Below are positions 1-51,609 of a stretch of 51,609 nt of DNA, one piece after another (position 1 is the first letter of the stretch; the number at the start of each line of letters is the position of its first letter). Origin of the DNA: Deltaproteobacteria bacterium (GTDB taxonomy: Bacteria > Desulfobacterota > Syntrophia > Syntrophales > Smithellaceae). The translations under genes were made by a program, and so were the position numbers. The stretch lies in the NCBI GenBank assembly GCA_012729055.1, contig JAAYDW010000030.1:1-51609 (forward strand), written 5' to 3'. The notes beneath the pieces were generated by a model. The model was not told where the DNA came from, ran no database searches, and was given only the letters and a program-made list of their open reading frames with translations.

Positions 1-189
1 CTTCATCCACCAGCCGTTGCAGGTAATCCAGTTTGCGGCAAGCCACGGCAACACCCTGTCGAAGCCGCGGCGCAAAATGAGCTTCAGAAAGGAAAAAACA
101 AACAAAATCGATGTCCAGAAAAGGACATTCACGGCCAGCAACACCAGGGCGATAACGCCCACCAGCCTTTTGGGCAAAAAGTTCAGCAT
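1..189 (-). CDS. YihG-like 1-acylglycerol-3-phosphate acyltransferase family protein, N-terminal part
   Basis: Only the first 63 codons lie in the window; the gene continues off the left edge. The reverse-strand ATG at 189 follows a GGGAG ribosome site about 6 nt upstream. The protein starts MLNFLPKRLVGV, followed by a hydrophobic segment (residues about 9-37), a basic stretch (KLILRRG) and WLAANWITCNGWW. This pattern resembles the N-terminus of the YihG family of membrane lysophospholipid acyltransferases, which join acyl chains to lysophosphatidic acid at the inner membrane. The catalytic HX4D motif would lie outside the window, so the family call rests on the N-terminus only. A generic membrane protein is possible. 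Confidence 0.6.
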   Translation of the reverse strand, partial: MLNFLPKRLVGVIALVLLAVNVLFWTSILFVFSFLKLILRRGFDRVLPWLAANWITCNGWWMK

Positions 190-338
190 GACGACTCCCG
201 TACTTTATTTCATGTTCATTGCTTAACACGTGCGGCAACAATGGTCAAAGCATTCATTTTTTAAGCGGGCAATGCCTGTCTTTGAAAAGGACGGTTTTCG
301 ATGGCAAAGGCTTCCCGACTGTTGTAAAAGGCTCCACC

Positions 339-617
339 ATGAAAACGAAAGATTCGACCGCGGGCGAAAGAGGGTGGTGCGTTTATATTTTGCGCTGTGC
401 GGACAACAGTCTGTATACGGGAATCACCAACAACCTCGAAAAGCGCCTGGCCGCCCACGCGTCGGGAACCGCGTCAAAGTACACCCGGTCACGCCGCCCG
501 GCAAGCCTCGTCGCTACAAGCGGGAAGCTCGACAAGGCAAGCGCGCTGCGCCTCGAAATGCTGATCAAGAAGCTGCCGAAAGCGCGCAAGATTGAAGCGC
601 TGGAGAACTCCGGGTGA
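339..617 (+). CDS. GIY-YIG domain protein, YhbQ/UPF0213-like
   Basis: A 92-residue protein that is essentially a single GIY-YIG nuclease-fold domain. The visible core is WCVYILRCADNSLYTG, followed by NNLEKRLAAH and the basic KYTRSRRP segment, the normal layout of the small stand-alone UPF0213 family. The ATG at 339 is chosen because AAAGG lies just upstream and family homology starts soon after. An in-frame ATG at 219 would add 40 residues unlike the family. UPF0213 proteins are thought to act on damaged or branched DNA, but the role is poorly defined. It reads divergently from the acyltransferase on its left. Confidence 0.85.
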   Translation: MKTKDSTAGERGWCVYILRCADNSLYTGITNNLEKRLAAHASGTASKYTRSRRPASLVATSGKLDKASALRLEMLIKKLPKARKIEALENSG

Positions 618-667
618 AAGCGACCTCTCGCACGAGGAAATGGGATGCATAAAAAATCCGGTAATCA

Positions 668-697
668 TTGACATGGGTATCGATTGTGGGTTATGCA
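668..697 (+). promoter_or_regulatory. Possible sigma-70 promoter for the HflC-like gene
   Basis: TTGACA (668-673) is a perfect -35 box. TATGCA (692-697), 18 nt downstream, is a weak -10 box. The pair sits about 80 nt before the start at 778 in an otherwise empty 160-nt gap. The -35 is clear, but the -10 makes this tentative. Confidence 0.35.
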
Positions 698-777
698 CTA
701 TTCATTGATCGTTCTGTGATCTTCTCCGACAGATTAAAAAAACGCGAAATCAGCAAAAAGCATGTGGAGGGTTTATA

Positions 778-1584
778 ATGGATGGACAAAAATTTTCCGG
801 CAAGGCGATCTTATTGGGAATCGCCGGAGTCGTCGTTGTGCTGCTGGCGATATCAAGCTATTTCAGCATCGAGGCGGGCGACCGCGGCATCGTGCTTCGT
901 TTCGGCGAAGTCAACCGGGTTGTGGAGCCGGGGGCGCGTTTCAAGATACCGTTTGCCGAAGAGGTCGTGCGCATGACTGTGCGGGTGCAGAAAACGACGA
1001 CCAAGACGGAAGCGGCAAGCCGCGATCTGCAAAACGTTCAAACCACCATGGTCCTGAATTTCAGCATCGATCCCCTGAAATCGGGCGAAATCTATTCGGC
1101 GATCGGTCTCAATTACAATGAACGGGTGATTGATCCGGCGGTGAAAGAAAGCTTCAAGGCCGCCGCCGCCCGCTACACGGCCGAAGAGCTCATTTCCAAA
1201 CGGGAGCAGCTCAAAACGGAAGTGCGGAATTTTCTGCGCGAGAGACTGAATATTTACGGTATCAACGTCGTCGAGCTGTCCATCACGGATTTTGAATTTT
1301 CCGCGGAATTCAACAGGGCCATCGAGTCCAAGCAAACCGCCGAGCAAAACGCCTTGCGCGCCAAGCGGGACCTGGAAAGAATCAAAGTTGAAGCTCAGCA
1401 GAAGATCGCCTCTGCGCAGGCGGAGGCGGAAGCGCTGCGTCTCCAGCGTCAGGTCATTTCGAAAGAGCTCATCGAACTTCGCAGAATTGAAGCTCAGATG
1501 AAGGCCATTGAAAAGTGGGACGGCAAACTGCCCAATGTTACCGGCGGTGCCGTCCCGTTCGTACAGCTCGATAAGCTTCAATAA
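778..1584 (+). CDS. SPFH/prohibitin-family membrane protein (HflC-like)
   Basis: A 268-residue protein with one N-terminal transmembrane segment (about residues 10-28), then the SPFH/band-7 domain (EAGDRGIVLRFGEVNRVVEPG through about residue 190). A charged alanine/glutamate-rich coiled coil follows (residues 180-245, including EAQQKIASAQAEAEALRLQ). This is the standard prohibitin/HflC architecture. Such proteins oligomerise into ring assemblies in the inner membrane and often modulate FtsH-type proteases or membrane microdomains. It stands alone: no hflK or ftsH lies next to it, so prohibitin-like is safer than HflC. It converges with ectC. GTTTATA precedes the ATG with only a weak GGAGG 7 nt upstream. 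Confidence 0.88.
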   Translation: MDGQKFSGKAILLGIAGVVVVLLAISSYFSIEAGDRGIVLRFGEVNRVVEPGARFKIPFAEEVVRMTVRVQKTTTKTEAASRDLQNVQTTMVLNFSIDPLKSGEIYSAIGLNYNERVIDPAVKESFKAAAARYTAEELISKREQLKTEVRNFLRERLNIYGINVVELSITDFEFSAEFNRAIESKQTAEQNALRAKRDLERIKVEAQQKIASAQAEAEALRLQRQVISKELIELRRIEAQMKAIEKWDGKLPNVTGGAVPFVQLDKLQ

Positions 1585-1657
1585 GATTTCCGCGCGACCG
1601 GCAGCGGTTCGGGAAAATGCGGAAGCCGCCTCCCTGACCGCCCCGCCGTCGGCGGCG

Positions 1658-2044
1658 TTACTCCGGCGGGTAGGAACCGTCTTCGCGATGCACTTCCTCG
1701 CCGGTTACGGGCGGATTGAAAACGCATAACAGACGCAAATCTTTTGACGCCCGCAACAGATGTTCGTCGTGGTTGTTGAGCGCGTACAGGGTTCCCGGAC
1801 CGATGCGGTGGATTTTTCCGTCGGCCAGCGTTTCTACCTCTCCTTCGCCTTCCACGCAAAAAACGGCCTCCAGGTGATGCTTGTACCAGATGTGCGTTTG
1901 CGTTCCGGCAAAGATGGTGGTTTCATGAAACGAGAAACCCATGCCGTCTTTCTTTAAAAGCAGCCGGCGGCTGACCCAGTTTTTATTTTTCGCCCAGACC
2001 TCGCGGTCGGTTTGTTTGATTTCGTCGATTGTTCGCACCAGCAT
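1658..2044 (-). CDS. ectC: L-ectoine synthase EctC
   Basis: A 128-residue cupin of the expected EctC length. It begins [17 protein letters not shown] and shows the family features [40 protein letters not shown] and a C-terminal [11 protein letters not shown]. EctC cyclises N-gamma-acetyl-diaminobutyrate to ectoine in the cytoplasm, using a metal held in the cupin barrel. It is the last gene of a minus-strand ectA-ectB-ectC unit, starting 16 nt after ectB, with AGGAGAGATG just before the start. Gene order and length match a functional ectoine pathway. Confidence 0.96.
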
Positions 2045-2059
2045 GTCTCATCTCTCCTT

Positions 2060-3313
2060 CTAGCGGTTTTTCAGGACGGCGCCGATTGCCGCGTCGAGAA
2101 TCTCGAGGCCTTCGATCAGCACATCGTCGGGGATAATCAGGGGCGCAAGGAATTTGATGACATTGTTTCTGGCGCCGGCCAATTCCATGATCAGTTTGTT
2201 TTTGAAACACTCCAAGGAAATTTCCCGCGCGATCTCGGGCGGGTCAACGGCCATTCCGTAAATGAATCCTCTGCCCCGCACTTCGGCGTTCAACTGCGGA
2301 TACTTCGCGCTGATGGCGTTGAGGCGACGGGAAAGAATGTCTCCCTTGCGGAAGATTTCCCCGGAAAAACGGTCGTCCTTCCAGTAATCCAGCGCCACCG
2401 AAGCGGTCACAAAGGCGAGATTGTTTCCGCGGAAGGTTCCCGTGTGCTGACCGGCTTTCCAGATGTCGAGGTCCCGCCGGAACAGGACCAGCGACAGAGG
2501 CAGCCCGTAACCGGAAAAGGATTTGGAAACGGTGACGATGTCCGGCTTGATGCCGGAGCGTTCAAAACTGAAAAAATGTCCGGTGCGGCCGTTGCCGACC
2601 TGAATGTCATCGACGATGAGCAGGATGTCGAACTCGCGGCAGATGGCTTCAACTTCGCGCAGCCATTCGTCGGACGCCACACGGATTCCGCCTTCGCCCT
2701 GCACGGTCTCGAGAATGACCGCAGACGGAGTATCGACGCCGCTGCTTCCGTCTTCCAGAAAGCGCCGCATGTACTGCGCCGTGTTGATGTCTTTTCCCAG
2801 ATAACCGTCGTAGGGCAGGAAGGAAACGTCCGAACGGTTGATGAAGGCCTCATCGCGGTAATAGGCATTGGCCGTCACCGACATCGATCCCATTGTAAGG
2901 CCGTGATAGCCGTTGGTGAATGAAATCACGTTTGACCGTTTTTTCACCATCCGCGCGAGTTTTAAACCCGCTTCCACGGCGTTGGTGCCGGTGGGGCCGG
3001 TAAATTGAATCTTGTAATCGAGGTTGCGCGGCTGGAAAAGCACCGTCTCCATTTTGAGCAGCAGTTCTTCCTTGGCCACGGTCGCCATGTCCAGGCCGTG
3101 GACGAGGCCGTCATTTTGCAGATACTCAATGAGCTTTGCTTTCATAAGCTCGTTGTTATGGCCGTAATTGAGCGTGCCCGCTCCGGCAAAAAAGTCGATG
3201 TAGCGGTTGCCGTCCGCGTCGAACAGGAAAGCGTCTTTAGCCTTGTCGAACAAGACGGGGAAAGACCGGGAATAGCTGCGGACTTCAGACTCCAAACGTC
3301 TAATGGTTTGCAT
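2060..3313 (-). CDS. ectB: Diaminobutyrate--2-oxoglutarate aminotransferase EctB
   Basis: A 417-residue class-III PLP aminotransferase, close to the usual length of about 420. Visible landmarks are FTGPTGTNAVEAGLKLAR, the GYHGLTMGSM loop, the IVDDIQVGNGRTG metal/PLP segment, and the Schiff-base lysine in TVSKSFSGYGLP. It converts aspartate semialdehyde to L-2,4-diaminobutyrate with glutamate as amino donor. The start codon shares its last base with the ectA stop, so the two genes are translationally coupled. No dedicated aspartokinase (ask_ect) or ectoine hydroxylase (ectD) lies nearby, so precursor supply must come from general aspartate metabolism. Confidence 0.96.
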   Translation of the reverse strand: MQTIRRLESEVRSYSRSFPVLFDKAKDAFLFDADGNRYIDFFAGAGTLNYGHNNELMKAKLIEYLQNDGLVHGLDMATVAKEELLLKMETVLFQPRNLDYKIQFTGPTGTNAVEAGLKLARMVKKRSNVISFTNGYHGLTMGSMSVTANAYYRDEAFINRSDVSFLPYDGYLGKDINTAQYMRRFLEDGSSGVDTPSAVILETVQGEGGIRVASDEWLREVEAICREFDILLIVDDIQVGNGRTGHFFSFERSGIKPDIVTVSKSFSGYGLPLSLVLFRRDLDIWKAGQHTGTFRGNNLAFVTASVALDYWKDDRFSGEIFRKGDILSRRLNAISAKYPQLNAEVRGRGFIYGMAVDPPEIAREISLECFKNKLIMELAGARNNVIKFLAPLIIPDDVLIEGLEILDAAIGAVLKNR

Positions 3314-3837
3314 CAGATTTCCTCCTTTGATGACAGGTCAAAAGGCCCGATTCGGAACAGGACTTCCTCTTCATGGCGCTGGTCGCCGAAATCAGCAGCG
3401 GAAAACAAAACGCTTTGAGCCAGCGGAGCGCCAAGCGAAACAGCCAGGGAAGAGAAAAGGGCCTTTGACGGAATGTTGGACGGACTGACCGTCGTTTCCA
3501 GATAACGCAGGGAAGGGAGGTAGGTCCGGTTTAAAATCGAAGACAGCATGGAGCCGGCAATTCCCTTTCCCCGATACTTTTTATCCACCACGACCTGCCA
3601 GACAAACAAAGTGTCCTGCTCACCAGGACGGAGGTAGGCCGAAATAAAGCCGCAGACGGCGTCTGCATCGCAGGCGACGACGGACGTCCGGGAAAAATGG
3701 GCGCAGAGCATCAGATAGCAATACAGCGAATTGAGATCCAGCGGCGGCGAAGCTTTAATAAGACTTTCAATGGATGCGGCATCAGCGATTTCCGGCTGGC
3801 GAAAATAAATATCCGTCGGATCTTTTTTCAAGTCCAT
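3313..3837 (-). CDS. ectA: L-2,4-diaminobutyrate N-acetyltransferase EctA
   Basis: A 174-residue GNAT-fold acetyltransferase. The acetyl-CoA binding loop is VVVDKKYRGKGIAGSML, and the N-terminal IYFRQPEIADAASIESLI and SLYCYLMLCAHFSRTSVVA are typical of EctA. It acetylates the gamma-amino group of diaminobutyrate, the middle step of ectoine synthesis. It is the first gene of the minus-strand ectABC unit, with CAGGAGATGG at the start. Transcription should start in the 3838-4013 gap, but I could not identify a convincing promoter there. Ectoine operons are commonly induced by osmotic stress, which cannot be read from this sequence. Confidence 0.94.
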   Translation of the reverse strand: MDLKKDPTDIYFRQPEIADAASIESLIKASPPLDLNSLYCYLMLCAHFSRTSVVACDADAVCGFISAYLRPGEQDTLFVWQVVVDKKYRGKGIAGSMLSSILNRTYLPSLRYLETTVSPSNIPSKALFSSLAVSLGAPLAQSVLFSAADFGDQRHEEEVLFRIGPFDLSSKEEI

Positions 3838-3960
3838 CTCCTGAATGTTGATTGTTTATGTTGTGCCGTTATGAGAACGACGGGGCCTTTGGGTGATCAA
3901 AAAATCACAGGTATCTTTTTTGAGTTTTTGAAAGGTAGCACAAAAGGAATAAAAATGCAA

Positions 3961-4012
3961 CCCGGCTGCTAACACCCGGCTGCTAGCACCCGGCGGCATA
4001 AACACCCGGCTC
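3961..4012. repeat. Four short direct repeats (CCCGGC core, about 14-nt period)
   Basis: CCCGGC occurs at 3961, 3975, 3989 and 4005. The first two copies share the longer CCCGGCTGCTA. The array lies between the end of the CPBP protease gene and the ectA promoter region. It is probably slipped-strand duplication. A regulatory role upstream of ectA is possible but unsupported. Confidence 0.5.
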
Positions 4013-4013
4013 C

Positions 4014-4607
4014 CTAGTGCACGGGAAAGACGGCGAAGATAACGGCGCTCCAGACGGAGTGGGAGATGATAAGGGCGGTAAGATCGCGCCGCCACAGGTA
4101 CTGTGCGCCCCAGAACGCGCCGGCCACGAAAGCCGCCATCGTGAGCATGAAGTTCAGAGAAAAGATGTGGATGCTGCCGTAAACAAAAGTGGCCAGGAGC
4201 CAGCCCGCGGGCTTTCCGTATTTCGCCATTAAATTTTCCTGCAGAAATCCCCGCCAGAAAATTTCTTCGCCGGGGCCGGTGATGAACATCAAAAGCAGAA
4301 AGATCAGCGCGGGATTCGTATCGGCGCCCATGCCGTAAATGCCGCCGACCTGGCCGGTCGCGCCGGGTACGATGTAAGGGGAAAGCACATAGCCCAGGTA
4401 AAAGATGCCGTAGAGCAATGCCGCCGAGGTCAGCCCGATGAGGACCGAGGCAAGCGAAGGCGCGATCTTCGGTTTTTGCCAGTAAAAGGAATAGGCGCAG
4501 ATCAGCGCTACGGAAACACCGATCTTGATCCAGAAATTACCCCACGCCACGCCGAAGGTGATTCCCCAGCAGACAACCGCCAGTAAAACCGCTCCCCAGA
4601 TTTTCAT
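4014..4607 (-). CDS. CPBP-family intramembrane metalloprotease (Abi/CAAX-type)
   Basis: A 197-residue polytopic membrane protein with about six hydrophobic segments. The CPBP signature is present: GPGEEIFWRGFLQ supplies the EExxxR motif, then YGSIHIFS and the last motif IISHSVWSAVIF supply histidines. The family contains Rce1-like glutamate intramembrane proteases and proteins of bacteriocin self-immunity; the substrate cannot be told from sequence. Its ATG overlaps the stop of the upstream prenyltransferase gene (ATGA), so the two are co-translated. Pairing with a prenyltransferase is suggestive of lipid or prenyl metabolism, but this is inference only. Confidence 0.88.
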   Translation of the reverse strand: MKIWGAVLLAVVCWGITFGVAWGNFWIKIGVSVALICAYSFYWQKPKIAPSLASVLIGLTSAALLYGIFYLGYVLSPYIVPGATGQVGGIYGMGADTNPALIFLLLMFITGPGEEIFWRGFLQENLMAKYGKPAGWLLATFVYGSIHIFSLNFMLTMAAFVAGAFWGAQYLWRRDLTALIISHSVWSAVIFAVFPVH

Positions 4608-5494
4608 AGATGGACAACCCGGTCGAGGAAGAGGGCCAGCATCAAGAGCACGCCGAAGACCGTGTCAAACTGCGCGGTGAGCGCATCAGCCATGTCCGGC
4701 ACTTTCCGCCGGAAGGTTTTGAGCAGGCTCCAGGCCTTGGGGACGGAAAGCAGGATAATGAGTCCCCACAGGCTCATCATGCCCAAAACGATCATGCCGA
4801 AAACGTACACGTAGGCGGCAAGGATAAGTCCCGCGAAAATGATCATGCTTTTTTCCAGCCCCACCACGATGCTGAGGGTTTTGATGTTCTGGCGCGCGTC
4901 AAAGGCGATGTCGCGCATGTTGTTGGCGAAAAGAACCAGCGCCACCAGCGTGCCGAAGGGGATGGAGATCAAAAGCGGTTTGAGCGATACGGTTTGCGTC
5001 TGCACCGCGTAAGCCCCTTCCACCATCAGCGGGCCCCACATCAGAAACACGGCGATCTCACCGAAGGCGCGGTATTTCAGCCCCACCGGGCCCGCCGTAT
5101 AGAAAACGGCCGTGAGCAGGCCCACGACGCCGATCCAGACGATATGCCAGGACCGGCAGTAGGCGATGACCAGGCCGATGACGGCCGTGAGCGCAAACAG
5201 GATAACGGCGCCCATGAGCACCTGCCTGGGCGTCAGCACTCCCGCAACGATGGGCTGCGGCCGGTATTTGACCGTCGGGGCGTCGGGCGTGTCGATTTTA
5301 TTTTTGGAATCGAAATAATCGTTGATCAGGTTGGCGGCGGCGTGGAAAAAAACGATGCCGACAGCGGTCGCCAGAAACCACGGCCAGGAGACCGGGCCGG
5401 TCTCGGCGGCCAGCAGCGTGCCCACGGAAACGGAAATGAGCGACATGGTAAACGACCACGGCCGGGCCACGATGAGGTATTTTTTGAGTTGCAT
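4604..5494 (-). CDS. UbiA-family prenyltransferase, MenA-like
   Basis: A 296-residue integral membrane prenyltransferase. The ATG at 5494 is used because AGAGGAG lies 5 nt upstream and homology starts at MQLKKYLIVARPWSF. An upstream in-frame ATG at 5572 would add 26 unsupported residues. Both aspartate motifs are visible: NLINDYFDSKNKID (NxxxDxxxD) and DIAFDARQNIKTL. Hydrophobic helices fill the rest. In 1,4-dihydroxy-2-naphthoate polyprenyltransferases (MenA) these motifs hold the Mg-diphosphate of the prenyl donor. MenA function, giving demethylmenaquinone, is the best guess, although no other men gene is nearby. It is the promoter-proximal gene of a two-gene unit with the CPBP protease. 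Confidence 0.85.
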   Translation of the reverse strand: MQLKKYLIVARPWSFTMSLISVSVGTLLAAETGPVSWPWFLATAVGIVFFHAAANLINDYFDSKNKIDTPDAPTVKYRPQPIVAGVLTPRQVLMGAVILFALTAVIGLVIAYCRSWHIVWIGVVGLLTAVFYTAGPVGLKYRAFGEIAVFLMWGPLMVEGAYAVQTQTVSLKPLLISIPFGTLVALVLFANNMRDIAFDARQNIKTLSIVVGLEKSMIIFAGLILAAYVYVFGMIVLGMMSLWGLIILLSVPKAWSLLKTFRRKVPDMADALTAQFDTVFGVLLMLALFLDRVVHL

Positions 5495-5649
5495 GGTCAC
5501 TCCTCTTTTTACGGAATACCGGTTGCCCGCCGGTTTGTTCCGGAAGGAAGCTTCGGTTTCCACGAAAGACAACAGACGCCAAACGCTAATAATATCTTGA
5601 AATTTGTGTCAAGCATTTTATGGCCGGCGGTTTTCCGGGGGAAGGGAAG

Positions 5650-5708
5650 AGCTCGTAGCTCGTAGCTCGTAGCTCGTAGCTCGTAGCTCATAGCTCATAG
5701 CTCATAGC
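5650..5708. repeat. Heptanucleotide tandem repeat: five AGCTCGT then three AGCTCAT units
   Basis: Eight head-to-tail 7-nt units plus a partial ninth fill this stretch. The array changes from AGCTCGT to AGCTCAT after the fifth unit, which suggests a single point mutation followed by duplication. It lies in the noncoding gap between the MenA-like gene and the acyltransferase, and may vary in copy number between strains. Confidence 0.95.
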
Positions 5709-5731
5709 GGGGAGGGGGTGTTTTGCTGTAG

Positions 5732-5791
5732 GGCGAACCTTCAGGTTCGCCGAATGGCCGGTAAGGAAACCGGGGCTAAAGCCCCGGGCTA
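5732..5791. repeat. REP-like pair of perfect hairpins
   Basis: Two GC-rich perfect palindromes lie 18 nt apart. GGCGAACC/GGTTCGCC (5732-5739 and 5744-5751) closes a TTCA loop, and CCGGGGCT/AGCCCCGG (5770-5777 and 5780-5787) closes a 2-nt loop, followed by GCTAC. Neither is followed by a T-tract, so they are unlikely to be intrinsic terminators. The layout resembles dispersed intergenic REP or MITE-like elements. The rest of the 5495-5947 gap holds no gene I can support. Confidence 0.65.
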
Positions 5792-5947
5792 CATCGCTCG
5801 AGAAGATAGGGCATGGGTTGCAGTGTTGAGCGCTTGCGGCGCGCGCCGGGCGGTTTGCTGAAAAAACGGTTGATAAATTGAGGCAATTGCATTTAAAGGA
5901 ATAAGGAGGCAAACGGAATTGCCGTGGACCTGCGGTTCGGGAGTCGA

Positions 5948-6850
5948 ATGAAAAAATTATTGTATAAAACGGCGCTTTTTTTGTCCCACCGGTTGGGACT
6001 GTGGTTTTTCCGGGTGTTTTCGTGGTGCATCGCGACGGGATATTTTTTCCTGTTTCCGGTCCGCGTCCGGGAAAGCCTCCGGTTTTACCGGGCCCTTTTT
6101 CCCGGCAAGAGCTTTGCCCGCCATTTGTGCTGCGTCTGGAAGCAGTACCACAATTTCACCGACGTTTACGTCCACCGCTTCATTCCCTGGGCGGCTGAGG
6201 AGGCTACCTTCACCCGCGAAGGCTGGGAATATCTGGATGAGGCCGTGGCCGGCAAGACCGGGGCGATTGTGGTGATGTCGCATATCGGCAACTGGGAACT
6301 GGCCGCGCAGAAGCTCAATGAAAAAGGCCTGCCGGTCATGCTGTATCTCGGCGCCAAACACAAGGAGCAAATCGAAAAGCTGCAGAAGGAAAAACTCGCG
6401 CAAAGCGGCATCCGCATCGTCACCACGGACGAAAAGGAAAAGTCGCCTTTTGCGCTTCTGGAGGGCGTGGGCTTTCTGCGCGAAGGCGGCATCGTCTCGA
6501 TGACGGGCGACCGGCTCTGGGGCGACCAGACCTCCGTTGTGGTGAACTTCCTGGGCCATGAGGCGCGTCTGCCGGACACGCCGCATCTTTTCGCGCTGAT
6601 GAGCGGCGCGCCCCTCATGACGTTTTTCGTTTCCGAAACGTTTCCGGGTCGTTACCACGTGCAGGTTTCCCGGGGGCGGAAGGTCGGGGCCGCCTCCCGC
6701 GCCGACCGCAAAAAGGCGGTGCAGGCCTCGGCGCAGGCCTACGCGGACGATCTGGCGCGCTTTGCCGCCGCGCATCCGTTCGAATGGCATCATTTCGAGC
6801 CGTTTCTTGGTAAAAAATCCATTAGAATTATTCATGATCAGCAAAAATAG
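5948..6850 (+). CDS. LpxL/HtrB-like lysophospholipid (lipid A type) acyltransferase
   Basis: A 300-residue LPLAT-superfamily protein with an N-terminal membrane-anchoring segment (LGLWFFRVFSWCIATGYFF) and the motif VVMSHIGNWELAA. The latter matches the H-(x)n-E catalytic box of Kdo2-lipid A lauroyl/myristoyl transferases. Later features are TGDRLWGDQTSVVVNFLG and the terminal FEWHHFEPFL. The ATG at 5948 follows GGGAG closely. A GTG at 5924 would add eight residues, and a stronger AAGGAGG at 5903-5909 is too far from either start. It precedes the BtrH-type cluster in the same direction, with 73 nt and a promoter-like motif in between, so it may or may not belong to that cluster. Confidence 0.82.
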   Translation: MKKLLYKTALFLSHRLGLWFFRVFSWCIATGYFFLFPVRVRESLRFYRALFPGKSFARHLCCVWKQYHNFTDVYVHRFIPWAAEEATFTREGWEYLDEAVAGKTGAIVVMSHIGNWELAAQKLNEKGLPVMLYLGAKHKEQIEKLQKEKLAQSGIRIVTTDEKEKSPFALLEGVGFLREGGIVSMTGDRLWGDQTSVVVNFLGHEARLPDTPHLFALMSGAPLMTFFVSETFPGRYHVQVSRGRKVGAASRADRKKAVQASAQAYADDLARFAAAHPFEWHHFEPFLGKKSIRIIHDQQK

Positions 6851-6857
6851 AATTTTC

Positions 6858-6884
6858 TTTGCGCTGTGTTCATTTTAGTATAAG
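6858..6884 (+). promoter_or_regulatory. Promoter-like motif upstream of cassette 1 (TTTGCG-N15-TATAAG)
   Basis: TCTTTGCG followed 15 nt later by TATAAGAA recurs upstream of cassette 3 (9921-9947) with identical spacing. The intervening bases differ, which argues for selection on the boxes rather than simple duplication. TATAAG suits a -10 box, while the -35 match is poor and the spacer short. An activator site or an extended -10 promoter is likely. Confidence 0.55.
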
Positions 6885-6923
6885 AAGTAAAAATCATGTA
6901 CAAGGACGGGGCTGGAGCCGGTT

Positions 6924-7334
6924 ATGAAAGTCAACGAAGTGCCGCAGGACATTACCTATTATGAAGGTGAAAAACGTGCTTGTTATGCGCTCAATGACGA
7001 AGGCAAATATGTCGTGGTGAAAAGCACCGGCTGGGAGGCGGAAGATATCGCCAATGGTCTGGCGGTGACGGAACTGGCAGCGCATCTTGAGGAAACCAGG
7101 AAAGCCGTACTGGAAGGCAAAAAAAGCCCTCTTTGTTATCACATGGAGCGCCGCCAGATGAATGCGGATATTCTGGGAAAATCGGCGGGAATCGCCGTAT
7201 TCCGCGTCAAGAGACATTTTCGTCCTGAAAATTTTTCCAAACTTAAAGCGTCCGTGCTCGAGCGCTACGCGCAGGCACTGGCCGTAAGCCTGGTGGAACT
7301 CAAAACAGTGCCCCCATCATCTCAAGGAAGGTAA
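6924..7334 (+). CDS. Small XRE-like HTH protein, cassette 1
   Basis: A 136-residue protein of unknown function, the first of three paralogues in this locus. Two parts are conserved: an N-terminal module (YALNDEGKYVVV, residues about 20-35, then a tryptophan) and a C-terminal HTH-like region. The latter reads AGIAVFRVKRHFRP, then SVLERYAQALAV and LVELKTVP, and resembles the end of Cro/C1-type HTH domains. GKKSPLCYHMERRQM joins them and is also conserved. It ends 10 nt before its BtrH-like partner. A DNA-binding regulator is the obvious reading, but its one-to-one pairing with an enzyme also allows an adaptor or partner role. Confidence 0.78.
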   Translation: MKVNEVPQDITYYEGEKRACYALNDEGKYVVVKSTGWEAEDIANGLAVTELAAHLEETRKAVLEGKKSPLCYHMERRQMNADILGKSAGIAVFRVKRHFRPENFSKLKASVLERYAQALAVSLVELKTVPPSSQGR

Positions 7335-7344
7335 CCATTCATTC

Positions 7345-8400
7345 ATGGCGCAAGAACTCACATCCGCAGGTAAGCCTTTTTCTCATCTGCATTCCGCCCA
7401 CTGTGAAAGCGGCGTTACCGCTGCCCTGTTTCGGGACAAGGGTATAAATATTTCCGAAGCCATGGCCTTCGGCATCGGCAGCGGCATCTTTTTCGGACAT
7501 CTGCCGTTCATCAAATGGGTGGGGTTGCCGATTACCACCTACCGTTCGCGTCCCGGCACGCTTTTTTCGAAAGTCGCCAAACGTCTGGGGGGAGAGTTCA
7601 TCACCAAAAAGTATCACCGGTTCTGGTGGTCGGGCGACATCACCAAACAGGGCATGGATGATTTGCGTCGCCTGCTTCGCGAAGGGAATATTGTCGGTCT
7701 GACCACCAACATTTACTGGCTTTCCTATTTTCCCGACCGGTTTCGTTTTCAATTCAACGGCCATAACATCATCGTTTTGCGTGAAATTGAGAACGGATTC
7801 CGTGTGGCCGACCCCGTGCTGGACCATCCGGTGGATTGCCTGGCCGAAGACCTGGAACGGGCGCGTTTCGCGCGCGGGCCTCTGGAGCCCAAAGGGTATA
7901 TGTATTATGCCAAATCCGTAAGGCCCGATCCCGACTTCCGTTCGGCCTGCATCACCGCCATGAAGGATTCCTGCAATATGATGCTGCGAACGCCTTTTCC
8001 TTATGTTGGCCTGAGGGGAATCCGCTATCTGGCCAAAGTGACCATTAAAAGTCCGGACATCCTGGAGGCGCATGAAGCGCGCCGCAGGTTGGCGAACATC
8101 GTCCGGATGCAGGAAGAGGTCGGCACCGGAGGTGCGGGGTTCCGCTTCATGTATGCGGCATTTCTTCAGGAAACGGCCGATCTCTTCGGATCGAGCGAAC
8201 TGGCTGATCTTTCGCGCGAGATGACCGCCATCGGCGATATCTGGCGCGAATTTGCCGTCGTCTCCGCGCGCATCATCAAGCAGCGCGGACAGACCGAAGA
8301 GACATTTGCCAAGGCGGGCGGTCTGATGCTGATCTGCGCCGGGCGCGAGGAGCAGCTGTTCAGGGATTTGGATAAAGTCGCAAGGAACCTCAAGTCGTAA
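7345..8400 (+). CDS. BtrH-like putative acyltransferase (BtrH N-terminal domain plus DUF4872), cassette 1
   Basis: A 351-residue protein. The N-terminal half has the BtrH_N pattern HSAHCESGVTAALFR, FGIGSGIFFG, FNGHNIIVLRE and FRVADP, giving a possible Cys20-His140-Asp156 triad of papain/C39 type. The C-terminal half matches the DUF4872-like region, with TGTGGAGFRFMYAAFLQE. In butirosin synthesis BtrH moves an acyl group from a carrier protein to an aminoglycoside, so ACP-dependent acyl transfer or amide formation is inferred here. It differs from its two paralogues by a 7-residue insertion near residue 93. AAGGAAGG lies about 12 nt before the ATG, a leader style shared by all three copies. 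Confidence 0.82.
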   Translation: MAQELTSAGKPFSHLHSAHCESGVTAALFRDKGINISEAMAFGIGSGIFFGHLPFIKWVGLPITTYRSRPGTLFSKVAKRLGGEFITKKYHRFWWSGDITKQGMDDLRRLLREGNIVGLTTNIYWLSYFPDRFRFQFNGHNIIVLREIENGFRVADPVLDHPVDCLAEDLERARFARGPLEPKGYMYYAKSVRPDPDFRSACITAMKDSCNMMLRTPFPYVGLRGIRYLAKVTIKSPDILEAHEARRRLANIVRMQEEVGTGGAGFRFMYAAFLQETADLFGSSELADLSREMTAIGDIWREFAVVSARIIKQRGQTEETFAKAGGLMLICAGREEQLFRDLDKVARNLKS

Positions 8401-8439
8401 GCTTGCTTTGCATTGTCTGATGAGGAACGGAAGCTGACC

Positions 8440-8835
8440 TTGGAACCAGATCAAATATTTCATAGCATTGCCGATGTTGATGGGCTGAAGAGGGCGCAGT
8501 ACACGCCCGATGATCGGGGAAAATATGTTCTGGATACCCATCCCAGTTGGCCGGAAACAGTAGTCAACGGGATGATGGTTTCCGACATAAGAGCCCGTAT
8601 TGAAGAAGCCAGAGAAGCGGTGCTGGCGGGGAAGAAAAGCCCGCTTTATTATCATATGGCGCGGAGGCAGATGACTCCGGCGATTCTGGCCAGGGCGGCG
8701 GGCATTGCGTCATTTCGGGTCAAGAGGCATTTGCGCCCCGAGATTTTCAGCAGGCTTAAAACGTCAGTTTTAGACAGGTACGCCAATGCCTTAGCCGTTA
8801 CCCGGGAAGAATTGAAAACTCTGCCGAACAGCTAA
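8440..8835 (+). CDS. Small XRE-like HTH protein, cassette 2
   Basis: Second copy of the small HTH-like protein, 131 residues from the TTG at 8440. That TTG is preferred because GGAAG lies 6 nt upstream and the reading LEPDQIF aligns with the N-terminus of the cassette 3 copy. An in-frame TTG at 8413 would add nine residues. Conserved landmarks are DDRGKYVLDT, GKKSPLYYHMARRQM, AGIASFRVKRHLRP, SVLDRYANALAV and EELKTLP. There are only 39 nt after the first BtrH-like gene and no full copy of the promoter motif seen before units 1 and 3, so it is probably transcribed from upstream. Exact role unknown. Confidence 0.74.
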   Translation: MEPDQIFHSIADVDGLKRAQYTPDDRGKYVLDTHPSWPETVVNGMMVSDIRARIEEAREAVLAGKKSPLYYHMARRQMTPAILARAAGIASFRVKRHLRPEIFSRLKTSVLDRYANALAVTREELKTLPNS

Positions 8836-8857
8836 CCAGGAAGGGCACGGTTGTTTC

Positions 8858-9892
8858 ATGACGACAGAACATACAGCCACCGGAAAACCCTATGTCCATT
8901 ATCATGCAGCGCATTGTGAAAGCGGCGTCACATCGGCATTTTTTCGCGACAAAGGCGTGGATATTTCCGAACCGATGGTCTTTGGCATCGGCAGCGGCAT
9001 TTTTTTCGGCTACCTGCCGTTCCTTAAAGCGGCAGGGATGAGGGTCAGTACTTTCCGGTCTCAGCCGGGGGCTATCTTTCGTAAAGTGGCCAGGAGACTG
9101 GATGGCGATTTTGTTGTGAAGACCTATCGAAATCCGCAAAAAGGAATGGATGAACTAAGGCGGGTCCTGAAAACCGGACAGATTGTCGGCTTAAAAACCA
9201 ATCTGTACTGGCTTCCCTATTTTTCTGAACGCTTCCGTTTTAATTTTAGCGGACATAATTTAATTGTTTTGCGGGAAACGAAAGAGGGTTTCCGCATCAG
9301 TGACCCGACACTCGAGCATCCGGTCGATTGCCCGGCGGCCGATCTGGAACGGGCGCGTTTCGCGCGCGGTCCCATGGAATCGCACGGGTATATGTATTAT
9401 CTCAAATCCGTCAATCCACATCCTGATCTGCGGCAAGCCTGCATCAAGGGGATGATAGATTCCTGCAACCTGATGCTCAGGATTCCCCTGCCGATTTTCG
9501 GGATCCGCGGCATTCGTTTCCAGGCCCGAAAAATCATCGACAGCCCGGATAAGCTTGGTTTTAATGAGGCCTGCCGGCTGCTTGCCGATGTCATCCGCTG
9601 GCTGGAGGATACCGGCACGGGCGGCGCCGGATTCCGATATATGTATGCCGCCTTTCTGCAGGAAGCCGCCGAACTTTTACGCTCGGCCGAACTCGCCGGC
9701 CTATCTGAAGAGATGACGGCCATTGGCCATGACTGGCGGAAATTTTCCCTGGCGGCCACACGCATCATTAAGCAGCGCAAGCAATTCGAACAGACCTTTG
9801 CCGAAGCGGGCGGATTGATGCATGGCTGCGCGGACCGCGAAGAAAAATTCTTCAAAAATCTACGAAAAGTAGCCGGAAAAATGAAGGTGTGA
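8858..9892 (+). CDS. BtrH-like putative acyltransferase, cassette 2
   Basis: A 344-residue paralogue of the cassette 1 enzyme. Candidate catalytic residues are Cys20 (HAAHCESGVTSA), His133 (FSGHNLIVLRE) and Asp149 (FRISDP). The C-terminal DUF4872-like half retains GIRGIRFQARKI and TGTGGAGFRYMYAAFLQEAAELL. It is closer to the cassette 3 copy (same length, no insertion) than to cassette 1. No signal peptide or membrane segment is seen, so it should act in the cytoplasm, where acyl-ACP is available. The substrate is unknown. A purely peptidase-like role of the papain-type fold cannot be excluded. Confidence 0.82.
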   Translation: MTTEHTATGKPYVHYHAAHCESGVTSAFFRDKGVDISEPMVFGIGSGIFFGYLPFLKAAGMRVSTFRSQPGAIFRKVARRLDGDFVVKTYRNPQKGMDELRRVLKTGQIVGLKTNLYWLPYFSERFRFNFSGHNLIVLRETKEGFRISDPTLEHPVDCPAADLERARFARGPMESHGYMYYLKSVNPHPDLRQACIKGMIDSCNLMLRIPLPIFGIRGIRFQARKIIDSPDKLGFNEACRLLADVIRWLEDTGTGGAGFRYMYAAFLQEAAELLRSAELAGLSEEMTAIGHDWRKFSLAATRIIKQRKQFEQTFAEAGGLMHGCADREEKFFKNLRKVAGKMKV

Positions 9893-9920
9893 AGGCTGTT
9901 TTAATTTTTCACAAAATCTC

Positions 9921-9947
9921 TTTGCGTCTTGATTAAATTAATATAAG
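9921..9947 (+). promoter_or_regulatory. Promoter-like motif upstream of cassette 3 (TTTGCG-N15-TATAAG)
   Basis: This is the second occurrence of the motif seen at 6858-6884: TCTTTGCG, 15 nt, TATAAGAA, about 40 nt before the start of the third small HTH gene. It suggests that cassette 3 and the following exporter/ACP/ketosynthase genes have their own transcription start under the same control as cassette 1. Confidence 0.55.
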
Positions 9948-9985
9948 AAAAACAAAAATGTGTATGCAACCAAAGGGAACGGGCC

Positions 9986-10369
9986 ATGGAATTCGAAGAT
10001 GAAATTTTTAATGACGGGTTGTCGAAAGCGTACTACAAACACAATGACAACGGGCAATATGTCCTTGAGAAAGACGCTCCCTGGGCGGAAAAAGTATCGG
10101 TGGCCCTGATCATCTCCAGCAGGCGCGCCCTGCTCGAAGAAATCAGAAAAGAGGTGCTTGCCGGCCGGAAAAGCCCGCTTTGTTACTATATGGAAATGCG
10201 GCAGTTGGATCCGGGAATGCTGGCCAAGGCGGCGGGTATTGCAACCTTCCGGGTCAAGAGACATTTGCGTCCCGAGGTTTTTGCCAGGCTTAACCCCTCT
10301 GTTTTGGATCGTTACACAAAGGCTCTACGGGTTACCCTGGAAGAATTAAAAACCGTTCCGAACGGCTGA
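9986..10369 (+). CDS. Small XRE-like HTH protein, cassette 3
   Basis: Third paralogue, 127 residues, with AAAGGGAACGGGCC before the ATG. It retains HNDNGQYVLEKDAPW, GRKSPLCYYMEMRQL, AGIATFRVKRHLRP, SVLDRYTKALRV and EELKTVPNG. The most conserved stretch across the three copies is the C-terminal HTH-like half, with variation concentrated near the N-terminus. That fits a shared DNA-binding or docking module with divergent specificity. It lies 27 nt upstream of its BtrH-like partner. Confidence 0.78.
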   Translation: MEFEDEIFNDGLSKAYYKHNDNGQYVLEKDAPWAEKVSVALIISSRRALLEEIRKEVLAGRKSPLCYYMEMRQLDPGMLAKAAGIATFRVKRHLRPEVFARLNPSVLDRYTKALRVTLEELKTVPNG

Positions 10370-10396
10370 AGTTCAAGGAAGGAGACTGTATTTTTC

Positions 10397-11431
10397 ATGA
10401 CGGCAGAACTCGCAGCCAACGGCAAACCATTTGTCCATCATCACGGCGCGCATTGTGAAACAGCGGTTACATCGGCTCTGTTTCGCTATCAGGGTATGGA
10501 TATTTCCGAACCGATGATTTTCGGCATCGGCAGCGGTATTTTTTTCGGTCATCTGCCGTTTCTTAAAATGACAAATCTGCCGATCACGGCTTTTCGGGCT
10601 AAACCCGGGGCGGTCTTTCGCAAGGCGGCCAAAAGGATGGGCGTGGATTTTGTGGTCAAGACGTACCGCGATCCCCCAAAAGGCATGGATGAACTAAGAC
10701 AGGTTCTTAAATCCGGGCAGATTGTGGGTTTAGCCACTAATCTTTACTGGCTTCCCTATATGTCCGAACGACACCGTTGGAATTTCAGCGGACACAACAT
10801 CATTGTTTTGCGTGAGATAGAAGGTGGCTTTCGCGTCAGTGATCCGACGATTGGCGCTCCGGTCGATTGCACGGCGGATGGACTGGAACAGGCGCGTTTC
10901 GTACCCGGTCCCTTGAACCCCCGCGGTCATATGTACTATATCAAATCAATTCGTCCCAATCCTGATCTGCGGCAAGCCTGCATCAACGGGATGAAGGATT
11001 CCTGCAACGCGATGCTCAGAATTCCTCTGCCGCTTTTTGGTGTTCGGGGCATTCGTTTTTTAGCCAGGAAAGTCGTAAAAAGTCCCGATAAGCTTGGCTT
11101 TCAAGAAGCCTGTCGTCAGCTTGCCGGTACCGTCCGCTGGGTGGAAGAAACCGGCACGGGGGGCGCCGGATTTCGGTACATGTACGCCGCTTTTTTCCAC
11201 GAGGCCGCCGAACTGTTCGGTTCCAATGAACTTGCCGATTTGTCAAAAGAAATGACGGCAATCGGCGACAACTGGCGTGAGTTTTCCGTGACGGCCGCGC
11301 GCATTATCAAACAAAGGGATAAAGAGGGAGAGACCTTTGCCAAAGCCGGTGGATTGATGTTGAAGTGTGCTGACCGCGAAGAAGCATTCTTCAGAAAACT
11401 CCAGAAAGTCGCAAGGAAACTCAAAGCATGA
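10397..11431 (+). CDS. BtrH-like putative acyltransferase, cassette 3
   Basis: A 344-residue third copy of the BtrH-like enzyme with the candidate triad Cys20 (HGAHCETAVTSA), His133 (FSGHNIIVLRE) and Asp149 (FRVSDP). The glycine-rich TGTGGAGFRYMYAAFFHEAAELF region is preserved. AAGGAAGGAG precedes the start by about 12 nt. The stop codon overlaps the start of the ABC ATPase gene (ATGA), which couples the triplicated cassette region directly to the export genes. Function is inferred from BtrH and from the ACP and ketosynthase downstream; the acceptor and acyl chain are unknown. Confidence 0.83.
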   Translation: MTAELAANGKPFVHHHGAHCETAVTSALFRYQGMDISEPMIFGIGSGIFFGHLPFLKMTNLPITAFRAKPGAVFRKAAKRMGVDFVVKTYRDPPKGMDELRQVLKSGQIVGLATNLYWLPYMSERHRWNFSGHNIIVLREIEGGFRVSDPTIGAPVDCTADGLEQARFVPGPLNPRGHMYYIKSIRPNPDLRQACINGMKDSCNAMLRIPLPLFGVRGIRFLARKVVKSPDKLGFQEACRQLAGTVRWVEETGTGGAGFRYMYAAFFHEAAELFGSNELADLSKEMTAIGDNWREFSVTAARIIKQRDKEGETFAKAGGLMLKCADREEAFFRKLQKVARKLKA

Positions 11432-12147
11432 ATGCCCTGGATATTTCATCGATTACATTCAGTTACGAGGGGGCTTCAGCCTGCGCTTTGCAGAACTTTT
11501 CTCTGACCGTTGCCGACGGAAGGATGCAGGCGCTTCTGGGACCCAACGGCGCGGGCAAGTCAACCCTGATGCGGGTCATCACCGGGCAGATGAGGGGCTA
11601 TTCGGGCGATGTGTGTATCTTCGGGCGTAAAATGCCGGACCGCGGGGCGCTCTCATCGATCGGTTACGCGCCGCAGGCCATTTCGCTGTACAAGTCGCTG
11701 ACCGCCCGTGAAAACCTTCGTTTTTTTGGAACCATGGCCAATCTCTCCGACAAACAAATTGCCGAGCGATCGGAAGCGGTGCTTGATCAGATCGGCCTTG
11801 CCGACCACGCCGGGGAAGCGATCGCCACGTATTCAGGTGGAATGCAGCGGCGTCTGAATCTGGCTGTAGCGCTGCTGCATTCTCCGAAGCTTTTGCTGCT
11901 CGACGAGCCGACGGTGGGAGTTGATCCACAAAGCCGCCATCATATTTATGAAACCCTGATTCGCCTGAATGAATCGGGCATGACCATTTTGTTGTCCACG
12001 CATATGATGGAAGAAGCCCAGCGCCTGTGTTCGAGTGTCACGCTGGCGGACGGGGGAAAGATGATTTATGACGGCCTGATGTCCGAAATAGACAATCTGG
12101 AAAAATTCTTTTTGGAGAAGACCGGGCGGGGGTTGCGTGATGACTAG
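11428..12147 (+). CDS. ABC transporter ATP-binding protein
   Basis: A 239-residue ABC ATPase with Walker A LLGPNGAGKST (about residues 36-46), Q-loop YAPQ, signature YSGGMQRRLNLA, Walker B LLLLDEPTVGVDP and the switch histidine in LLSTHMMEEA. It is of the DrrA/CcmA-like class that powers ABC-2 exporters. It overlaps both the preceding BtrH-like gene and the following permease gene, indicating co-translation. It probably energises export of the product of this locus; self-resistance is an alternative. Confidence 0.95.
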   Translation: MNALDISSITFSYEGASACALQNFSLTVADGRMQALLGPNGAGKSTLMRVITGQMRGYSGDVCIFGRKMPDRGALSSIGYAPQAISLYKSLTARENLRFFGTMANLSDKQIAERSEAVLDQIGLADHAGEAIATYSGGMQRRLNLAVALLHSPKLLLLDEPTVGVDPQSRHHIYETLIRLNESGMTILLSTHMMEEAQRLCSSVTLADGGKMIYDGLMSEIDNLEKFFLEKTGRGLRDD

Positions 12148-13258
12148 GCAACTTCGAGAACTGATTCGCAAGGAAATCCTGGTATTGCTTCGCGACAAGC
12201 AGACGATCCTGCTTTTGTTCCTGATGCCGGTGGCGCTGATTTTTTTCATGACGCTGGCGCTGAAAGGCGTCTATACGGACAAAATATACGAACGGCAGAT
12301 CCAACTGGTGATTGAAAACGAAAGCAAATTGCCCAAGGCCAGCCTGCTTGAGCAAAAAATCGGATCCCACAAACAGATTTCCCGCGTTGATCGGCCCGAA
12401 GGCATGGATGATGACCGAATTTTCGCGGAAAACAAAGCGCAGGCCGTCGTCAGGATCCCCGGGGGATTTGACGAGGGGGAAAAACCGGTCGAAATAATTT
12501 TTGACCCGGTGCTTGATTACGGCTACAAAATTGCCATTCGTTCACTGATGACCAGCCTGACGGTGGAAGTCGTCATGGGTATAGATAACCTGGAAGTCGT
12601 CGTCGCCAATTTAATCGTCGAGAAGACAAAACCGAACCGGGAGATTCCCAGCCCGCTGCAGCAAACCGTTCCGGCGTATGCGATTTTTGCGATGTTTTTT
12701 ATTGCCATTCCCATGTCCATCGGTTTTTTAAAGGAAAAGAATGACGGAACTCTCCAGCGTCTTTTCACATATGACGTCAGCACGAACTTATTGACCCTGG
12801 GAAAAATCATTCCTTATTATCTCATTAACTGTTTCCAGTTTGTTTTAATGCTGCTGGTCGGTTTTTATCTGATGCCCCGCATCATCGGTTTCCCTTTTCA
12901 ATTGGGTGACCATGCGCTGTACCTGATTCCCGTCACCCTGGCGGTTGCCGCCGCCACAACGGGGTTTGGCGTCCTTGTGGCGGCGCTGGCGCGAACGCCC
13001 GAGCAGTCTTCAACTCTTGCGGCGACGGGCGCCATCCTGATGGGGGTGCTGGGCGGCATTATGGTGCCGTACTTTGTTATGCCGGTGCTGATGAAAAAGT
13101 TGGCGATGATATCGCCTATGTATTGGGCGCATCAGGCATACCTTGATGTATTTTTGCGCGATGCCGCCTTCGGACTAATTTTGCCCAAATTAATTGTATT
13201 GACACTATTTGCTGGAATCTGCTTTTATATCGCGGGAAGGAGAGTAGAATGGATTTAG
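12140..13258 (+). CDS. ABC-2 type transporter permease
   Basis: A 372-residue permease. It has a cytoplasmic N-terminus (RKEILVLLRDKQTILLL), a first transmembrane helix, a large extracytoplasmic domain (about residues 45-170), then five more hydrophobic helices from about residue 180. PEQSSTLAATGAILMGVLGG is characteristic of the ABC-2 family. The ATG at 12140 follows GCGGGGG; a GTG one codon earlier is equally possible. The topology matches YhhJ/DrrB-like exporters that move lipids, drugs or polyketides. It overlaps both the ATPase gene and the ACP gene, so transporter and carrier protein are part of one coupled operon. Confidence 0.93.
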   Translation: MTRQLRELIRKEILVLLRDKQTILLLFLMPVALIFFMTLALKGVYTDKIYERQIQLVIENESKLPKASLLEQKIGSHKQISRVDRPEGMDDDRIFAENKAQAVVRIPGGFDEGEKPVEIIFDPVLDYGYKIAIRSLMTSLTVEVVMGIDNLEVVVANLIVEKTKPNREIPSPLQQTVPAYAIFAMFFIAIPMSIGFLKEKNDGTLQRLFTYDVSTNLLTLGKIIPYYLINCFQFVLMLLVGFYLMPRIIGFPFQLGDHALYLIPVTLAVAAATTGFGVLVAALARTPEQSSTLAATGAILMGVLGGIMVPYFVMPVLMKKLAMISPMYWAHQAYLDVFLRDAAFGLILPKLIVLTLFAGICFYIAGRRVEWI

Positions 13259-13560
13259 AAAAAGCGTATCAGGAATTAAACGTATCATCCAGGGAGGATC
13301 TGATTTTCAAACTCAAAGAGCTTGTAATTCGGGCATGCGAAGTCAAAAACGTTAAGGCCGAAGATGTTCCTACGGATGTGCCTTTTATCGGCGGACCGGG
13401 GCCTCTGAAGCTCGATTCGCTGGACGCGATGGAAATCGCGATGGAGCTGCGGTTCACGTTCGGTGTCGAATTGAAAAATGCGTCTACGGCGGCCCAGGCG
13501 ATGCAATCTTTTGATTCGCTGGCCGATTATGTCATCAACGCGCCGAAGGGTAAGAAGTGA
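13249..13560 (+). CDS. Acyl carrier protein
   Basis: A 103-residue carrier protein. The phosphopantetheine attachment serine is Ser57 in KLDSLDAMEIAMEL, matching the DSL box, with a helix-rich surround. It starts 10 nt inside the permease gene and its stop overlaps the ketosynthase GTG, so all are translated as a unit. A dedicated ACP beside a ketosynthase and BtrH-like enzymes suggests that an acyl chain is built or held on this carrier and then moved to an acceptor. A separate phosphopantetheinyl transferase must act on it from elsewhere in the genome. Confidence 0.93.
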   Translation: MDLEKAYQELNVSSREDLIFKLKELVIRACEVKNVKAEDVPTDVPFIGGPGPLKLDSLDAMEIAMELRFTFGVELKNASTAAQAMQSFDSLADYVINAPKGKK

Positions 13561-14726
13561 GTCGGGGCGCCGTTCATATTCGCGGGTGGGGCGCCGTCTC
13601 CACACTGGGATGGAGCGCAGCAGAGTCCGCGCGCAACCTCATTTCGGGTCTTGTGCATGAGGCGGCGATCTGCTCGTCTGCACATCTGATTCATCGCAAT
13701 TTTAAAGCGTTTGAAATCGACTTTGACGGCAATCCGATGGAAAAATCGTTTGCCATGATCGACGCTGCGGTCTCCGAAGCCATTGAGCGCGCGCAGCTGT
13801 CTCAAGAGGAAATCGCCGAAAGCTGCCTCTTGGTCGGCACGACGGGCGGGCTGTTTATCCGCAACGAGTTCGAATTTACCGAATCCGCGCGGCAGAACCC
13901 GGACAAAGAATTGCCGCCGATTTCCTGCCGCAACCGGGGACCGGGTGAAGTGACGCAGATGATCGCGAATAAATTCGGCATCAGCGGTATGACCTTTACC
14001 CTCAGCATGGCTTGTGTGTCGAGTTCGCACGCGCTGGTTGCGGCGGCGGGGCTCTTGCAGCAAAAGAAAATCCGCCGGGCGATTGTGGTCGGCTTCGAGC
14101 CGCTGTTAAACATGACGTTGCATGGCTTTGCCAGTCTCCTGCTTTACGATTCCGACCGCTGCCGTCCTTTTTGCAATATGCGATCCGGGATGCAGATCGG
14201 CGAAGGCGCCGCCTGTATTATTCTGGATGAAAAGGCCGCTAAAACGACTGCTGAAAACCAGTACACCCTGGCGGGCGGCTATCTTTTCAATGACAACAGT
14301 TCGCTCACCTCCGCCGGCACGGACGGTGAAATGGTGAAGACCGTTGTGCAGGAGGCCTTGAGAAGGGCGGACATTGCGCCGGAGTCGATTGTGGCCGTCA
14401 AAGCGCACGGCACGGGGACCCGCGACAACGATCTTTCCGAAGGCCGGGGACTGGCCAAGGTTTTCGGAGCAAAGATGCCGCCGGTCGTTTCGCTCAAGGG
14501 CGCCGTCGGCCACGGCCTGGGCGCGGCGGGCGCGGTGGAAACGGCGCTGTGGCTGTCGTGCCTGGAGGAGGGTGAAATGCCCCGGACGTTCGGCTTTTCC
14601 GAAATCGATCCGGAGATCGGTTTCGCGCCGTCGGTCGAAAATCGTTCCGCCCCGGCGGGGGCTTATCTTTTCACCTTTTTCGGATTCGGCGGAACGTGCA
14701 CGAGCTATGTGATCAACAAGGAATGA
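13557..14726 (+). CDS. Beta-ketoacyl-ACP synthase (KAS II-like), complete catalytic triad
   Basis: A 389-residue ketosynthase with catalytic Cys153 (SMACVSSSHAL), His284 (KAHGTGTRDND) and His319 (GAVGHGLGAAGAVE), so it should carry out decarboxylative Claisen condensation on ACP-bound substrates. The C-terminal FFGFGGTCTSYV is also typical. It starts with GTG overlapping the ACP stop. It is shorter than FabF (about 410 residues) and resembles ketosynthases of specialised type II systems. No reductase, dehydratase or malonyl transferase is in this locus, so either these are borrowed from primary fatty acid synthesis or the chain is short. Confidence 0.92.
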   Translation: MSRGAVHIRGWGAVSTLGWSAAESARNLISGLVHEAAICSSAHLIHRNFKAFEIDFDGNPMEKSFAMIDAAVSEAIERAQLSQEEIAESCLLVGTTGGLFIRNEFEFTESARQNPDKELPPISCRNRGPGEVTQMIANKFGISGMTFTLSMACVSSSHALVAAAGLLQQKKIRRAIVVGFEPLLNMTLHGFASLLLYDSDRCRPFCNMRSGMQIGEGAACIILDEKAAKTTAENQYTLAGGYLFNDNSSLTSAGTDGEMVKTVVQEALRRADIAPESIVAVKAHGTGTRDNDLSEGRGLAKVFGAKMPPVVSLKGAVGHGLGAAGAVETALWLSCLEEGEMPRTFGFSEIDPEIGFAPSVENRSAPAGAYLFTFFGFGGTCTSYVINKE

Positions 14727-14738
14727 CGGCAAAAAACG

Positions 14739-15740
14739 ATGACCCTGCATAAAAACCATTTTTCCATGACCGTGATTGCGGCAAGCTTCCTGGGGCCGTC
14801 TTTGACGCCCAACGAGGATATGCCCTGGCGGGAGGATGACCTGCCGCAGGACTGCGACGAGCTGGTGCAAAAGACGCTGGGGCAGCCCATGCGCCGCGCG
14901 GGCCGCTTCATCAAGATGGTCTGCTCGGGCGCGGCGGCCTGCCTGCAAAAGGTCCCGGCGGAACTGCTCGCGGGAAAGAAAACAGGCATCTTTCTCGCGA
15001 CGGGGCTCGGCAACGGCGATGAGATCCTGCCGTTCATCACCCAGGTCTTCCTGCACGACGGGGGCTTTCCCCGGCCGAACCAGTTTGCCAATTCCGTAAG
15101 CAACGCCGCCGCGTTTTTCCTGGCGCGACAGTGCGGCATCAAGGGCGTGATTCTGACCCTCTCGGACGAGGAGCTGTCTTTTGAGTCGGCCCTGTGGCTG
15201 GCCGAGAGTTATCTGGCCGCCGGCGACATCGATCTGGCGCTCGTGGGCGGCTGCGACGTTTACACACCGACGGTGGACGAGTACCGCGACCGGATGAACG
15301 CGCACGCAGACAATGCGCGGGCGCTGCCGATCGGCGAAGGCAGTTCCTGGCTTTTGCTGGGCGCTCCGGAAATGGACGGACCGGGCGAAATCTTTGCCGT
15401 CGAAATCGGTTCGGACGCTGTGCGGCCGGACGCCTATATCCAAAGCGCCGCTTTTGCCGAACAACTGTCCGGGCTTTTGGAAACGGCGGCGGGGCCGCTG
15501 GCCCGCCGGGCGCAAAACCGCTTGCTGCTGCCGGGATTCCGCGTGCGGGACGCCCGGGAGGCAGCCGGCGGACCGGGCCTGCTTGCGCTTCACGATTATC
15601 TGCCCCACTGCGGCATTCATCCGACCGCCGCGGCTTTCGGCCTGGCCCGCGCGCTTGTGCAGGCGCCGTCTTCCGTGTTGTTTCACTTTAATTCTTCCGC
15701 TACGGGAAAGCCGGCGCTCGTTGCGGCGGCGACGAAATAA
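14739..15740 (+). CDS. Ketosynthase-like protein lacking the catalytic Cys (chain-length-factor-like)
   Basis: A 333-residue thiolase-fold protein similar in layout to the preceding ketosynthase, but the nucleophile is gone. Where the neighbour has TLSMACVSSSHAL this one has TLSDEELSFESAL, placing Glu145 at the Cys position. A late GIHPTAAAFGLARAL segment corresponds to the second His motif. Loss of Cys in the partner of an active ketosynthase is the hallmark of chain-length factors in type II polyketide and aryl polyene systems, so a heterodimer with the upstream protein is inferred. There is no strong ribosome site; AAGGA lies about 15 nt upstream. Confidence 0.8.
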   Translation: MTLHKNHFSMTVIAASFLGPSLTPNEDMPWREDDLPQDCDELVQKTLGQPMRRAGRFIKMVCSGAAACLQKVPAELLAGKKTGIFLATGLGNGDEILPFITQVFLHDGGFPRPNQFANSVSNAAAFFLARQCGIKGVILTLSDEELSFESALWLAESYLAAGDIDLALVGGCDVYTPTVDEYRDRMNAHADNARALPIGEGSSWLLLGAPEMDGPGEIFAVEIGSDAVRPDAYIQSAAFAEQLSGLLETAAGPLARRAQNRLLLPGFRVRDAREAAGGPGLLALHDYLPHCGIHPTAAAFGLARALVQAPSSVLFHFNSSATGKPALVAAATK

Positions 15741-15762
15741 GATAAGGATAAACGAGGTTTCT

Positions 15763-17211
15763 GTGCAGAAAAAGCGCATCGCGCTGGTTCATCCGCGCGG
15801 TTTCAACTGGTTTCCAGGCAAACGGGACATTACGGACATCGCCAACCGGATGGTGCCGCAGGGCATGCTTTCGATCGCGGCGTGGCTTTTGCGCGACGGG
15901 CGCGAGGTGCTGGTTTACGACGGCCTGGGCCCCGGCGCGCCGGTTGCGCTCGCGAGGCAGGCGGCGGACGTGTTGGCCTGGCGGCCGGACATTGTCGGAT
16001 TTTCCGCCACGACTTCTTCTTTTCCCGACGCGGCCGAGCTCGCGCGGCTCTTCAAGGAAAGCCGCCCGGACATCGTCACGATTTGCGGCGGCGTTCACGT
16101 TTCGGCGCTCCGGGAGAAGCTGCTTACCGCCTATCCGGCATTCGATTTTCTGGCGGCGGGCGAAGGCGAACAGACGCTCGGCGAACTGGCGGCGGGAAAC
16201 GATCCCGCGCAAATCGCGGGGCTCATCCGCCGGGAGGCGGGCGTCGCCGTCGCCAACGCGCCCCGGGGCCATATTGCCGATCTCGACACCCTGCCGTTTC
16301 CGGCCTACGAAAAACTGCGCGGTTTTCCCCGCGACTACCATCTTCCTCTTTTTTCCTACACGCAGACGCCCGGCGCGACGATGATCACCTCGCGCGGCTG
16401 CATGTATTCCTGCTCCTACTGCGACCGGTCCGTTTTTCAAAAAGGCTTTCGTTACAATTCGGCCGCCTACATTTACGAGCACATGAAATATCTGCGCGAC
16501 CGGTTCGGCGCTCGCCACGTCAACATTTACGACGATCTTTTCACCGCAAACCGCAGGCGCATCGTGGAGCTTTGCGAAAAGCTGGCCCGCGCGCCGCTGG
16601 GGATGAACTTCAACTGCGCCGTGCGCGTGGGCTACACCGACGACGATTTGCTCGGCATGCTCCGGGACGCAGGCTGTCTGATGGTGTCGCTGGGCATCGA
16701 ATCGGCCGATCCCGCCCTGCTGGCGCGGCACAAGTCCGGCGTGTCGCTCGACGAGGTGCGCGACACGGTGCGGCGCATTCAGGCTGCGGGCCTGCGCGCC
16801 AAGGGGCTTTTCATGATGGGGCTTCCCGGGGAGACGGAAACCTCGATCCGGCGGACCTCCGACTTCATCATTTCACTGGGGCTTGACGACATGAACATGG
16901 CCAAGTTCACTCCGTTTCCCGGCGCGCCCTTGTGGTCAACGATCCGGGAAGAGGGGACGTTCGAAGAAGACTGGCGGCTCATGAACTGTCTTAATTTTGT
17001 CTTTGTGCCGAAGGGGATTGCGTCAAAGGGAAGACTCGATCAGCTCTACAACGAACACGTCAAACGCTTTTATTCCGATCCGGCCTGGCGCCGGCGCTTC
17101 CGCGGCCGTCTGTGGCAGCACCGCCGGAGCCTTTACTATCTTCTGCGCCACCTGCCGTCCTTTTGGTCGGCCAAAAACCAGTTTGAACCGGGAACGGAAT
17201 CGCCCCGGTAA
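15763..17211 (+). CDS. Radical SAM protein with B12-binding-type N-terminal domain
   Basis: A 482-residue protein. The N-terminal region (residues 1-150) has the B12-binding-like pattern IALVHPRG, GMLSIAAWLLRDG, DIVGFSATTSSF and ICGGVHVSAL. The radical SAM core follows, with the 4Fe-4S cluster cysteines Cys213, Cys217 and Cys220 in SRGCMYSCSYCDRS, and later GLFMMGLPGETE. The GTG at 15763 is chosen because ACGAGG precedes it and homology starts there; the frame is open 450 nt further upstream, but only as an overlap with the ketosynthase-like gene. This class often methylates or rearranges unreactive carbons. It is the last gene in the run, so it may modify the acyl product or the acceptor. 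Confidence 0.88.
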   Translation: MQKKRIALVHPRGFNWFPGKRDITDIANRMVPQGMLSIAAWLLRDGREVLVYDGLGPGAPVALARQAADVLAWRPDIVGFSATTSSFPDAAELARLFKESRPDIVTICGGVHVSALREKLLTAYPAFDFLAAGEGEQTLGELAAGNDPAQIAGLIRREAGVAVANAPRGHIADLDTLPFPAYEKLRGFPRDYHLPLFSYTQTPGATMITSRGCMYSCSYCDRSVFQKGFRYNSAAYIYEHMKYLRDRFGARHVNIYDDLFTANRRRIVELCEKLARAPLGMNFNCAVRVGYTDDDLLGMLRDAGCLMVSLGIESADPALLARHKSGVSLDEVRDTVRRIQAAGLRAKGLFMMGLPGETETSIRRTSDFIISLGLDDMNMAKFTPFPGAPLWSTIREEGTFEEDWRLMNCLNFVFVPKGIASKGRLDQLYNEHVKRFYSDPAWRRRFRGRLWQHRRSLYYLLRHLPSFWSAKNQFEPGTESPR

Positions 17212-17242
17212 GCCGGTTGCCGCCGGCCGTCTTTTTGTCCGG

Positions 17243-18289
17243 CTACCGTTCGGGGAAATCCTTGAGAATCGTTTGATACCGGTCGCCCGCCAGGACCGGC
17301 ATCAGTTTCTCCCGATCCGGCAGGACTCTGGCGCCCTTGCAGAGGTTGCTGCCCGCCGGCCGGATCCACAGGACGTTGCCTTCCATGCCCGTCCGGGCCG
17401 TTCCGGAGCCGTTGAGGCGCTCCATTTCCTTTTCGATGATCTGCAGATACTGCCGGATCACGTCTTCGTAGGAAGAGCGGATGGCCAGGCGGGCTGCTCC
17501 GAACGGCCGGTGGGCTTTCAGCGCCGCATAGTCGGCTGCGCGGTTTTCCCGCATGTAGCGCAGGTATTCCAGAATAAAAAAGTCGAATTCATAAAAAGCG
17601 GTCATCTTGCTTTTCGAATGGCGGACCCATTCCAGAAAGCCGTCGATGTCCGATCCCTCCGCCGTCTTGAACGCGTCGAGCATGTCCAGGTAGTACCGCG
17701 CCCCGTTGTAGTGGGCGTGATACTCCTCCAGCAGGCCGACGACGCCGAAGCGCTTTGTGATCTCGCTTTCCTCGATATAGTCGGAAAAGAGCGGCGTACG
17801 CAGGTCTTCGGGAATTTCCGGCGCCAGCATTGGAGAGGGAAACAGAGCCTTGAGCGGAAACGTGACATAAAAGGACCGGCCCGGCGGGAGGTCAAAAAAC
17901 GCTTCCGCGCGATCCCAGTCCATCAGCATTTTGTTTTCCCGCGTGTGGCGAAACACCAGCAGGCGCTGGAGAGCGAGCGTGATGCAGGAAATGTTGTTGG
18001 ACATGTCGGACAGGAGATTCGTTTTGCCGTTGTCCGGCTGCAGCTGCTGGAACGTTTCCACGGATTTTCTCATCGTCACGGCCCATCCGCCCTTCCGGGC
18101 GCCGTCCAACTCGCGCGGCAGACGGTCATATTGCATGAGCAGCGCCCAGGAAACGGGCGAATATTTCTTCGTCGCGTCTATAGTCCACTGCAGGTTGTCG
18201 CCGGCCGCCGGCGACTGCGTCTGGGCCGGCGAAAAAAACGGATTCAGGAGGGCGCAGGCGAGGAATAGAAGCAAAAACGGATGGCGCAT
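17243..18289 (-). CDS. Secreted protein of unknown function
   Basis: A 348-residue protein I do not recognise. It has a clear signal peptide (MRHPFLLLFLACALL, cleavage likely near SPAQT), then a mostly helical, charge-rich body with many aromatic residues and no obvious catalytic motif. Notable stretches are DNLQWTIDATKKYSPVSW, YEFDFFILEYLRYMRENR and an RTGMEGNVLWIRPAGSN segment near the C-terminus. It converges with the radical SAM gene, 31 nt away. The 216-nt gap upstream (18290-18505) holds nothing I can identify. It is most likely periplasmic. Confidence 0.75.
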   Translation of the reverse strand: MRHPFLLLFLACALLNPFFSPAQTQSPAAGDNLQWTIDATKKYSPVSWALLMQYDRLPRELDGARKGGWAVTMRKSVETFQQLQPDNGKTNLLSDMSNNISCITLALQRLLVFRHTRENKMLMDWDRAEAFFDLPPGRSFYVTFPLKALFPSPMLAPEIPEDLRTPLFSDYIEESEITKRFGVVGLLEEYHAHYNGARYYLDMLDAFKTAEGSDIDGFLEWVRHSKSKMTAFYEFDFFILEYLRYMRENRAADYAALKAHRPFGAARLAIRSSYEDVIRQYLQIIEKEMERLNGSGTARTGMEGNVLWIRPAGSNLCKGARVLPDREKLMPVLAGDRYQTILKDFPER

Positions 18290-18505
18290 AGAGATCAGTC
18301 CGGCCTTTTGTCCGGGAGTAAGCGGATCCCGTCGCTCGCGAGGGCGGCGCCGGGAAGAAACAGCATCCGGTCTGAGACAATTAGATTTGCGAAGATGGTA
18401 AAAGGATCTTCACTCTGCCGCGTTTTTGGTGATTTCGGTTCTTTTGTAGCATATTTCCCGGGGGAAGGCTATCGGGAAAATGGCGCCGGAGGGCTTTCGT
18501 CCGAC

Positions 18506-19084
18506 TCAGGAGGCAAGCTCGTCCGTGGAGAGAATCCTGACGCCGCTTTCCTTCAGAGTCTGCAGCGCCTTCTGCGCGCTGCCGGCCGGGACATCGACGC
18601 CCGCAACCGCGTCTTCGAGCACAACCACCTGAAAACCGGCCACGAGACCGTCCATCGCCGTGGTGAAAACGCAGTACTCCGTGGTAAGGCCGGCGATGAA
18701 AATCCGGTGGATGCCCCGTTCCTGGAGCCATTCTTCCAGATCCGTTCCGTGAAAGCCGGAATAGTTTTCTTCCTGCGGCCCGACACCGAGACTGACAATC
18801 CGGTCTCCGGAGGCGATGATCAGGTCCGGGTGGAATTCGGCGCCGCGGGTGTTTTGCACGCAGTGTACGGGCCAGGAATGGTCCGTCCGGTGCGGTTCCG
18901 GAGCAAAGCTGATATGATCGGCCGGATGCCAGTCGCGGGTGAACACCCGCGTTTCAAAGCGTCCGGAAATCCGGTTGATGACAGGGACCACCCGGTCGCC
19001 GCCGAGAACCGCCAGGCTGCCGCCGGCAACAAAATCATTCTGCACGTCGATGATCAGCAATGCATCCGTTTTTCCGATATCCAT
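18506..19084 (-). CDS. Nicotinamidase-like cysteine hydrolase, catalytic Lys apparently absent
   Basis: A 192-residue isochorismatase-superfamily hydrolase. The start at 19084 follows GGGAGG at 4-5 nt; the frame is open far upstream without support. Asp13 (LLIIDVQNDF), metal-site residues Asp51, His53 and His57 (RDWHPADH) and nucleophile Cys138 (GLTTEYCVFTTAMD) match PncA, which deamidates nicotinamide to nicotinate in NAD salvage. However, the segment usually reading KGT before the YSxF motif here reads SLGVGPQEENYSGF, so Leu99 replaces the catalytic Lys. Function as a true nicotinamidase is therefore uncertain. It diverges from pqiA across a 325-nt gap. Confidence 0.85.
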   Translation of the reverse strand: MDIGKTDALLIIDVQNDFVAGGSLAVLGGDRVVPVINRISGRFETRVFTRDWHPADHISFAPEPHRTDHSWPVHCVQNTRGAEFHPDLIIASGDRIVSLGVGPQEENYSGFHGTDLEEWLQERGIHRIFIAGLTTEYCVFTTAMDGLVAGFQVVVLEDAVAGVDVPAGSAQKALQTLKESGVRILSTDELAS

Positions 19085-19152
19085 TTTGCCTCCCGTGGTT
19101 TTTGCGGAAACTTGTCGAAAAAGTATAGGAGACGCGCCGGGGCCTGTCAAGA

Positions 19153-19198
19153 AAATCCTGGGAAATCCTGGGAGGAACTCCCGGAGAAAATCCTGGGA
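19153..19198. repeat. Three copies of AAATCCTGGGA
   Basis: Copies lie at 19153-19163, 19163-19173 (sharing one base) and 19188-19198, between the nicotinamidase-like gene and the pqiA promoter. GGAGGAACTCCC between copies 2 and 3 can form a small hairpin. No function is evident. Confidence 0.6.
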
Positions 19199-19272
19199 GC
19201 CGCAGCCCTCCCCGCTTTTTTTCCGGCCGCCCTCACGCGGCAAAAGCGCGCGGCAGCGGAACTTCTGCGGCC

Positions 19273-19301
19273 TTGACATGCAAAACCACATTCCCTATAC
19301 T
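19273..19301 (+). promoter_or_regulatory. Sigma-70 promoter of the pqiABC operon
   Basis: TTGACA (19273-19278), a 17-nt spacer and TATACT (19296-19301) form a near-consensus housekeeping promoter. It lies about 110 nt before the GTG start of pqiA, with nothing else in between. This suggests strong, possibly constitutive transcription of the operon. Confidence 0.8.
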
Positions 19302-19410
19302 GCGCCGCAAGGACGTTCCAGCGCGAGCCTGCCTGAAACCGGCGTATCCTTGAGCCGGAAAGCCATTCTCCTTAAAGCAGTCCGCCGACCGTCGATGGGG
19401 AGAGATCAAC

Positions 19411-20724
19411 GTGACGCTTTTGACTGAATATATCGCCGCCTGTCCTGATTGCGATCTCCTGCAGCGCATCGGCGTCCTTCCGTCCGGCGCGACGGCGCGC
19501 TGCCCGCGCTGCGGCCGGGTTGTCGCTTCCGACAAACCCAATTCTCTCAACCGGACGCTGGCTCTCGCCGTGGCCGCGATAATCGCTTTGATCGTGGCCA
19601 ATGTCACGCCGCTCATGGGCTTGTCGGCCGTCGGGCGCCACGCCAGCACGACGATCCTCGGCGGAATCGTCAAAATGTGGCGCGAAGGACAGGAGATCAC
19701 GGCGCTGCTGGTCGCTCTGTGTTCCGTGGTCGCTCCGATCCTCTATGTCGGCTTCATGCTGGTTGTCCTGCTGGCCGTCCGCAAGCCGCCCGCGCCCCGG
19801 TGGATCGGCGCGCTGCTGCGGTTCTCGGAGCTTAGCCGACCCTGGGTGATGGTTGAAGTGATGATGCTGGGCATCCTGGTGTCCCTGGTCAAGATCGCCG
19901 ATCTGGCTACCGTGAATCCGGGGATCGGCATGTTTGCCGTCGGCGCGCTTATCGTGCTTTTGGCGGCGATGACGGTCAGCTTCGACCCGCGTGAAGCGTG
20001 GGCGCGGATCGCGTGGGTGGACGAACCGCCGCGAAAAGGCCGGTCGGAGGCGCAGGACGAGCCGGTCCGGAAAGGCGGCGGCGCGGGGACAGAGCCTACG
20101 GGCCGGCGGATGGGGCTTGCGGCCTGCGGCGCCTGCGGCCTCCTTGCCCGTGCGGCCGGCCGGAACGATCCGGGCTCGTGCCCGCGCTGCGGCGAAATCC
20201 TCGTTCTGAGGCGGCCCGGCGCGATCCAGCGCACCTGGGCGTTTCTGATCGCCGCGTCGATTTGCTATCTTCCCGCCAACCTGCTGCCGGTGATGAACAC
20301 CGCGATGCCGGGGTACGCCGAGGCGGATACGATTATGAGCGGCGTTATCCTGCTGTACGAATCGGGATCGTGGCCGCTGGCCCTGATCGTCTTTGTCGCC
20401 AGTATCATGATTCCGCTTGCCAAGATTATCGCCCTGGCCTACCTGCTGGTGACGGTTCAGTTCCGCCGGATCGAAAGCCGGCCGGAACGCATCCGCGTGT
20501 ACCGGATTATCGAGGTGGTGGGCCGCTGGTCGATGCTGGACGTCTTTGTCGTAACCTTTGTCGTCGCGCTGGTGCAGCTTCAGCCGCTCATGTCCGTGGA
20601 ACCGGGCGCCGGCGTGGTGTTTTTCGCGGCCGTTGTGGTGCTGACCATGCTGGCGGCCGAAAGCTTCGATCCCCGTCTGATCTGGGATGAAAACGAAAGC
20701 GAGGAGGACAGAAAACATGACTGA
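19411..20724 (+). CDS. pqiA: Paraquat-inducible protein A family (PqiA) inner-membrane protein
   Basis: A 437-residue protein with two repeats of the PqiA unit. Each starts with a pair of zinc-ribbon-like CxxC motifs (CPDCDLL with CPRCGRV, and CGACGLL with CPRCGEI) followed by about four transmembrane helices. This is the full-length duplicated form. With the MCE protein PqiB and lipoprotein PqiC it forms an envelope-spanning lipid transport or barrier system. The start is GTG preceded by GGGAGAG. Its last codons overlap the start of pqiB. Confidence 0.93.
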   Translation: MTLLTEYIAACPDCDLLQRIGVLPSGATARCPRCGRVVASDKPNSLNRTLALAVAAIIALIVANVTPLMGLSAVGRHASTTILGGIVKMWREGQEITALLVALCSVVAPILYVGFMLVVLLAVRKPPAPRWIGALLRFSELSRPWVMVEVMMLGILVSLVKIADLATVNPGIGMFAVGALIVLLAAMTVSFDPREAWARIAWVDEPPRKGRSEAQDEPVRKGGGAGTEPTGRRMGLAACGACGLLARAAGRNDPGSCPRCGEILVLRRPGAIQRTWAFLIAASICYLPANLLPVMNTAMPGYAEADTIMSGVILLYESGSWPLALIVFVASIMIPLAKIIALAYLLVTVQFRRIESRPERIRVYRIIEVVGRWSMLDVFVVTFVVALVQLQPLMSVEPGAGVVFFAAVVVLTMLAAESFDPRLIWDENESEEDRKHD

Positions 20725-22384
20725 TACCGGGGACCTCAGTAATCTCCCGCAGGCCGCGGTGAAACCGAAAAAGAAAATGCGGCTTTCGGCGGTCTGGATC
20801 ATTCCCCTGGTGGCGGCGCTCGTCGGTCTGGGCGTTGCCATCCAGAAAATCGTCAATGAAGGGCCGATGATTACCATTGTTTTCAAAAAAGCCGAGGGCG
20901 TCGAAGCCGGCAAAACCTTTGTCAAGTACAAGGACGTCAACATCGGCCAGGTGCGGACGGTAAAGCTTTCCGAGGATTTTACCCGTGTGGTGGTGACGGC
21001 GCAGATCGACAAAAGCGCGGAAGACCTGCTCGTCGAGGACGCCAAGTTCTGGATTGAGTCGGCGCGCGTGACGCTGAGCGGAATCTCGGGCATGGGGACG
21101 GTCCTGTCGGGCAACCACATCGGCCTGGAGGTCGGAAAGTCCGCCCGGGAGCGGCGGGCCTTCATCGGCCTGGAAATGCCGCCGGCCGTGACCGTCGATC
21201 AGCCGGGCCGGCAGTTCGTCCTGCAGTCGGACGATCTGGGATCGATCAACATCGGCTCTCCCGTATATTACCGCGATTTCAACGTCGGGCGGGTCATCGG
21301 CTACGATCTGACCCGGGACGGCAATTTCATCGAAATCCGGATTTTTGTCAACGCGCCCTACGACAAGTACGTGACGGCCGACACGCGTTTCTGGCATGCC
21401 AGCGGCCTTGATGTTTCGCTGGGGGCGAACGGATTGTCCGTGCAGACCAAGTCGGTGCTTTCGCTGCTGATCGGCGGCATCGCTTTTGAAGCGCCCACGC
21501 CGGCGACGGATACCCGGCCGGCGCCGGAAAGTTTCCTCTTCACGCTCTTCGACGACCGGTCGACGGCCATCAACAAACATGAAGATGTGGTCGCGAATTT
21601 CGTCCTGTACTTCAAGGAACCGCTGCGCGGCCTGTCCGTCGGCGCGCCCGTCACGTTTGCGGGCTTGCCGGTGGGGACGGTGACCGGCGTCGGCCTCGAA
21701 TTCAATCCGCCGACGGAAGAGGTGCAGCCGCGCGTGGACATTGCGCTTTATCCGACCCGGTTTCTCGCGCACGTCAAAAACGCCGCCGGCGATTTTAAGA
21801 AACGCGACCAGGGATGGCGCCGCGACTTTCTGCAGCGGATGATCGACCGGGGACTGCGCGCGCAGTTGCGCAGCGGCAATCTGGTGACGGGGCAGCTCTA
21901 CGTCGCCCTGGAGCGGTTTCCCGGCGCCCCGAAGGCGAAGAGAATCAACTGGAGCTCGCCTCCCTGCGAGTTCCCTGTCATGACCAGCAGCATGCAGGAT
22001 CTGGAAACCCGGGTCCACGGCATCATCTCCAAGCTCGACCGTCTGCCGCTCGACGCCATCGGTCAGGATGTGCGCCAGGCGCTGGACACGCTTACCCGGA
22101 CGTTTGCCGACGCAGATAAAATGATCAACCGCCTTGACGGAGAAATCGCGCCTGAGGTCGCGGCGACGCTCGCGGATCTGCGCAAAACGCTTGCGACGGC
22201 CGAGCGGACGCTGGCCGGCGCGGACAGTACGCTGGTGGGCAAAGACGCGCCGGCGCAGCAGGAGCTGCGCTCGGCCCTGCAGGAAATCTCCCGGGCCGCG
22301 CGCTCCATCAGCGATCTGGTCGAATATCTGGAAAGAAATCCCAACGCTCTCATCCGAGGGAAAGCCCAGGAGGTGTCCCCATGA
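20717..22384 (+). CDS. pqiB: MCE/MlaD-domain protein PqiB
   Basis: A 555-residue protein with a single N-terminal membrane anchor (LSAVWIIPLVAALVGLG) and three MCE repeats visible at their conserved cores: GVEAGKTFVKYKDVNIGQV, GSPVYYRDFNVGRVIGY and GAPVTFAGLPVGTVTGV. A helical C-terminus follows, with regular leucines. Three MCE domains plus a long coiled coil is the PqiB layout, which builds a tube across the periplasm for lipid movement. The ATG at 20717 lies inside the end of pqiA behind GAGGAGGACAG; a start 10 codons earlier is less likely. Confidence 0.94.
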   Translation: MTDTGDLSNLPQAAVKPKKKMRLSAVWIIPLVAALVGLGVAIQKIVNEGPMITIVFKKAEGVEAGKTFVKYKDVNIGQVRTVKLSEDFTRVVVTAQIDKSAEDLLVEDAKFWIESARVTLSGISGMGTVLSGNHIGLEVGKSARERRAFIGLEMPPAVTVDQPGRQFVLQSDDLGSINIGSPVYYRDFNVGRVIGYDLTRDGNFIEIRIFVNAPYDKYVTADTRFWHASGLDVSLGANGLSVQTKSVLSLLIGGIAFEAPTPATDTRPAPESFLFTLFDDRSTAINKHEDVVANFVLYFKEPLRGLSVGAPVTFAGLPVGTVTGVGLEFNPPTEEVQPRVDIALYPTRFLAHVKNAAGDFKKRDQGWRRDFLQRMIDRGLRAQLRSGNLVTGQLYVALERFPGAPKAKRINWSSPPCEFPVMTSSMQDLETRVHGIISKLDRLPLDAIGQDVRQALDTLTRTFADADKMINRLDGEIAPEVAATLADLRKTLATAERTLAGADSTLVGKDAPAQQELRSALQEISRAARSISDLVEYLERNPNALIRGKAQEVSP

Positions 22385-22959
22385 AAAGATCCGTAATCCT
22401 TGTGCTCTTCGCGCTCGCCGTTCTGACGGCGGGCTGCGCCGTCAAGGCGACGCATTTCTACACGCTGGGTCCCGCCGCTCTCTACTCCGCCGCGGCGCCC
22501 GTCCCCTTTGCCGTGTCGGTGGGGCCCGTGACGGTGCCTGCTGTGGTTGACCGGCCGCAGATGGTTTTAAACACAGGCGCGAACCGGGTATTTCTGGCCG
22601 AGTTCGACCGCTGGGCGTCACCGCTTAAATCCGAGATCGCGAGGGTCGTTGCCGAAAATCTGACGGCGCTTCTGGGAACGCGGCAGGTGACGGTCTTTCC
22701 GCGCATGACGGCTGCGGAAGCATCGTACCGGGTAGTCATCGATGTTTTGCGCTTTGAATCCGTTCTGGGCCGGGCGGCCACCCTGGACGCCGTCTGGCGC
22801 GTGACCTCTGCAAAAAACGGCTCCTCCCAGGACGGCCGAACGACGCTTACCGAAGCAGCGCCCGACGCCGGGTACGACGCGCTGGCAGCGGCGCACAGTC
22901 GCGCGCTGGGAAAACTGAGCGCAGAGATTGCGGCGGCAATCCGGGAGATGGGTCGGTAG
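22381..22959 (+). CDS. pqiC: PqiC-like outer-membrane lipoprotein
   Basis: A 192-residue lipoprotein with signal peptide and lipobox LTAGC (Cys20), then FYTLGPAALYS and VSVGPVTVPAVVDRPQMV, the pattern of the ABC-type transport auxiliary lipoprotein family (PqiC/YmbA). The start overlaps the pqiB stop (ATGA). It is expected to anchor the PqiB tube at the outer membrane. It completes a compact three-gene operon and converges with prfA after 67 nt. Confidence 0.88.
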   Translation: MKRSVILVLFALAVLTAGCAVKATHFYTLGPAALYSAAAPVPFAVSVGPVTVPAVVDRPQMVLNTGANRVFLAEFDRWASPLKSEIARVVAENLTALLGTRQVTVFPRMTAAEASYRVVIDVLRFESVLGRAATLDAVWRVTSAKNGSSQDGRTTLTEAAPDAGYDALAAAHSRALGKLSAEIAAAIREMGR

Positions 22960-23026
22960 CCTTTTCTTTTTATGCGGTTGGTCTTGTCGGTTGGCTTTGA
23001 CGGAGCTGCAAGCGGGAAGGCGGACT

Positions 23027-24103
23027 TTATCCCTGGCGGTTGAGCAGTTCGGCCTGGTGGTGCGAGGCCAGAGCGTCGATCATGGCGCCGATGTTGCCGT
23101 TGATGAAGCTCTCCAGGTCGTAGCGGGTGAGGTTGATGCGGTGGTCGGTGATGCGGCCCTGCGGGAAATTGTAGGTGCGGATGCGCTCGGAGCGGTCGCC
23201 TGAGCCCACCTGGCTTTTGCGCGCCTCGGCCTGCTGGGCGTTTTGTTTCTGGACCATGGCGTCGAGGAGCCTCGCCCGGAGGACCTTCATGGCCTTGACC
23301 TTGTTCTTGAGCTGGGATTTCTCGTCCTGGCAGGTGACGACCAGCCCCGAGGGAAGATGCGTGATGCGGACGGCCGAGTCCGTGGTGTTGACGCTCTGTC
23401 CGCCGTGGCCGGTGGAGCGGTACACGTCCACGCGCAGGTCGTTGGGATCGATGTTCAGTTCGACGTCTTCCGCTTCCGGCATGATGGCGACGGTGACGGC
23501 GGAGGTATGAATTCTCCCCTGCGCCTCCGTGATGGGGACGCGCTGTACGCGGTGCACGCCGCTTTCGTATTTGAGCCGGCTGTATGCGCCCCGGCCTTCA
23601 ATCTGGGCGATGATTTCCTTGAAGCCGCCCATGCCGCCGGCGGGTGAAGAGCTGACGATTTCCACCTTCCAGCCCTGCGCTTCGGCGTAACGCGCGTACA
23701 TGCGGAACAGATCTCCGACGAACAGGCCGGCTTCGTCGCCGCCCGTGCCCGCCCGGATTTCCAGAAAGACGTTTTTGTCGTCGTTGGGATCTTTGGGCAA
23801 AAGCAGGATTTTGACTTTTTCTTCCAGGCCGGCGAGCTCTTCCTCGAGTTGGGGGATTTCCTCCCGGGCCAGCGCCCGCAGCTCTTCATCGCTTTCCGCA
23901 AGCAGCTCCTTGTTTTCCGCCAGGCGCGTCCGGATTTTTTCGCAGCGGCGGATCGTTTCCACCAGTTCGGTCAGATCCGCATGCTCTTTAGCGTATTTCT
24001 GATAGACGCCCTGTCTGGAGACGACCTCCGGATCGGACAAAAGCCCCTCGAGCTCCCGGTAGCGCAGTTCAATATCGCGAAGTTTGTTGAGAATGGTCTC
24101 CAT
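23027..24103 (-). CDS. prfA: Peptide chain release factor 1
   Basis: A 358-residue class I release factor. The catalytic GGQ is in [16 protein letters not shown]. The codon-recognition region reads RVPITEAQG at about residue 190, where RF1 normally has PxT (here PIT), so it recognises UAA and UAG. Typical downstream segments are [15 protein letters not shown] and [14 protein letters not shown]. It is transcribed rightmost-first after rho and rpmE on the minus strand. The usual partner prmC, which methylates the GGQ glutamine, does not follow; pqiC lies there instead. Confidence 0.97.
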
Positions 24104-24261
24104 AAGTCCGTCCGATGGATTTTGAGGTTGTGGATTAAGGGAAAAAGACGCATTTATAGCGATCCCCTGTGGAGAGGCGACGCTATAAATGCTGTGGAAG
24201 TCTTCGAATCATAAGGACTAATGTCCCCGATGGCCCGCCCGTTTGGCGGCTTTTCAGGCGA

Positions 24262-24501
24262 TTATTTTTTGGCGGTCTTCTTTTTGGCCGGCGCCGCGTT
24301 GGGTTTGGCTTCGTACTTTTTCTTGAATTTCTCCACGCGTCCCGCCGTATCGAGGATCTTCTGCTTGCCGGTCATAAACGGATGGCAGCTGGAGCAGATT
24401 TCGATCTTGATGTCTTTTCTGGTCGAACGGGTTTCAATCACGTTGCCGCAAACGCACGTGATGGTGGTTTCCTTGTAGTCCGGGTGAATGCCTTCTTTCA
24501 T
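24262..24501 (-). CDS. rpmE: 50S ribosomal protein L31 (zinc-binding form)
   Basis: A 79-residue L31 with the zinc-binding cysteines of the C+ form ([12 protein letters not shown] and [12 protein letters not shown]), and a lysine/alanine-rich C-terminal tail ([11 protein letters not shown]) somewhat longer than the E. coli protein. AAGGAAGAAGG lies just before the ATG. Its position between rho and prfA is a conserved bacterial arrangement. A protein retaining all zinc ligands would be expected to dominate under zinc sufficiency. Confidence 0.97.
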
Positions 24502-24630
24502 GGTGCCTTCTTCCTTTCGACCCGGCGCCCGTTCATTCCGGCGCAGGTCCTTGAGTCATTTTCAGCAGACGTGCTGCCTATACCATAAACTTCAAAAATT
24601 CAAGCAAATTATTGAGGGCGTCCGCCCCCG

Positions 24631-25878
24631 TTACGAGTTCATGGATTCCAGGAATTCCTTGTTGGTTTCCGTCTTGCGGATCTTGCTGATGATGAATTCC
24701 ATGGCGTCCACCGGATTCATTTCCTGCAGGAGACGGCGCAGAATCCAGATCCGGTTGAGGTTGGCCTTGGGGATCAACAATTCTTCCTTGCGCGTGCCCG
24801 AGCGGATCAGGTCGAACGCGGGGAAGATGCGGCGGTCGGCGATGCGGCGGTCCAGATGCAGTTCCATGTTGCCGGTGCCCTTGAATTCTTCGAAGATGAC
24901 TTCGTCCATCCGGCTGCCGGTGTCGATGAGCGCCGTGGAGATGATGGTGAGCGAGCCGCCGTTTTCAATGTTGCGGGCCGCGCCGAAGAAGCGCTTGGGC
25001 TTGTGCAGGGCGTTGGAATCGACGCCGCCGGAGAGCACCTTGCCCGAAGGCGGAACCACGGTGTTGTATGCGCGCGCCAGTCGCGTGATCGAATCGAGCA
25101 GGATGACGACGTCTTTTTTGTGCTCGACCAGCCGTTTGGCTTTTTCAATCACCATTTCGGCGACCTGGACGTGGCGGGTGGCCGGCTCGTCGAAGGTCGA
25201 GGAGATGACTTCGCCTTTCACACTGCGCTGCATGTCGGTCACTTCTTCGGGGCGTTCGTCGATCAGAAGCACCATCAGGACGACTTCCTTGTGATTGGCG
25301 GTGATGCTGTGGGCGATGTCCTGGAGCAAAACGGTCTTGCCGGCGCGCGGCGGCGAAACGATGAGCGCGCGCTGTCCTTTGCCGATGGGCGCGAACAAAT
25401 CCAGCGTGCGGGTGGAGTAGTTTTCCGGATCGAATTCGAGGTTGAGTTTTTCCTGGGGATACAGAGGCGTGAGGTTGTCGAAAAGAATTTTGTCGCGGGC
25501 CTGCTCCGGACTTTCGAAGTTGACCTCGTCCACTTTAAGCAGGGCGAAATACTTTTCGCCTTCTTTCGGCGGCCGGACTTCGCCGGCAATCGTGTCGCCG
25601 GTCCGCAGATTGAAACGGCGGATCTGCGAGGGCGAGATGTAAATGTCGTCCGGGCTGGGCAGGTAGTTGTAATCGACTGCGCGCAGGAAGCCGAAGCCGT
25701 CGGGCAGAATTTCCAGCACGCCGGAGCCGGAGATGACGCCGTTTTGTTCCGCCTGGGTCTGTAAAATGGCAAAGATCAAATCCTGGCGGCGCATGCCGCT
25801 GGCGCCGGGAACTTCCAGATCCTTGGCCAGATTGTTGAGCTCACTGATAGGCAGCCTCTTGATGTCTTCGATGTTCAT
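24631..25878 (-). CDS. rho: Transcription termination factor Rho
   Basis: A 415-residue Rho with the complete standard architecture. The N-terminal Rho_N helix bundle is followed by the RNA-binding cold-shock-like domain ([37 protein letters not shown] split over residues 50-90). The ATPase has Walker [26 protein letters not shown], the Q-loop region [15 protein letters not shown] and R-loop [21 protein letters not shown]. It acts as a hexameric RNA helicase ending transcription. It heads the rho-rpmE-prfA run. The 371-nt gap upstream (25879-26249), shared with the divergent helicase, shows no clear promoter or gene. Confidence 0.98.
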
Positions 25879-26249
25879 ATAGGGTTTCCTTAATGTTGGT
25901 ATATAACAGGCTCGATATCGAAGAGGGACGTGCTTGTATTGACTGCGTTATTTTCAAGATGCCCACGAGGGCCGTCGCGATGTATAAGCAGTTATGGATT
26001 TAATATCGGCTTGTTTATTTGAATATTTGAATCGCTCCAACGGGCAGGGCTAATGTAAGCCTCTGACGAATTGGCCGTTAGGTTATATGAATCGCCGCCG
26101 GCTGTCAAGACCTTTTCTTGAACTTTTCTCGGGCGCGGCGCAAATATCCGGACGGGAAGACGACCGGGGCAAGTTTTTTCTTGATTCCTGAGCCGCACTG
26201 CACTAAATGATATAAAAATTTTTAACGAAATGAGAGGTTTATATTTTTT

Positions 26250-27728
26250 ATGCAAGATACTCTGTCTCCGGAAGGGCCGCCGGCTGCGACGGCCGCCGCG
26301 CTCCCCGAAATTACGCTCGACGAGCTCAGTCCCGAGCTTCAGGCCGCCTGCGGGCGCGCAGGCTGGACGAGTCTGGTGCCGGCGCAAGCCAAGGCCATCC
26401 CCTATTTGCTGGCTGATCGCGATGTGATGATTCAGTCGCGGACCGGCAGCGGCAAGACCGGCGCTTATCTCCTGCCGATCATGAAGAAAATCGATCTGCA
26501 CAAAAACGTCGCCCAGGCGCTGGTTCTGGTTCCCACCCGCGAACTGGCCCTGCAGGTGTCGCGCGAAGCGCAAATGTTGTGCGAGGGAACGCAACTGCGC
26601 ACGGCGGTGGTTTACGGCGGAGTCGGCTATAACACCCAGCTCGAAGCCTTCAAAAACGGCGCCCAGCTGGTCGTCGGAACGCCGGGCCGCATTCTGGACC
26701 ATCTGCTCAAAAACACCCTGACGCTGGATCATCTGAAAATGCTGATTTTCGACGAGGCGGACCGGATGCTGTCCATGGGCTTTTATCCCGACATGGTGCG
26801 CATCCGCAAATACATTCCGACCGCCAGAATCGCGAGCAGCATGTTTTCCGCCACGTTTCCGCCGCAGGTCGTGCGCCTGGCCGGACAGTTTTTGAAGGAG
26901 CCGGAACTCCTGAGCCTGAGCGGCAACGAAGTGCACATCGCCGAGAGCGAACACATTTACTATGTCGTGCCGGGCATGCGCAAGGACCGGTCGCTCGTGC
27001 GGATTATCGAAATTGAAAATCCCGCGTCGGCGATTATTTTCTGCAATACCAAAGACGCAGTGCATTACCTGTCCGTCGTTCTCAAACGCTTCGGGTACGA
27101 CGCCGACGAACTGAGCTCCGATTTGGCTCAGACCGCGCGGGAAAAAGTGATGGCGCGCGTCCGGCGCGGCGCGCTGCGTTTTCTGGTGGCCACGGACGTG
27201 GCGGCGCGCGGCATCGATATTCCCGATCTTTCCCACGTGTTTCAGTACGAACCGCCGGAAGATCCGGAAGCCTATATTCACCGCGCCGGCCGCACCGGGC
27301 GGATGGGATCCAGCGGCGTGGTAATTTCGCTCGTCGCGGAAATGGAGAGATTCAAGCTGCAAAGCATTGCGCGCTATTACGGCATCGCCATGGAAGAGCG
27401 GCCGCTGCCGTCCGACGAGGAGCTCGAACGGGTGGTCACGGAACGCGTGACCGCCCTGCTCGAGTCCCGCCTGCGGAGCCGCGACAACCTGCAGGTAGAA
27501 CGCATGCAGCGGTTCAAAGCCCTGGCCCGTACGCTCGCGCAGTCCGAAGATGAGCTTGCGATCGTCGCCATGCTGCTGGACGACTACTATCAGCTCACCC
27601 TGCACACGCCGCCCGAACAGCCCGCAGCCGAGACCCGGGAAGAAAGCGCGCCGCCCAGGGTTCCGGCCAAGCGACCCAATCGCAGAGCGCATTCCCGGAG
27701 CCGAAAGGAGAAAAATTTCCAGCCATGA
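26250..27728 (+). CDS. DEAD-box ATP-dependent RNA helicase
   Basis: A 492-residue DEAD-box helicase. Motifs in order: I (SRTGSGKTGAYLLP), Ia (PTRELALQV), GG, Ib (GTPGRILDHL), II (IFDEADRML), III (FSATFPPQ), IV (IIFCNTKDA), V (ATDVAARGIDIP) and VI (HRAGRTGRMG). A C-terminal extension of about 110 residues is rich in Arg and Pro (KRPNRRAHSRSRKE) and likely contacts RNA. It resembles RhlE/CsdA-type helicases of ribosome assembly or mRNA decay, but the specific paralogue is not clear. GAGAGG lies about 12 nt before the ATG. It overlaps the next gene (ATGA). Confidence 0.94.
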   Translation: MQDTLSPEGPPAATAAALPEITLDELSPELQAACGRAGWTSLVPAQAKAIPYLLADRDVMIQSRTGSGKTGAYLLPIMKKIDLHKNVAQALVLVPTRELALQVSREAQMLCEGTQLRTAVVYGGVGYNTQLEAFKNGAQLVVGTPGRILDHLLKNTLTLDHLKMLIFDEADRMLSMGFYPDMVRIRKYIPTARIASSMFSATFPPQVVRLAGQFLKEPELLSLSGNEVHIAESEHIYYVVPGMRKDRSLVRIIEIENPASAIIFCNTKDAVHYLSVVLKRFGYDADELSSDLAQTAREKVMARVRRGALRFLVATDVAARGIDIPDLSHVFQYEPPEDPEAYIHRAGRTGRMGSSGVVISLVAEMERFKLQSIARYYGIAMEERPLPSDEELERVVTERVTALLESRLRSRDNLQVERMQRFKALARTLAQSEDELAIVAMLLDDYYQLTLHTPPEQPAAETREESAPPRVPAKRPNRRAHSRSRKEKNFQP

Positions 27729-28618
27729 TCCGCCAGCGTCTGCGTCTGTCCGTTTATGCGGTCCTTTGCGCCTGCCTGCTCATGCTCTGGTCCTGCACAA
27801 CGACGCCGCCTGTCCTCCCGCCGGGCAAGCCGGTCCGGATAGCCGTCGTCCTGGGCGCGGGCGCATCCAAGGGATTTGCCCATATCGGAGTTTTAAAGGT
27901 GCTCGAATCGCATAAGGTTCCCCTCCACATGGTGGTCGGCACCTCCGTCGGCTCCTTTGTGGGCAGCCTCTACGCTTACGGCTACAACCCCTATGATCTG
28001 CAGATGATCGCCCTCACCCTTCAAAAAGATGATATCGCCGATTACATCATTCCGGACAACGGTTTCATCAAAGGCGAAAAGCTGGAGCACTTTATCAACA
28101 CGAAGGTGAAATACACCCCCATCGACAAGTTCCGTCTGCCTTTCTACGCCGTGGCCACCAACCTTCAGACCGGCGGCGAAATGGTGTTCGGCCGCGGCAA
28201 TGCGGGCCGTGCGGTGAGGGCCAGTTGCTCCATTCCGGGCGTCTTCAATCCGGTGACGATCGGCGGCCAGGCGCACGTGGACGGCGGCGTGGTGAGTCCG
28301 GTGGCCGTGGAGGCCGCCCGCCGCTGGGGCGCGGACGTGGTTATTGCCGTAGACATCACGTCGAGCGTTTCGCCTAGCGCGCCCGCCGGAACCTTTGAAA
28401 CCATCATGCAGGCCATCGATATCATGTACAACAAGATGGCGGTTATCCAGTTGAAAAACGCCGATGTCGTCATCAAACCCCGGGTGGGGCACATCGGCTC
28501 GAGCGATTTTTCCAAAAGGCACGAAGCGATCATCGAGGGTGAGAAAGCGGCGGCGGACGCGATGCCCGCCATCAATCAGATTCTCGCCCGGTTGCGCCAG
28601 GAAGGTCGTTTGCGGTAA
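27725..28618 (+). CDS. Patatin-like phospholipase family lipoprotein
   Basis: A 297-residue protein with a lipoprotein signal (LLMLWSC, Cys23). A patatin domain follows, with oxyanion loop VVLGAGASKGFAHIGV, nucleophile elbow GTSVGSF (GxSxG) and the catalytic aspartate in HVDGGVVSPV. Bacterial relatives such as RssA hydrolyse acyl esters of lipids. The lipobox implies periplasmic or outer-membrane placement. Note GASKG in place of the more usual GGxRG oxyanion motif. It is coupled to the helicase gene by a 4-nt overlap, although the functions look unrelated. Confidence 0.92.
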   Translation: MIRQRLRLSVYAVLCACLLMLWSCTTTPPVLPPGKPVRIAVVLGAGASKGFAHIGVLKVLESHKVPLHMVVGTSVGSFVGSLYAYGYNPYDLQMIALTLQKDDIADYIIPDNGFIKGEKLEHFINTKVKYTPIDKFRLPFYAVATNLQTGGEMVFGRGNAGRAVRASCSIPGVFNPVTIGGQAHVDGGVVSPVAVEAARRWGADVVIAVDITSSVSPSAPAGTFETIMQAIDIMYNKMAVIQLKNADVVIKPRVGHIGSSDFSKRHEAIIEGEKAAADAMPAINQILARLRQEGRLR

Positions 28619-28698
28619 GCGTTTGTCGGAAGTGTGCGCACAACTTTTTTCCCGTGTTTCGCGCGTCCGGCGCGGCGCGCTGTCGGCGGGAGCCGGGT

Positions 28699-31476
28699 AT
28701 GAAAAAGCCTTTGCGGATATTGCTGGTCGGAAATTCCGAAGACGAGGCGCGTTTGCTTTGCGGAGCGCTGCAAAGAGGCGGTTTCACCCCCGTTTGCCGC
28801 CGGGTTGAAAACGACCGGGACGCGGCCGAAGCGCTGGCCGCAGAGCCCTGGGATATCTGCTTGTGCGGCGACGAACTGCCCGGTTTTCCCTATTCCCGGA
28901 GCATTCCCTTTTTTCAAAAACACAAAAAGGAAATTCCGCTGATTGTCGTTTCCGGCGCCATCGGCGAAGAGGCCGTGGCGCGGTGCATGCGCCAGGGCGC
29001 CCGGGATTTTGTCCGGAAAGATCACTTGTCCCGCCTGGCCCCGGCCGCGGCCGGAGAGCTTGCGGCAGCGGAAAAAAAACGGGCCACGCCCTCTGTTGCC
29101 GCGCCGGATGAACATTCAGACGCGCAGGCGGTCGAAGACCTGCCAAAGCGTTTGTCCGGGCAGGCCGCCCGGATCGCGGCGCTTGACGAACAATTGAGAG
29201 AAGCCGAAAAGGCGCGCGCCGAAAGCGAAGAAAAACTCCGCGAGTTTATGGAAAACGCTCCCATCGGCGTCTGCATCGCCGATCTTTCGGCCCGTGTGCG
29301 CTACGTCAACCGAAAAATCGAGGAGGCGACCGGCTGGTCTCGCGGGGAGCTTCGGAATCAAAACGCGCTGGCGATGGGCCTCTTCGATGAGGAGACCAAG
29401 CGCACTCTGCTTGATCGCCTGGCCGCGCGGCTGGCCGGCGACGAGCCGCGGACCACGGAAGTACCCGTCATTCGCCGGGACGGCTCCCGTTTCTGGGTCA
29501 ATCTGAAAACAACCATTCTGAAAAAAGACAAGGTTCCCCGCGGCCTGCTGCTGGTTTTTATCGATGTCACCGACCGCAAGGAAGCGGAGAAAAAGATCCT
29601 GGAAAGCGAGGAAAAATATCGCGCGCTGGTGGAAAACGCCCAGGAGGCGATTCTGATCGCTCAGGGAGGCCTGCTTCGGTATGTCAACCGGGCGGCCGTA
29701 GACATGTTCGGCGCGCCCTATGAGAAGATGACGTCGACGCCGTTTGCGGAATTCATCCATCCCGAGGACCGCGAAACGGTCATGTCCCATCATCGGCGGC
29801 GGCTTCGCGGGGAGAAGGCGCCTTCCCGATATACGGTGCGGGTGGTGACGTCCGGGGGATACGTGCGGTGGGCTGAAATCCGCGCGACGGTGATGTCCTG
29901 GGAAGGCAGCCCAGCCGCGCTGAATTTCATTTCGGACATTACCCAACGCCGGACTGCGGAGGAGAAGCTCCAAGAAAGTGAAGAGCGCTTCCGCGCGCTG
30001 TTTGATTCATCGCAGGACTGCGTTTATGTAATTGATCTGGCGGGCGGTTTCATCGACGCCAATGCGGCGGCTCTGCAGTTGCTGGGCTACGACCGCTCCG
30101 AGATTCCGTCGCTCAACATCCTGTCGCTCCTCGACGAAGCGGATCTGGCCGACGGAGTCACGGAATTTGCGGAAATCGTGCGCACCGGTCATCAACATTT
30201 TGTGGGCGAACACACCTTGAAGACGAAAGACGGCGGCCGGATTTTCGTGGAAACGCGCGCATCGCTTGTGTACCGCGACGGAAAGCCTCACGCCGTTTTG
30301 GGGATCGCCCGGGACACCACCCAGCGCCGGACGGCGGAAATGCAGCTCCGCCGGTATGCCGACGAGATCAGCGATCTGTACAACAATGCCCCCTGCGGGT
30401 ACCATACCGTCGGTCCCGACGGTACGTTTCGCCGCATCAACGACACGGAGCTGAAATGGTTGGGCTACGAGCGGGAGGACATCGTCGGAAAGAAAAAATG
30501 GAGCGACCTGATGACGGCGGAGAGCGCCGCGAGATACCGGAAGATCCTCCCGGTTGTCCGGCGTCGGGGGGAAAAGAGCGACGTCGAATTCGACATGGTC
30601 CGCAGGGACGGGTCCGTTTTTCCGGTGCTGCTCAACGCCAGGGCCGACCGGGATGACCGGGGCCGCTTTCTCCAGATCCGATGCACCACATTTGACATCA
30701 CGCAGCTTAAGAAAACCCGCTTGGAACTGCACGTCAAGCATGAAGAGCTCACGCGGGCTTATGACGATTTGCGCCGGAAGCAGGAGATGATTATCGCGCA
30801 GGAAAAGATGGCGTCCATCGGCATGCTGGCCGCGGGCGTGGCTCATGAAATCAAAAATCCCCTGGCCGTCATCCTGCAGGGTGTGGATTATCTGCAGGCG
30901 ACGCTCCGGGCCGGCCGGCTGCAAAAAGAATCTCTCACCCGGCTCAACCAGGCGGTGCAGCACGCCGACCGGATCGTCCAGGGGCTCCTCAGCTTCGCCC
31001 GCCAGATGCCGGTGGCGCCCGTCCGGCAGGACATCCGGGCGTTGCTCGACGACTCCCTGATTCTGACGGAGCATGAATTTCACGCCAAAAATATTTCACT
31101 GGTGAAGGAGTATCCCCCGGATCTGCCGGGTGTTGCCGTCGACGGCAACCAGCTCAAGCAGGTGTTTGTCAATCTGATTCTGAACGCCATCGAGGCCATG
31201 CCTGCGCGGGGGGAGCTGACCATCCGCGCGGAACTGCTCGCGAAAAGCAAAGGGAAGCAGGTCGTCCGGATATCCTTCCGGGATACCGGGCGCGGCATTC
31301 CGACGGATCGGATATCGAAAATTTTTGACCCCTTTTACACGACGAAAGCCGTCGGCAACACGGGGCTGGGACTTTCCGTTTCCAAGGGAATTATTGACAT
31401 GCACGGAGGAATCCTATACGCTGAAAGCGAAAACGGTAAAGGAACCAACATGGTTGTAGAACTGCCGGTGACGTAG
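28699..31476 (+). CDS. Hybrid-type sensor histidine kinase with degenerate receiver and four PAS domains
   Basis: A 925-residue cytoplasmic kinase; no membrane segment is seen. An N-terminal receiver-like domain (residues 4-115) has lost its acidic pocket (LLVGNSEDEA where ED is usual) and phosphoacceptor (LCGDELPGF, Gly in place of Asp), while keeping the Lys (RKDHLSRL). A coiled coil then leads to PAS domains at about 185-300, 303-415, 427-545 and 552-670, and a HisKA with His716 (VAHEIKNPL). The HATPase domain shows NLILNAIEAMP, DTGRGIP and GLGLSVSKGI. The ATG at 28699 follows GGGAGCCGGG; a start 15 codons earlier is possible. The next gene is probably its receiver partner. Confidence 0.93.
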   Translation: MKKPLRILLVGNSEDEARLLCGALQRGGFTPVCRRVENDRDAAEALAAEPWDICLCGDELPGFPYSRSIPFFQKHKKEIPLIVVSGAIGEEAVARCMRQGARDFVRKDHLSRLAPAAAGELAAAEKKRATPSVAAPDEHSDAQAVEDLPKRLSGQAARIAALDEQLREAEKARAESEEKLREFMENAPIGVCIADLSARVRYVNRKIEEATGWSRGELRNQNALAMGLFDEETKRTLLDRLAARLAGDEPRTTEVPVIRRDGSRFWVNLKTTILKKDKVPRGLLLVFIDVTDRKEAEKKILESEEKYRALVENAQEAILIAQGGLLRYVNRAAVDMFGAPYEKMTSTPFAEFIHPEDRETVMSHHRRRLRGEKAPSRYTVRVVTSGGYVRWAEIRATVMSWEGSPAALNFISDITQRRTAEEKLQESEERFRALFDSSQDCVYVIDLAGGFIDANAAALQLLGYDRSEIPSLNILSLLDEADLADGVTEFAEIVRTGHQHFVGEHTLKTKDGGRIFVETRASLVYRDGKPHAVLGIARDTTQRRTAEMQLRRYADEISDLYNNAPCGYHTVGPDGTFRRINDTELKWLGYEREDIVGKKKWSDLMTAESAARYRKILPVVRRRGEKSDVEFDMVRRDGSVFPVLLNARADRDDRGRFLQIRCTTFDITQLKKTRLELHVKHEELTRAYDDLRRKQEMIIAQEKMASIGMLAAGVAHEIKNPLAVILQGVDYLQATLRAGRLQKESLTRLNQAVQHADRIVQGLLSFARQMPVAPVRQDIRALLDDSLILTEHEFHAKNISLVKEYPPDLPGVAVDGNQLKQVFVNLILNAIEAMPARGELTIRAELLAKSKGKQVVRISFRDTGRGIPTDRISKIFDPFYTTKAVGNTGLGLSVSKGIIDMHGGILYAESENGKGTNMVVELPVT

Positions 31477-31495
31477 CCTGGCGCGAGAGTATTTT

Positions 31496-31882
31496 ATGGC
31501 AAAACCCATTCACATCCTGGCTGTCGACGATGAGGAGTCGTTTACCTTTTTCGTCAAGCTCAATCTGGAAAATGAACCCAAAGCCCGTTTCCGGGTCACC
31601 ACGGCCGCGACCGGCGAGGAAGGCCTGCGCCTGGCCAAGATGCACAGGCCGGACCTGATCCTGCTGGACATCATGATGCCGGACAAATCCGGCGCGGAGG
31701 TTGCCGAGGAACTGCTGCGGGATCACCGCACCAGGAACATCCCGATCATTTTCGTCACGGCGCTGGTAAAGAAAGAGGAAGTGCGACCGGAAACAGGCAT
31801 GCTGGGCGGACGGGAATTTATCGCCAAGCCGGTCGGCAGCGCGGAACTGATCCGCAGGATCGAAACAACTCTTCACATCTAA
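31496..31882 (+). CDS. Single-domain response regulator (receiver only)
   Basis: A 128-residue CheY-like protein made of one receiver domain. It has acidic pair Asp11-Asp12 (ILAVDDEE), phosphoacceptor Asp58 (LILLDIMMPDKSG), switch Thr (IIFVTALVKK) and Lys (FIAKPVG), all intact. It starts 19 nt after the multi-PAS kinase, so it is the likely phosphate acceptor of that kinase. With no output domain it must act through protein-protein contact or as a phosphorelay intermediate. Confidence 0.93.
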   Translation: MAKPIHILAVDDEESFTFFVKLNLENEPKARFRVTTAATGEEGLRLAKMHRPDLILLDIMMPDKSGAEVAEELLRDHRTRNIPIIFVTALVKKEEVRPETGMLGGREFIAKPVGSAELIRRIETTLHI

Positions 31883-31901
31883 TGCTCTGACCATACGTTA
31901 A

Positions 31902-32117
31902 AAAAGTGTTTTCCGCCGGTTTAGCCTGACGGCCCCGGCGGCGGCCTTTAAAAGCTCTGCCAAGAACATCACGGCGTTTTCGATTCTGGGTGTAAACGGC
32001 GTCATTGCCGGAAACACCATCACGCTGACGCTGCTTTCCAACTCCCACTGCGACAGCTGCGCCCACAGCCAGAAACTCAACTGCGTTTTGAAGGGCCGTG
32101 CCGCCTGGTGGTTGTGA
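31902..32117 (+). pseudogene. Possible remnant of a bacterial surface-protein repeat domain
   Basis: This frame is open but has no start codon or ribosome site. It reads SSAKNITAFSILGVNGVIAG followed by NTITLTL, which resembles the repeated beta-rich domains of large secreted proteins (pattern ITAFSF..GV.G.I.G..I.VTVP). After that the match is lost (HCDSCAHSQKLN), suggesting truncation or frameshift. It fills the gap between the receiver gene and the convergent NtrC-family gene. The call rests on one short motif. Confidence 0.35.
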
Positions 32118-32136
32118 GCCCGGCTGGCCGGCGGCG

Positions 32137-33504
32137 TTATTTGCGCAGATTGTATTTGATCATCTTGAGCTGCAATCCCTTGCGGCTCAGCCCCAGCAGT
32201 TTGGCGGTTCTGGTGACGTTGCCTCCCGACTCTTCCAGGCACTGGACGATCATCTGCTTTTCCGCGTTTTCCATGTGCGTCCGCATCCGGTCCTTGAAGG
32301 GTTTTTTATCGCCCGACGTTTCGGCCAGAGCCTCTGCTTCCAAACCGGCCTTGAATTCCGGCGGAACCTCGTCGACGGTAATGAGCGGCGTTTCGGCCAA
32401 AAGCATCATCCGTTCGATCAGGTTTTCCAGCTCCCGGATATTGCCGGGCCACGGATAACGCAGAAACATCTCCGTGACCGCGGGATCGATGCCGGCGACG
32501 GCCAAATCGAGCTTGCGGTTGAATTTCTCGATAAAGAACTTCACGAGCGGCAGAATGTCGTCCGTCCTTTCCCGCAGTGGCGGCACGGTGATCGGAAAAA
32601 CATTGAGCCGGTAAAACAGGTCTTCGCGGAAGGATCCGTCCTGCACGCTCTGCTGCAGATTGCGGTTGGTGGCGGCGATGATGCGGACGTCCACCCGGAT
32701 CGTCTTGAGGCCGCCGACCCGCTCGAATTCCTGTTCCTGCAAAACGCGCAAAAGCTTCACCTGCATGTCGCGGGGGATTTCCCCAACCTCGTCGAGAAAA
32801 AGCGTGCCCTTGTGCGCGAGCTCGAACCGGCCCGGCTTGGTGATGGCCGCGCCCGTGAAAGCGCCTTTTTCGTAGCCGAACAATTCGCTTTCCATCAGCG
32901 TTTCGGCGATGGCCGCGCAGTTGATTTTGATGAGCGGATTTTTTTTCCGGGGCGAATTGCGATGGATGGCCTCGGCCACCAGCTCCTTGCCGGTGCCCGT
33001 CTCTCCGGTGATCAGAATCGTCGTGGTCGTGGGCGCCACGCGTTTGATCGCATCGAAAACCTCCAGGGTCGATTGACTCGCGCCGATGATGCCGGCGCGT
33101 TCGATGTCCTCCGGGGGCAGGAGCAGCTCGTTTTCCTTCAGGTTGCGCGTCTTGATGGCCTTGGAGACGACGTTTTTCAGCTCTTCGAGTTCGAACGGCT
33201 TGGTGATGTAGTCGAGCGCGCCTTTTTTCAGCGCCTCGACGGCCGTCGCCACTGTGCCGTGGGCGGTGATGATGATGACGGGGATGTCCGGGTATTGCCG
33301 GCTTGCGCGGTCGAGCAGCTCCATGCCGTCGATGCGCGGCATCTTCAAATCCGTCACCACGGCGGCGACCGGTCCGGCCTCCAGGATCCGGAGCGCTTCC
33401 GCTCCGTCGGCGGCCGCCGTGACCTCGTAGCCTTCCTTTTTCAGCATGGCGGCAAGCACCAGGCGCATGTTCAGTTCATCGTCAACGATCAGTATCCTGT
33501 TCAT
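32137..33504 (-). CDS. Sigma-54-dependent response regulator, NtrC/AtoC family
   Basis: A 455-residue regulator with three domains. The receiver (1-120) has Asp52 in VVTDLKMPRIDG. The AAA+ sigma-54 domain (about 140-370) has Walker A GETGTGKE, the sigma-54 contact loop ELFGYEKGAFTGA, Walker B GTLFLDEVGE and the arginine-finger region FREDLFYRLNVFP. The Fis-type HTH is at the C-terminus (VTRTAKLLGLSRKGLQLKM). When phosphorylated it should remodel sigma-54 polymerase at -24/-12 promoters. The kinase gene immediately upstream on the same strand is its likely partner (47-nt gap). Targets cannot be read from this window. Confidence 0.95.
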   Translation of the reverse strand: MNRILIVDDELNMRLVLAAMLKKEGYEVTAAADGAEALRILEAGPVAAVVTDLKMPRIDGMELLDRASRQYPDIPVIIITAHGTVATAVEALKKGALDYITKPFELEELKNVVSKAIKTRNLKENELLLPPEDIERAGIIGASQSTLEVFDAIKRVAPTTTTILITGETGTGKELVAEAIHRNSPRKKNPLIKINCAAIAETLMESELFGYEKGAFTGAAITKPGRFELAHKGTLFLDEVGEIPRDMQVKLLRVLQEQEFERVGGLKTIRVDVRIIAATNRNLQQSVQDGSFREDLFYRLNVFPITVPPLRERTDDILPLVKFFIEKFNRKLDLAVAGIDPAVTEMFLRYPWPGNIRELENLIERMMLLAETPLITVDEVPPEFKAGLEAEALAETSGDKKPFKDRMRTHMENAEKQMIVQCLEESGGNVTRTAKLLGLSRKGLQLKMIKYNLRK

Positions 33505-33551
33505 GGCTTCCCACTATTCGAACTTGGCGATTAAATCAAGGCGCATTGTGA

Positions 33552-35078
33552 TCAGTTCCGGCCGGCGGCGGCCAGACGGATGAAAAAGACGCTGCCCTGT
33601 CCCGGAACCGACTTGGCGCGGATAGCGCCGCCGTGCTCCCGGATGATCCGTTGGGAGATGGCGAGTCCCAGCCCCACGCCTCTTTCCTTGGTCGTGTAAA
33701 AGGGTTTGAAGATGTTTTTCAGTTCCTCGGGGCCGATGCCCCGGCCCGTGTCCCGGATCAGAATGCCGACGGCCGGACCGGCGCCGGTTTCGATTCGGGA
33801 GGTTCGGAACGTCAGCGAGCCGCCGTCGGGCATGGCTTCGATGGCATTGAGCGCGATGTTGATGATGACCTGCAGGATCTGCTGCTCGTCGACCCGGACC
33901 GGCGGAAGGGCGTCGTGCAGTTCCTGCTGGATGGTGATCCGGTCGGCCAGACGGTTGGCGCCGATGATCGCAATCGCTTTGGCGACGATGACGTTGATGT
34001 CCTGCGCGACGATTTTGCCGCTTCCCGGACGGGCGTAGTTCAGAAACTGGCTTACGACCGCGTTGAGGCGGTTCACTTCCTCGATGATGACGTTGAGCAG
34101 CTGGGTCTGCTCTTCCGTAGCCGCCTCCGATTGCAGGTACTGCGCCGCGCCCTTGATCGACCCCAGCGGATTGCGGATTTCGTGGGCGAAGACGGGCGCC
34201 ATTTCGGCAAGCAGCAGGGCTTTTTCCCTTTCCAGCTTCTCGTCGAACTCATAGAGCGAAGTGAAGACGTCTTTGCTGTCCGGATACAGCAAACTGAAGA
34301 TCTTCTTCAGAATCATTTTGACCGGCGTCACGGAGATGACGATCAGAAACGACGTCATGATCACGCTGGTGAACGACGGCAGGGGGATATTGAAAAAGTA
34401 CGCCACCAGGTAAAAGATGAAGGCGCCGATGAGCGTACAGACAAAGATGACGAGCGCGCGGGCGAAAAAGTCGTGCAGTTCGGAAAGCTGGGGGTAGGCG
34501 ATCACGAGCAGCGTGAAATACAGCAGGGCGGACAGCACCAGGCCGGCGACCGGCGGAAATGACCAGCCCGCAGCGCCCAGCAGATCGACCGAGCAAAGCA
34601 GGGCGGCCGTTGCACAGGCGATGAGCAGGTAGCGCAGGCGTTTTTTCTCCGCGCTGGGCTCCAGCCGGCGGACATGGCGCCACAGGGCGCCGTAACAGAC
34701 CGCGAGCACGACGCACGTGTAGGCGACGAGCGCCCATCCCAGCCAGGGCTGTCCGGCCAGCGGCGTCAATCCGGCGACGATACCGGCGGCGCTCAGGACG
34801 GATGTGAGCGCCACCGCTCCCTGGGTCAGAAAGGAGGCATGGCGGGTCAGATGCAGGAAAAACCGGACGGCCAGCGGCGCGATGGCCGGCAGGCCGACGG
34901 TCGCGACAACCGCCCAGAAGTCCGGTGCAAACAGTCCCCGGAAAAAAACCGCCGCCTGGTAAAGAAAAACCGCCAGGCAAAGGACCGCAAAGGATCTGTG
35001 CAGCCTGTCCGTTTTTCCGGTGATGAAAAGCGACAGAGCGATCGTAAAGCTGGTGGCCGCCAGTGTAAAAGTGTCCAT
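33552..35078 (-). CDS. Membrane-bound sensor histidine kinase, NtrB/AtoS-like
   Basis: A 508-residue kinase. The N-terminal half holds about eight hydrophobic helices (residues 1-260), resembling the 7TM/HPP-like sensors of PilS/PrsK-type kinases. HisKA follows with His299 (VFAHEIRNPLGSIKG), then HATPase with NIALNAIEAMP, DTGRGIGPEE and GVGLGLAISQRI. The ATG at 35078 follows GAGGG at 6 nt; a TTG two codons earlier is less likely. It lies upstream of the NtrC-family regulator on the same strand and so forms a two-component system with it. The sensed signal is unknown and is probably in or at the membrane. Confidence 0.93.
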   Translation of the reverse strand: MDTFTLAATSFTIALSLFITGKTDRLHRSFAVLCLAVFLYQAAVFFRGLFAPDFWAVVATVGLPAIAPLAVRFFLHLTRHASFLTQGAVALTSVLSAAGIVAGLTPLAGQPWLGWALVAYTCVVLAVCYGALWRHVRRLEPSAEKKRLRYLLIACATAALLCSVDLLGAAGWSFPPVAGLVLSALLYFTLLVIAYPQLSELHDFFARALVIFVCTLIGAFIFYLVAYFFNIPLPSFTSVIMTSFLIVISVTPVKMILKKIFSLLYPDSKDVFTSLYEFDEKLEREKALLLAEMAPVFAHEIRNPLGSIKGAAQYLQSEAATEEQTQLLNVIIEEVNRLNAVVSQFLNYARPGSGKIVAQDINVIVAKAIAIIGANRLADRITIQQELHDALPPVRVDEQQILQVIINIALNAIEAMPDGGSLTFRTSRIETGAGPAVGILIRDTGRGIGPEELKNIFKPFYTTKERGVGLGLAISQRIIREHGGAIRAKSVPGQGSVFFIRLAAAGRN

Positions 35079-35290
35079 GAACAACCCTCGTTTCCTGATG
35101 GGCAGCTATATAACGCAGAAACCACAAAAAACTAAGAAATAATTTTTGTGCCGGTTTTGCCTGGAGAAAGCGCCCCGACGGGACGGCAGCCCGGCGGCGC
35201 GGCCGCGCCCGGAAACGATTGACTTTTTCCATACTCTGATTTAAGAGCCGGAGAAAGATTAAACAACAATGCAAAGGGGTGGTGAAGTTC

Positions 35291-36343
35291 ATGAAAAAAA
35301 GAGATTTACTGAAAAAGGCGGTCGAACATATCGATATCAAGGCCATTGACGCCGTGCCGATGATCGAGGCCATGAAGAAGATGTCCTTTTCCGCCCGCGA
35401 TCTGGCCAATGCGGCCGATATTTACGACCGGATGCTCAAGGAGAAAAAATGCGCCGTCATTCTGACGCTGGCCGGTTCCACCAGCGCCGCCGGCTGCATG
35501 CAGGTTTACGTCGATCTGGTGAAGAACAACATGGTGGACGCCATCGTTGCGACCGGCGCGTCCATCGTGGATATGGATTTTTTCGAGGCGCTGGGATTTC
35601 AGCATTACCAGGGAACGCCGTTTGTGGACGACAAGCTGCTGCGGAGTCTCTACATCGACCGGATCTACGACACGTTCATCAGCGAGGACGACCTGCAGCA
35701 CTGCGACCGCACGATCAAGAAAATCGCCGATGCGCTTGAGCCGCGTCCCTATTCCTCCCGGGAATTCATCGCTGAAATGGGAAAATACCTGACCCGGCAC
35801 GCCAAGAAGAAAAATTCGCTGGTGCAGGCGGCCTACGAAAATAACGTGCCGATTTTCTGTCCGGCCTTCTCGGACAGCTCCGCGGGCTTCGGGCTGGTGC
35901 TGCATCAGGTGGAGCATCCCGACAGCCATGTGTCCATCGACTCCGTCGCGGATTTCCGGGAGCTGACGCAAATCAAAATTTCCGCCGGCGCCTCCGGCCT
36001 CCTGATGATCGGCGGCGGCGTTCCGAAAAACTTCGCGCAGGACACGGTGGTGTGCGCGGAAATTCTGGGCCACGACGTGCCGATGCACAAATACGCCATC
36101 CAGATTACCGTGGCGGACGTCCGCGACGGCGCCTGTTCGAGCTCCACGCTCAAGGAGGCCAACTCCTGGGGCAAGGTGGATTCCTCCTGCGAGCAGATGG
36201 TGTACGCGGAGGCCACGACCGTTCTGCCGCTTCTGGCGAGCTACGCCTACCACAAGGGAAGCTGGAAGACGCGCCGGAAATGGGAGCTGGCCCGGCTCTT
36301 CGACGCGAAGCGCAAAACGCCGGTTGCCAAAAAGAAAAAGTAG
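35291..36343 (+). CDS. Deoxyhypusine synthase-like protein (probable homospermidine-type aminobutyl transferase)
   Basis: A 350-residue NAD-dependent deoxyhypusine synthase-family enzyme. It shows LTLAGSTSAAGCMQVYVDL, VATGASIVDMDF, NVPIFCPAFSDSSAGFGL and the catalytic lysine segment EANSWGKVDSS (Lys in SWGK), all family landmarks. Bacteria lack eIF5A, so bacterial members usually transfer the aminobutyl group of spermidine to putrescine (homospermidine) or another amine. The ATG at 35291 has AAGGGG about 11 nt upstream. It diverges from the kinase gene (213-nt gap with no clear promoter) and ends in two strong hairpins. Confidence 0.92.
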   Translation: MKKRDLLKKAVEHIDIKAIDAVPMIEAMKKMSFSARDLANAADIYDRMLKEKKCAVILTLAGSTSAAGCMQVYVDLVKNNMVDAIVATGASIVDMDFFEALGFQHYQGTPFVDDKLLRSLYIDRIYDTFISEDDLQHCDRTIKKIADALEPRPYSSREFIAEMGKYLTRHAKKKNSLVQAAYENNVPIFCPAFSDSSAGFGLVLHQVEHPDSHVSIDSVADFRELTQIKISAGASGLLMIGGGVPKNFAQDTVVCAEILGHDVPMHKYAIQITVADVRDGACSSSTLKEANSWGKVDSSCEQMVYAEATTVLPLLASYAYHKGSWKTRRKWELARLFDAKRKTPVAKKKK

Positions 36344-36357
36344 TCCGGATTTTTCAA

Positions 36358-36423
36358 GCGGGCCTGCAAAAGCCCGCCTTTCGCCTGAAAAAAGAAAAAA
36401 CCCGCCGGAAAGGCGGGTTTTTT
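36358..36423 (+). terminator. Tandem terminator after the deoxyhypusine synthase-like gene
   Basis: The first hairpin is GCGGGC/GCCCGC (36358-36363 and 36372-36377). The second is AAAAAACCCGCC/GGCGGGTTTTTT (36395-36406 and 36412-36423) around a GGAAA loop. The latter has A- and T-tracts on both sides, so it can act in both directions, including for a minus-strand gene formerly at 36512-36661. Confidence 0.85.
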
Positions 36424-36511
36424 GACGCTGTGGAGCGCCAGAGGAACGAGGGCTTTTCTGCAGAATGTCATTTGTCATGGACGATTCGCAGACAACCGAA
36501 TCACCCCGCTG

Positions 36512-36661
36512 TCATGCTTCGATGAAACGGTAGCTGATCTGCGTTTCGTTGGGTTTGCTTACCGCAGCACGCAGCTTCATGCCGACGGCGACCTTTTCCC
36601 GGGGAATGCCGGCGAAGGCGGGAAACCAGTGCTGTTCAAATACTTTTCTTGCAAAATGTTT
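36512..36661 (-). pseudogene. C-terminal remnant of a DUF35 (Zn-ribbon/OB-fold acyl-CoA-associated) protein
   Basis: The minus-strand frame reads EQHWFPAFAGIPREKVAVG then MKLRAAVSKPNETQISYRFIEA and stop, matching the C-terminal strand pattern of the OB-fold in DUF35 proteins. Upstream it is cut by a stop at 36662-36664, next to the AbiE promoter. The rest is missing; I looked for the N-terminal zinc ribbon beyond the AbiE genes and did not find it. DUF35 proteins usually partner thiolases, dehydratases and CoA ligases, and such genes lie just to the right. The toxin-antitoxin module probably arrived with loss of this gene's 5' part. Confidence 0.65.
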
Positions 36662-36699
36662 CTAAATATATATAATTAACACAAGTGATAATTATATAT
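36649..36699 (+). promoter_or_regulatory. AbiE promoter with overlapping 11-bp operator palindrome
   Basis: TTGCAA (36649-36654), a 16-nt spacer and TATAAT (36671-36676) form a good promoter. A perfect inverted repeat, ATATATAATTA/TAATTATATAT (36668-36678 and 36689-36699), has its left arm over the -10 box and its right arm over the start codon. AbiEi antitoxins are known to repress their own operon by binding inverted repeats, so autoregulation is likely. No Shine-Dalgarno is present and the leader would be only about 15 nt. Confidence 0.7.
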
Positions 36700-37294
36700 G
36701 CTTAGTAAGAATGTAACCAAATTGCAGGAATTGAGCAAAAAGCCGTATTTTACGCTGCGTGATGTGGCTCAGACGTTCGGCCTTCTCCAGGCCTCCGCAC
36801 GCGTATTGTGTAGCCGTTATGTCCGGCAGGGGGTGCTGATCAGGCTTAAGAACAGTTTCTACACAACCGCCTGGAAATGGGACGCTCTGACGCGCCGGGA
36901 TTTGTTTGAAATCGCCAATGTATTGCAGGTTCCTTCTTATATTTCTCTAATGACGGCCCTGGCGTATCACAATGTGACAACACAGGCGCAGAGCAATTAT
37001 CAGGAAAGCGTCTGCCTGAAACGTTCGATTGCTTATCATGTCCGGGACGCTGTTTTCAGCTACGTCAAATTGCAGAGCCGGTACTATGGCGGCTTCATCA
37101 AAATAGACGGCATATTTATCGCCGACAAAGAAAAGGCGTTTCTGGATGCGGTCTATCTTTATTCGTTCGGTAAGTATAAGTTCGATATCGAGTCGCTGGA
37201 CATGAAAAAACTGGAGTTGAAAAAAATAAAGAGTTTTGTAAAAGTTTACCCTGAGAAAACAAAAGAAACGGTGAAAAAGCTGTGCGGGATTTAA
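36698..37294 (+). CDS. abiEi: AbiEi-family antitoxin of a type IV toxin-antitoxin system
   Basis: A 198-residue protein. The N-terminal winged-helix region (YFTLRDVAQTFGL, SARVLCSRYVRQGVLIRLKNSFY) is typical of AbiEi antitoxins. The C-terminal domain includes SYISLMTALAYHNV and IADKEKAFLDAVYLYSFG, seen in the AbiEi family. The antitoxin represses the operon and counteracts AbiEii without stably binding it (type IV). Base composition is clearly more AT-rich than the flanking chromosomal genes, suggesting transfer. The start has no ribosome site and may be translated from a near-leaderless mRNA. It overlaps the toxin gene by 13 nt. Confidence 0.88.
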   Translation: MLSKNVTKLQELSKKPYFTLRDVAQTFGLLQASARVLCSRYVRQGVLIRLKNSFYTTAWKWDALTRRDLFEIANVLQVPSYISLMTALAYHNVTTQAQSNYQESVCLKRSIAYHVRDAVFSYVKLQSRYYGGFIKIDGIFIADKEKAFLDAVYLYSFGKYKFDIESLDMKKLELKKIKSFVKVYPEKTKETVKKLCGI

Positions 37295-37968
37295 TTCAAC
37301 ACGAGCAATTTGAGCTGGAAGTACTCGATCGGCTCAACAGCGGAAGATTTCTGGCCAACCTGGTTTTCGGCGGAGGCACCATGCTGCGCTTATGCCATGG
37401 ACTGGATCGCTACTCGGTTGATTTGGATTTCTGGATTATGAAAGATGTCGACTGGACCAAATATTATCGCCGACTGGAAAAATGCTTACTGCAATTTTAT
37501 GCACTTGCCGATTCCGCGAACAAGCATTTTACAATTCTATTCGAATTGAAATCGCCGCAATATCCAAGAGCGCTCAAAATAGAGATTCGCAAAGAAAAAA
37601 AGATGATCAAGACCGAAACCAGCATCGCTTACAGCCCAAACTCCAATATCCAGGTTTTACTCAATACGGTGGCGCTTCCGGATATGATGACGTCAAAGAT
37701 CGAGGCCTTCATCAACCGTAGAGAAATTCGCGATGCATACGATATTGAATTCTTATTAAAGAGAGGCATACCCCTGGCTGCTGAAAATGCACTCCTGGAT
37801 AAATTACAGGAGGGGTTGGAAAAACTCGGGAAAAAGGATTATTCCGTGAAGCTGGGTTCATTGCTCGATGCATCAGTTCGCAAATATTACATGGAAAACG
37901 GATTCCGCATCCTAAAATCGAGCCTGCGGGACAGACTTGTGGAAGCGGGGCCGAATCTTTCATCGTAG
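37282..37968 (+). CDS. abiEii: AbiEii/AbiGii-family nucleotidyltransferase toxin
   Basis: A 228-residue nucleotidyltransferase-fold protein. The N-terminal motif is LVFGGGTMLRLCHGLDRYSVDLDFWIM, containing the GG(G)T nucleotide-binding loop and the DLDF metal-binding aspartates. The later MTSKIEAFINRREIRDAYDIEFLL (K-x-R-x-(x)-D-xxD) completes the DUF1814/AbiEii signature. Such toxins transfer nucleotides to RNA or other targets and cause growth arrest or phage abortive infection. It starts with GTG inside the antitoxin gene. No truncation is seen, so the pair looks functional. Confidence 0.9.
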   Translation: MRDLIQHEQFELEVLDRLNSGRFLANLVFGGGTMLRLCHGLDRYSVDLDFWIMKDVDWTKYYRRLEKCLLQFYALADSANKHFTILFELKSPQYPRALKIEIRKEKKMIKTETSIAYSPNSNIQVLLNTVALPDMMTSKIEAFINRREIRDAYDIEFLLKRGIPLAAENALLDKLQEGLEKLGKKDYSVKLGSLLDASVRKYYMENGFRILKSSLRDRLVEAGPNLSS

Positions 37969-38131
37969 CGTATCGCATTCAAGAATAGTGAACGGTTGAT
38001 AAATGGGGGCCTTTTCCAATTAAACGAATGGTGAGAGCGATGAAGGTATCATTTCAAGCTGAATCTCCTCGGATCTTACGATGGAGAAGAAAGATGCGCA
38101 TGGCGGGAAAAGCCGGCGAAGGAGAAACTCT

Positions 38132-39007
38132 ATGAAACTGACCTCCGATTTTGTCGGCGCATCCCTCAAAGAATACACCTGCACGGTTGACGCCCGCTGG
38201 ACCATGAACTATGCGGCGGCCATAGGCGATGCCGATCCTGTCTACTTCGATGACGAGCGCCCGGAGGGGATCATCGCGCCGCCTCTGTATCCCGTGGCGC
38301 TCACCTGGCCGATTGTGGAGCACATCACGGATTATCTGCGCGCGGACGGATTTCCCCAGGAGGTGCTGTTTACCCAGGTGCATTACAGCGAGCACTTAAC
38401 CCTGCACCGGCCGGTTGCGCCCGGCATGCATCTCGCCATCAACGGCGTCATTGCCGCCATTTTGCCGCATCGGGCGGGGACGTATGTCGTGATCCGGTAC
38501 GATGCGCTGGACGACGCCGGCCGTCAGGTTTTTACCGAACACATCGGCGCCATGATGCGCGGCGTCGAATGCGCGGACGCCGGAAAAGGCGGGTCATCCC
38601 TTCCGTCCGTTCCGCTCCGGGAAAGCGAGTCCCTTTTGTGGGAATCCGTTATTCCCATTTCTCCGCTGGCCCCTTTCATCTACGACGGCTGCACGAGAAT
38701 TCATTTTCCCATCCACACCTCCGTGCAGTTTGCGCGCCGCGTGGGCCTGCCGGGGATTATCCATCAGGGGACGGCAACGCTTGCCGTGTCCGTCCAGAAC
38801 ATCCTCCGCCGAGAGGCGGGCGGCGATCCGCGCAAACTGGCTTCCGTCTACTGCCGTTTTTCCGGAATGGTGATGCCCGGATCGTCCATCCGGGTTTGCC
38901 TGACCGGCAAAAACAGAGGCGAGGGCGGGACGGATCTGTTCTTCACCGTGTCCAACGCTGAAGGAAAAAAGGCGATCAGCGACGGCTACATGCGATTAAC
39001 CGACTAA
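38132..39007 (+). CDS. MaoC/FAS1-like acyl dehydratase (hotdog fold)
   Basis: A 291-residue protein. The N-terminal half matches the FAS1-like dehydratase domain (YAAAIGDADPVYFDDERPEGIIAPPLYPVALTWP is split over residues 28-62). The C-terminal half is a second hotdog-like domain (HFPIHTSVQFARRVGLPGIIHQGTATLA). The (R)-specific enoyl-CoA hydratase signature of MaoC is DxxxxH; here the second half has IHTSVQFARRVGLPGIIHQG, so catalytic residues are not fully clear. Start at 38132 has GAAGGAG 8 nt upstream. It lies 15 nt before an acyl-CoA ligase gene, so an acyl-CoA hydration/dehydration step is inferred. The DUF35 remnant to the left fits the same setting. Confidence 0.85.
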   Translation: MKLTSDFVGASLKEYTCTVDARWTMNYAAAIGDADPVYFDDERPEGIIAPPLYPVALTWPIVEHITDYLRADGFPQEVLFTQVHYSEHLTLHRPVAPGMHLAINGVIAAILPHRAGTYVVIRYDALDDAGRQVFTEHIGAMMRGVECADAGKGGSSLPSVPLRESESLLWESVIPISPLAPFIYDGCTRIHFPIHTSVQFARRVGLPGIIHQGTATLAVSVQNILRREAGGDPRKLASVYCRFSGMVMPGSSIRVCLTGKNRGEGGTDLFFTVSNAEGKKAISDGYMRLTD

Positions 39008-39022
39008 AGGAGGAAGCGTATC

Positions 39023-40615
39023 ATGACCTGGGAAAAGCTCGATCAAACGTGGCGCTATGTGGAGAAATGGGCCAAGGCCAGGCCGGATGCGGATGCTCTG
39101 GTTTTTGGCGATGAAAAATTAACCTGGCGCGGGTTTGCCGCGCAGATGGACGCGGTGGCCCTGGCGTATCTGGAAGCCGGCATCGAAAAGGGCGACCGGA
39201 TCGCGCTTTTGTCCATGGCGCGAAACGAATTTCTGACCACCTACATGGCCGCGGGCAAGGTTGGGGCGATCTGGCTGGGACTTTCGCCGAAATACACGCA
39301 AGACGAGCTTCGCTTTCAGCTCAACGATTGCCGTCCCAAATTGCTTATCACGCTTCGCGAGTACATGGGAAGCGATCTTGCCGGGACCGTCGGCGCTCTG
39401 CAGAAGGATTGTCCGTTTTTGGAAAAAGTTCTGGTGATCGGCGAGCCTTTCGACGGCGCCGGGAGCTTTGCGGACTATGTCGCAAAACCGCGGCAGAACC
39501 TGGACGCCGCACTTGTCCGGAGAGCGTCCGAAGTCGCCGAGACGGATGACGCGCTGCTTTTGTACACGTCGGGATCGACCGGCAAGCCCAAAGGGGTGGT
39601 CCATACCCACCGCAGCATTGTGGAGAACATCAAAGTGGAAGTTGATAAATTCTTCTTCGATGAACACTCTCGGGGGCTTCTCCACTTCCCCATCAATCAT
39701 GTGGCGGCGGATGTCGAAATCGGATTCGGGGCCATCATGTCGGGCGGCTGCATTGTGTGCATGGACAAATTCGATCCGGCCCAGACCCTGAAAGTCATCG
39801 AGCAGGAAAAGATCACGCATATCGGGCAGGTGCCCGTGATGTTTTTGCTGGAGTTCAAACAGCCGGAATTCTGGACGTGCGATTTCAGCAACGTCAAAGC
39901 CTTTGTCTGGGCGGGAGCGGCCGCGCCGAAGATCATGATCGATCTGCTTTCCCCCATCTGCCGGAAGTCGGGGGCCAAACTCATCACCGGCTACGGCAGC
40001 ACGGAAGTCTGCGGCTTCATCACCTACACCGGACCGGAGGACGGCACAGAGACGCTGCTCAAGACGGTCGGAAAAATTGCCGAGCCCTTTGAACTGAAAA
40101 TTGTCGATCGGGAACGCCGGGAAGTCGCCGCCGGCGTTATCGGCGAAATTGCCGTGCGGGGTCCTTTTCTGATGAAGGGGTACTACAACAATCCCAAAGA
40201 AACGGATAAGGTTATTGACCGGGAAGGCTGGTATTACACGACGGATTTGGGCTTCAGGGACGAGGGCGGATATGTGCATATCACCGGCAGACTTTCGGAA
40301 ATGTTCAAAAGCGGCGGCGAAAATGTGTATCCGCGGGAAGTGGAGGAGGTCATCGAGACGCATGCGGCGGTGCTCTTTGCCGCTGTGATCGGAGTTCCGG
40401 ACGACATCTATCAGGAAGTCGGCTGGGCCTTTGTCATGCCGACGCCGGGGCAGAATGTCACGGAAGACGAGCTGCGCGATTTGTGCAAATCCGCACTGGC
40501 GAACTTCAAGGTGCCGAAAAAATTCTTTATCCGTCCCCTGCTGCCGCTTCTGGCGAGCGGCAAGGTGAACAAGCTGGCCCTGAAGGACGAAATCCGGGAG
40601 ATAATGAAAAAATAA
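39023..40615 (+). CDS. AMP-forming acyl-CoA synthetase (ANL superfamily)
   Basis: A 530-residue ligase with P-loop LLYTSGSTGKPKGVVHTH, ATP/adenine motif ITGYGSTEVCGF, hinge region DLGFRDEGGYVHITGRLSEMFKSGGENVYP and the C-terminal catalytic lysine in LLASGKVNKLAL. It activates a carboxylic acid to an acyl-AMP and then the CoA thioester. AAAGGAGG lies 8 nt before the ATG. Chain length cannot be told from sequence; genes of this kind beside a MaoC-like dehydratase often serve medium- or branched-chain or aromatic acids. Confidence 0.93.
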   Translation: MTWEKLDQTWRYVEKWAKARPDADALVFGDEKLTWRGFAAQMDAVALAYLEAGIEKGDRIALLSMARNEFLTTYMAAGKVGAIWLGLSPKYTQDELRFQLNDCRPKLLITLREYMGSDLAGTVGALQKDCPFLEKVLVIGEPFDGAGSFADYVAKPRQNLDAALVRRASEVAETDDALLLYTSGSTGKPKGVVHTHRSIVENIKVEVDKFFFDEHSRGLLHFPINHVAADVEIGFGAIMSGGCIVCMDKFDPAQTLKVIEQEKITHIGQVPVMFLLEFKQPEFWTCDFSNVKAFVWAGAAAPKIMIDLLSPICRKSGAKLITGYGSTEVCGFITYTGPEDGTETLLKTVGKIAEPFELKIVDRERREVAAGVIGEIAVRGPFLMKGYYNNPKETDKVIDREGWYYTTDLGFRDEGGYVHITGRLSEMFKSGGENVYPREVEEVIETHAAVLFAAVIGVPDDIYQEVGWAFVMPTPGQNVTEDELRDLCKSALANFKVPKKFFIRPLLPLLASGKVNKLALKDEIREIMKK

Positions 40616-40795
40616 GGAAATCATCGCGACAGCCGCACCGGTCATACCGGAAGCGCGCTGCAAGAAGCCGTCCGAGATCGCGGGTATGCCGGCCGCTGTC
40701 AACGCAGGTGCTGTTCAGGACGTTTAAGTAGAGCCCGGGACTGCGTTGTTTACTTCTATGTTTTTCTGCCGCCGCCGCTGATCCTGCAAGCTCCT

Positions 40796-40927
40796 TTACA
40801 CAATTCGAATCCCCGTTTTCAGAATCTCTTTGACGAAGTAATCGCTGTCGTTGAAGTCTTCCGGACGGTAGGGCATCGGGAGACAAAACATTAAAAAATC
40901 TGACGGCACGGTACGGAATGGAGAAAA
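40796..40927 (-). pseudogene. Possible C-terminal remnant of a small nucleotidyltransferase
   Basis: The minus-strand frame reads VPSDFLMFCLPMPYRPEDF then NDSDYFVKEILKTGIRIV and stop. PYRPEDF...DYF..EI..TG resembles the end of minimal nucleotidyltransferase (MNT) proteins, often partnered with HEPN toxins. The N-terminal GSxxxG catalytic part is absent, cut off at the terminator that follows the tRNA/tmRNA remnant. Tentative call. Confidence 0.35.
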
Positions 40928-40931
40928 AACA

Positions 40932-40959
40932 AAAAACCCGCCGTCGCCGGCGGGTTTTT
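40932..40959 (-). terminator. Rho-independent terminator downstream of the tRNA/tmRNA 3' remnant
   Basis: AAAAACCCGCCG/CGGCGGGTTTTT closes a 4-nt TCGC loop. Read on the minus strand it lies 31 nt after the CCA end of the RNA-gene remnant at 40991-41015, exactly where that gene's own terminator is expected. The symmetric A/T tracts mean it could also stop transcription from the acyl-CoA ligase side. Confidence 0.8.
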
Positions 40960-40990
40960 GTGTTTCTTTGGATCATGTCGGATGAGGGCT

Positions 40991-41015
40991 TGGTGGAGAT
41001 GAGGAGGATCGAACT
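40991..41015 (-). other. 25-nt 3' end of a tRNA-Ala or tmRNA gene: probable attachment-site half of an integrated island
   Basis: Read on the minus strand it gives AGTTCGATC, CTCCT, CATCTCC, ACCA: the T-loop from position 52, the 3' strand of the T stem, the acceptor strand, discriminator A73 and CCA. Position 70 is T, as needed for the G3-U70 pair of tRNA-Ala and tmRNA, which is why those two are favoured. The gene body is absent; AT-rich DNA begins directly to the right. A 3' fragment plus its own terminator on the left is what remains at the far end of an element that inserted into the gene and rebuilt it at its other end. Confidence 0.7.
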
Positions 41016-41021
41016 AATATT

Positions 41022-41060
41022 ATAACTATATATAATAATTATAATTATTAATATAGTTAT
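41022..41060. repeat. Long AT-rich near-perfect palindrome next to the attachment site
   Basis: ATAACTATAT (41022-41031) pairs with ATATAGTTAT (41051-41060), and the centre AATAATTATAATTATT is itself palindromic. It starts 7 nt from the RNA-gene remnant and ends 7 nt before a 12-nt tandem repeat. A recombination-protein site or transcript hairpin is possible. Confidence 0.8.
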
Positions 41061-41066
41061 TTTCAA

Positions 41067-41090
41067 CATACCCCCAAACATACCCCCAAA
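41067..41090. repeat. Two tandem 12-nt repeats CATACCCCCAAA
   Basis: Perfect head-to-tail copies at 41067-41078 and 41079-41090, about 50 nt inside the presumed island end. Short direct repeats at this distance from an attachment core are typical arm-type binding sites of tyrosine integrases; that role is inferred, since no integrase gene is in the window. Confidence 0.75.
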
Positions 41091-41169
41091 CTTTCATATC
41101 TTGCCTTATTAATCGCGTTCCGTCTTCCATAAATTCCATCTCTGATTATTCTGGGAGAATATTGCATGC

Positions 41170-41198
41170 TTGAGAAAAGATCGGCGGTTTGGTATACA
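41170..41198 (+). promoter_or_regulatory. Promoter for the DUF433/PIN-like pair
   Basis: TTGAGA (41170-41175), a 17-nt spacer and TATACA (41193-41198, within TATACAAT) form a good sigma-70 match. The predicted transcript would start near 41205, about 45 nt before the ATG at 41251. This argues against the upstream GTG at 41218 as the start. Confidence 0.6.
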
Positions 41199-41250
41199 AT
41201 AATCAAACAAGTATGGAGTGCTTACATTCGAAAAAGAAAATAATAAAAAT

Positions 41251-41898
41251 ATGAAACAAGATATTCGATATAATCCGCTATATTCTCTCACTGAAGTGAG
41301 CCGCTATGCTCGCATACAGCCGGCAACTTTGCGATTATGGACGAAAAAAAATAGCATTGTTATGCTTCCAATAAACGAAGGATTGGCACCCCTGAGTTTC
41401 ATTAATCTGATAGAATCGCACGTCTTGGTTGCTTTACGGCGCACGCATCAAGTACCCATGCAGCGCATCCGTAGGGCTGTTGATTGGCTGCAAGAGCAAT
41501 ATAACACTAAGCATCCCCTTGCGGAATTGGATTTAGAGACGGATGGGCATGATGTGTTTATTCGCGAATTAGGTCTTCCAATCAATGCCTCCAAACATGG
41601 GCAAAGTGCTTTCGCGGAGATTCTTGCCCGTTATCTCAAGCGCATCGATCGTGATAAAAATAACATTCCGATCCGTTTTTACCCATTTCCATACGATGCA
41701 TCCCCTAAAACAATCGTAATGGACCCATCTGTGGCATATGGCCGGCCAGTCATTAAAGGGACCCGCATAAGCACACTCATGGTATTTGATCGTTATAGTG
41801 GCGGTGAAAGCTTGAACGATATTGCCGACGATTATGAGCTTACCATCCCTTATGTGGAGGAGGCCCTTCGGTGCGAGATCGAACGTCGGGCAGCTTAA
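41251..41898 (+). CDS. DUF433 protein with MerR-like N-terminus (putative antitoxin)
   Basis: A 215-residue protein. Residues 10-75 look like a MerR/HTH_17-type DNA-binding region (YSLTEVSRYARIQPATLRLW). The C-terminal DUF433 domain reads MDPSVAYGRPVIKGTRISTLMVFDRYSGGESLNDIADDYELT, the classic PVIxGTRI pattern. DUF433 proteins are commonly antitoxins of PIN-like toxins. The start at 41251 lacks a strong ribosome site; a GTG at 41218 would add 11 residues but sits at the predicted transcript start. It overlaps the next gene by 28 nt, as expected for a toxin-antitoxin pair. The DNA-binding part suggests autoregulation. Confidence 0.85.
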   Translation: MKQDIRYNPLYSLTEVSRYARIQPATLRLWTKKNSIVMLPINEGLAPLSFINLIESHVLVALRRTHQVPMQRIRRAVDWLQEQYNTKHPLAELDLETDGHDVFIRELGLPINASKHGQSAFAEILARYLKRIDRDKNNIPIRFYPFPYDASPKTIVMDPSVAYGRPVIKGTRISTLMVFDRYSGGESLNDIADDYELTIPYVEEALRCEIERRAA

Positions 41899-42275
41899 CA
41901 CTTCTACTTGATGAAAATTTGTCTGGCCGTCGCATCATTGAAGGATTAACTGCTTATGGTATCCCAGTAAAACCCCAAACTGATATCATGAAACGTGGAA
42001 TAACAGATGAGGAAGTATTGGCTGTTCTTTCTCGTTATCCAGATTATTATCTACTGACTAAAGACAGCGATTTTCACAAAAAACCTATGGTTAAGACAGC
42101 GCTTATCCATCATGGTATTGGAGCTTTCGTGATTACTGCACACAAAGGTAAGACCGCGAACGAACTTGTCAGTCTAATGAATAATGCATGGCACCGTGTT
42201 ATGCGATTTGCCGAAAAACATAATCGTCCATTCGTGGCCAAAATTTTAGCGAATGGTCATGTGGACGAGGCATAA
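41871..42275 (+). CDS. DUF5615-type PIN-like protein (putative toxin ribonuclease)
   Basis: A 134-residue PIN-like protein. It has LLLDENLSGRRIIEGL (first acidic residues), TDIMKRGITDEEVLAVL and YLLTKDSDFHKKP (later acidic cluster), the arrangement of the PIN_8/DUF5615 group that pairs with DUF433 antitoxins. Conserved aspartates and glutamate suggest metal-dependent RNA cleavage. GTG start within the DUF433 gene. Growth inhibition by this protein is inferred from family and context only. Confidence 0.82.
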   Translation: MRDRTSGSLTLLLDENLSGRRIIEGLTAYGIPVKPQTDIMKRGITDEEVLAVLSRYPDYYLLTKDSDFHKKPMVKTALIHHGIGAFVITAHKGKTANELVSLMNNAWHRVMRFAEKHNRPFVAKILANGHVDEA

Positions 42276-43083
42276 TAGTTAATAAAGAGCATCTCATAAT
42301 TTGCCTGCGATAGTAATGCACTTAAAAAGAGGCGGATGTTTTCGCACCGGCCCAGGGCCTTGATCATATACGCCTCACTGCCTTCTGCCATACAACGCGG
42401 ATGTGCGTCATGTTGGTGTTGATCCTGTCCACGCAGTTACGGCGTGGATTCCTTTACCGTTCTGTGCCCGGCAAACGGCTTGCGACGTTGACCGTGGATG
42501 CACGATCTATAGTTTGCCCTTGTGCTGGTAAGTCCTAAAATGGGCGCACCGACTGTGTACCTGGGCAAGGGTATCTTTCGTGCTGCCGGATCCGGGAGTA
42601 ACACAGGAATGATTTCACCTGGTCGTCGTGCACAACATTTTCATTCGTGATCTTTCGGCACCGGTCAGGTTTAGCACATGCTACATCGGGTCATCGGAAA
42701 AATGCGGGTGCCGCCGGCCAGCCAGGAAAAAGAATGCTTTCCCATCAGACCCCCGGCACACCCCTGAAAATCAAATCTGGGCGGCATGGGTCCCTTCTTA
42801 TCTACTTCGTACATGCAATTCACCATATAAAAAAAGGGGACCCTGGCAGCAGCGCCCATGCTCCCTTTTTCGATTTTCCCTATACAAAAACAGTTGCCGC
42901 CAAAATTTTAAGGGAGTTTTAAAAACGTCAGCGGCATTCAACATTACATTTTTCGTTCAATATTCGTTGACATAGGATAATGATAGTTTTATGGTGCATC
43001 GTCTAACAAGAAACAACTCGTCAAATTGATCTTTAACAACAATACTCCACAGGTATTAATATTAAATTCCCAATGGAGCCCAC
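42276..43083. other. 808-nt gap without a supported gene
   Basis: No reading frame here has both a credible start and recognisable protein sequence. The region is probably decayed DNA joining the toxin-antitoxin pair to the restriction operon. A weak minus-strand protein similarity near 42360-42440 was examined and not accepted. The only positive signal is the promoter at 42967-42995. Confidence 0.6.
42967..42995 (+). promoter_or_regulatory. Promoter of the hsd operon
   Basis: TTGACA (42967-42972), 17 nt, TATGGT (42990-42995). The -35 is perfect and the -10 keeps the key T1, A2 and T6 positions. It is placed about 90 nt before hsdM with nothing else in between. Confidence 0.65.
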
Positions 43084-44634
43084 ATGAATCATAATGGTAA
43101 TAATATAGAATCACAGCTCTGGGCAGCCGCGGATGAACTGCGGGCCAATTCAAAACTAAAATCCTCGGAATACTCCGTTCCAGTGTTGGGACTGGTCTTC
43201 CTGCGTTACGCTGATCATAAGTTTCAGACTGCCGCAAAAAAATTAGAGGGCTCGGGTGGCGGAAGGCGTAGGATAGGACCTTCGGACTATCAGGCTAAAG
43301 GTGTGCTGTATCTGCCCGAGGCGGCACGTTTCTCGGCGTTGATCCAATTATCCGAAGGGGCCAATATCGGCGCGGCCATCAATGATGCCATGCGCTCCAT
43401 CGAAGCGGAGAATCCCGACCTCAAGGACGTACTACCCAAGACCTACAACCGCTTTGAGAACTCCCTGCTTAAAGAACTGCTCAAAACCATGAACTCCGTC
43501 CCCATGGACATCGAGGGGGATGCTTTCGGGAAAATTTATGAATACTTCCTAGGCCATTTCGCCATGAGCGAGGGACAAAAGGGCGGCGAGTTCTTTACCC
43601 CCACAGCAATCGTCCAACTCATTGTCGGTATTATCGAACCATTCCATGGTCGCATCTTCGACCCTGCCTGCGGTTCCGGCGGTATGTTTGTGCAAAGCGC
43701 CAGGTTTGTCGAGGAGCGTAAGAAGAGCCCAGGGGCCGAGCTCAGCATTTATGGGCAAGAGCGCGTTTCTGAGACCGTTAGGCTCAACAAGATGAACTTA
43801 GCCGTGCATGGCCTGGCCGGTGACATCCGCCAGGGCAACGCTTATTATGAAGACCTGCATAAATCAACCGACAAATTCGATTTTGTTATGGCCAATCCTC
43901 CCTTCAACGTGGACAGGGTGGACAAGGACAGGCTCAAGGATGATCCGCGTTTTCCCTTCGGCCTGCCCCGCGCCGACAACGCCAACTACCTCTGGATTCA
44001 GCTTTTCTACAGCTCACTAAATGAAACAGGCCGGGCCGGATTTGTCATGGCCAACTCCGCCTCCGACGCTCGTGGTTCGGAACTGGACATCCGCAAGCAG
44101 ATCATAGAAGCCCGCGCCGTGGATGTGATGGTGGCCGTCGGCCCCAACTTCTTCTATACTGTAACCCTGCCGTGCACCCTCTGGTTCTTCGACCGGGGCA
44201 AGCGCAAGACCGCCCGCGCCGACCAGGTACTATTCATTGATGCCCGTCACATCTATCGCCAAATTGACCGCGCCCACCGTGACTGGACCCCGGCACAGAT
44301 CGAATTTCTTGCTAATATCGCACGGCTTTATCGAGGCGAAGCACCGGAGAACCTGCACGAAAGTTACGAATTGATGGCCCAGCATTTCCCCGAAAGCAAA
44401 TACACTGATGTGGCGGGACTGTGCAAAGTAACGACTATCGTGGAGATCGAATCCCAGGGTTGGAGCCTCAACCCCGGTCGCTATGTGGGTGTTACCGTTC
44501 GTGTCGAGGACGACTTCGACTTTAAGGTGAGGCTGGAGGAGCAGAACGAGGAACTAGAAGTGCTAAACGCGGAGGCCCGGGAACTGGAAGAACGGATTGC
44601 GGAGAATGTGGTCAAATTGCTGGAGGGGGAGTAA
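43084..44634 (+). CDS. hsdM: Type I restriction-modification DNA methyltransferase subunit M
   Basis: A 516-residue N6-adenine methyltransferase. An N-terminal helical HsdM_N region ([21 protein letters not shown]) comes first. The SAM-binding motif I is [17 protein letters not shown], the catalytic motif [13 protein letters not shown], and the C-terminal coiled coil [24 protein letters not shown] binds HsdS. Two M subunits with one S form the modifying core that protects host sites. GGAG lies 6 nt before the ATG. The stop and the hsdS start overlap (TAATG). First gene of a four-gene coupled operon. Confidence 0.97.
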
Positions 44635-45908
44635 TGGCCAGATATGTCAAATGGCCGACGAAGCGACTTTGTGAGCTGGCAGAATTCCGCAACGGCGTTA
44701 ATTACAACAAGAGCAGCTTCGGTGTGGGGGTGAAAGTTGTTGGCGTTTCTGACTTTCAGGACTACACAAGGCCAAGGTATGCCGAACTTGCGCAGATAAA
44801 TCCCGATGGCATTGTCACGGATCGCAATATCCTTCGCAATGGCGACATTGTTTTCGTTCGATCGAACGGGAACCGTGAACTCATTGGCCGGAGCCTCTTT
44901 ATTGAGAATCCCCCGGAAGAAATTACACATTCCGCATTTACAATTCGTTTACGTTTTTCTAGTGGTATAGTATTTCCGAAGTTTTATGCTTACTGCTTCA
45001 GAACACCTGTGATTCGTCAGGCGCTGACAGCTTATGGTGGTGGCACAAACATATCAAACCTGAATCAGGATATTCTCAACGCATTGGAAGTTCCATTTCC
45101 ACCTCTGCCCACTCAGCAGAAAATCGCCGCTATTCTCTCGGTCTACGACGACCTGATCGAGAATAACCTGCGGCGGATCAAGATTCTGGAGGAGATGTCG
45201 CAGAACCTCTACCGCGAGTGGTTCGTCAAGTTCCGCTTTCCGGGACATGAAAAGGCCCGCTTTGTCGATTCCCCCCTCGGCAAGATTCCGGAGGGGTGGG
45301 AGGTAACAACGATCAATGCTGTTACTTCATATATTAACCGAGGGGTTACTCCGAAGTATGATGACTCGTCAACAAGTCTTGTGATTAACCAAAAATGCAT
45401 CAGAGACCACAAGTTAAATCTAATTTATGCGCGACCACACAGAAGCAGTGTTGTCAATGCAAAGTATGTTCAATTCGGTGATGTTTTAATTAATTCCACT
45501 GGCGTCGGTACGCTTGGCCGAGTAACACAAGTCTACGAGGTATTGAGAGAAACAACGGTTGATACACACGTATCAATCGTGCGTCCTGCTTGTGCCGATG
45601 ATATTGATTATTTTGGATTAACTATGATTGACATGGAGTCTCATTTTGAGTCCCTTGGAGCTGGCGCTACTGGACAAACTGAGCTTCGCAGGGATCGTAT
45701 AGGCGAGACGGAGATAATCCTACCACCTTCTGAGCTGCGAAAACAATTTTCTGAGCATGTTACGTCATGCCGGAAAATGATCTTGAATTTATTAAAGCGA
45801 AACGTAAACCTCCGCCTTACACGCGATCTGCTTTTACCCAAACTTGTTTCCGGCGAAGTGGATGTGTCGGAGTTGGGCATCAATATCCCTGAGGAGAACA
45901 AAGCATGA
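44634..45908 (+). CDS. hsdS: Type I restriction-modification specificity subunit S
   Basis: A 424-residue specificity subunit with two target recognition domains (about residues 1-150 and 215-370). They are separated by the central conserved helix PLPTQQKIAAILSVYDDLIENNLRRIKILEEMSQNLYREWF (split over residues 158-198). A second conserved helix follows at the C-terminus (RKQFSEHVTSCRKMIL, LTRDLLLPKLVSGEVDV). Each recognition domain reads one half of the bipartite target. Both domains look intact; the recognised sequence cannot be predicted. Overlaps the neighbours at both ends (TAATG, ATGA). Confidence 0.95.
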   Translation: MARYVKWPTKRLCELAEFRNGVNYNKSSFGVGVKVVGVSDFQDYTRPRYAELAQINPDGIVTDRNILRNGDIVFVRSNGNRELIGRSLFIENPPEEITHSAFTIRLRFSSGIVFPKFYAYCFRTPVIRQALTAYGGGTNISNLNQDILNALEVPFPPLPTQQKIAAILSVYDDLIENNLRRIKILEEMSQNLYREWFVKFRFPGHEKARFVDSPLGKIPEGWEVTTINAVTSYINRGVTPKYDDSSTSLVINQKCIRDHKLNLIYARPHRSSVVNAKYVQFGDVLINSTGVGTLGRVTQVYEVLRETTVDTHVSIVRPACADDIDYFGLTMIDMESHFESLGAGATGQTELRRDRIGETEIILPPSELRKQFSEHVTSCRKMILNLLKRNVNLRLTRDLLLPKLVSGEVDVSELGINIPEENKA

Positions 45909-48019
45909 AAGCTACCGAGGCCAAGTTTTTGGATTTTATCAAAAAATCACCGCAATTTGTCATACCTATCTACCAGCGTACTTATTCATGGACGGAGAGG
46001 GAGTGTCGGCAACTTTGGGATGATATTTTGCGCACGGGTAACAACGATAATGTTTCCGCCCATTTTGTTGGCTCCATCGTGTATATAGAGAAGGGACTGT
46101 ATCATGTGACCAGTCAGTCGCCTCTTTTAGTCATCGATGGCCAACAACGTCTGACCACGATGGCGCTTCTGATTGCCGCAGTAGCCAAGACACTGGAGCA
46201 ATTATCCGAAGACAACAGGGAGCCAGTAGACGGTTTCTCACCACGTAAACTTCGTAATTACTACCTTATTAACCCGGAAGAAGAAGGAGAGCGGCATTAC
46301 AAACTCATCCTATCTCAGACCGACCGCGACTCGCTCATCGCCGTTGTCGCAGGAAAAGAGTTGCCTAAAGAGTATTCCCGGCGCGTTGCTGAGAACTATG
46401 AATTCTTCAAGGCCTGGATTGAATGTCGTAAAGGCGACCTGACTGCACTATGCAAAGGTATCGCTAAACTGATTGTGGTGGACATCTCACTGAACCGAGA
46501 CCAAGACAATCCGCAGTTGATCTTTGAGAGCATGAACTCCACAGGTCGAGAGCTGACCCAGGCCGACTTAATTCGTAACTTTATTCTGATGGGACTTGAA
46601 CCGGAACTGCAAACCAGTCTCTATGAGAACTACTGGCGACCTATGGAACTGGATTTTGGGCAAGAGGCTTACGGCACTCACTTCGACAGCTTTATGCGCC
46701 ATTATTTAACGGTTAAGACCGGTGATATTCCAAGATTGGACGAAGTGTACGATGCCTTCAAGGCTCACGCCCGTTCCTCTAAAGTGGCGGGATCAGGCGT
46801 GGAATCATTAGTGGCCGATATTCGAGCCTTTTCTCGCTATTTTTGCACCATGGCGTTGGGAGCGGAATCTGATCACGAGCTGAAGTTCGCCTTCCATGAC
46901 CTTCGCGAGTTGAAGGTGGACGTAGCCTATCCTTTCTTGTTGGAACTTTATCATGATTATGCTGGAGAAATGTTATCAAAGCAGGATTTTGCGGCGGCAG
47001 TGCGATTGATTGAAGCTTATGTCTTCCGACGAGCCATTTGCAATATCCCTACTAACTCGTTAAACAAGACCTTTGCGACTTTCACAAAAGCTCTAAAAAA
47101 AGATCGCTATCTGGAAAGCATTCAAGCCCACTTGCTCCTGCTGCCCTCGTATCGACGTTTCCCTAATGATGAGGAGTTCAAGCGTGAGTTTCAAATACGA
47201 GATCTTTACAATTTTAGGAGCCGTAGCTACTGGCTGAGGCGCATGGAAAACTACGGACGCAAGGAGCGCGTGGAGGTTGCCGAATACACCATCGAGCATA
47301 TACTGCCACAGAACGAGAACCTGTCCAAAGGATGGAAGGAAGCTCTGGGACTGGAGTGGGAGCGTATCCGCAAAACTTGGCTCCATACCCTCGGCAACCT
47401 GACTCTGACCGGTTATAACTCGGAGTATAGTGACCGGGCTTTTGTCGAGAAACGCGATATGCCCGGAGGCTTTAAGGAAAGTCCTCTCAGGCTGAATCAA
47501 GGTCTTGGTAGTCTTGAACAGTGGAATGAAGAAACGATCAAAGCTCGCGCCCAACGCTTGAGCGAAGCGGCAGTAACCGTCTGGTGTTCTCCCCAACTGT
47601 CCACCGATGTGTTAACTGCCTATAAACCTAGCAAGGAATCTACCACAGGTTATTCACTAGAAGATCATCCGCACCTTCTCAGTGGTGTGGGCCGAGAATT
47701 ATTCGAGGCATTTCGCAAGGAAGTGTTGGCACTTGATCCCGTAGTCAGCGAAGAGTTTCTCAAACTATATGTGGCCTTCAAGGCCGAGACTAACTTTGTC
47801 GATGTGGTGCCGCAGGCCAAGCGGCTACGTCTTTCGCTGAATATGTCTTTTGCTGATATTAACGACCCCCGCAGTATGTGCAAAGACGTTACCGGCGTTG
47901 GTCGCTGGGGCAACGGTGATGTTGAGGTGGGCTTCACATCGCTGGAAGAGCTACCATATATTATGGGGCTGGTCCGCCAGTCCTTCGAGCGGCAAATGGG
48001 TAACGGTGGTGAACAATGA
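45905..48019 (+). CDS. DUF262/DUF1524 (GmrSD-like) nuclease embedded in the type I operon
   Basis: A 704-residue protein with three parts. The N-terminal DUF262 ParB-like domain has VIPIYQRTYSWTERE, VIDGQQRLTTMALL and IFESMNSTGRELTQADLIRNF. The DUF1524 HNH nuclease domain has YTIEHILPQNENLSKGW and TLGNLTLTGYNSEYSDRAF. The C-terminal DUF5655-like region has FKAETNFVDVVPQAKRLRL and TGVGRWGNGDVEVGF. GmrSD and BrxU of this architecture are NTP-dependent nucleases that cut modified phage DNA. All key motifs are intact. Four-nucleotide ATGA overlaps with hsdS and hsdR mean all four are translated together, so a joint defence role is likely. Confidence 0.9.
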   Translation: MKATEAKFLDFIKKSPQFVIPIYQRTYSWTERECRQLWDDILRTGNNDNVSAHFVGSIVYIEKGLYHVTSQSPLLVIDGQQRLTTMALLIAAVAKTLEQLSEDNREPVDGFSPRKLRNYYLINPEEEGERHYKLILSQTDRDSLIAVVAGKELPKEYSRRVAENYEFFKAWIECRKGDLTALCKGIAKLIVVDISLNRDQDNPQLIFESMNSTGRELTQADLIRNFILMGLEPELQTSLYENYWRPMELDFGQEAYGTHFDSFMRHYLTVKTGDIPRLDEVYDAFKAHARSSKVAGSGVESLVADIRAFSRYFCTMALGAESDHELKFAFHDLRELKVDVAYPFLLELYHDYAGEMLSKQDFAAAVRLIEAYVFRRAICNIPTNSLNKTFATFTKALKKDRYLESIQAHLLLLPSYRRFPNDEEFKREFQIRDLYNFRSRSYWLRRMENYGRKERVEVAEYTIEHILPQNENLSKGWKEALGLEWERIRKTWLHTLGNLTLTGYNSEYSDRAFVEKRDMPGGFKESPLRLNQGLGSLEQWNEETIKARAQRLSEAAVTVWCSPQLSTDVLTAYKPSKESTTGYSLEDHPHLLSGVGRELFEAFRKEVLALDPVVSEEFLKLYVAFKAETNFVDVVPQAKRLRLSLNMSFADINDPRSMCKDVTGVGRWGNGDVEVGFTSLEELPYIMGLVRQSFERQMGNGGEQ

Positions 48020-51000
48020 CCCCCAAAGGCTACACCGAAGACGCCCTTGTGGAACAACCGGCCATTACCTTGCTGGCGGAATTGGGCTGGGAGACTTTCA
48101 ACGCCTATAGTGAGTTCGATAATGGTGTGAGCCCTCTTGGCCGGGAAACCAAGGCCGAGGTGGTGCTGAAAACCCGCCTGCGTGAAGTATTGCTGCGGAT
48201 TAACACGGATGTATCCGTCGATTCCATCCATCAGGCCATTGAAGAACTAACCCGCGACCGTTCCCGCATGAGCCCGACCTCCGCCAACCGCGAGATCTAC
48301 CATCTACTCAAAAACGGTGTGCGCATTCCAGTACCCGAGCCCGAAGGCGACGGGGAAACCATTGAATTGGTAAGAGTGATTGACTGGGACGAACCAGCCA
48401 ACAACAACTTTCTGCTTTGCTCTCAGTTTTGGATTACAGGTGAGATGCACACACGCCGCGCCGACCTGATTGGCTTCGTTAATGGTTTACCTCTACTGTT
48501 CATCGAACTGAAAGCCGCCCATCGACGCCTGGAGACCGCCTTCACCGGCAACCTGCGCGACTATAAAGACACGGTGCCGCACCTTTTCTGGCCCAATGCC
48601 CTGATCATCCTTTCCAATGGAAGCCAGAGCCGCGTGGGCAGTGTTACCGCTGGGTGGGAGCACTTTGCCGAGTGGAAGAAGATAGGCAGTGAAGACGAAA
48701 AAGGCCGGGTGTCCCTGGAAATCATGTTACGAGGTATCTGTGATCCGGCACGGCTGTTGGACCTGGTGGAGAACTTCTGTCTATATCAGGAAGTCCCCGG
48801 TGGGCTGATCAAGCTCACGGCCAAGAATCATCAGTACCTTGGAGTCAATAACGCGCTCGTGGCTCTGGCTGACATCCGGCAGCGAGACGGCAGGCTGGGC
48901 GTTTTCTGGCATACCCAGGGCAGCGGCAAGAGTGTTTCCATGATTTTCTTCGCACAGAAGGTTTTGCGTAAACTGCCTGGCAACTGGACTTTTGTAATTG
49001 TTACCGACCGGCAGGAATTGGATGGACAGATATACAAGAACTTCGCCTCGGCGGGAGTTGTTACCGAAGGACGTGCCCAGGCAGAAAGCAGTAAGCACCT
49101 GCGGCAGTTGCTTTCCGAGGATCACCGTTACATATTCACCTTGATCCATAAGTTCCGGATACCGGAGGAGGTATCCACCCGTAGCGACATAATCGTTATC
49201 ACCGATGAAGCACACCGCAGCCAGTACGATACTTTGGCGTTGAATATGCGAACTGCTCTCCCCAATGCCTCTTTTCTGGCCTTTACCGGCACCCCCCTGA
49301 TTGTGGGCGAGGAAAAGACTCGGCAGGTCTTTGGTGATTACATCAGCGTTTATGACTTTCATCAATCAGTAGACGACGGCTCGACGGTCCGGCTCTACTA
49401 TGAGAACCGCATCCCGGAGCTGCAACTGGTTAATGAGAACCTCAATGAGGACATGGAAAGGTTATTGGAAGAAGCGGAACTGGACGAGACACAGGAGAAG
49501 AAGCTGGAGCGGGAGTTTGGCCGCGAATACCACCTGATTACTCGCGAGGATCGTCTGGAGGCAGTGGCCAAAGATGTGGTAGCACATTTTACCGGACGCG
49601 GTTTTCAGGGCAAGGCGATGATGATCTGCATCGACAAGGCCACAGCTGTCCGTATGTATGACAAGGTAAAGAAGCACTGGCGAGAGAAAATCATTGCCTT
49701 ACAGGCGGAATGGAACGGTGCGGAAGACGACGCCCGGAAGGAGATAGAAAAGCGCATTGCCCTAATGAGAGAAACTGATATGGCCGTTGTTGTCTCCCAG
49801 GGGCAAAATGAAATTGCCGAAATGAAAGATAAGGGACTGGACATCCGCCCACATCGTAAACGCATGGTCGACGAAGACCTGGAAACAAAATTCAAGAATC
49901 CGGACGACCCCTTCCGGTTAGTGTTTGTCTGCGCCATGTGGATGACTGGCTTTGATGTTCCTAGTTGTTCGACCCTCTACCTCGACAAACCGATGCGCAA
50001 TCATACTTTGATGCAAACCATTGCCCGGTGCAATCGGGTCTATCCCGGCAAGGTGAGCGGCCTGATCGTGGATTATGCCGGGGTATTCCGTAATCTGGAG
50101 AAGGCACTGGCTATTTACGGTGCTGGTCGAGGCGGCGATAAGCCAGTGGAAGATAAGGCCGCGCTGGTGGCGGCGCTGCGGCAGGCCCTGGAAGAAACAA
50201 AAAGTCTGTGTCAGGAACGAGGCGTAAACCTTACTGCTATTCAGACTGCGGAAGGATTTGCCCGTGTCGGTCTGCTAGATGATGCCGTGGAGGCACTGGT
50301 GGGGACGGAGGAGATCAAGCTCCGCTATCTTGATCTGGCCAATACAGTACAGCGCCTCTATAAGGCCGTGCTTCCCGACCCGGCAGCACGGGAATTTGCT
50401 GTTGAGGTGATACCCGTACAGGTTATCGCTGATAAAATCCGTGCACTGATCCCACCGGCGGACATCTCATTAGTCATGCAGCAGGTTGAAGGATTGCTCG
50501 ACCGTTCTATTGCCACGGAAGGATATGTTATCCGAGAATTAAGCCCACCTTTTGGCGATGAGCATTGGATAGACCTGAGCAATGTTGACTTTGAGAAACT
50601 CGCCGAGAAATTCAAGATAAGCCGAAAACGTACGATCAACGAGAAACTAAAGGGTCAGGTGGCACAGAAACTCATGACGATGGTGCGACTCAACCGCACG
50701 CGCATGGATTATCTGGAACGCTTCCAGGCGATGATCGACGCCTATAATGCTGGCAGCCTCAACGCCGAGGAGTTCTTCCAGCAATTGGTGGATTTTGCTC
50801 AAAGTCTGAATGCGGAAGAAAAGCGGGCAATGGGCGAAAAATTAGATGAAGAAGAACTGGCACTCTTTGATCTGTTGACCAAGCCGCAGATTGAGATGAG
50901 CAAGTCGGATAGAGAAAAGGTGAAGGCAACGGCAAGACAGTTATTGACCACGCTCAAAGCGGAGAAGCTGGTACTTGATTGGCGAAAGCGTCAGCAGGCT

Positions 51001-51156
51001 CGTGCCGAGGTCCGTGTCACCATCGAAAAAGTGCTGGACCATGGTTTGCCAAGGATCTATACGCCGGAACTGTTCGAGCAAAAAACAACGGCTGTATTCC
51101 AGCACGTATATGACGCTTATTATGGCGCTGGGAGCAGTGCATATGCTACGGCATAA
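48016..51156 (+). CDS. hsdR: Type I restriction endonuclease subunit R
   Basis: A 1046-residue restriction and translocation subunit. The N-terminal PD-(D/E)xK nuclease has ADLIGFVNGLPLLFIELKA. The SF2 motor follows with Walker A WHTQGSGKSVSMIF, DEAH box VITDEAHRSQYD, SAT-like AFTGTPL, and motifs V/VI VCAMWMTGFDVPSCSTLY and QTIARCNRVYPGK. A helical C-terminal region contacts the methylase core. It cuts unmodified DNA after ATP-driven translocation. The gene is complete and overlaps the DUF262 gene (ATGA). Placing R last after S with an extra gene between is an uncommon order. Confidence 0.97.
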   Translation: MTPKGYTEDALVEQPAITLLAELGWETFNAYSEFDNGVSPLGRETKAEVVLKTRLREVLLRINTDVSVDSIHQAIEELTRDRSRMSPTSANREIYHLLKNGVRIPVPEPEGDGETIELVRVIDWDEPANNNFLLCSQFWITGEMHTRRADLIGFVNGLPLLFIELKAAHRRLETAFTGNLRDYKDTVPHLFWPNALIILSNGSQSRVGSVTAGWEHFAEWKKIGSEDEKGRVSLEIMLRGICDPARLLDLVENFCLYQEVPGGLIKLTAKNHQYLGVNNALVALADIRQRDGRLGVFWHTQGSGKSVSMIFFAQKVLRKLPGNWTFVIVTDRQELDGQIYKNFASAGVVTEGRAQAESSKHLRQLLSEDHRYIFTLIHKFRIPEEVSTRSDIIVITDEAHRSQYDTLALNMRTALPNASFLAFTGTPLIVGEEKTRQVFGDYISVYDFHQSVDDGSTVRLYYENRIPELQLVNENLNEDMERLLEEAELDETQEKKLEREFGREYHLITREDRLEAVAKDVVAHFTGRGFQGKAMMICIDKATAVRMYDKVKKHWREKIIALQAEWNGAEDDARKEIEKRIALMRETDMAVVVSQGQNEIAEMKDKGLDIRPHRKRMVDEDLETKFKNPDDPFRLVFVCAMWMTGFDVPSCSTLYLDKPMRNHTLMQTIARCNRVYPGKVSGLIVDYAGVFRNLEKALAIYGAGRGGDKPVEDKAALVAALRQALEETKSLCQERGVNLTAIQTAEGFARVGLLDDAVEALVGTEEIKLRYLDLANTVQRLYKAVLPDPAAREFAVEVIPVQVIADKIRALIPPADISLVMQQVEGLLDRSIATEGYVIRELSPPFGDEHWIDLSNVDFEKLAEKFKISRKRTINEKLKGQVAQKLMTMVRLNRTRMDYLERFQAMIDAYNAGSLNAEEFFQQLVDFAQSLNAEEKRAMGEKLDEEELALFDLLTKPQIEMSKSDREKVKATARQLLTTLKAEKLVLDWRKRQQARAEVRVTIEKVLDHGLPRIYTPELFEQKTTAVFQHVYDAYYGAGSSAYATA

Positions 51157-51216
51157 AGAAGCCGGCTAATCGGACAGCTATAAGGTTTTTTCATGAAAGA
51201 ACATATTAGAATTCTT

Positions 51217-51495
51217 GAGACTGTAAAATAATCTGTGTAAATGGAAATATTTTCATATTGCCGCCAAATCGAATCGGCCCTCGTACATAACAGCCAGCTG
51301 GGAAATTGTCAAAGCCCAGTTGGCCAAGGGCATCGTCCATTTTTTCATGACATCCTGAATCGCTAGATATAATATTTTTGTCAGCGCCTCATCATTGGGG
51401 AAAAGGGCTCTATTTTTTGTTACCTTACGCAACTGCCGGTGCAAACCCTCCAAGGCATTCGTCGTATAAATAAGTTTTCGAAGAGATATAAACAA
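51217..51495 (-). mobile_element. Truncated IS256-family element
   Basis: GAGACTGTAAAATAATCTG (51217-51235), continuing TGTAAA, matches the terminal inverted repeat type of IS256 elements. It lies 14 nt outside the stop codon of a transposase C-terminus (51253-51495). The element's other end and most of its gene are missing, replaced at about 51496 by unrelated DNA. Confidence 0.75.
51253..51495 (-). pseudogene. IS256-family transposase, C-terminal fragment
   Basis: About 80 residues: SLRKLIYTTNALEGLHRQLRK, KNRALFPNDEALTKILYLA and KKWTMPLANWALTISQLAV. The glutamate of TTNALE is the E of the DDE catalytic triad, while both aspartates are missing because the upstream part is absent. A stop codon precedes it in frame a few codons into the unrelated sequence. 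It is not expected to be active. Confidence 0.9.
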
Positions 51496-51585
51496 AAGTT
51501 GTGTTTAGGAAGATAGGTGGTGTATCCATCGGTTGATTGTTTAGCGACAGTTAACCGACCACAAAAATGGAAAGGATACACACAC

Positions 51586-51609
51586 CATGAGGAAAGATAA
51601 CGTAACAGC
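51586..51609 (+). CDS. Start of a gene cut by the window edge, perhaps a second transposase
   Basis: ATG at 51586 with AAAGGA about 9 nt upstream, reading MRKDNVTA before the window ends. GGTGGTGTATCC (51521-51532) and GGATACACACACC (51573-51585) form an imperfect inverted repeat in front of it. The abrupt end of the IS256 transposase at about 51496 suggests that an insertion element begins here and that this is its transposase, but eight codons cannot prove it. Confidence 0.35.

Follow-up and report, generated by a model that had tools for sequence, protein, structure and literature searches.

A body-less tRNA-Ala(CGC) 3' end as the probable integrase-distal junction of a genomic island in a Smithellaceae genome

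Results

The DNA analysed here (the window) is the entire contig C112, 51,609 nucleotides long, of the 113-contig genome G000, position 51609 being the contig end. On its minus strand, at 41014-40991, stands a 24-nt tRNA 3' end, GTTCGATCCTCCTCATCTCCACCA. A search allowing up to 3 mismatches found it at this single place in the window, and 100 dinucleotide shuffles gave no occurrence. ARAGORN detected no tRNA or tmRNA anywhere in the window, and Rfam at the gathering threshold detected no RNA family there; the fragment is thus a scar without a gene body. The features of the locus are as follows.

35279-36343, plus strand: deoxyhypusine-synthase-like gene, native flank of the tRNA-Ala(CGC) site by synteny with relatives
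36698-40615, plus strand: genes for AbiEi, AbiEii, a MaoC dehydratase and an acyl-CoA ligase, between the scar and the native flank
40928-40986, minus strand: chromosome-side flank of the scar, resembling the stretch behind the tRNA on contig C108 and in many relatives; contains the terminator
40932-40959, no strand given: intrinsic terminator, perfect inverted repeat (arms 40932-40943 and 40948-40959)
40987-41015, minus strand: scar, the probable attR core; 29 nt equal to the tRNA-Ala(CGC) 3' end plus 4 nt past CCA, C108:32291-32319
41022-41060, no strand given: near-perfect AT-rich palindrome between the core and the arm repeats
41067-41078, minus strand: putative arm-type repeat 1, reading TTTGGGGGTATG on this strand
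41079-41090, minus strand: putative arm-type repeat 2, likewise reading TTTGGGGGTATG, at a distance of 12 bp from repeat 1
41218-41898, plus strand: DUF433 / HTH_66 protein, presumed antitoxin-like partner of the next gene
41871-42275, plus strand: DUF5615 / PIN_10 protein, presumed toxin-like
43084-44634, plus strand: type I methyltransferase HsdM, island cargo
44634-45908, plus strand: type I specificity subunit HsdS, island cargo
45905-48019, plus strand: GmrSD-type restriction protein with DUF5655, island cargo
48016-51156, plus strand: type I restriction subunit HsdR, island cargo
51253-51495, minus strand: Mutator-family transposase fragment near the contig end

A first-pass annotation made from the letters of the window had described most of this arrangement, namely a body-less RNA-gene 3' end on the minus strand with its own terminator on the left and, on the right, a long palindrome, two CATACCCCCAAA repeats and defence genes. 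All of these elements are present. The terminator is a 12-bp perfect inverted repeat that closes in a T run, and the defence genes are those of the type I system (HsdM, HsdS, HsdR) and the GmrSD-type protein. The fragment had been given as 25 nt, whereas its identity with the intact gene actually covers 29 nt (41015-40987), four of them beyond CCA. The two CATACCCCCAAA repeats are the sole ATACCCCC words on either strand of the window, and they begin 77 and 65 nt ahead of the tRNA part.

The self-complementarity score of the palindrome was 34, compared with a mean of 19.9 and a maximum of 31 in 500 shuffles. We rejected the palindrome as a conserved part of the site, as it is strong in the window only: among 10 other far ends subjected to the same test, only that of G061 C37 was nominally unusual (P 0.04). 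What recurs at other far ends is the AT-richness. In GC content the window falls into parts, with 0.52-0.57 in roughly the first 14 kb, mostly 0.58-0.63 between there and 36 kb, and around 0.49 over the AbiE genes and a large share of the island. The idea that the contig ends where it does owing to a transposase repeated in the assembly was not supported, the last 430 bases being single-copy in the assembled genome.

When the 24-nt core was searched for in the whole genome (up to 2 mismatches), three places were found: the window, C108:32292-32315 (0 mismatches) and C9 (1 mismatch). The C108 copy belongs to an intact tRNA-Ala(CGC) at C108:32240-32315, and the C9 copy to tRNA-Ala(GGC); a 51-nt pattern of tRNA-Ala(CGC) (up to 3 mismatches) had one place in G000. 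The exact identity between the window (minus strand, 41015-40987) and C108:32291-32319 is 29 nt long, so that the tRNA 3' end is directly repeated at what are read as the two ends of the island. The similarity extends past this core through the terminator (89 aligned columns, 81%). The initial annotation had left the source as tRNA-Ala or tmRNA. The results decide for tRNA-Ala and rule out tmRNA, since the identical intact gene is tRNA-Ala(CGC) and the tmRNA 3' ends of relatives differ. No further core copy was found near the deoxyhypusine-synthase-like gene in the 24-nt search (up to 2 mismatches in the genome, up to 3 in the window), and a shorter-motif search of 36301-41000 gave no match.

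The second copy that the annotation had predicted, lying in an intact gene with an adjacent tyrosine integrase, was therefore found in the same genome, at C108:32240-32315. At this end of the island an integrase directly adjoins the intact tRNA: 3' of the tRNA come a 146-aa protein with Arm-DNA-bind_3 alone and then a 407-aa integrase that combines Arm-DNA-bind_3, Phage_int_M and Phage_integrase in one protein and is of the P4-like group. The arm domains of both proteins match the solved chains 3ju0 and 3jtz/3rmp. A search at E ≤ 1e-60 gave no other integrase of this kind in G000. The arm domain of the C108 integrase clusters with those of G004, G005 and G008, all of the ATACCCCC class (support 84 in a quick tree), and has its top identity, 80%, with that of G088, which likewise has two proteins. 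The repeats on the C108 side are of the ATACCCG type, unlike the ATACCCCC of the window. As regards a phage satellite or prophage, C108 yielded only a primase-polymerase and a terminase large subunit, both encoded further along; a terminase small subunit at L005:18182-18757 was dropped as a candidate, having weak PHROGs matches only.

The DNA 5' of the C108 tRNA aligned 5' of the tRNA at 18 of 23 places in relatives, and the nearest genes upstream are PilT/PilU-type ATPases (judged by eye). In G014 and G016, which belong to the same genus, a deoxyhypusine-synthase-like gene is convergent with the tRNA and lies within about 150 bp downstream of it; the same arrangement is seen, from the alignment only, in G021 of the same family. 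The product of the corresponding gene in the window (35279-36343) is, by NCBIfam equivalog, 1,9-bis(guanidino)-5-aza-nonane synthase. Because the tRNA faces this gene in three relatives, C108 and the window can be read as lying on the two sides of one insertion site. The synteny assigns the left side of the window to the C108 tRNA as its native flank, with an interruption in G000. The site is empty in G014, G016 and G021, and the loci read in these island-free relatives lack a second fragment. The annotation had placed the RNA gene and the integrase beyond the right edge of the window, which the synteny supports; in the assembly the contig ends at 51609 and C108 is a separate contig.

Elsewhere in the genus the distance from the tRNA to the flanking gene is about 1.3 kb (G007), 2.7 kb (G006) or 20 kb with the other orientation (G010), and in the remaining genomes the two are on separate contigs or one of them was not found. 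The gap of about 1.3 kb in G007 C32 (L044:9211-10477) holds short repeats and, by eye, a small transposase-like gene. G012 has two intact tRNA-Ala(CGC) genes (C16:17229-17279 and C71:7499-7549), each followed by an island-type att module. In the 20 genus genomes there are 19 exact core places, and 18 of these have the tRNA body (by eye), the window copy being the exception.

Between the scar and the native flanking gene there are 4.6 kb, so that the scar is not a clean border between chromosome and island. The window genes at 36698-40615 break the gene order that G014, G016 and G021 have between the deoxyhypusine-synthase-like gene and tRNA-Ala(CGC). Close relatives of the acyl-CoA ligase occur in G008, G003, G005, G013 and G011, on contigs other than that of the tRNA, and the segment may be an older insertion. 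The left flank of the scar itself is closest to the stretches behind the tRNA copies in G011 and G019, two genomes with no match to the C108 integrase (E ≤ 1e-60). This flank is possibly a relic of the att module of an older island; the flank in the island-free G016 is also somewhat similar.

Relatives of the C108 integrase were found in 47 of the 155 genomes of the order (61 places; E ≤ 1e-60). For the trees we used 43 of the 61 places plus G372, giving 44 rows, of which 39 are single-protein. Where the targets could be read among these 44 integrases (for several no target was identified), they were the 3' ends of tRNA-Ala, tmRNA, tRNA-Arg, tRNA-Cys, tRNA-Leu and tRNA-Ser. A terminator-bearing module stands behind the target in most of them, and single-protein islands usually have three copies of a short repeat immediately 5' of the integrase gene (both by eye). 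The repeats fall into the classes ATACCCCC, GGTACC, TACACCC and GCCCCC, plus rarer ones.

A second core with a repeat pair was found on the same contig for 7 of the 24 integrases with downstream DNA read (G061 C37, G009 C45, G053 C43, G151 C55, G056 C11, G101 C219 and G067 C198; the 12-nt core of G053 C43 is no better than chance, E 0.26, and its call rests on the adjacent repeats), and for 17 none was found on the DNA read. Both ends thus lie on one contig in relatives such as G061 C37; in G000 the presumed ends are on C108 and C112. Additional scars were seen in G061 C5, G067 C4 and G011 C125. The far ends have a common layout, in which an AT-rich spacer (69-94% AT) separates the core from a pair of repeats; these start 60-87 nt before the core, with some 12 bp (11-14 as printed) from one to the other. 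That of G061 C5 has a single repeat. The window repeats match this layout. The repeat classes of the near and far ends agree, at least partly, in 5 of the 7 islands (partially in G053, G151 and G101). In G009 and G056, both of the GGTACC class, the ends differ, the far repeats being GGGGGC/GGGGGT-like. Since GGGGGC-like far repeats also occur in these two GGTACC islands, agreement within the GGGGGC class says little.

Several of these loci have features of their own. G053 C43 (L152) is an island of this integrase group with a seemingly non-RNA target. G051 C106 has a downstream repeat pair for which no second core was found, and it was excluded from the count of islands with both ends. In G009 C45 (L150-L151), a further, almost identical att module stands directly behind a tRNA-Arg scar, an arrangement suggestive of tandem islands. 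In G011 C125 (L042:300-1400), an intact tRNA-Ala(CGC) and the decayed scar, which carries similar repeats, are about 0.9 kb apart; the DNA between them holds a HicA/HicB-like pair (by eye) and is perhaps a shrunken island remnant kept by the toxin-antitoxin pair. The far end in the window likewise opens with a toxin-antitoxin-like pair.

The repeat pair was also used as a probe in 10 genomes. The probe, TTGSGGGTANNNTTGSGGGTA, was searched with up to 2 mismatches and accepted either G or C at the position where the ATACCCCC and ATACCCG types differ. It had 9 places, and a reversed control pattern had 5, which were counted without inspection. Seven of the 9 probe places lie 75-90 nt (from the first base of the probe) before a body-less RNA-gene 3' fragment, three of these scars (G000, G061 and G011) having been known before the search. 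The seven are G000 C112, G061 C37 (28 nt shared with the intact gene), G011 C125 (decayed), G054 C27, G054 C137 (17 nt of tRNA-Cys), G055 C45 (30 nt) and G372 C89 (14 nt of tmRNA). At the other two places, G054 C23 and G086 C54, no RNA-gene 3' fragment was found. At G054 C27:15300-15320 (L286), a perfect repeat pair precedes a tRNA-like 3' fragment whose source tRNA was not identified, and G054 has no ATACCCCC-class integrase at E ≤ 1e-60.

We then compared the repeat class and the RNA target with trees of different parts of the integrase. The repeat class was assigned by automatic word count in 33 of the 39 single-protein islands, six without a clear class being omitted. On the tree of residues 1-110 there were 4 changes of repeat class, compared with a mean of 16.8 and a minimum of 13 in 500 shuffles; in the quick form of this tree, 3 of 41 branches were starred as strongly supported. 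The trees of residues 101-200 and of residues 201 to the end (the catalytic part) gave 14 and 15 changes (shuffled minimum 12 and 13, respectively). RNA target labels were set by hand from ARAGORN output and visible RNA ends in 31 of the 44 rows. The target required 8 changes on the catalytic tree (200 shuffles, mean 15.5, minimum 12) and 14 on the N-terminal tree (shuffled mean 15.4, minimum 12). By these counts the repeat class goes with the arm domain and the target with the catalytic domain. Since the repeat class covaries with the N-terminal arm domain, the best reading of the CATACCCCCAAA pair is that of putative arm sites of the integrase. On these sequence comparisons, the results indicate that target choice would go with the catalytic part and arm-site choice with the N-terminal domain, the two being shuffled independently.

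The 146-aa arm-only protein was found in 7 of the 155 genomes of the order (E ≤ 1e-35), including G000, and also in G372 outside the order; among 395 genomes sampled across the phylum, near full-length short-frame matches were seen in G000 and G372 only. The integrase follows the arm-only gene in G000, G086, G088, G148 and G372, and in G055, G054 and G035 the contig stops within the integrase or shortly after its start. The arm-only loci L191 (G086) and L193 (G054), from fen metagenome bins assigned to different families, are identical over the stretch printed, perhaps because a single sequence was placed in two bins. The last ~40 residues of the protein are conserved in four sequences; the last 36 matched no PHROGs family, and Pfam matched the arm domain only. 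In viral contigs, 302 pattern matches to the protein yielded no confirmed case. A single-sequence structure model of the L191 relative had a mean pLDDT of 35.9 and was of no use.

The repeats before the arm-only gene are of the ATACCCG type in G000, G055, G086/G054, G088 and, in degenerate form, G148, TTGCCCC in G372 and ATACCCCC in G035. The five two-protein integrases in the tree fall into one group of 15 rows, the other members of which are all of the ATACCCCC class (support 87). Far ends of two-protein islands were found in G000 (the window), G055 C45 and G372 C89, the latter two as tmRNA fragments; none was identified in G086, G088, G148, G054 or G035. At the far end, G000 has two GGGGGTA repeats, G055 has GGGGGTA and TGGGGTA, and G372 has GGGGGTT and GGGGGTA. 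The near and far repeats therefore differ in all three two-protein islands with a far end found, the case of G372 being biased, since the probe is able to find far ends of the ATACCCG type (G000, G055) and not of the TTGCCCC type (G372). It is also possible that another tmRNA-targeting integrase is behind the G372 C89 scar.

Discussion

The scar in the window is very probably the integrase-distal junction (attR) of a genomic island inserted in the 3' end of tRNA-Ala(CGC). That it is the far-end scar of an integrase-mediated insertion had been proposed by the annotation and is supported by the 29-nt identity, the tRNA and integrase on C108, and the synteny with relatives. The island would start on C108 behind the restored tRNA, with the arm-domain protein, the P4-like tyrosine integrase, the primase-polymerase and the terminase, and would end in the window with the toxin-antitoxin-like pair and the restriction system. 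The catalytic part of the integrase would cross over within the 29-nt core common to the tRNA gene and the island. Such a crossover would rebuild the tRNA beside the integrase and leave a 3' copy at the far end, which is the outcome seen on the two contigs. The N-terminal domain, judging from the covariation, would bind the CATACCCCCAAA arm sites and bring attL and attR together.

Several observations speak against this reading: C108 and C112 are separate contigs, their repeats differ, a 4.6-kb segment lies beside the scar, 17 of 24 integrases had no second core with a repeat pair on the DNA read, the repeat classes of the two ends disagree in 2 of the 7 islands with both ends on one contig and agree only partially in three more, the G053 core is no better than chance, and the scar flank resembles G011 and G019. 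The scar could instead mark where an older island, now without its integrase, came to its far end, the C108 element being a younger, separate insertion in the same tRNA. The ATACCCG repeats on C108 as opposed to ATACCCCC in the window would fit such tandem insertions, as would the example of G009 C45, where a scar is directly followed by another att-like module, and the segment left of the scar, which has no counterpart in the gene order that G014, G016 and G021 show here. However, the assembled genome has no third core copy (up to 2 mismatches) besides that in tRNA-Ala(GGC), an unassembled copy being possible, and no second integrase of this kind (E ≤ 1e-60). Unlike repeats at the two ends are also found in two other two-protein islands (G055 and G372), and the arm domain of the C108 integrase groups with integrases of the repeat class of the window. 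We thus consider tandem insertions unlikely. It is far less probable still that no integrase was involved and that the scar is a decayed tRNA pseudogene or a deletion remnant: a body-less fragment beside a terminator does look like a truncated tRNA gene, but the 29-nt identity starts within the T-arm, the repeats stand at a conserved spacing, and the same layout recurs at other RNA-gene targets.

The integrase-distal junction of one island, as we prefer to read the scar, is an ordinary boundary of a known kind. Lambda Int binds, through its N-terminal domain, arm sites away from the crossover core, and we know of no separate arm-only protein in the lambda system. The islands studied here resemble lambda in having an N-terminal domain and putative arm sites distant from the core, a likeness of layout. 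The arm-type and core-type sites of lambda Int are outlined in the part of PMC2951348 drawn on here, the main subject of which is the KplE1 prophage, with IntS in argW. In the KplE1 account, as far as that part goes, attL, which holds arm and core sites, and the promoter of the integrase gene overlap, and IntS acts at the tRNA-integrase region as a repressor of its gene (PMC2951348). The island in G000 is similarly inserted in a tRNA and has core and putative arm-type sites between the tRNA and the integrase gene; the attL/promoter overlap and the autorepression by IntS provide a precedent for the near-end layout. KplE1 differs in its host (E. coli) and in having the directionality factor TorI, and the sections of the account used here (PMC2951348) mention no stand-alone arm-domain protein. 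DUF4102 is described, in the section of PMC8138268 consulted, as the N-terminal arm domain of the IntSXT group of integrases. The C108 integrase shares the Arm-DNA-bind_3, central and catalytic domains with P4-like/IntSXT integrases, which serve islands, ICEs and phages (PMC8138268). Unlike these, C108 encodes a further arm-domain protein, of 146 aa, ahead of the integrase, and the two ends have unlike repeats. We have not found a two-protein module with unlike end repeats described; our literature search, in which subscription journals were thinly covered, gave no report of class-wise covariation of the repeats or of a stand-alone arm-domain protein.

As the ends differ in 3 of 3 two-protein islands and agree, at least partly, in 5 of 7 single-protein islands, recognition of the arm sites may be split, the arm-only protein binding the repeats on the integrase side and the arm domain of the integrase those at the far end. 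We put this forward tentatively, as a possible reading of the sequences, and its odds are slightly reduced by the probe bias in the G372 far end.

With the twin repeats, the far ends of islands can be found despite a short or decayed RNA fragment, and independent shuffling of the arm and catalytic domains would allow integrase domain swaps to be predicted and tested. Another means of controlling the direction of integration may lie in the stand-alone arm-domain protein, which is a candidate for this role. If split recognition is true, it would provide a built-in switch between integration and excision, or would regulate the integrase gene, with no need of a classical excisionase.
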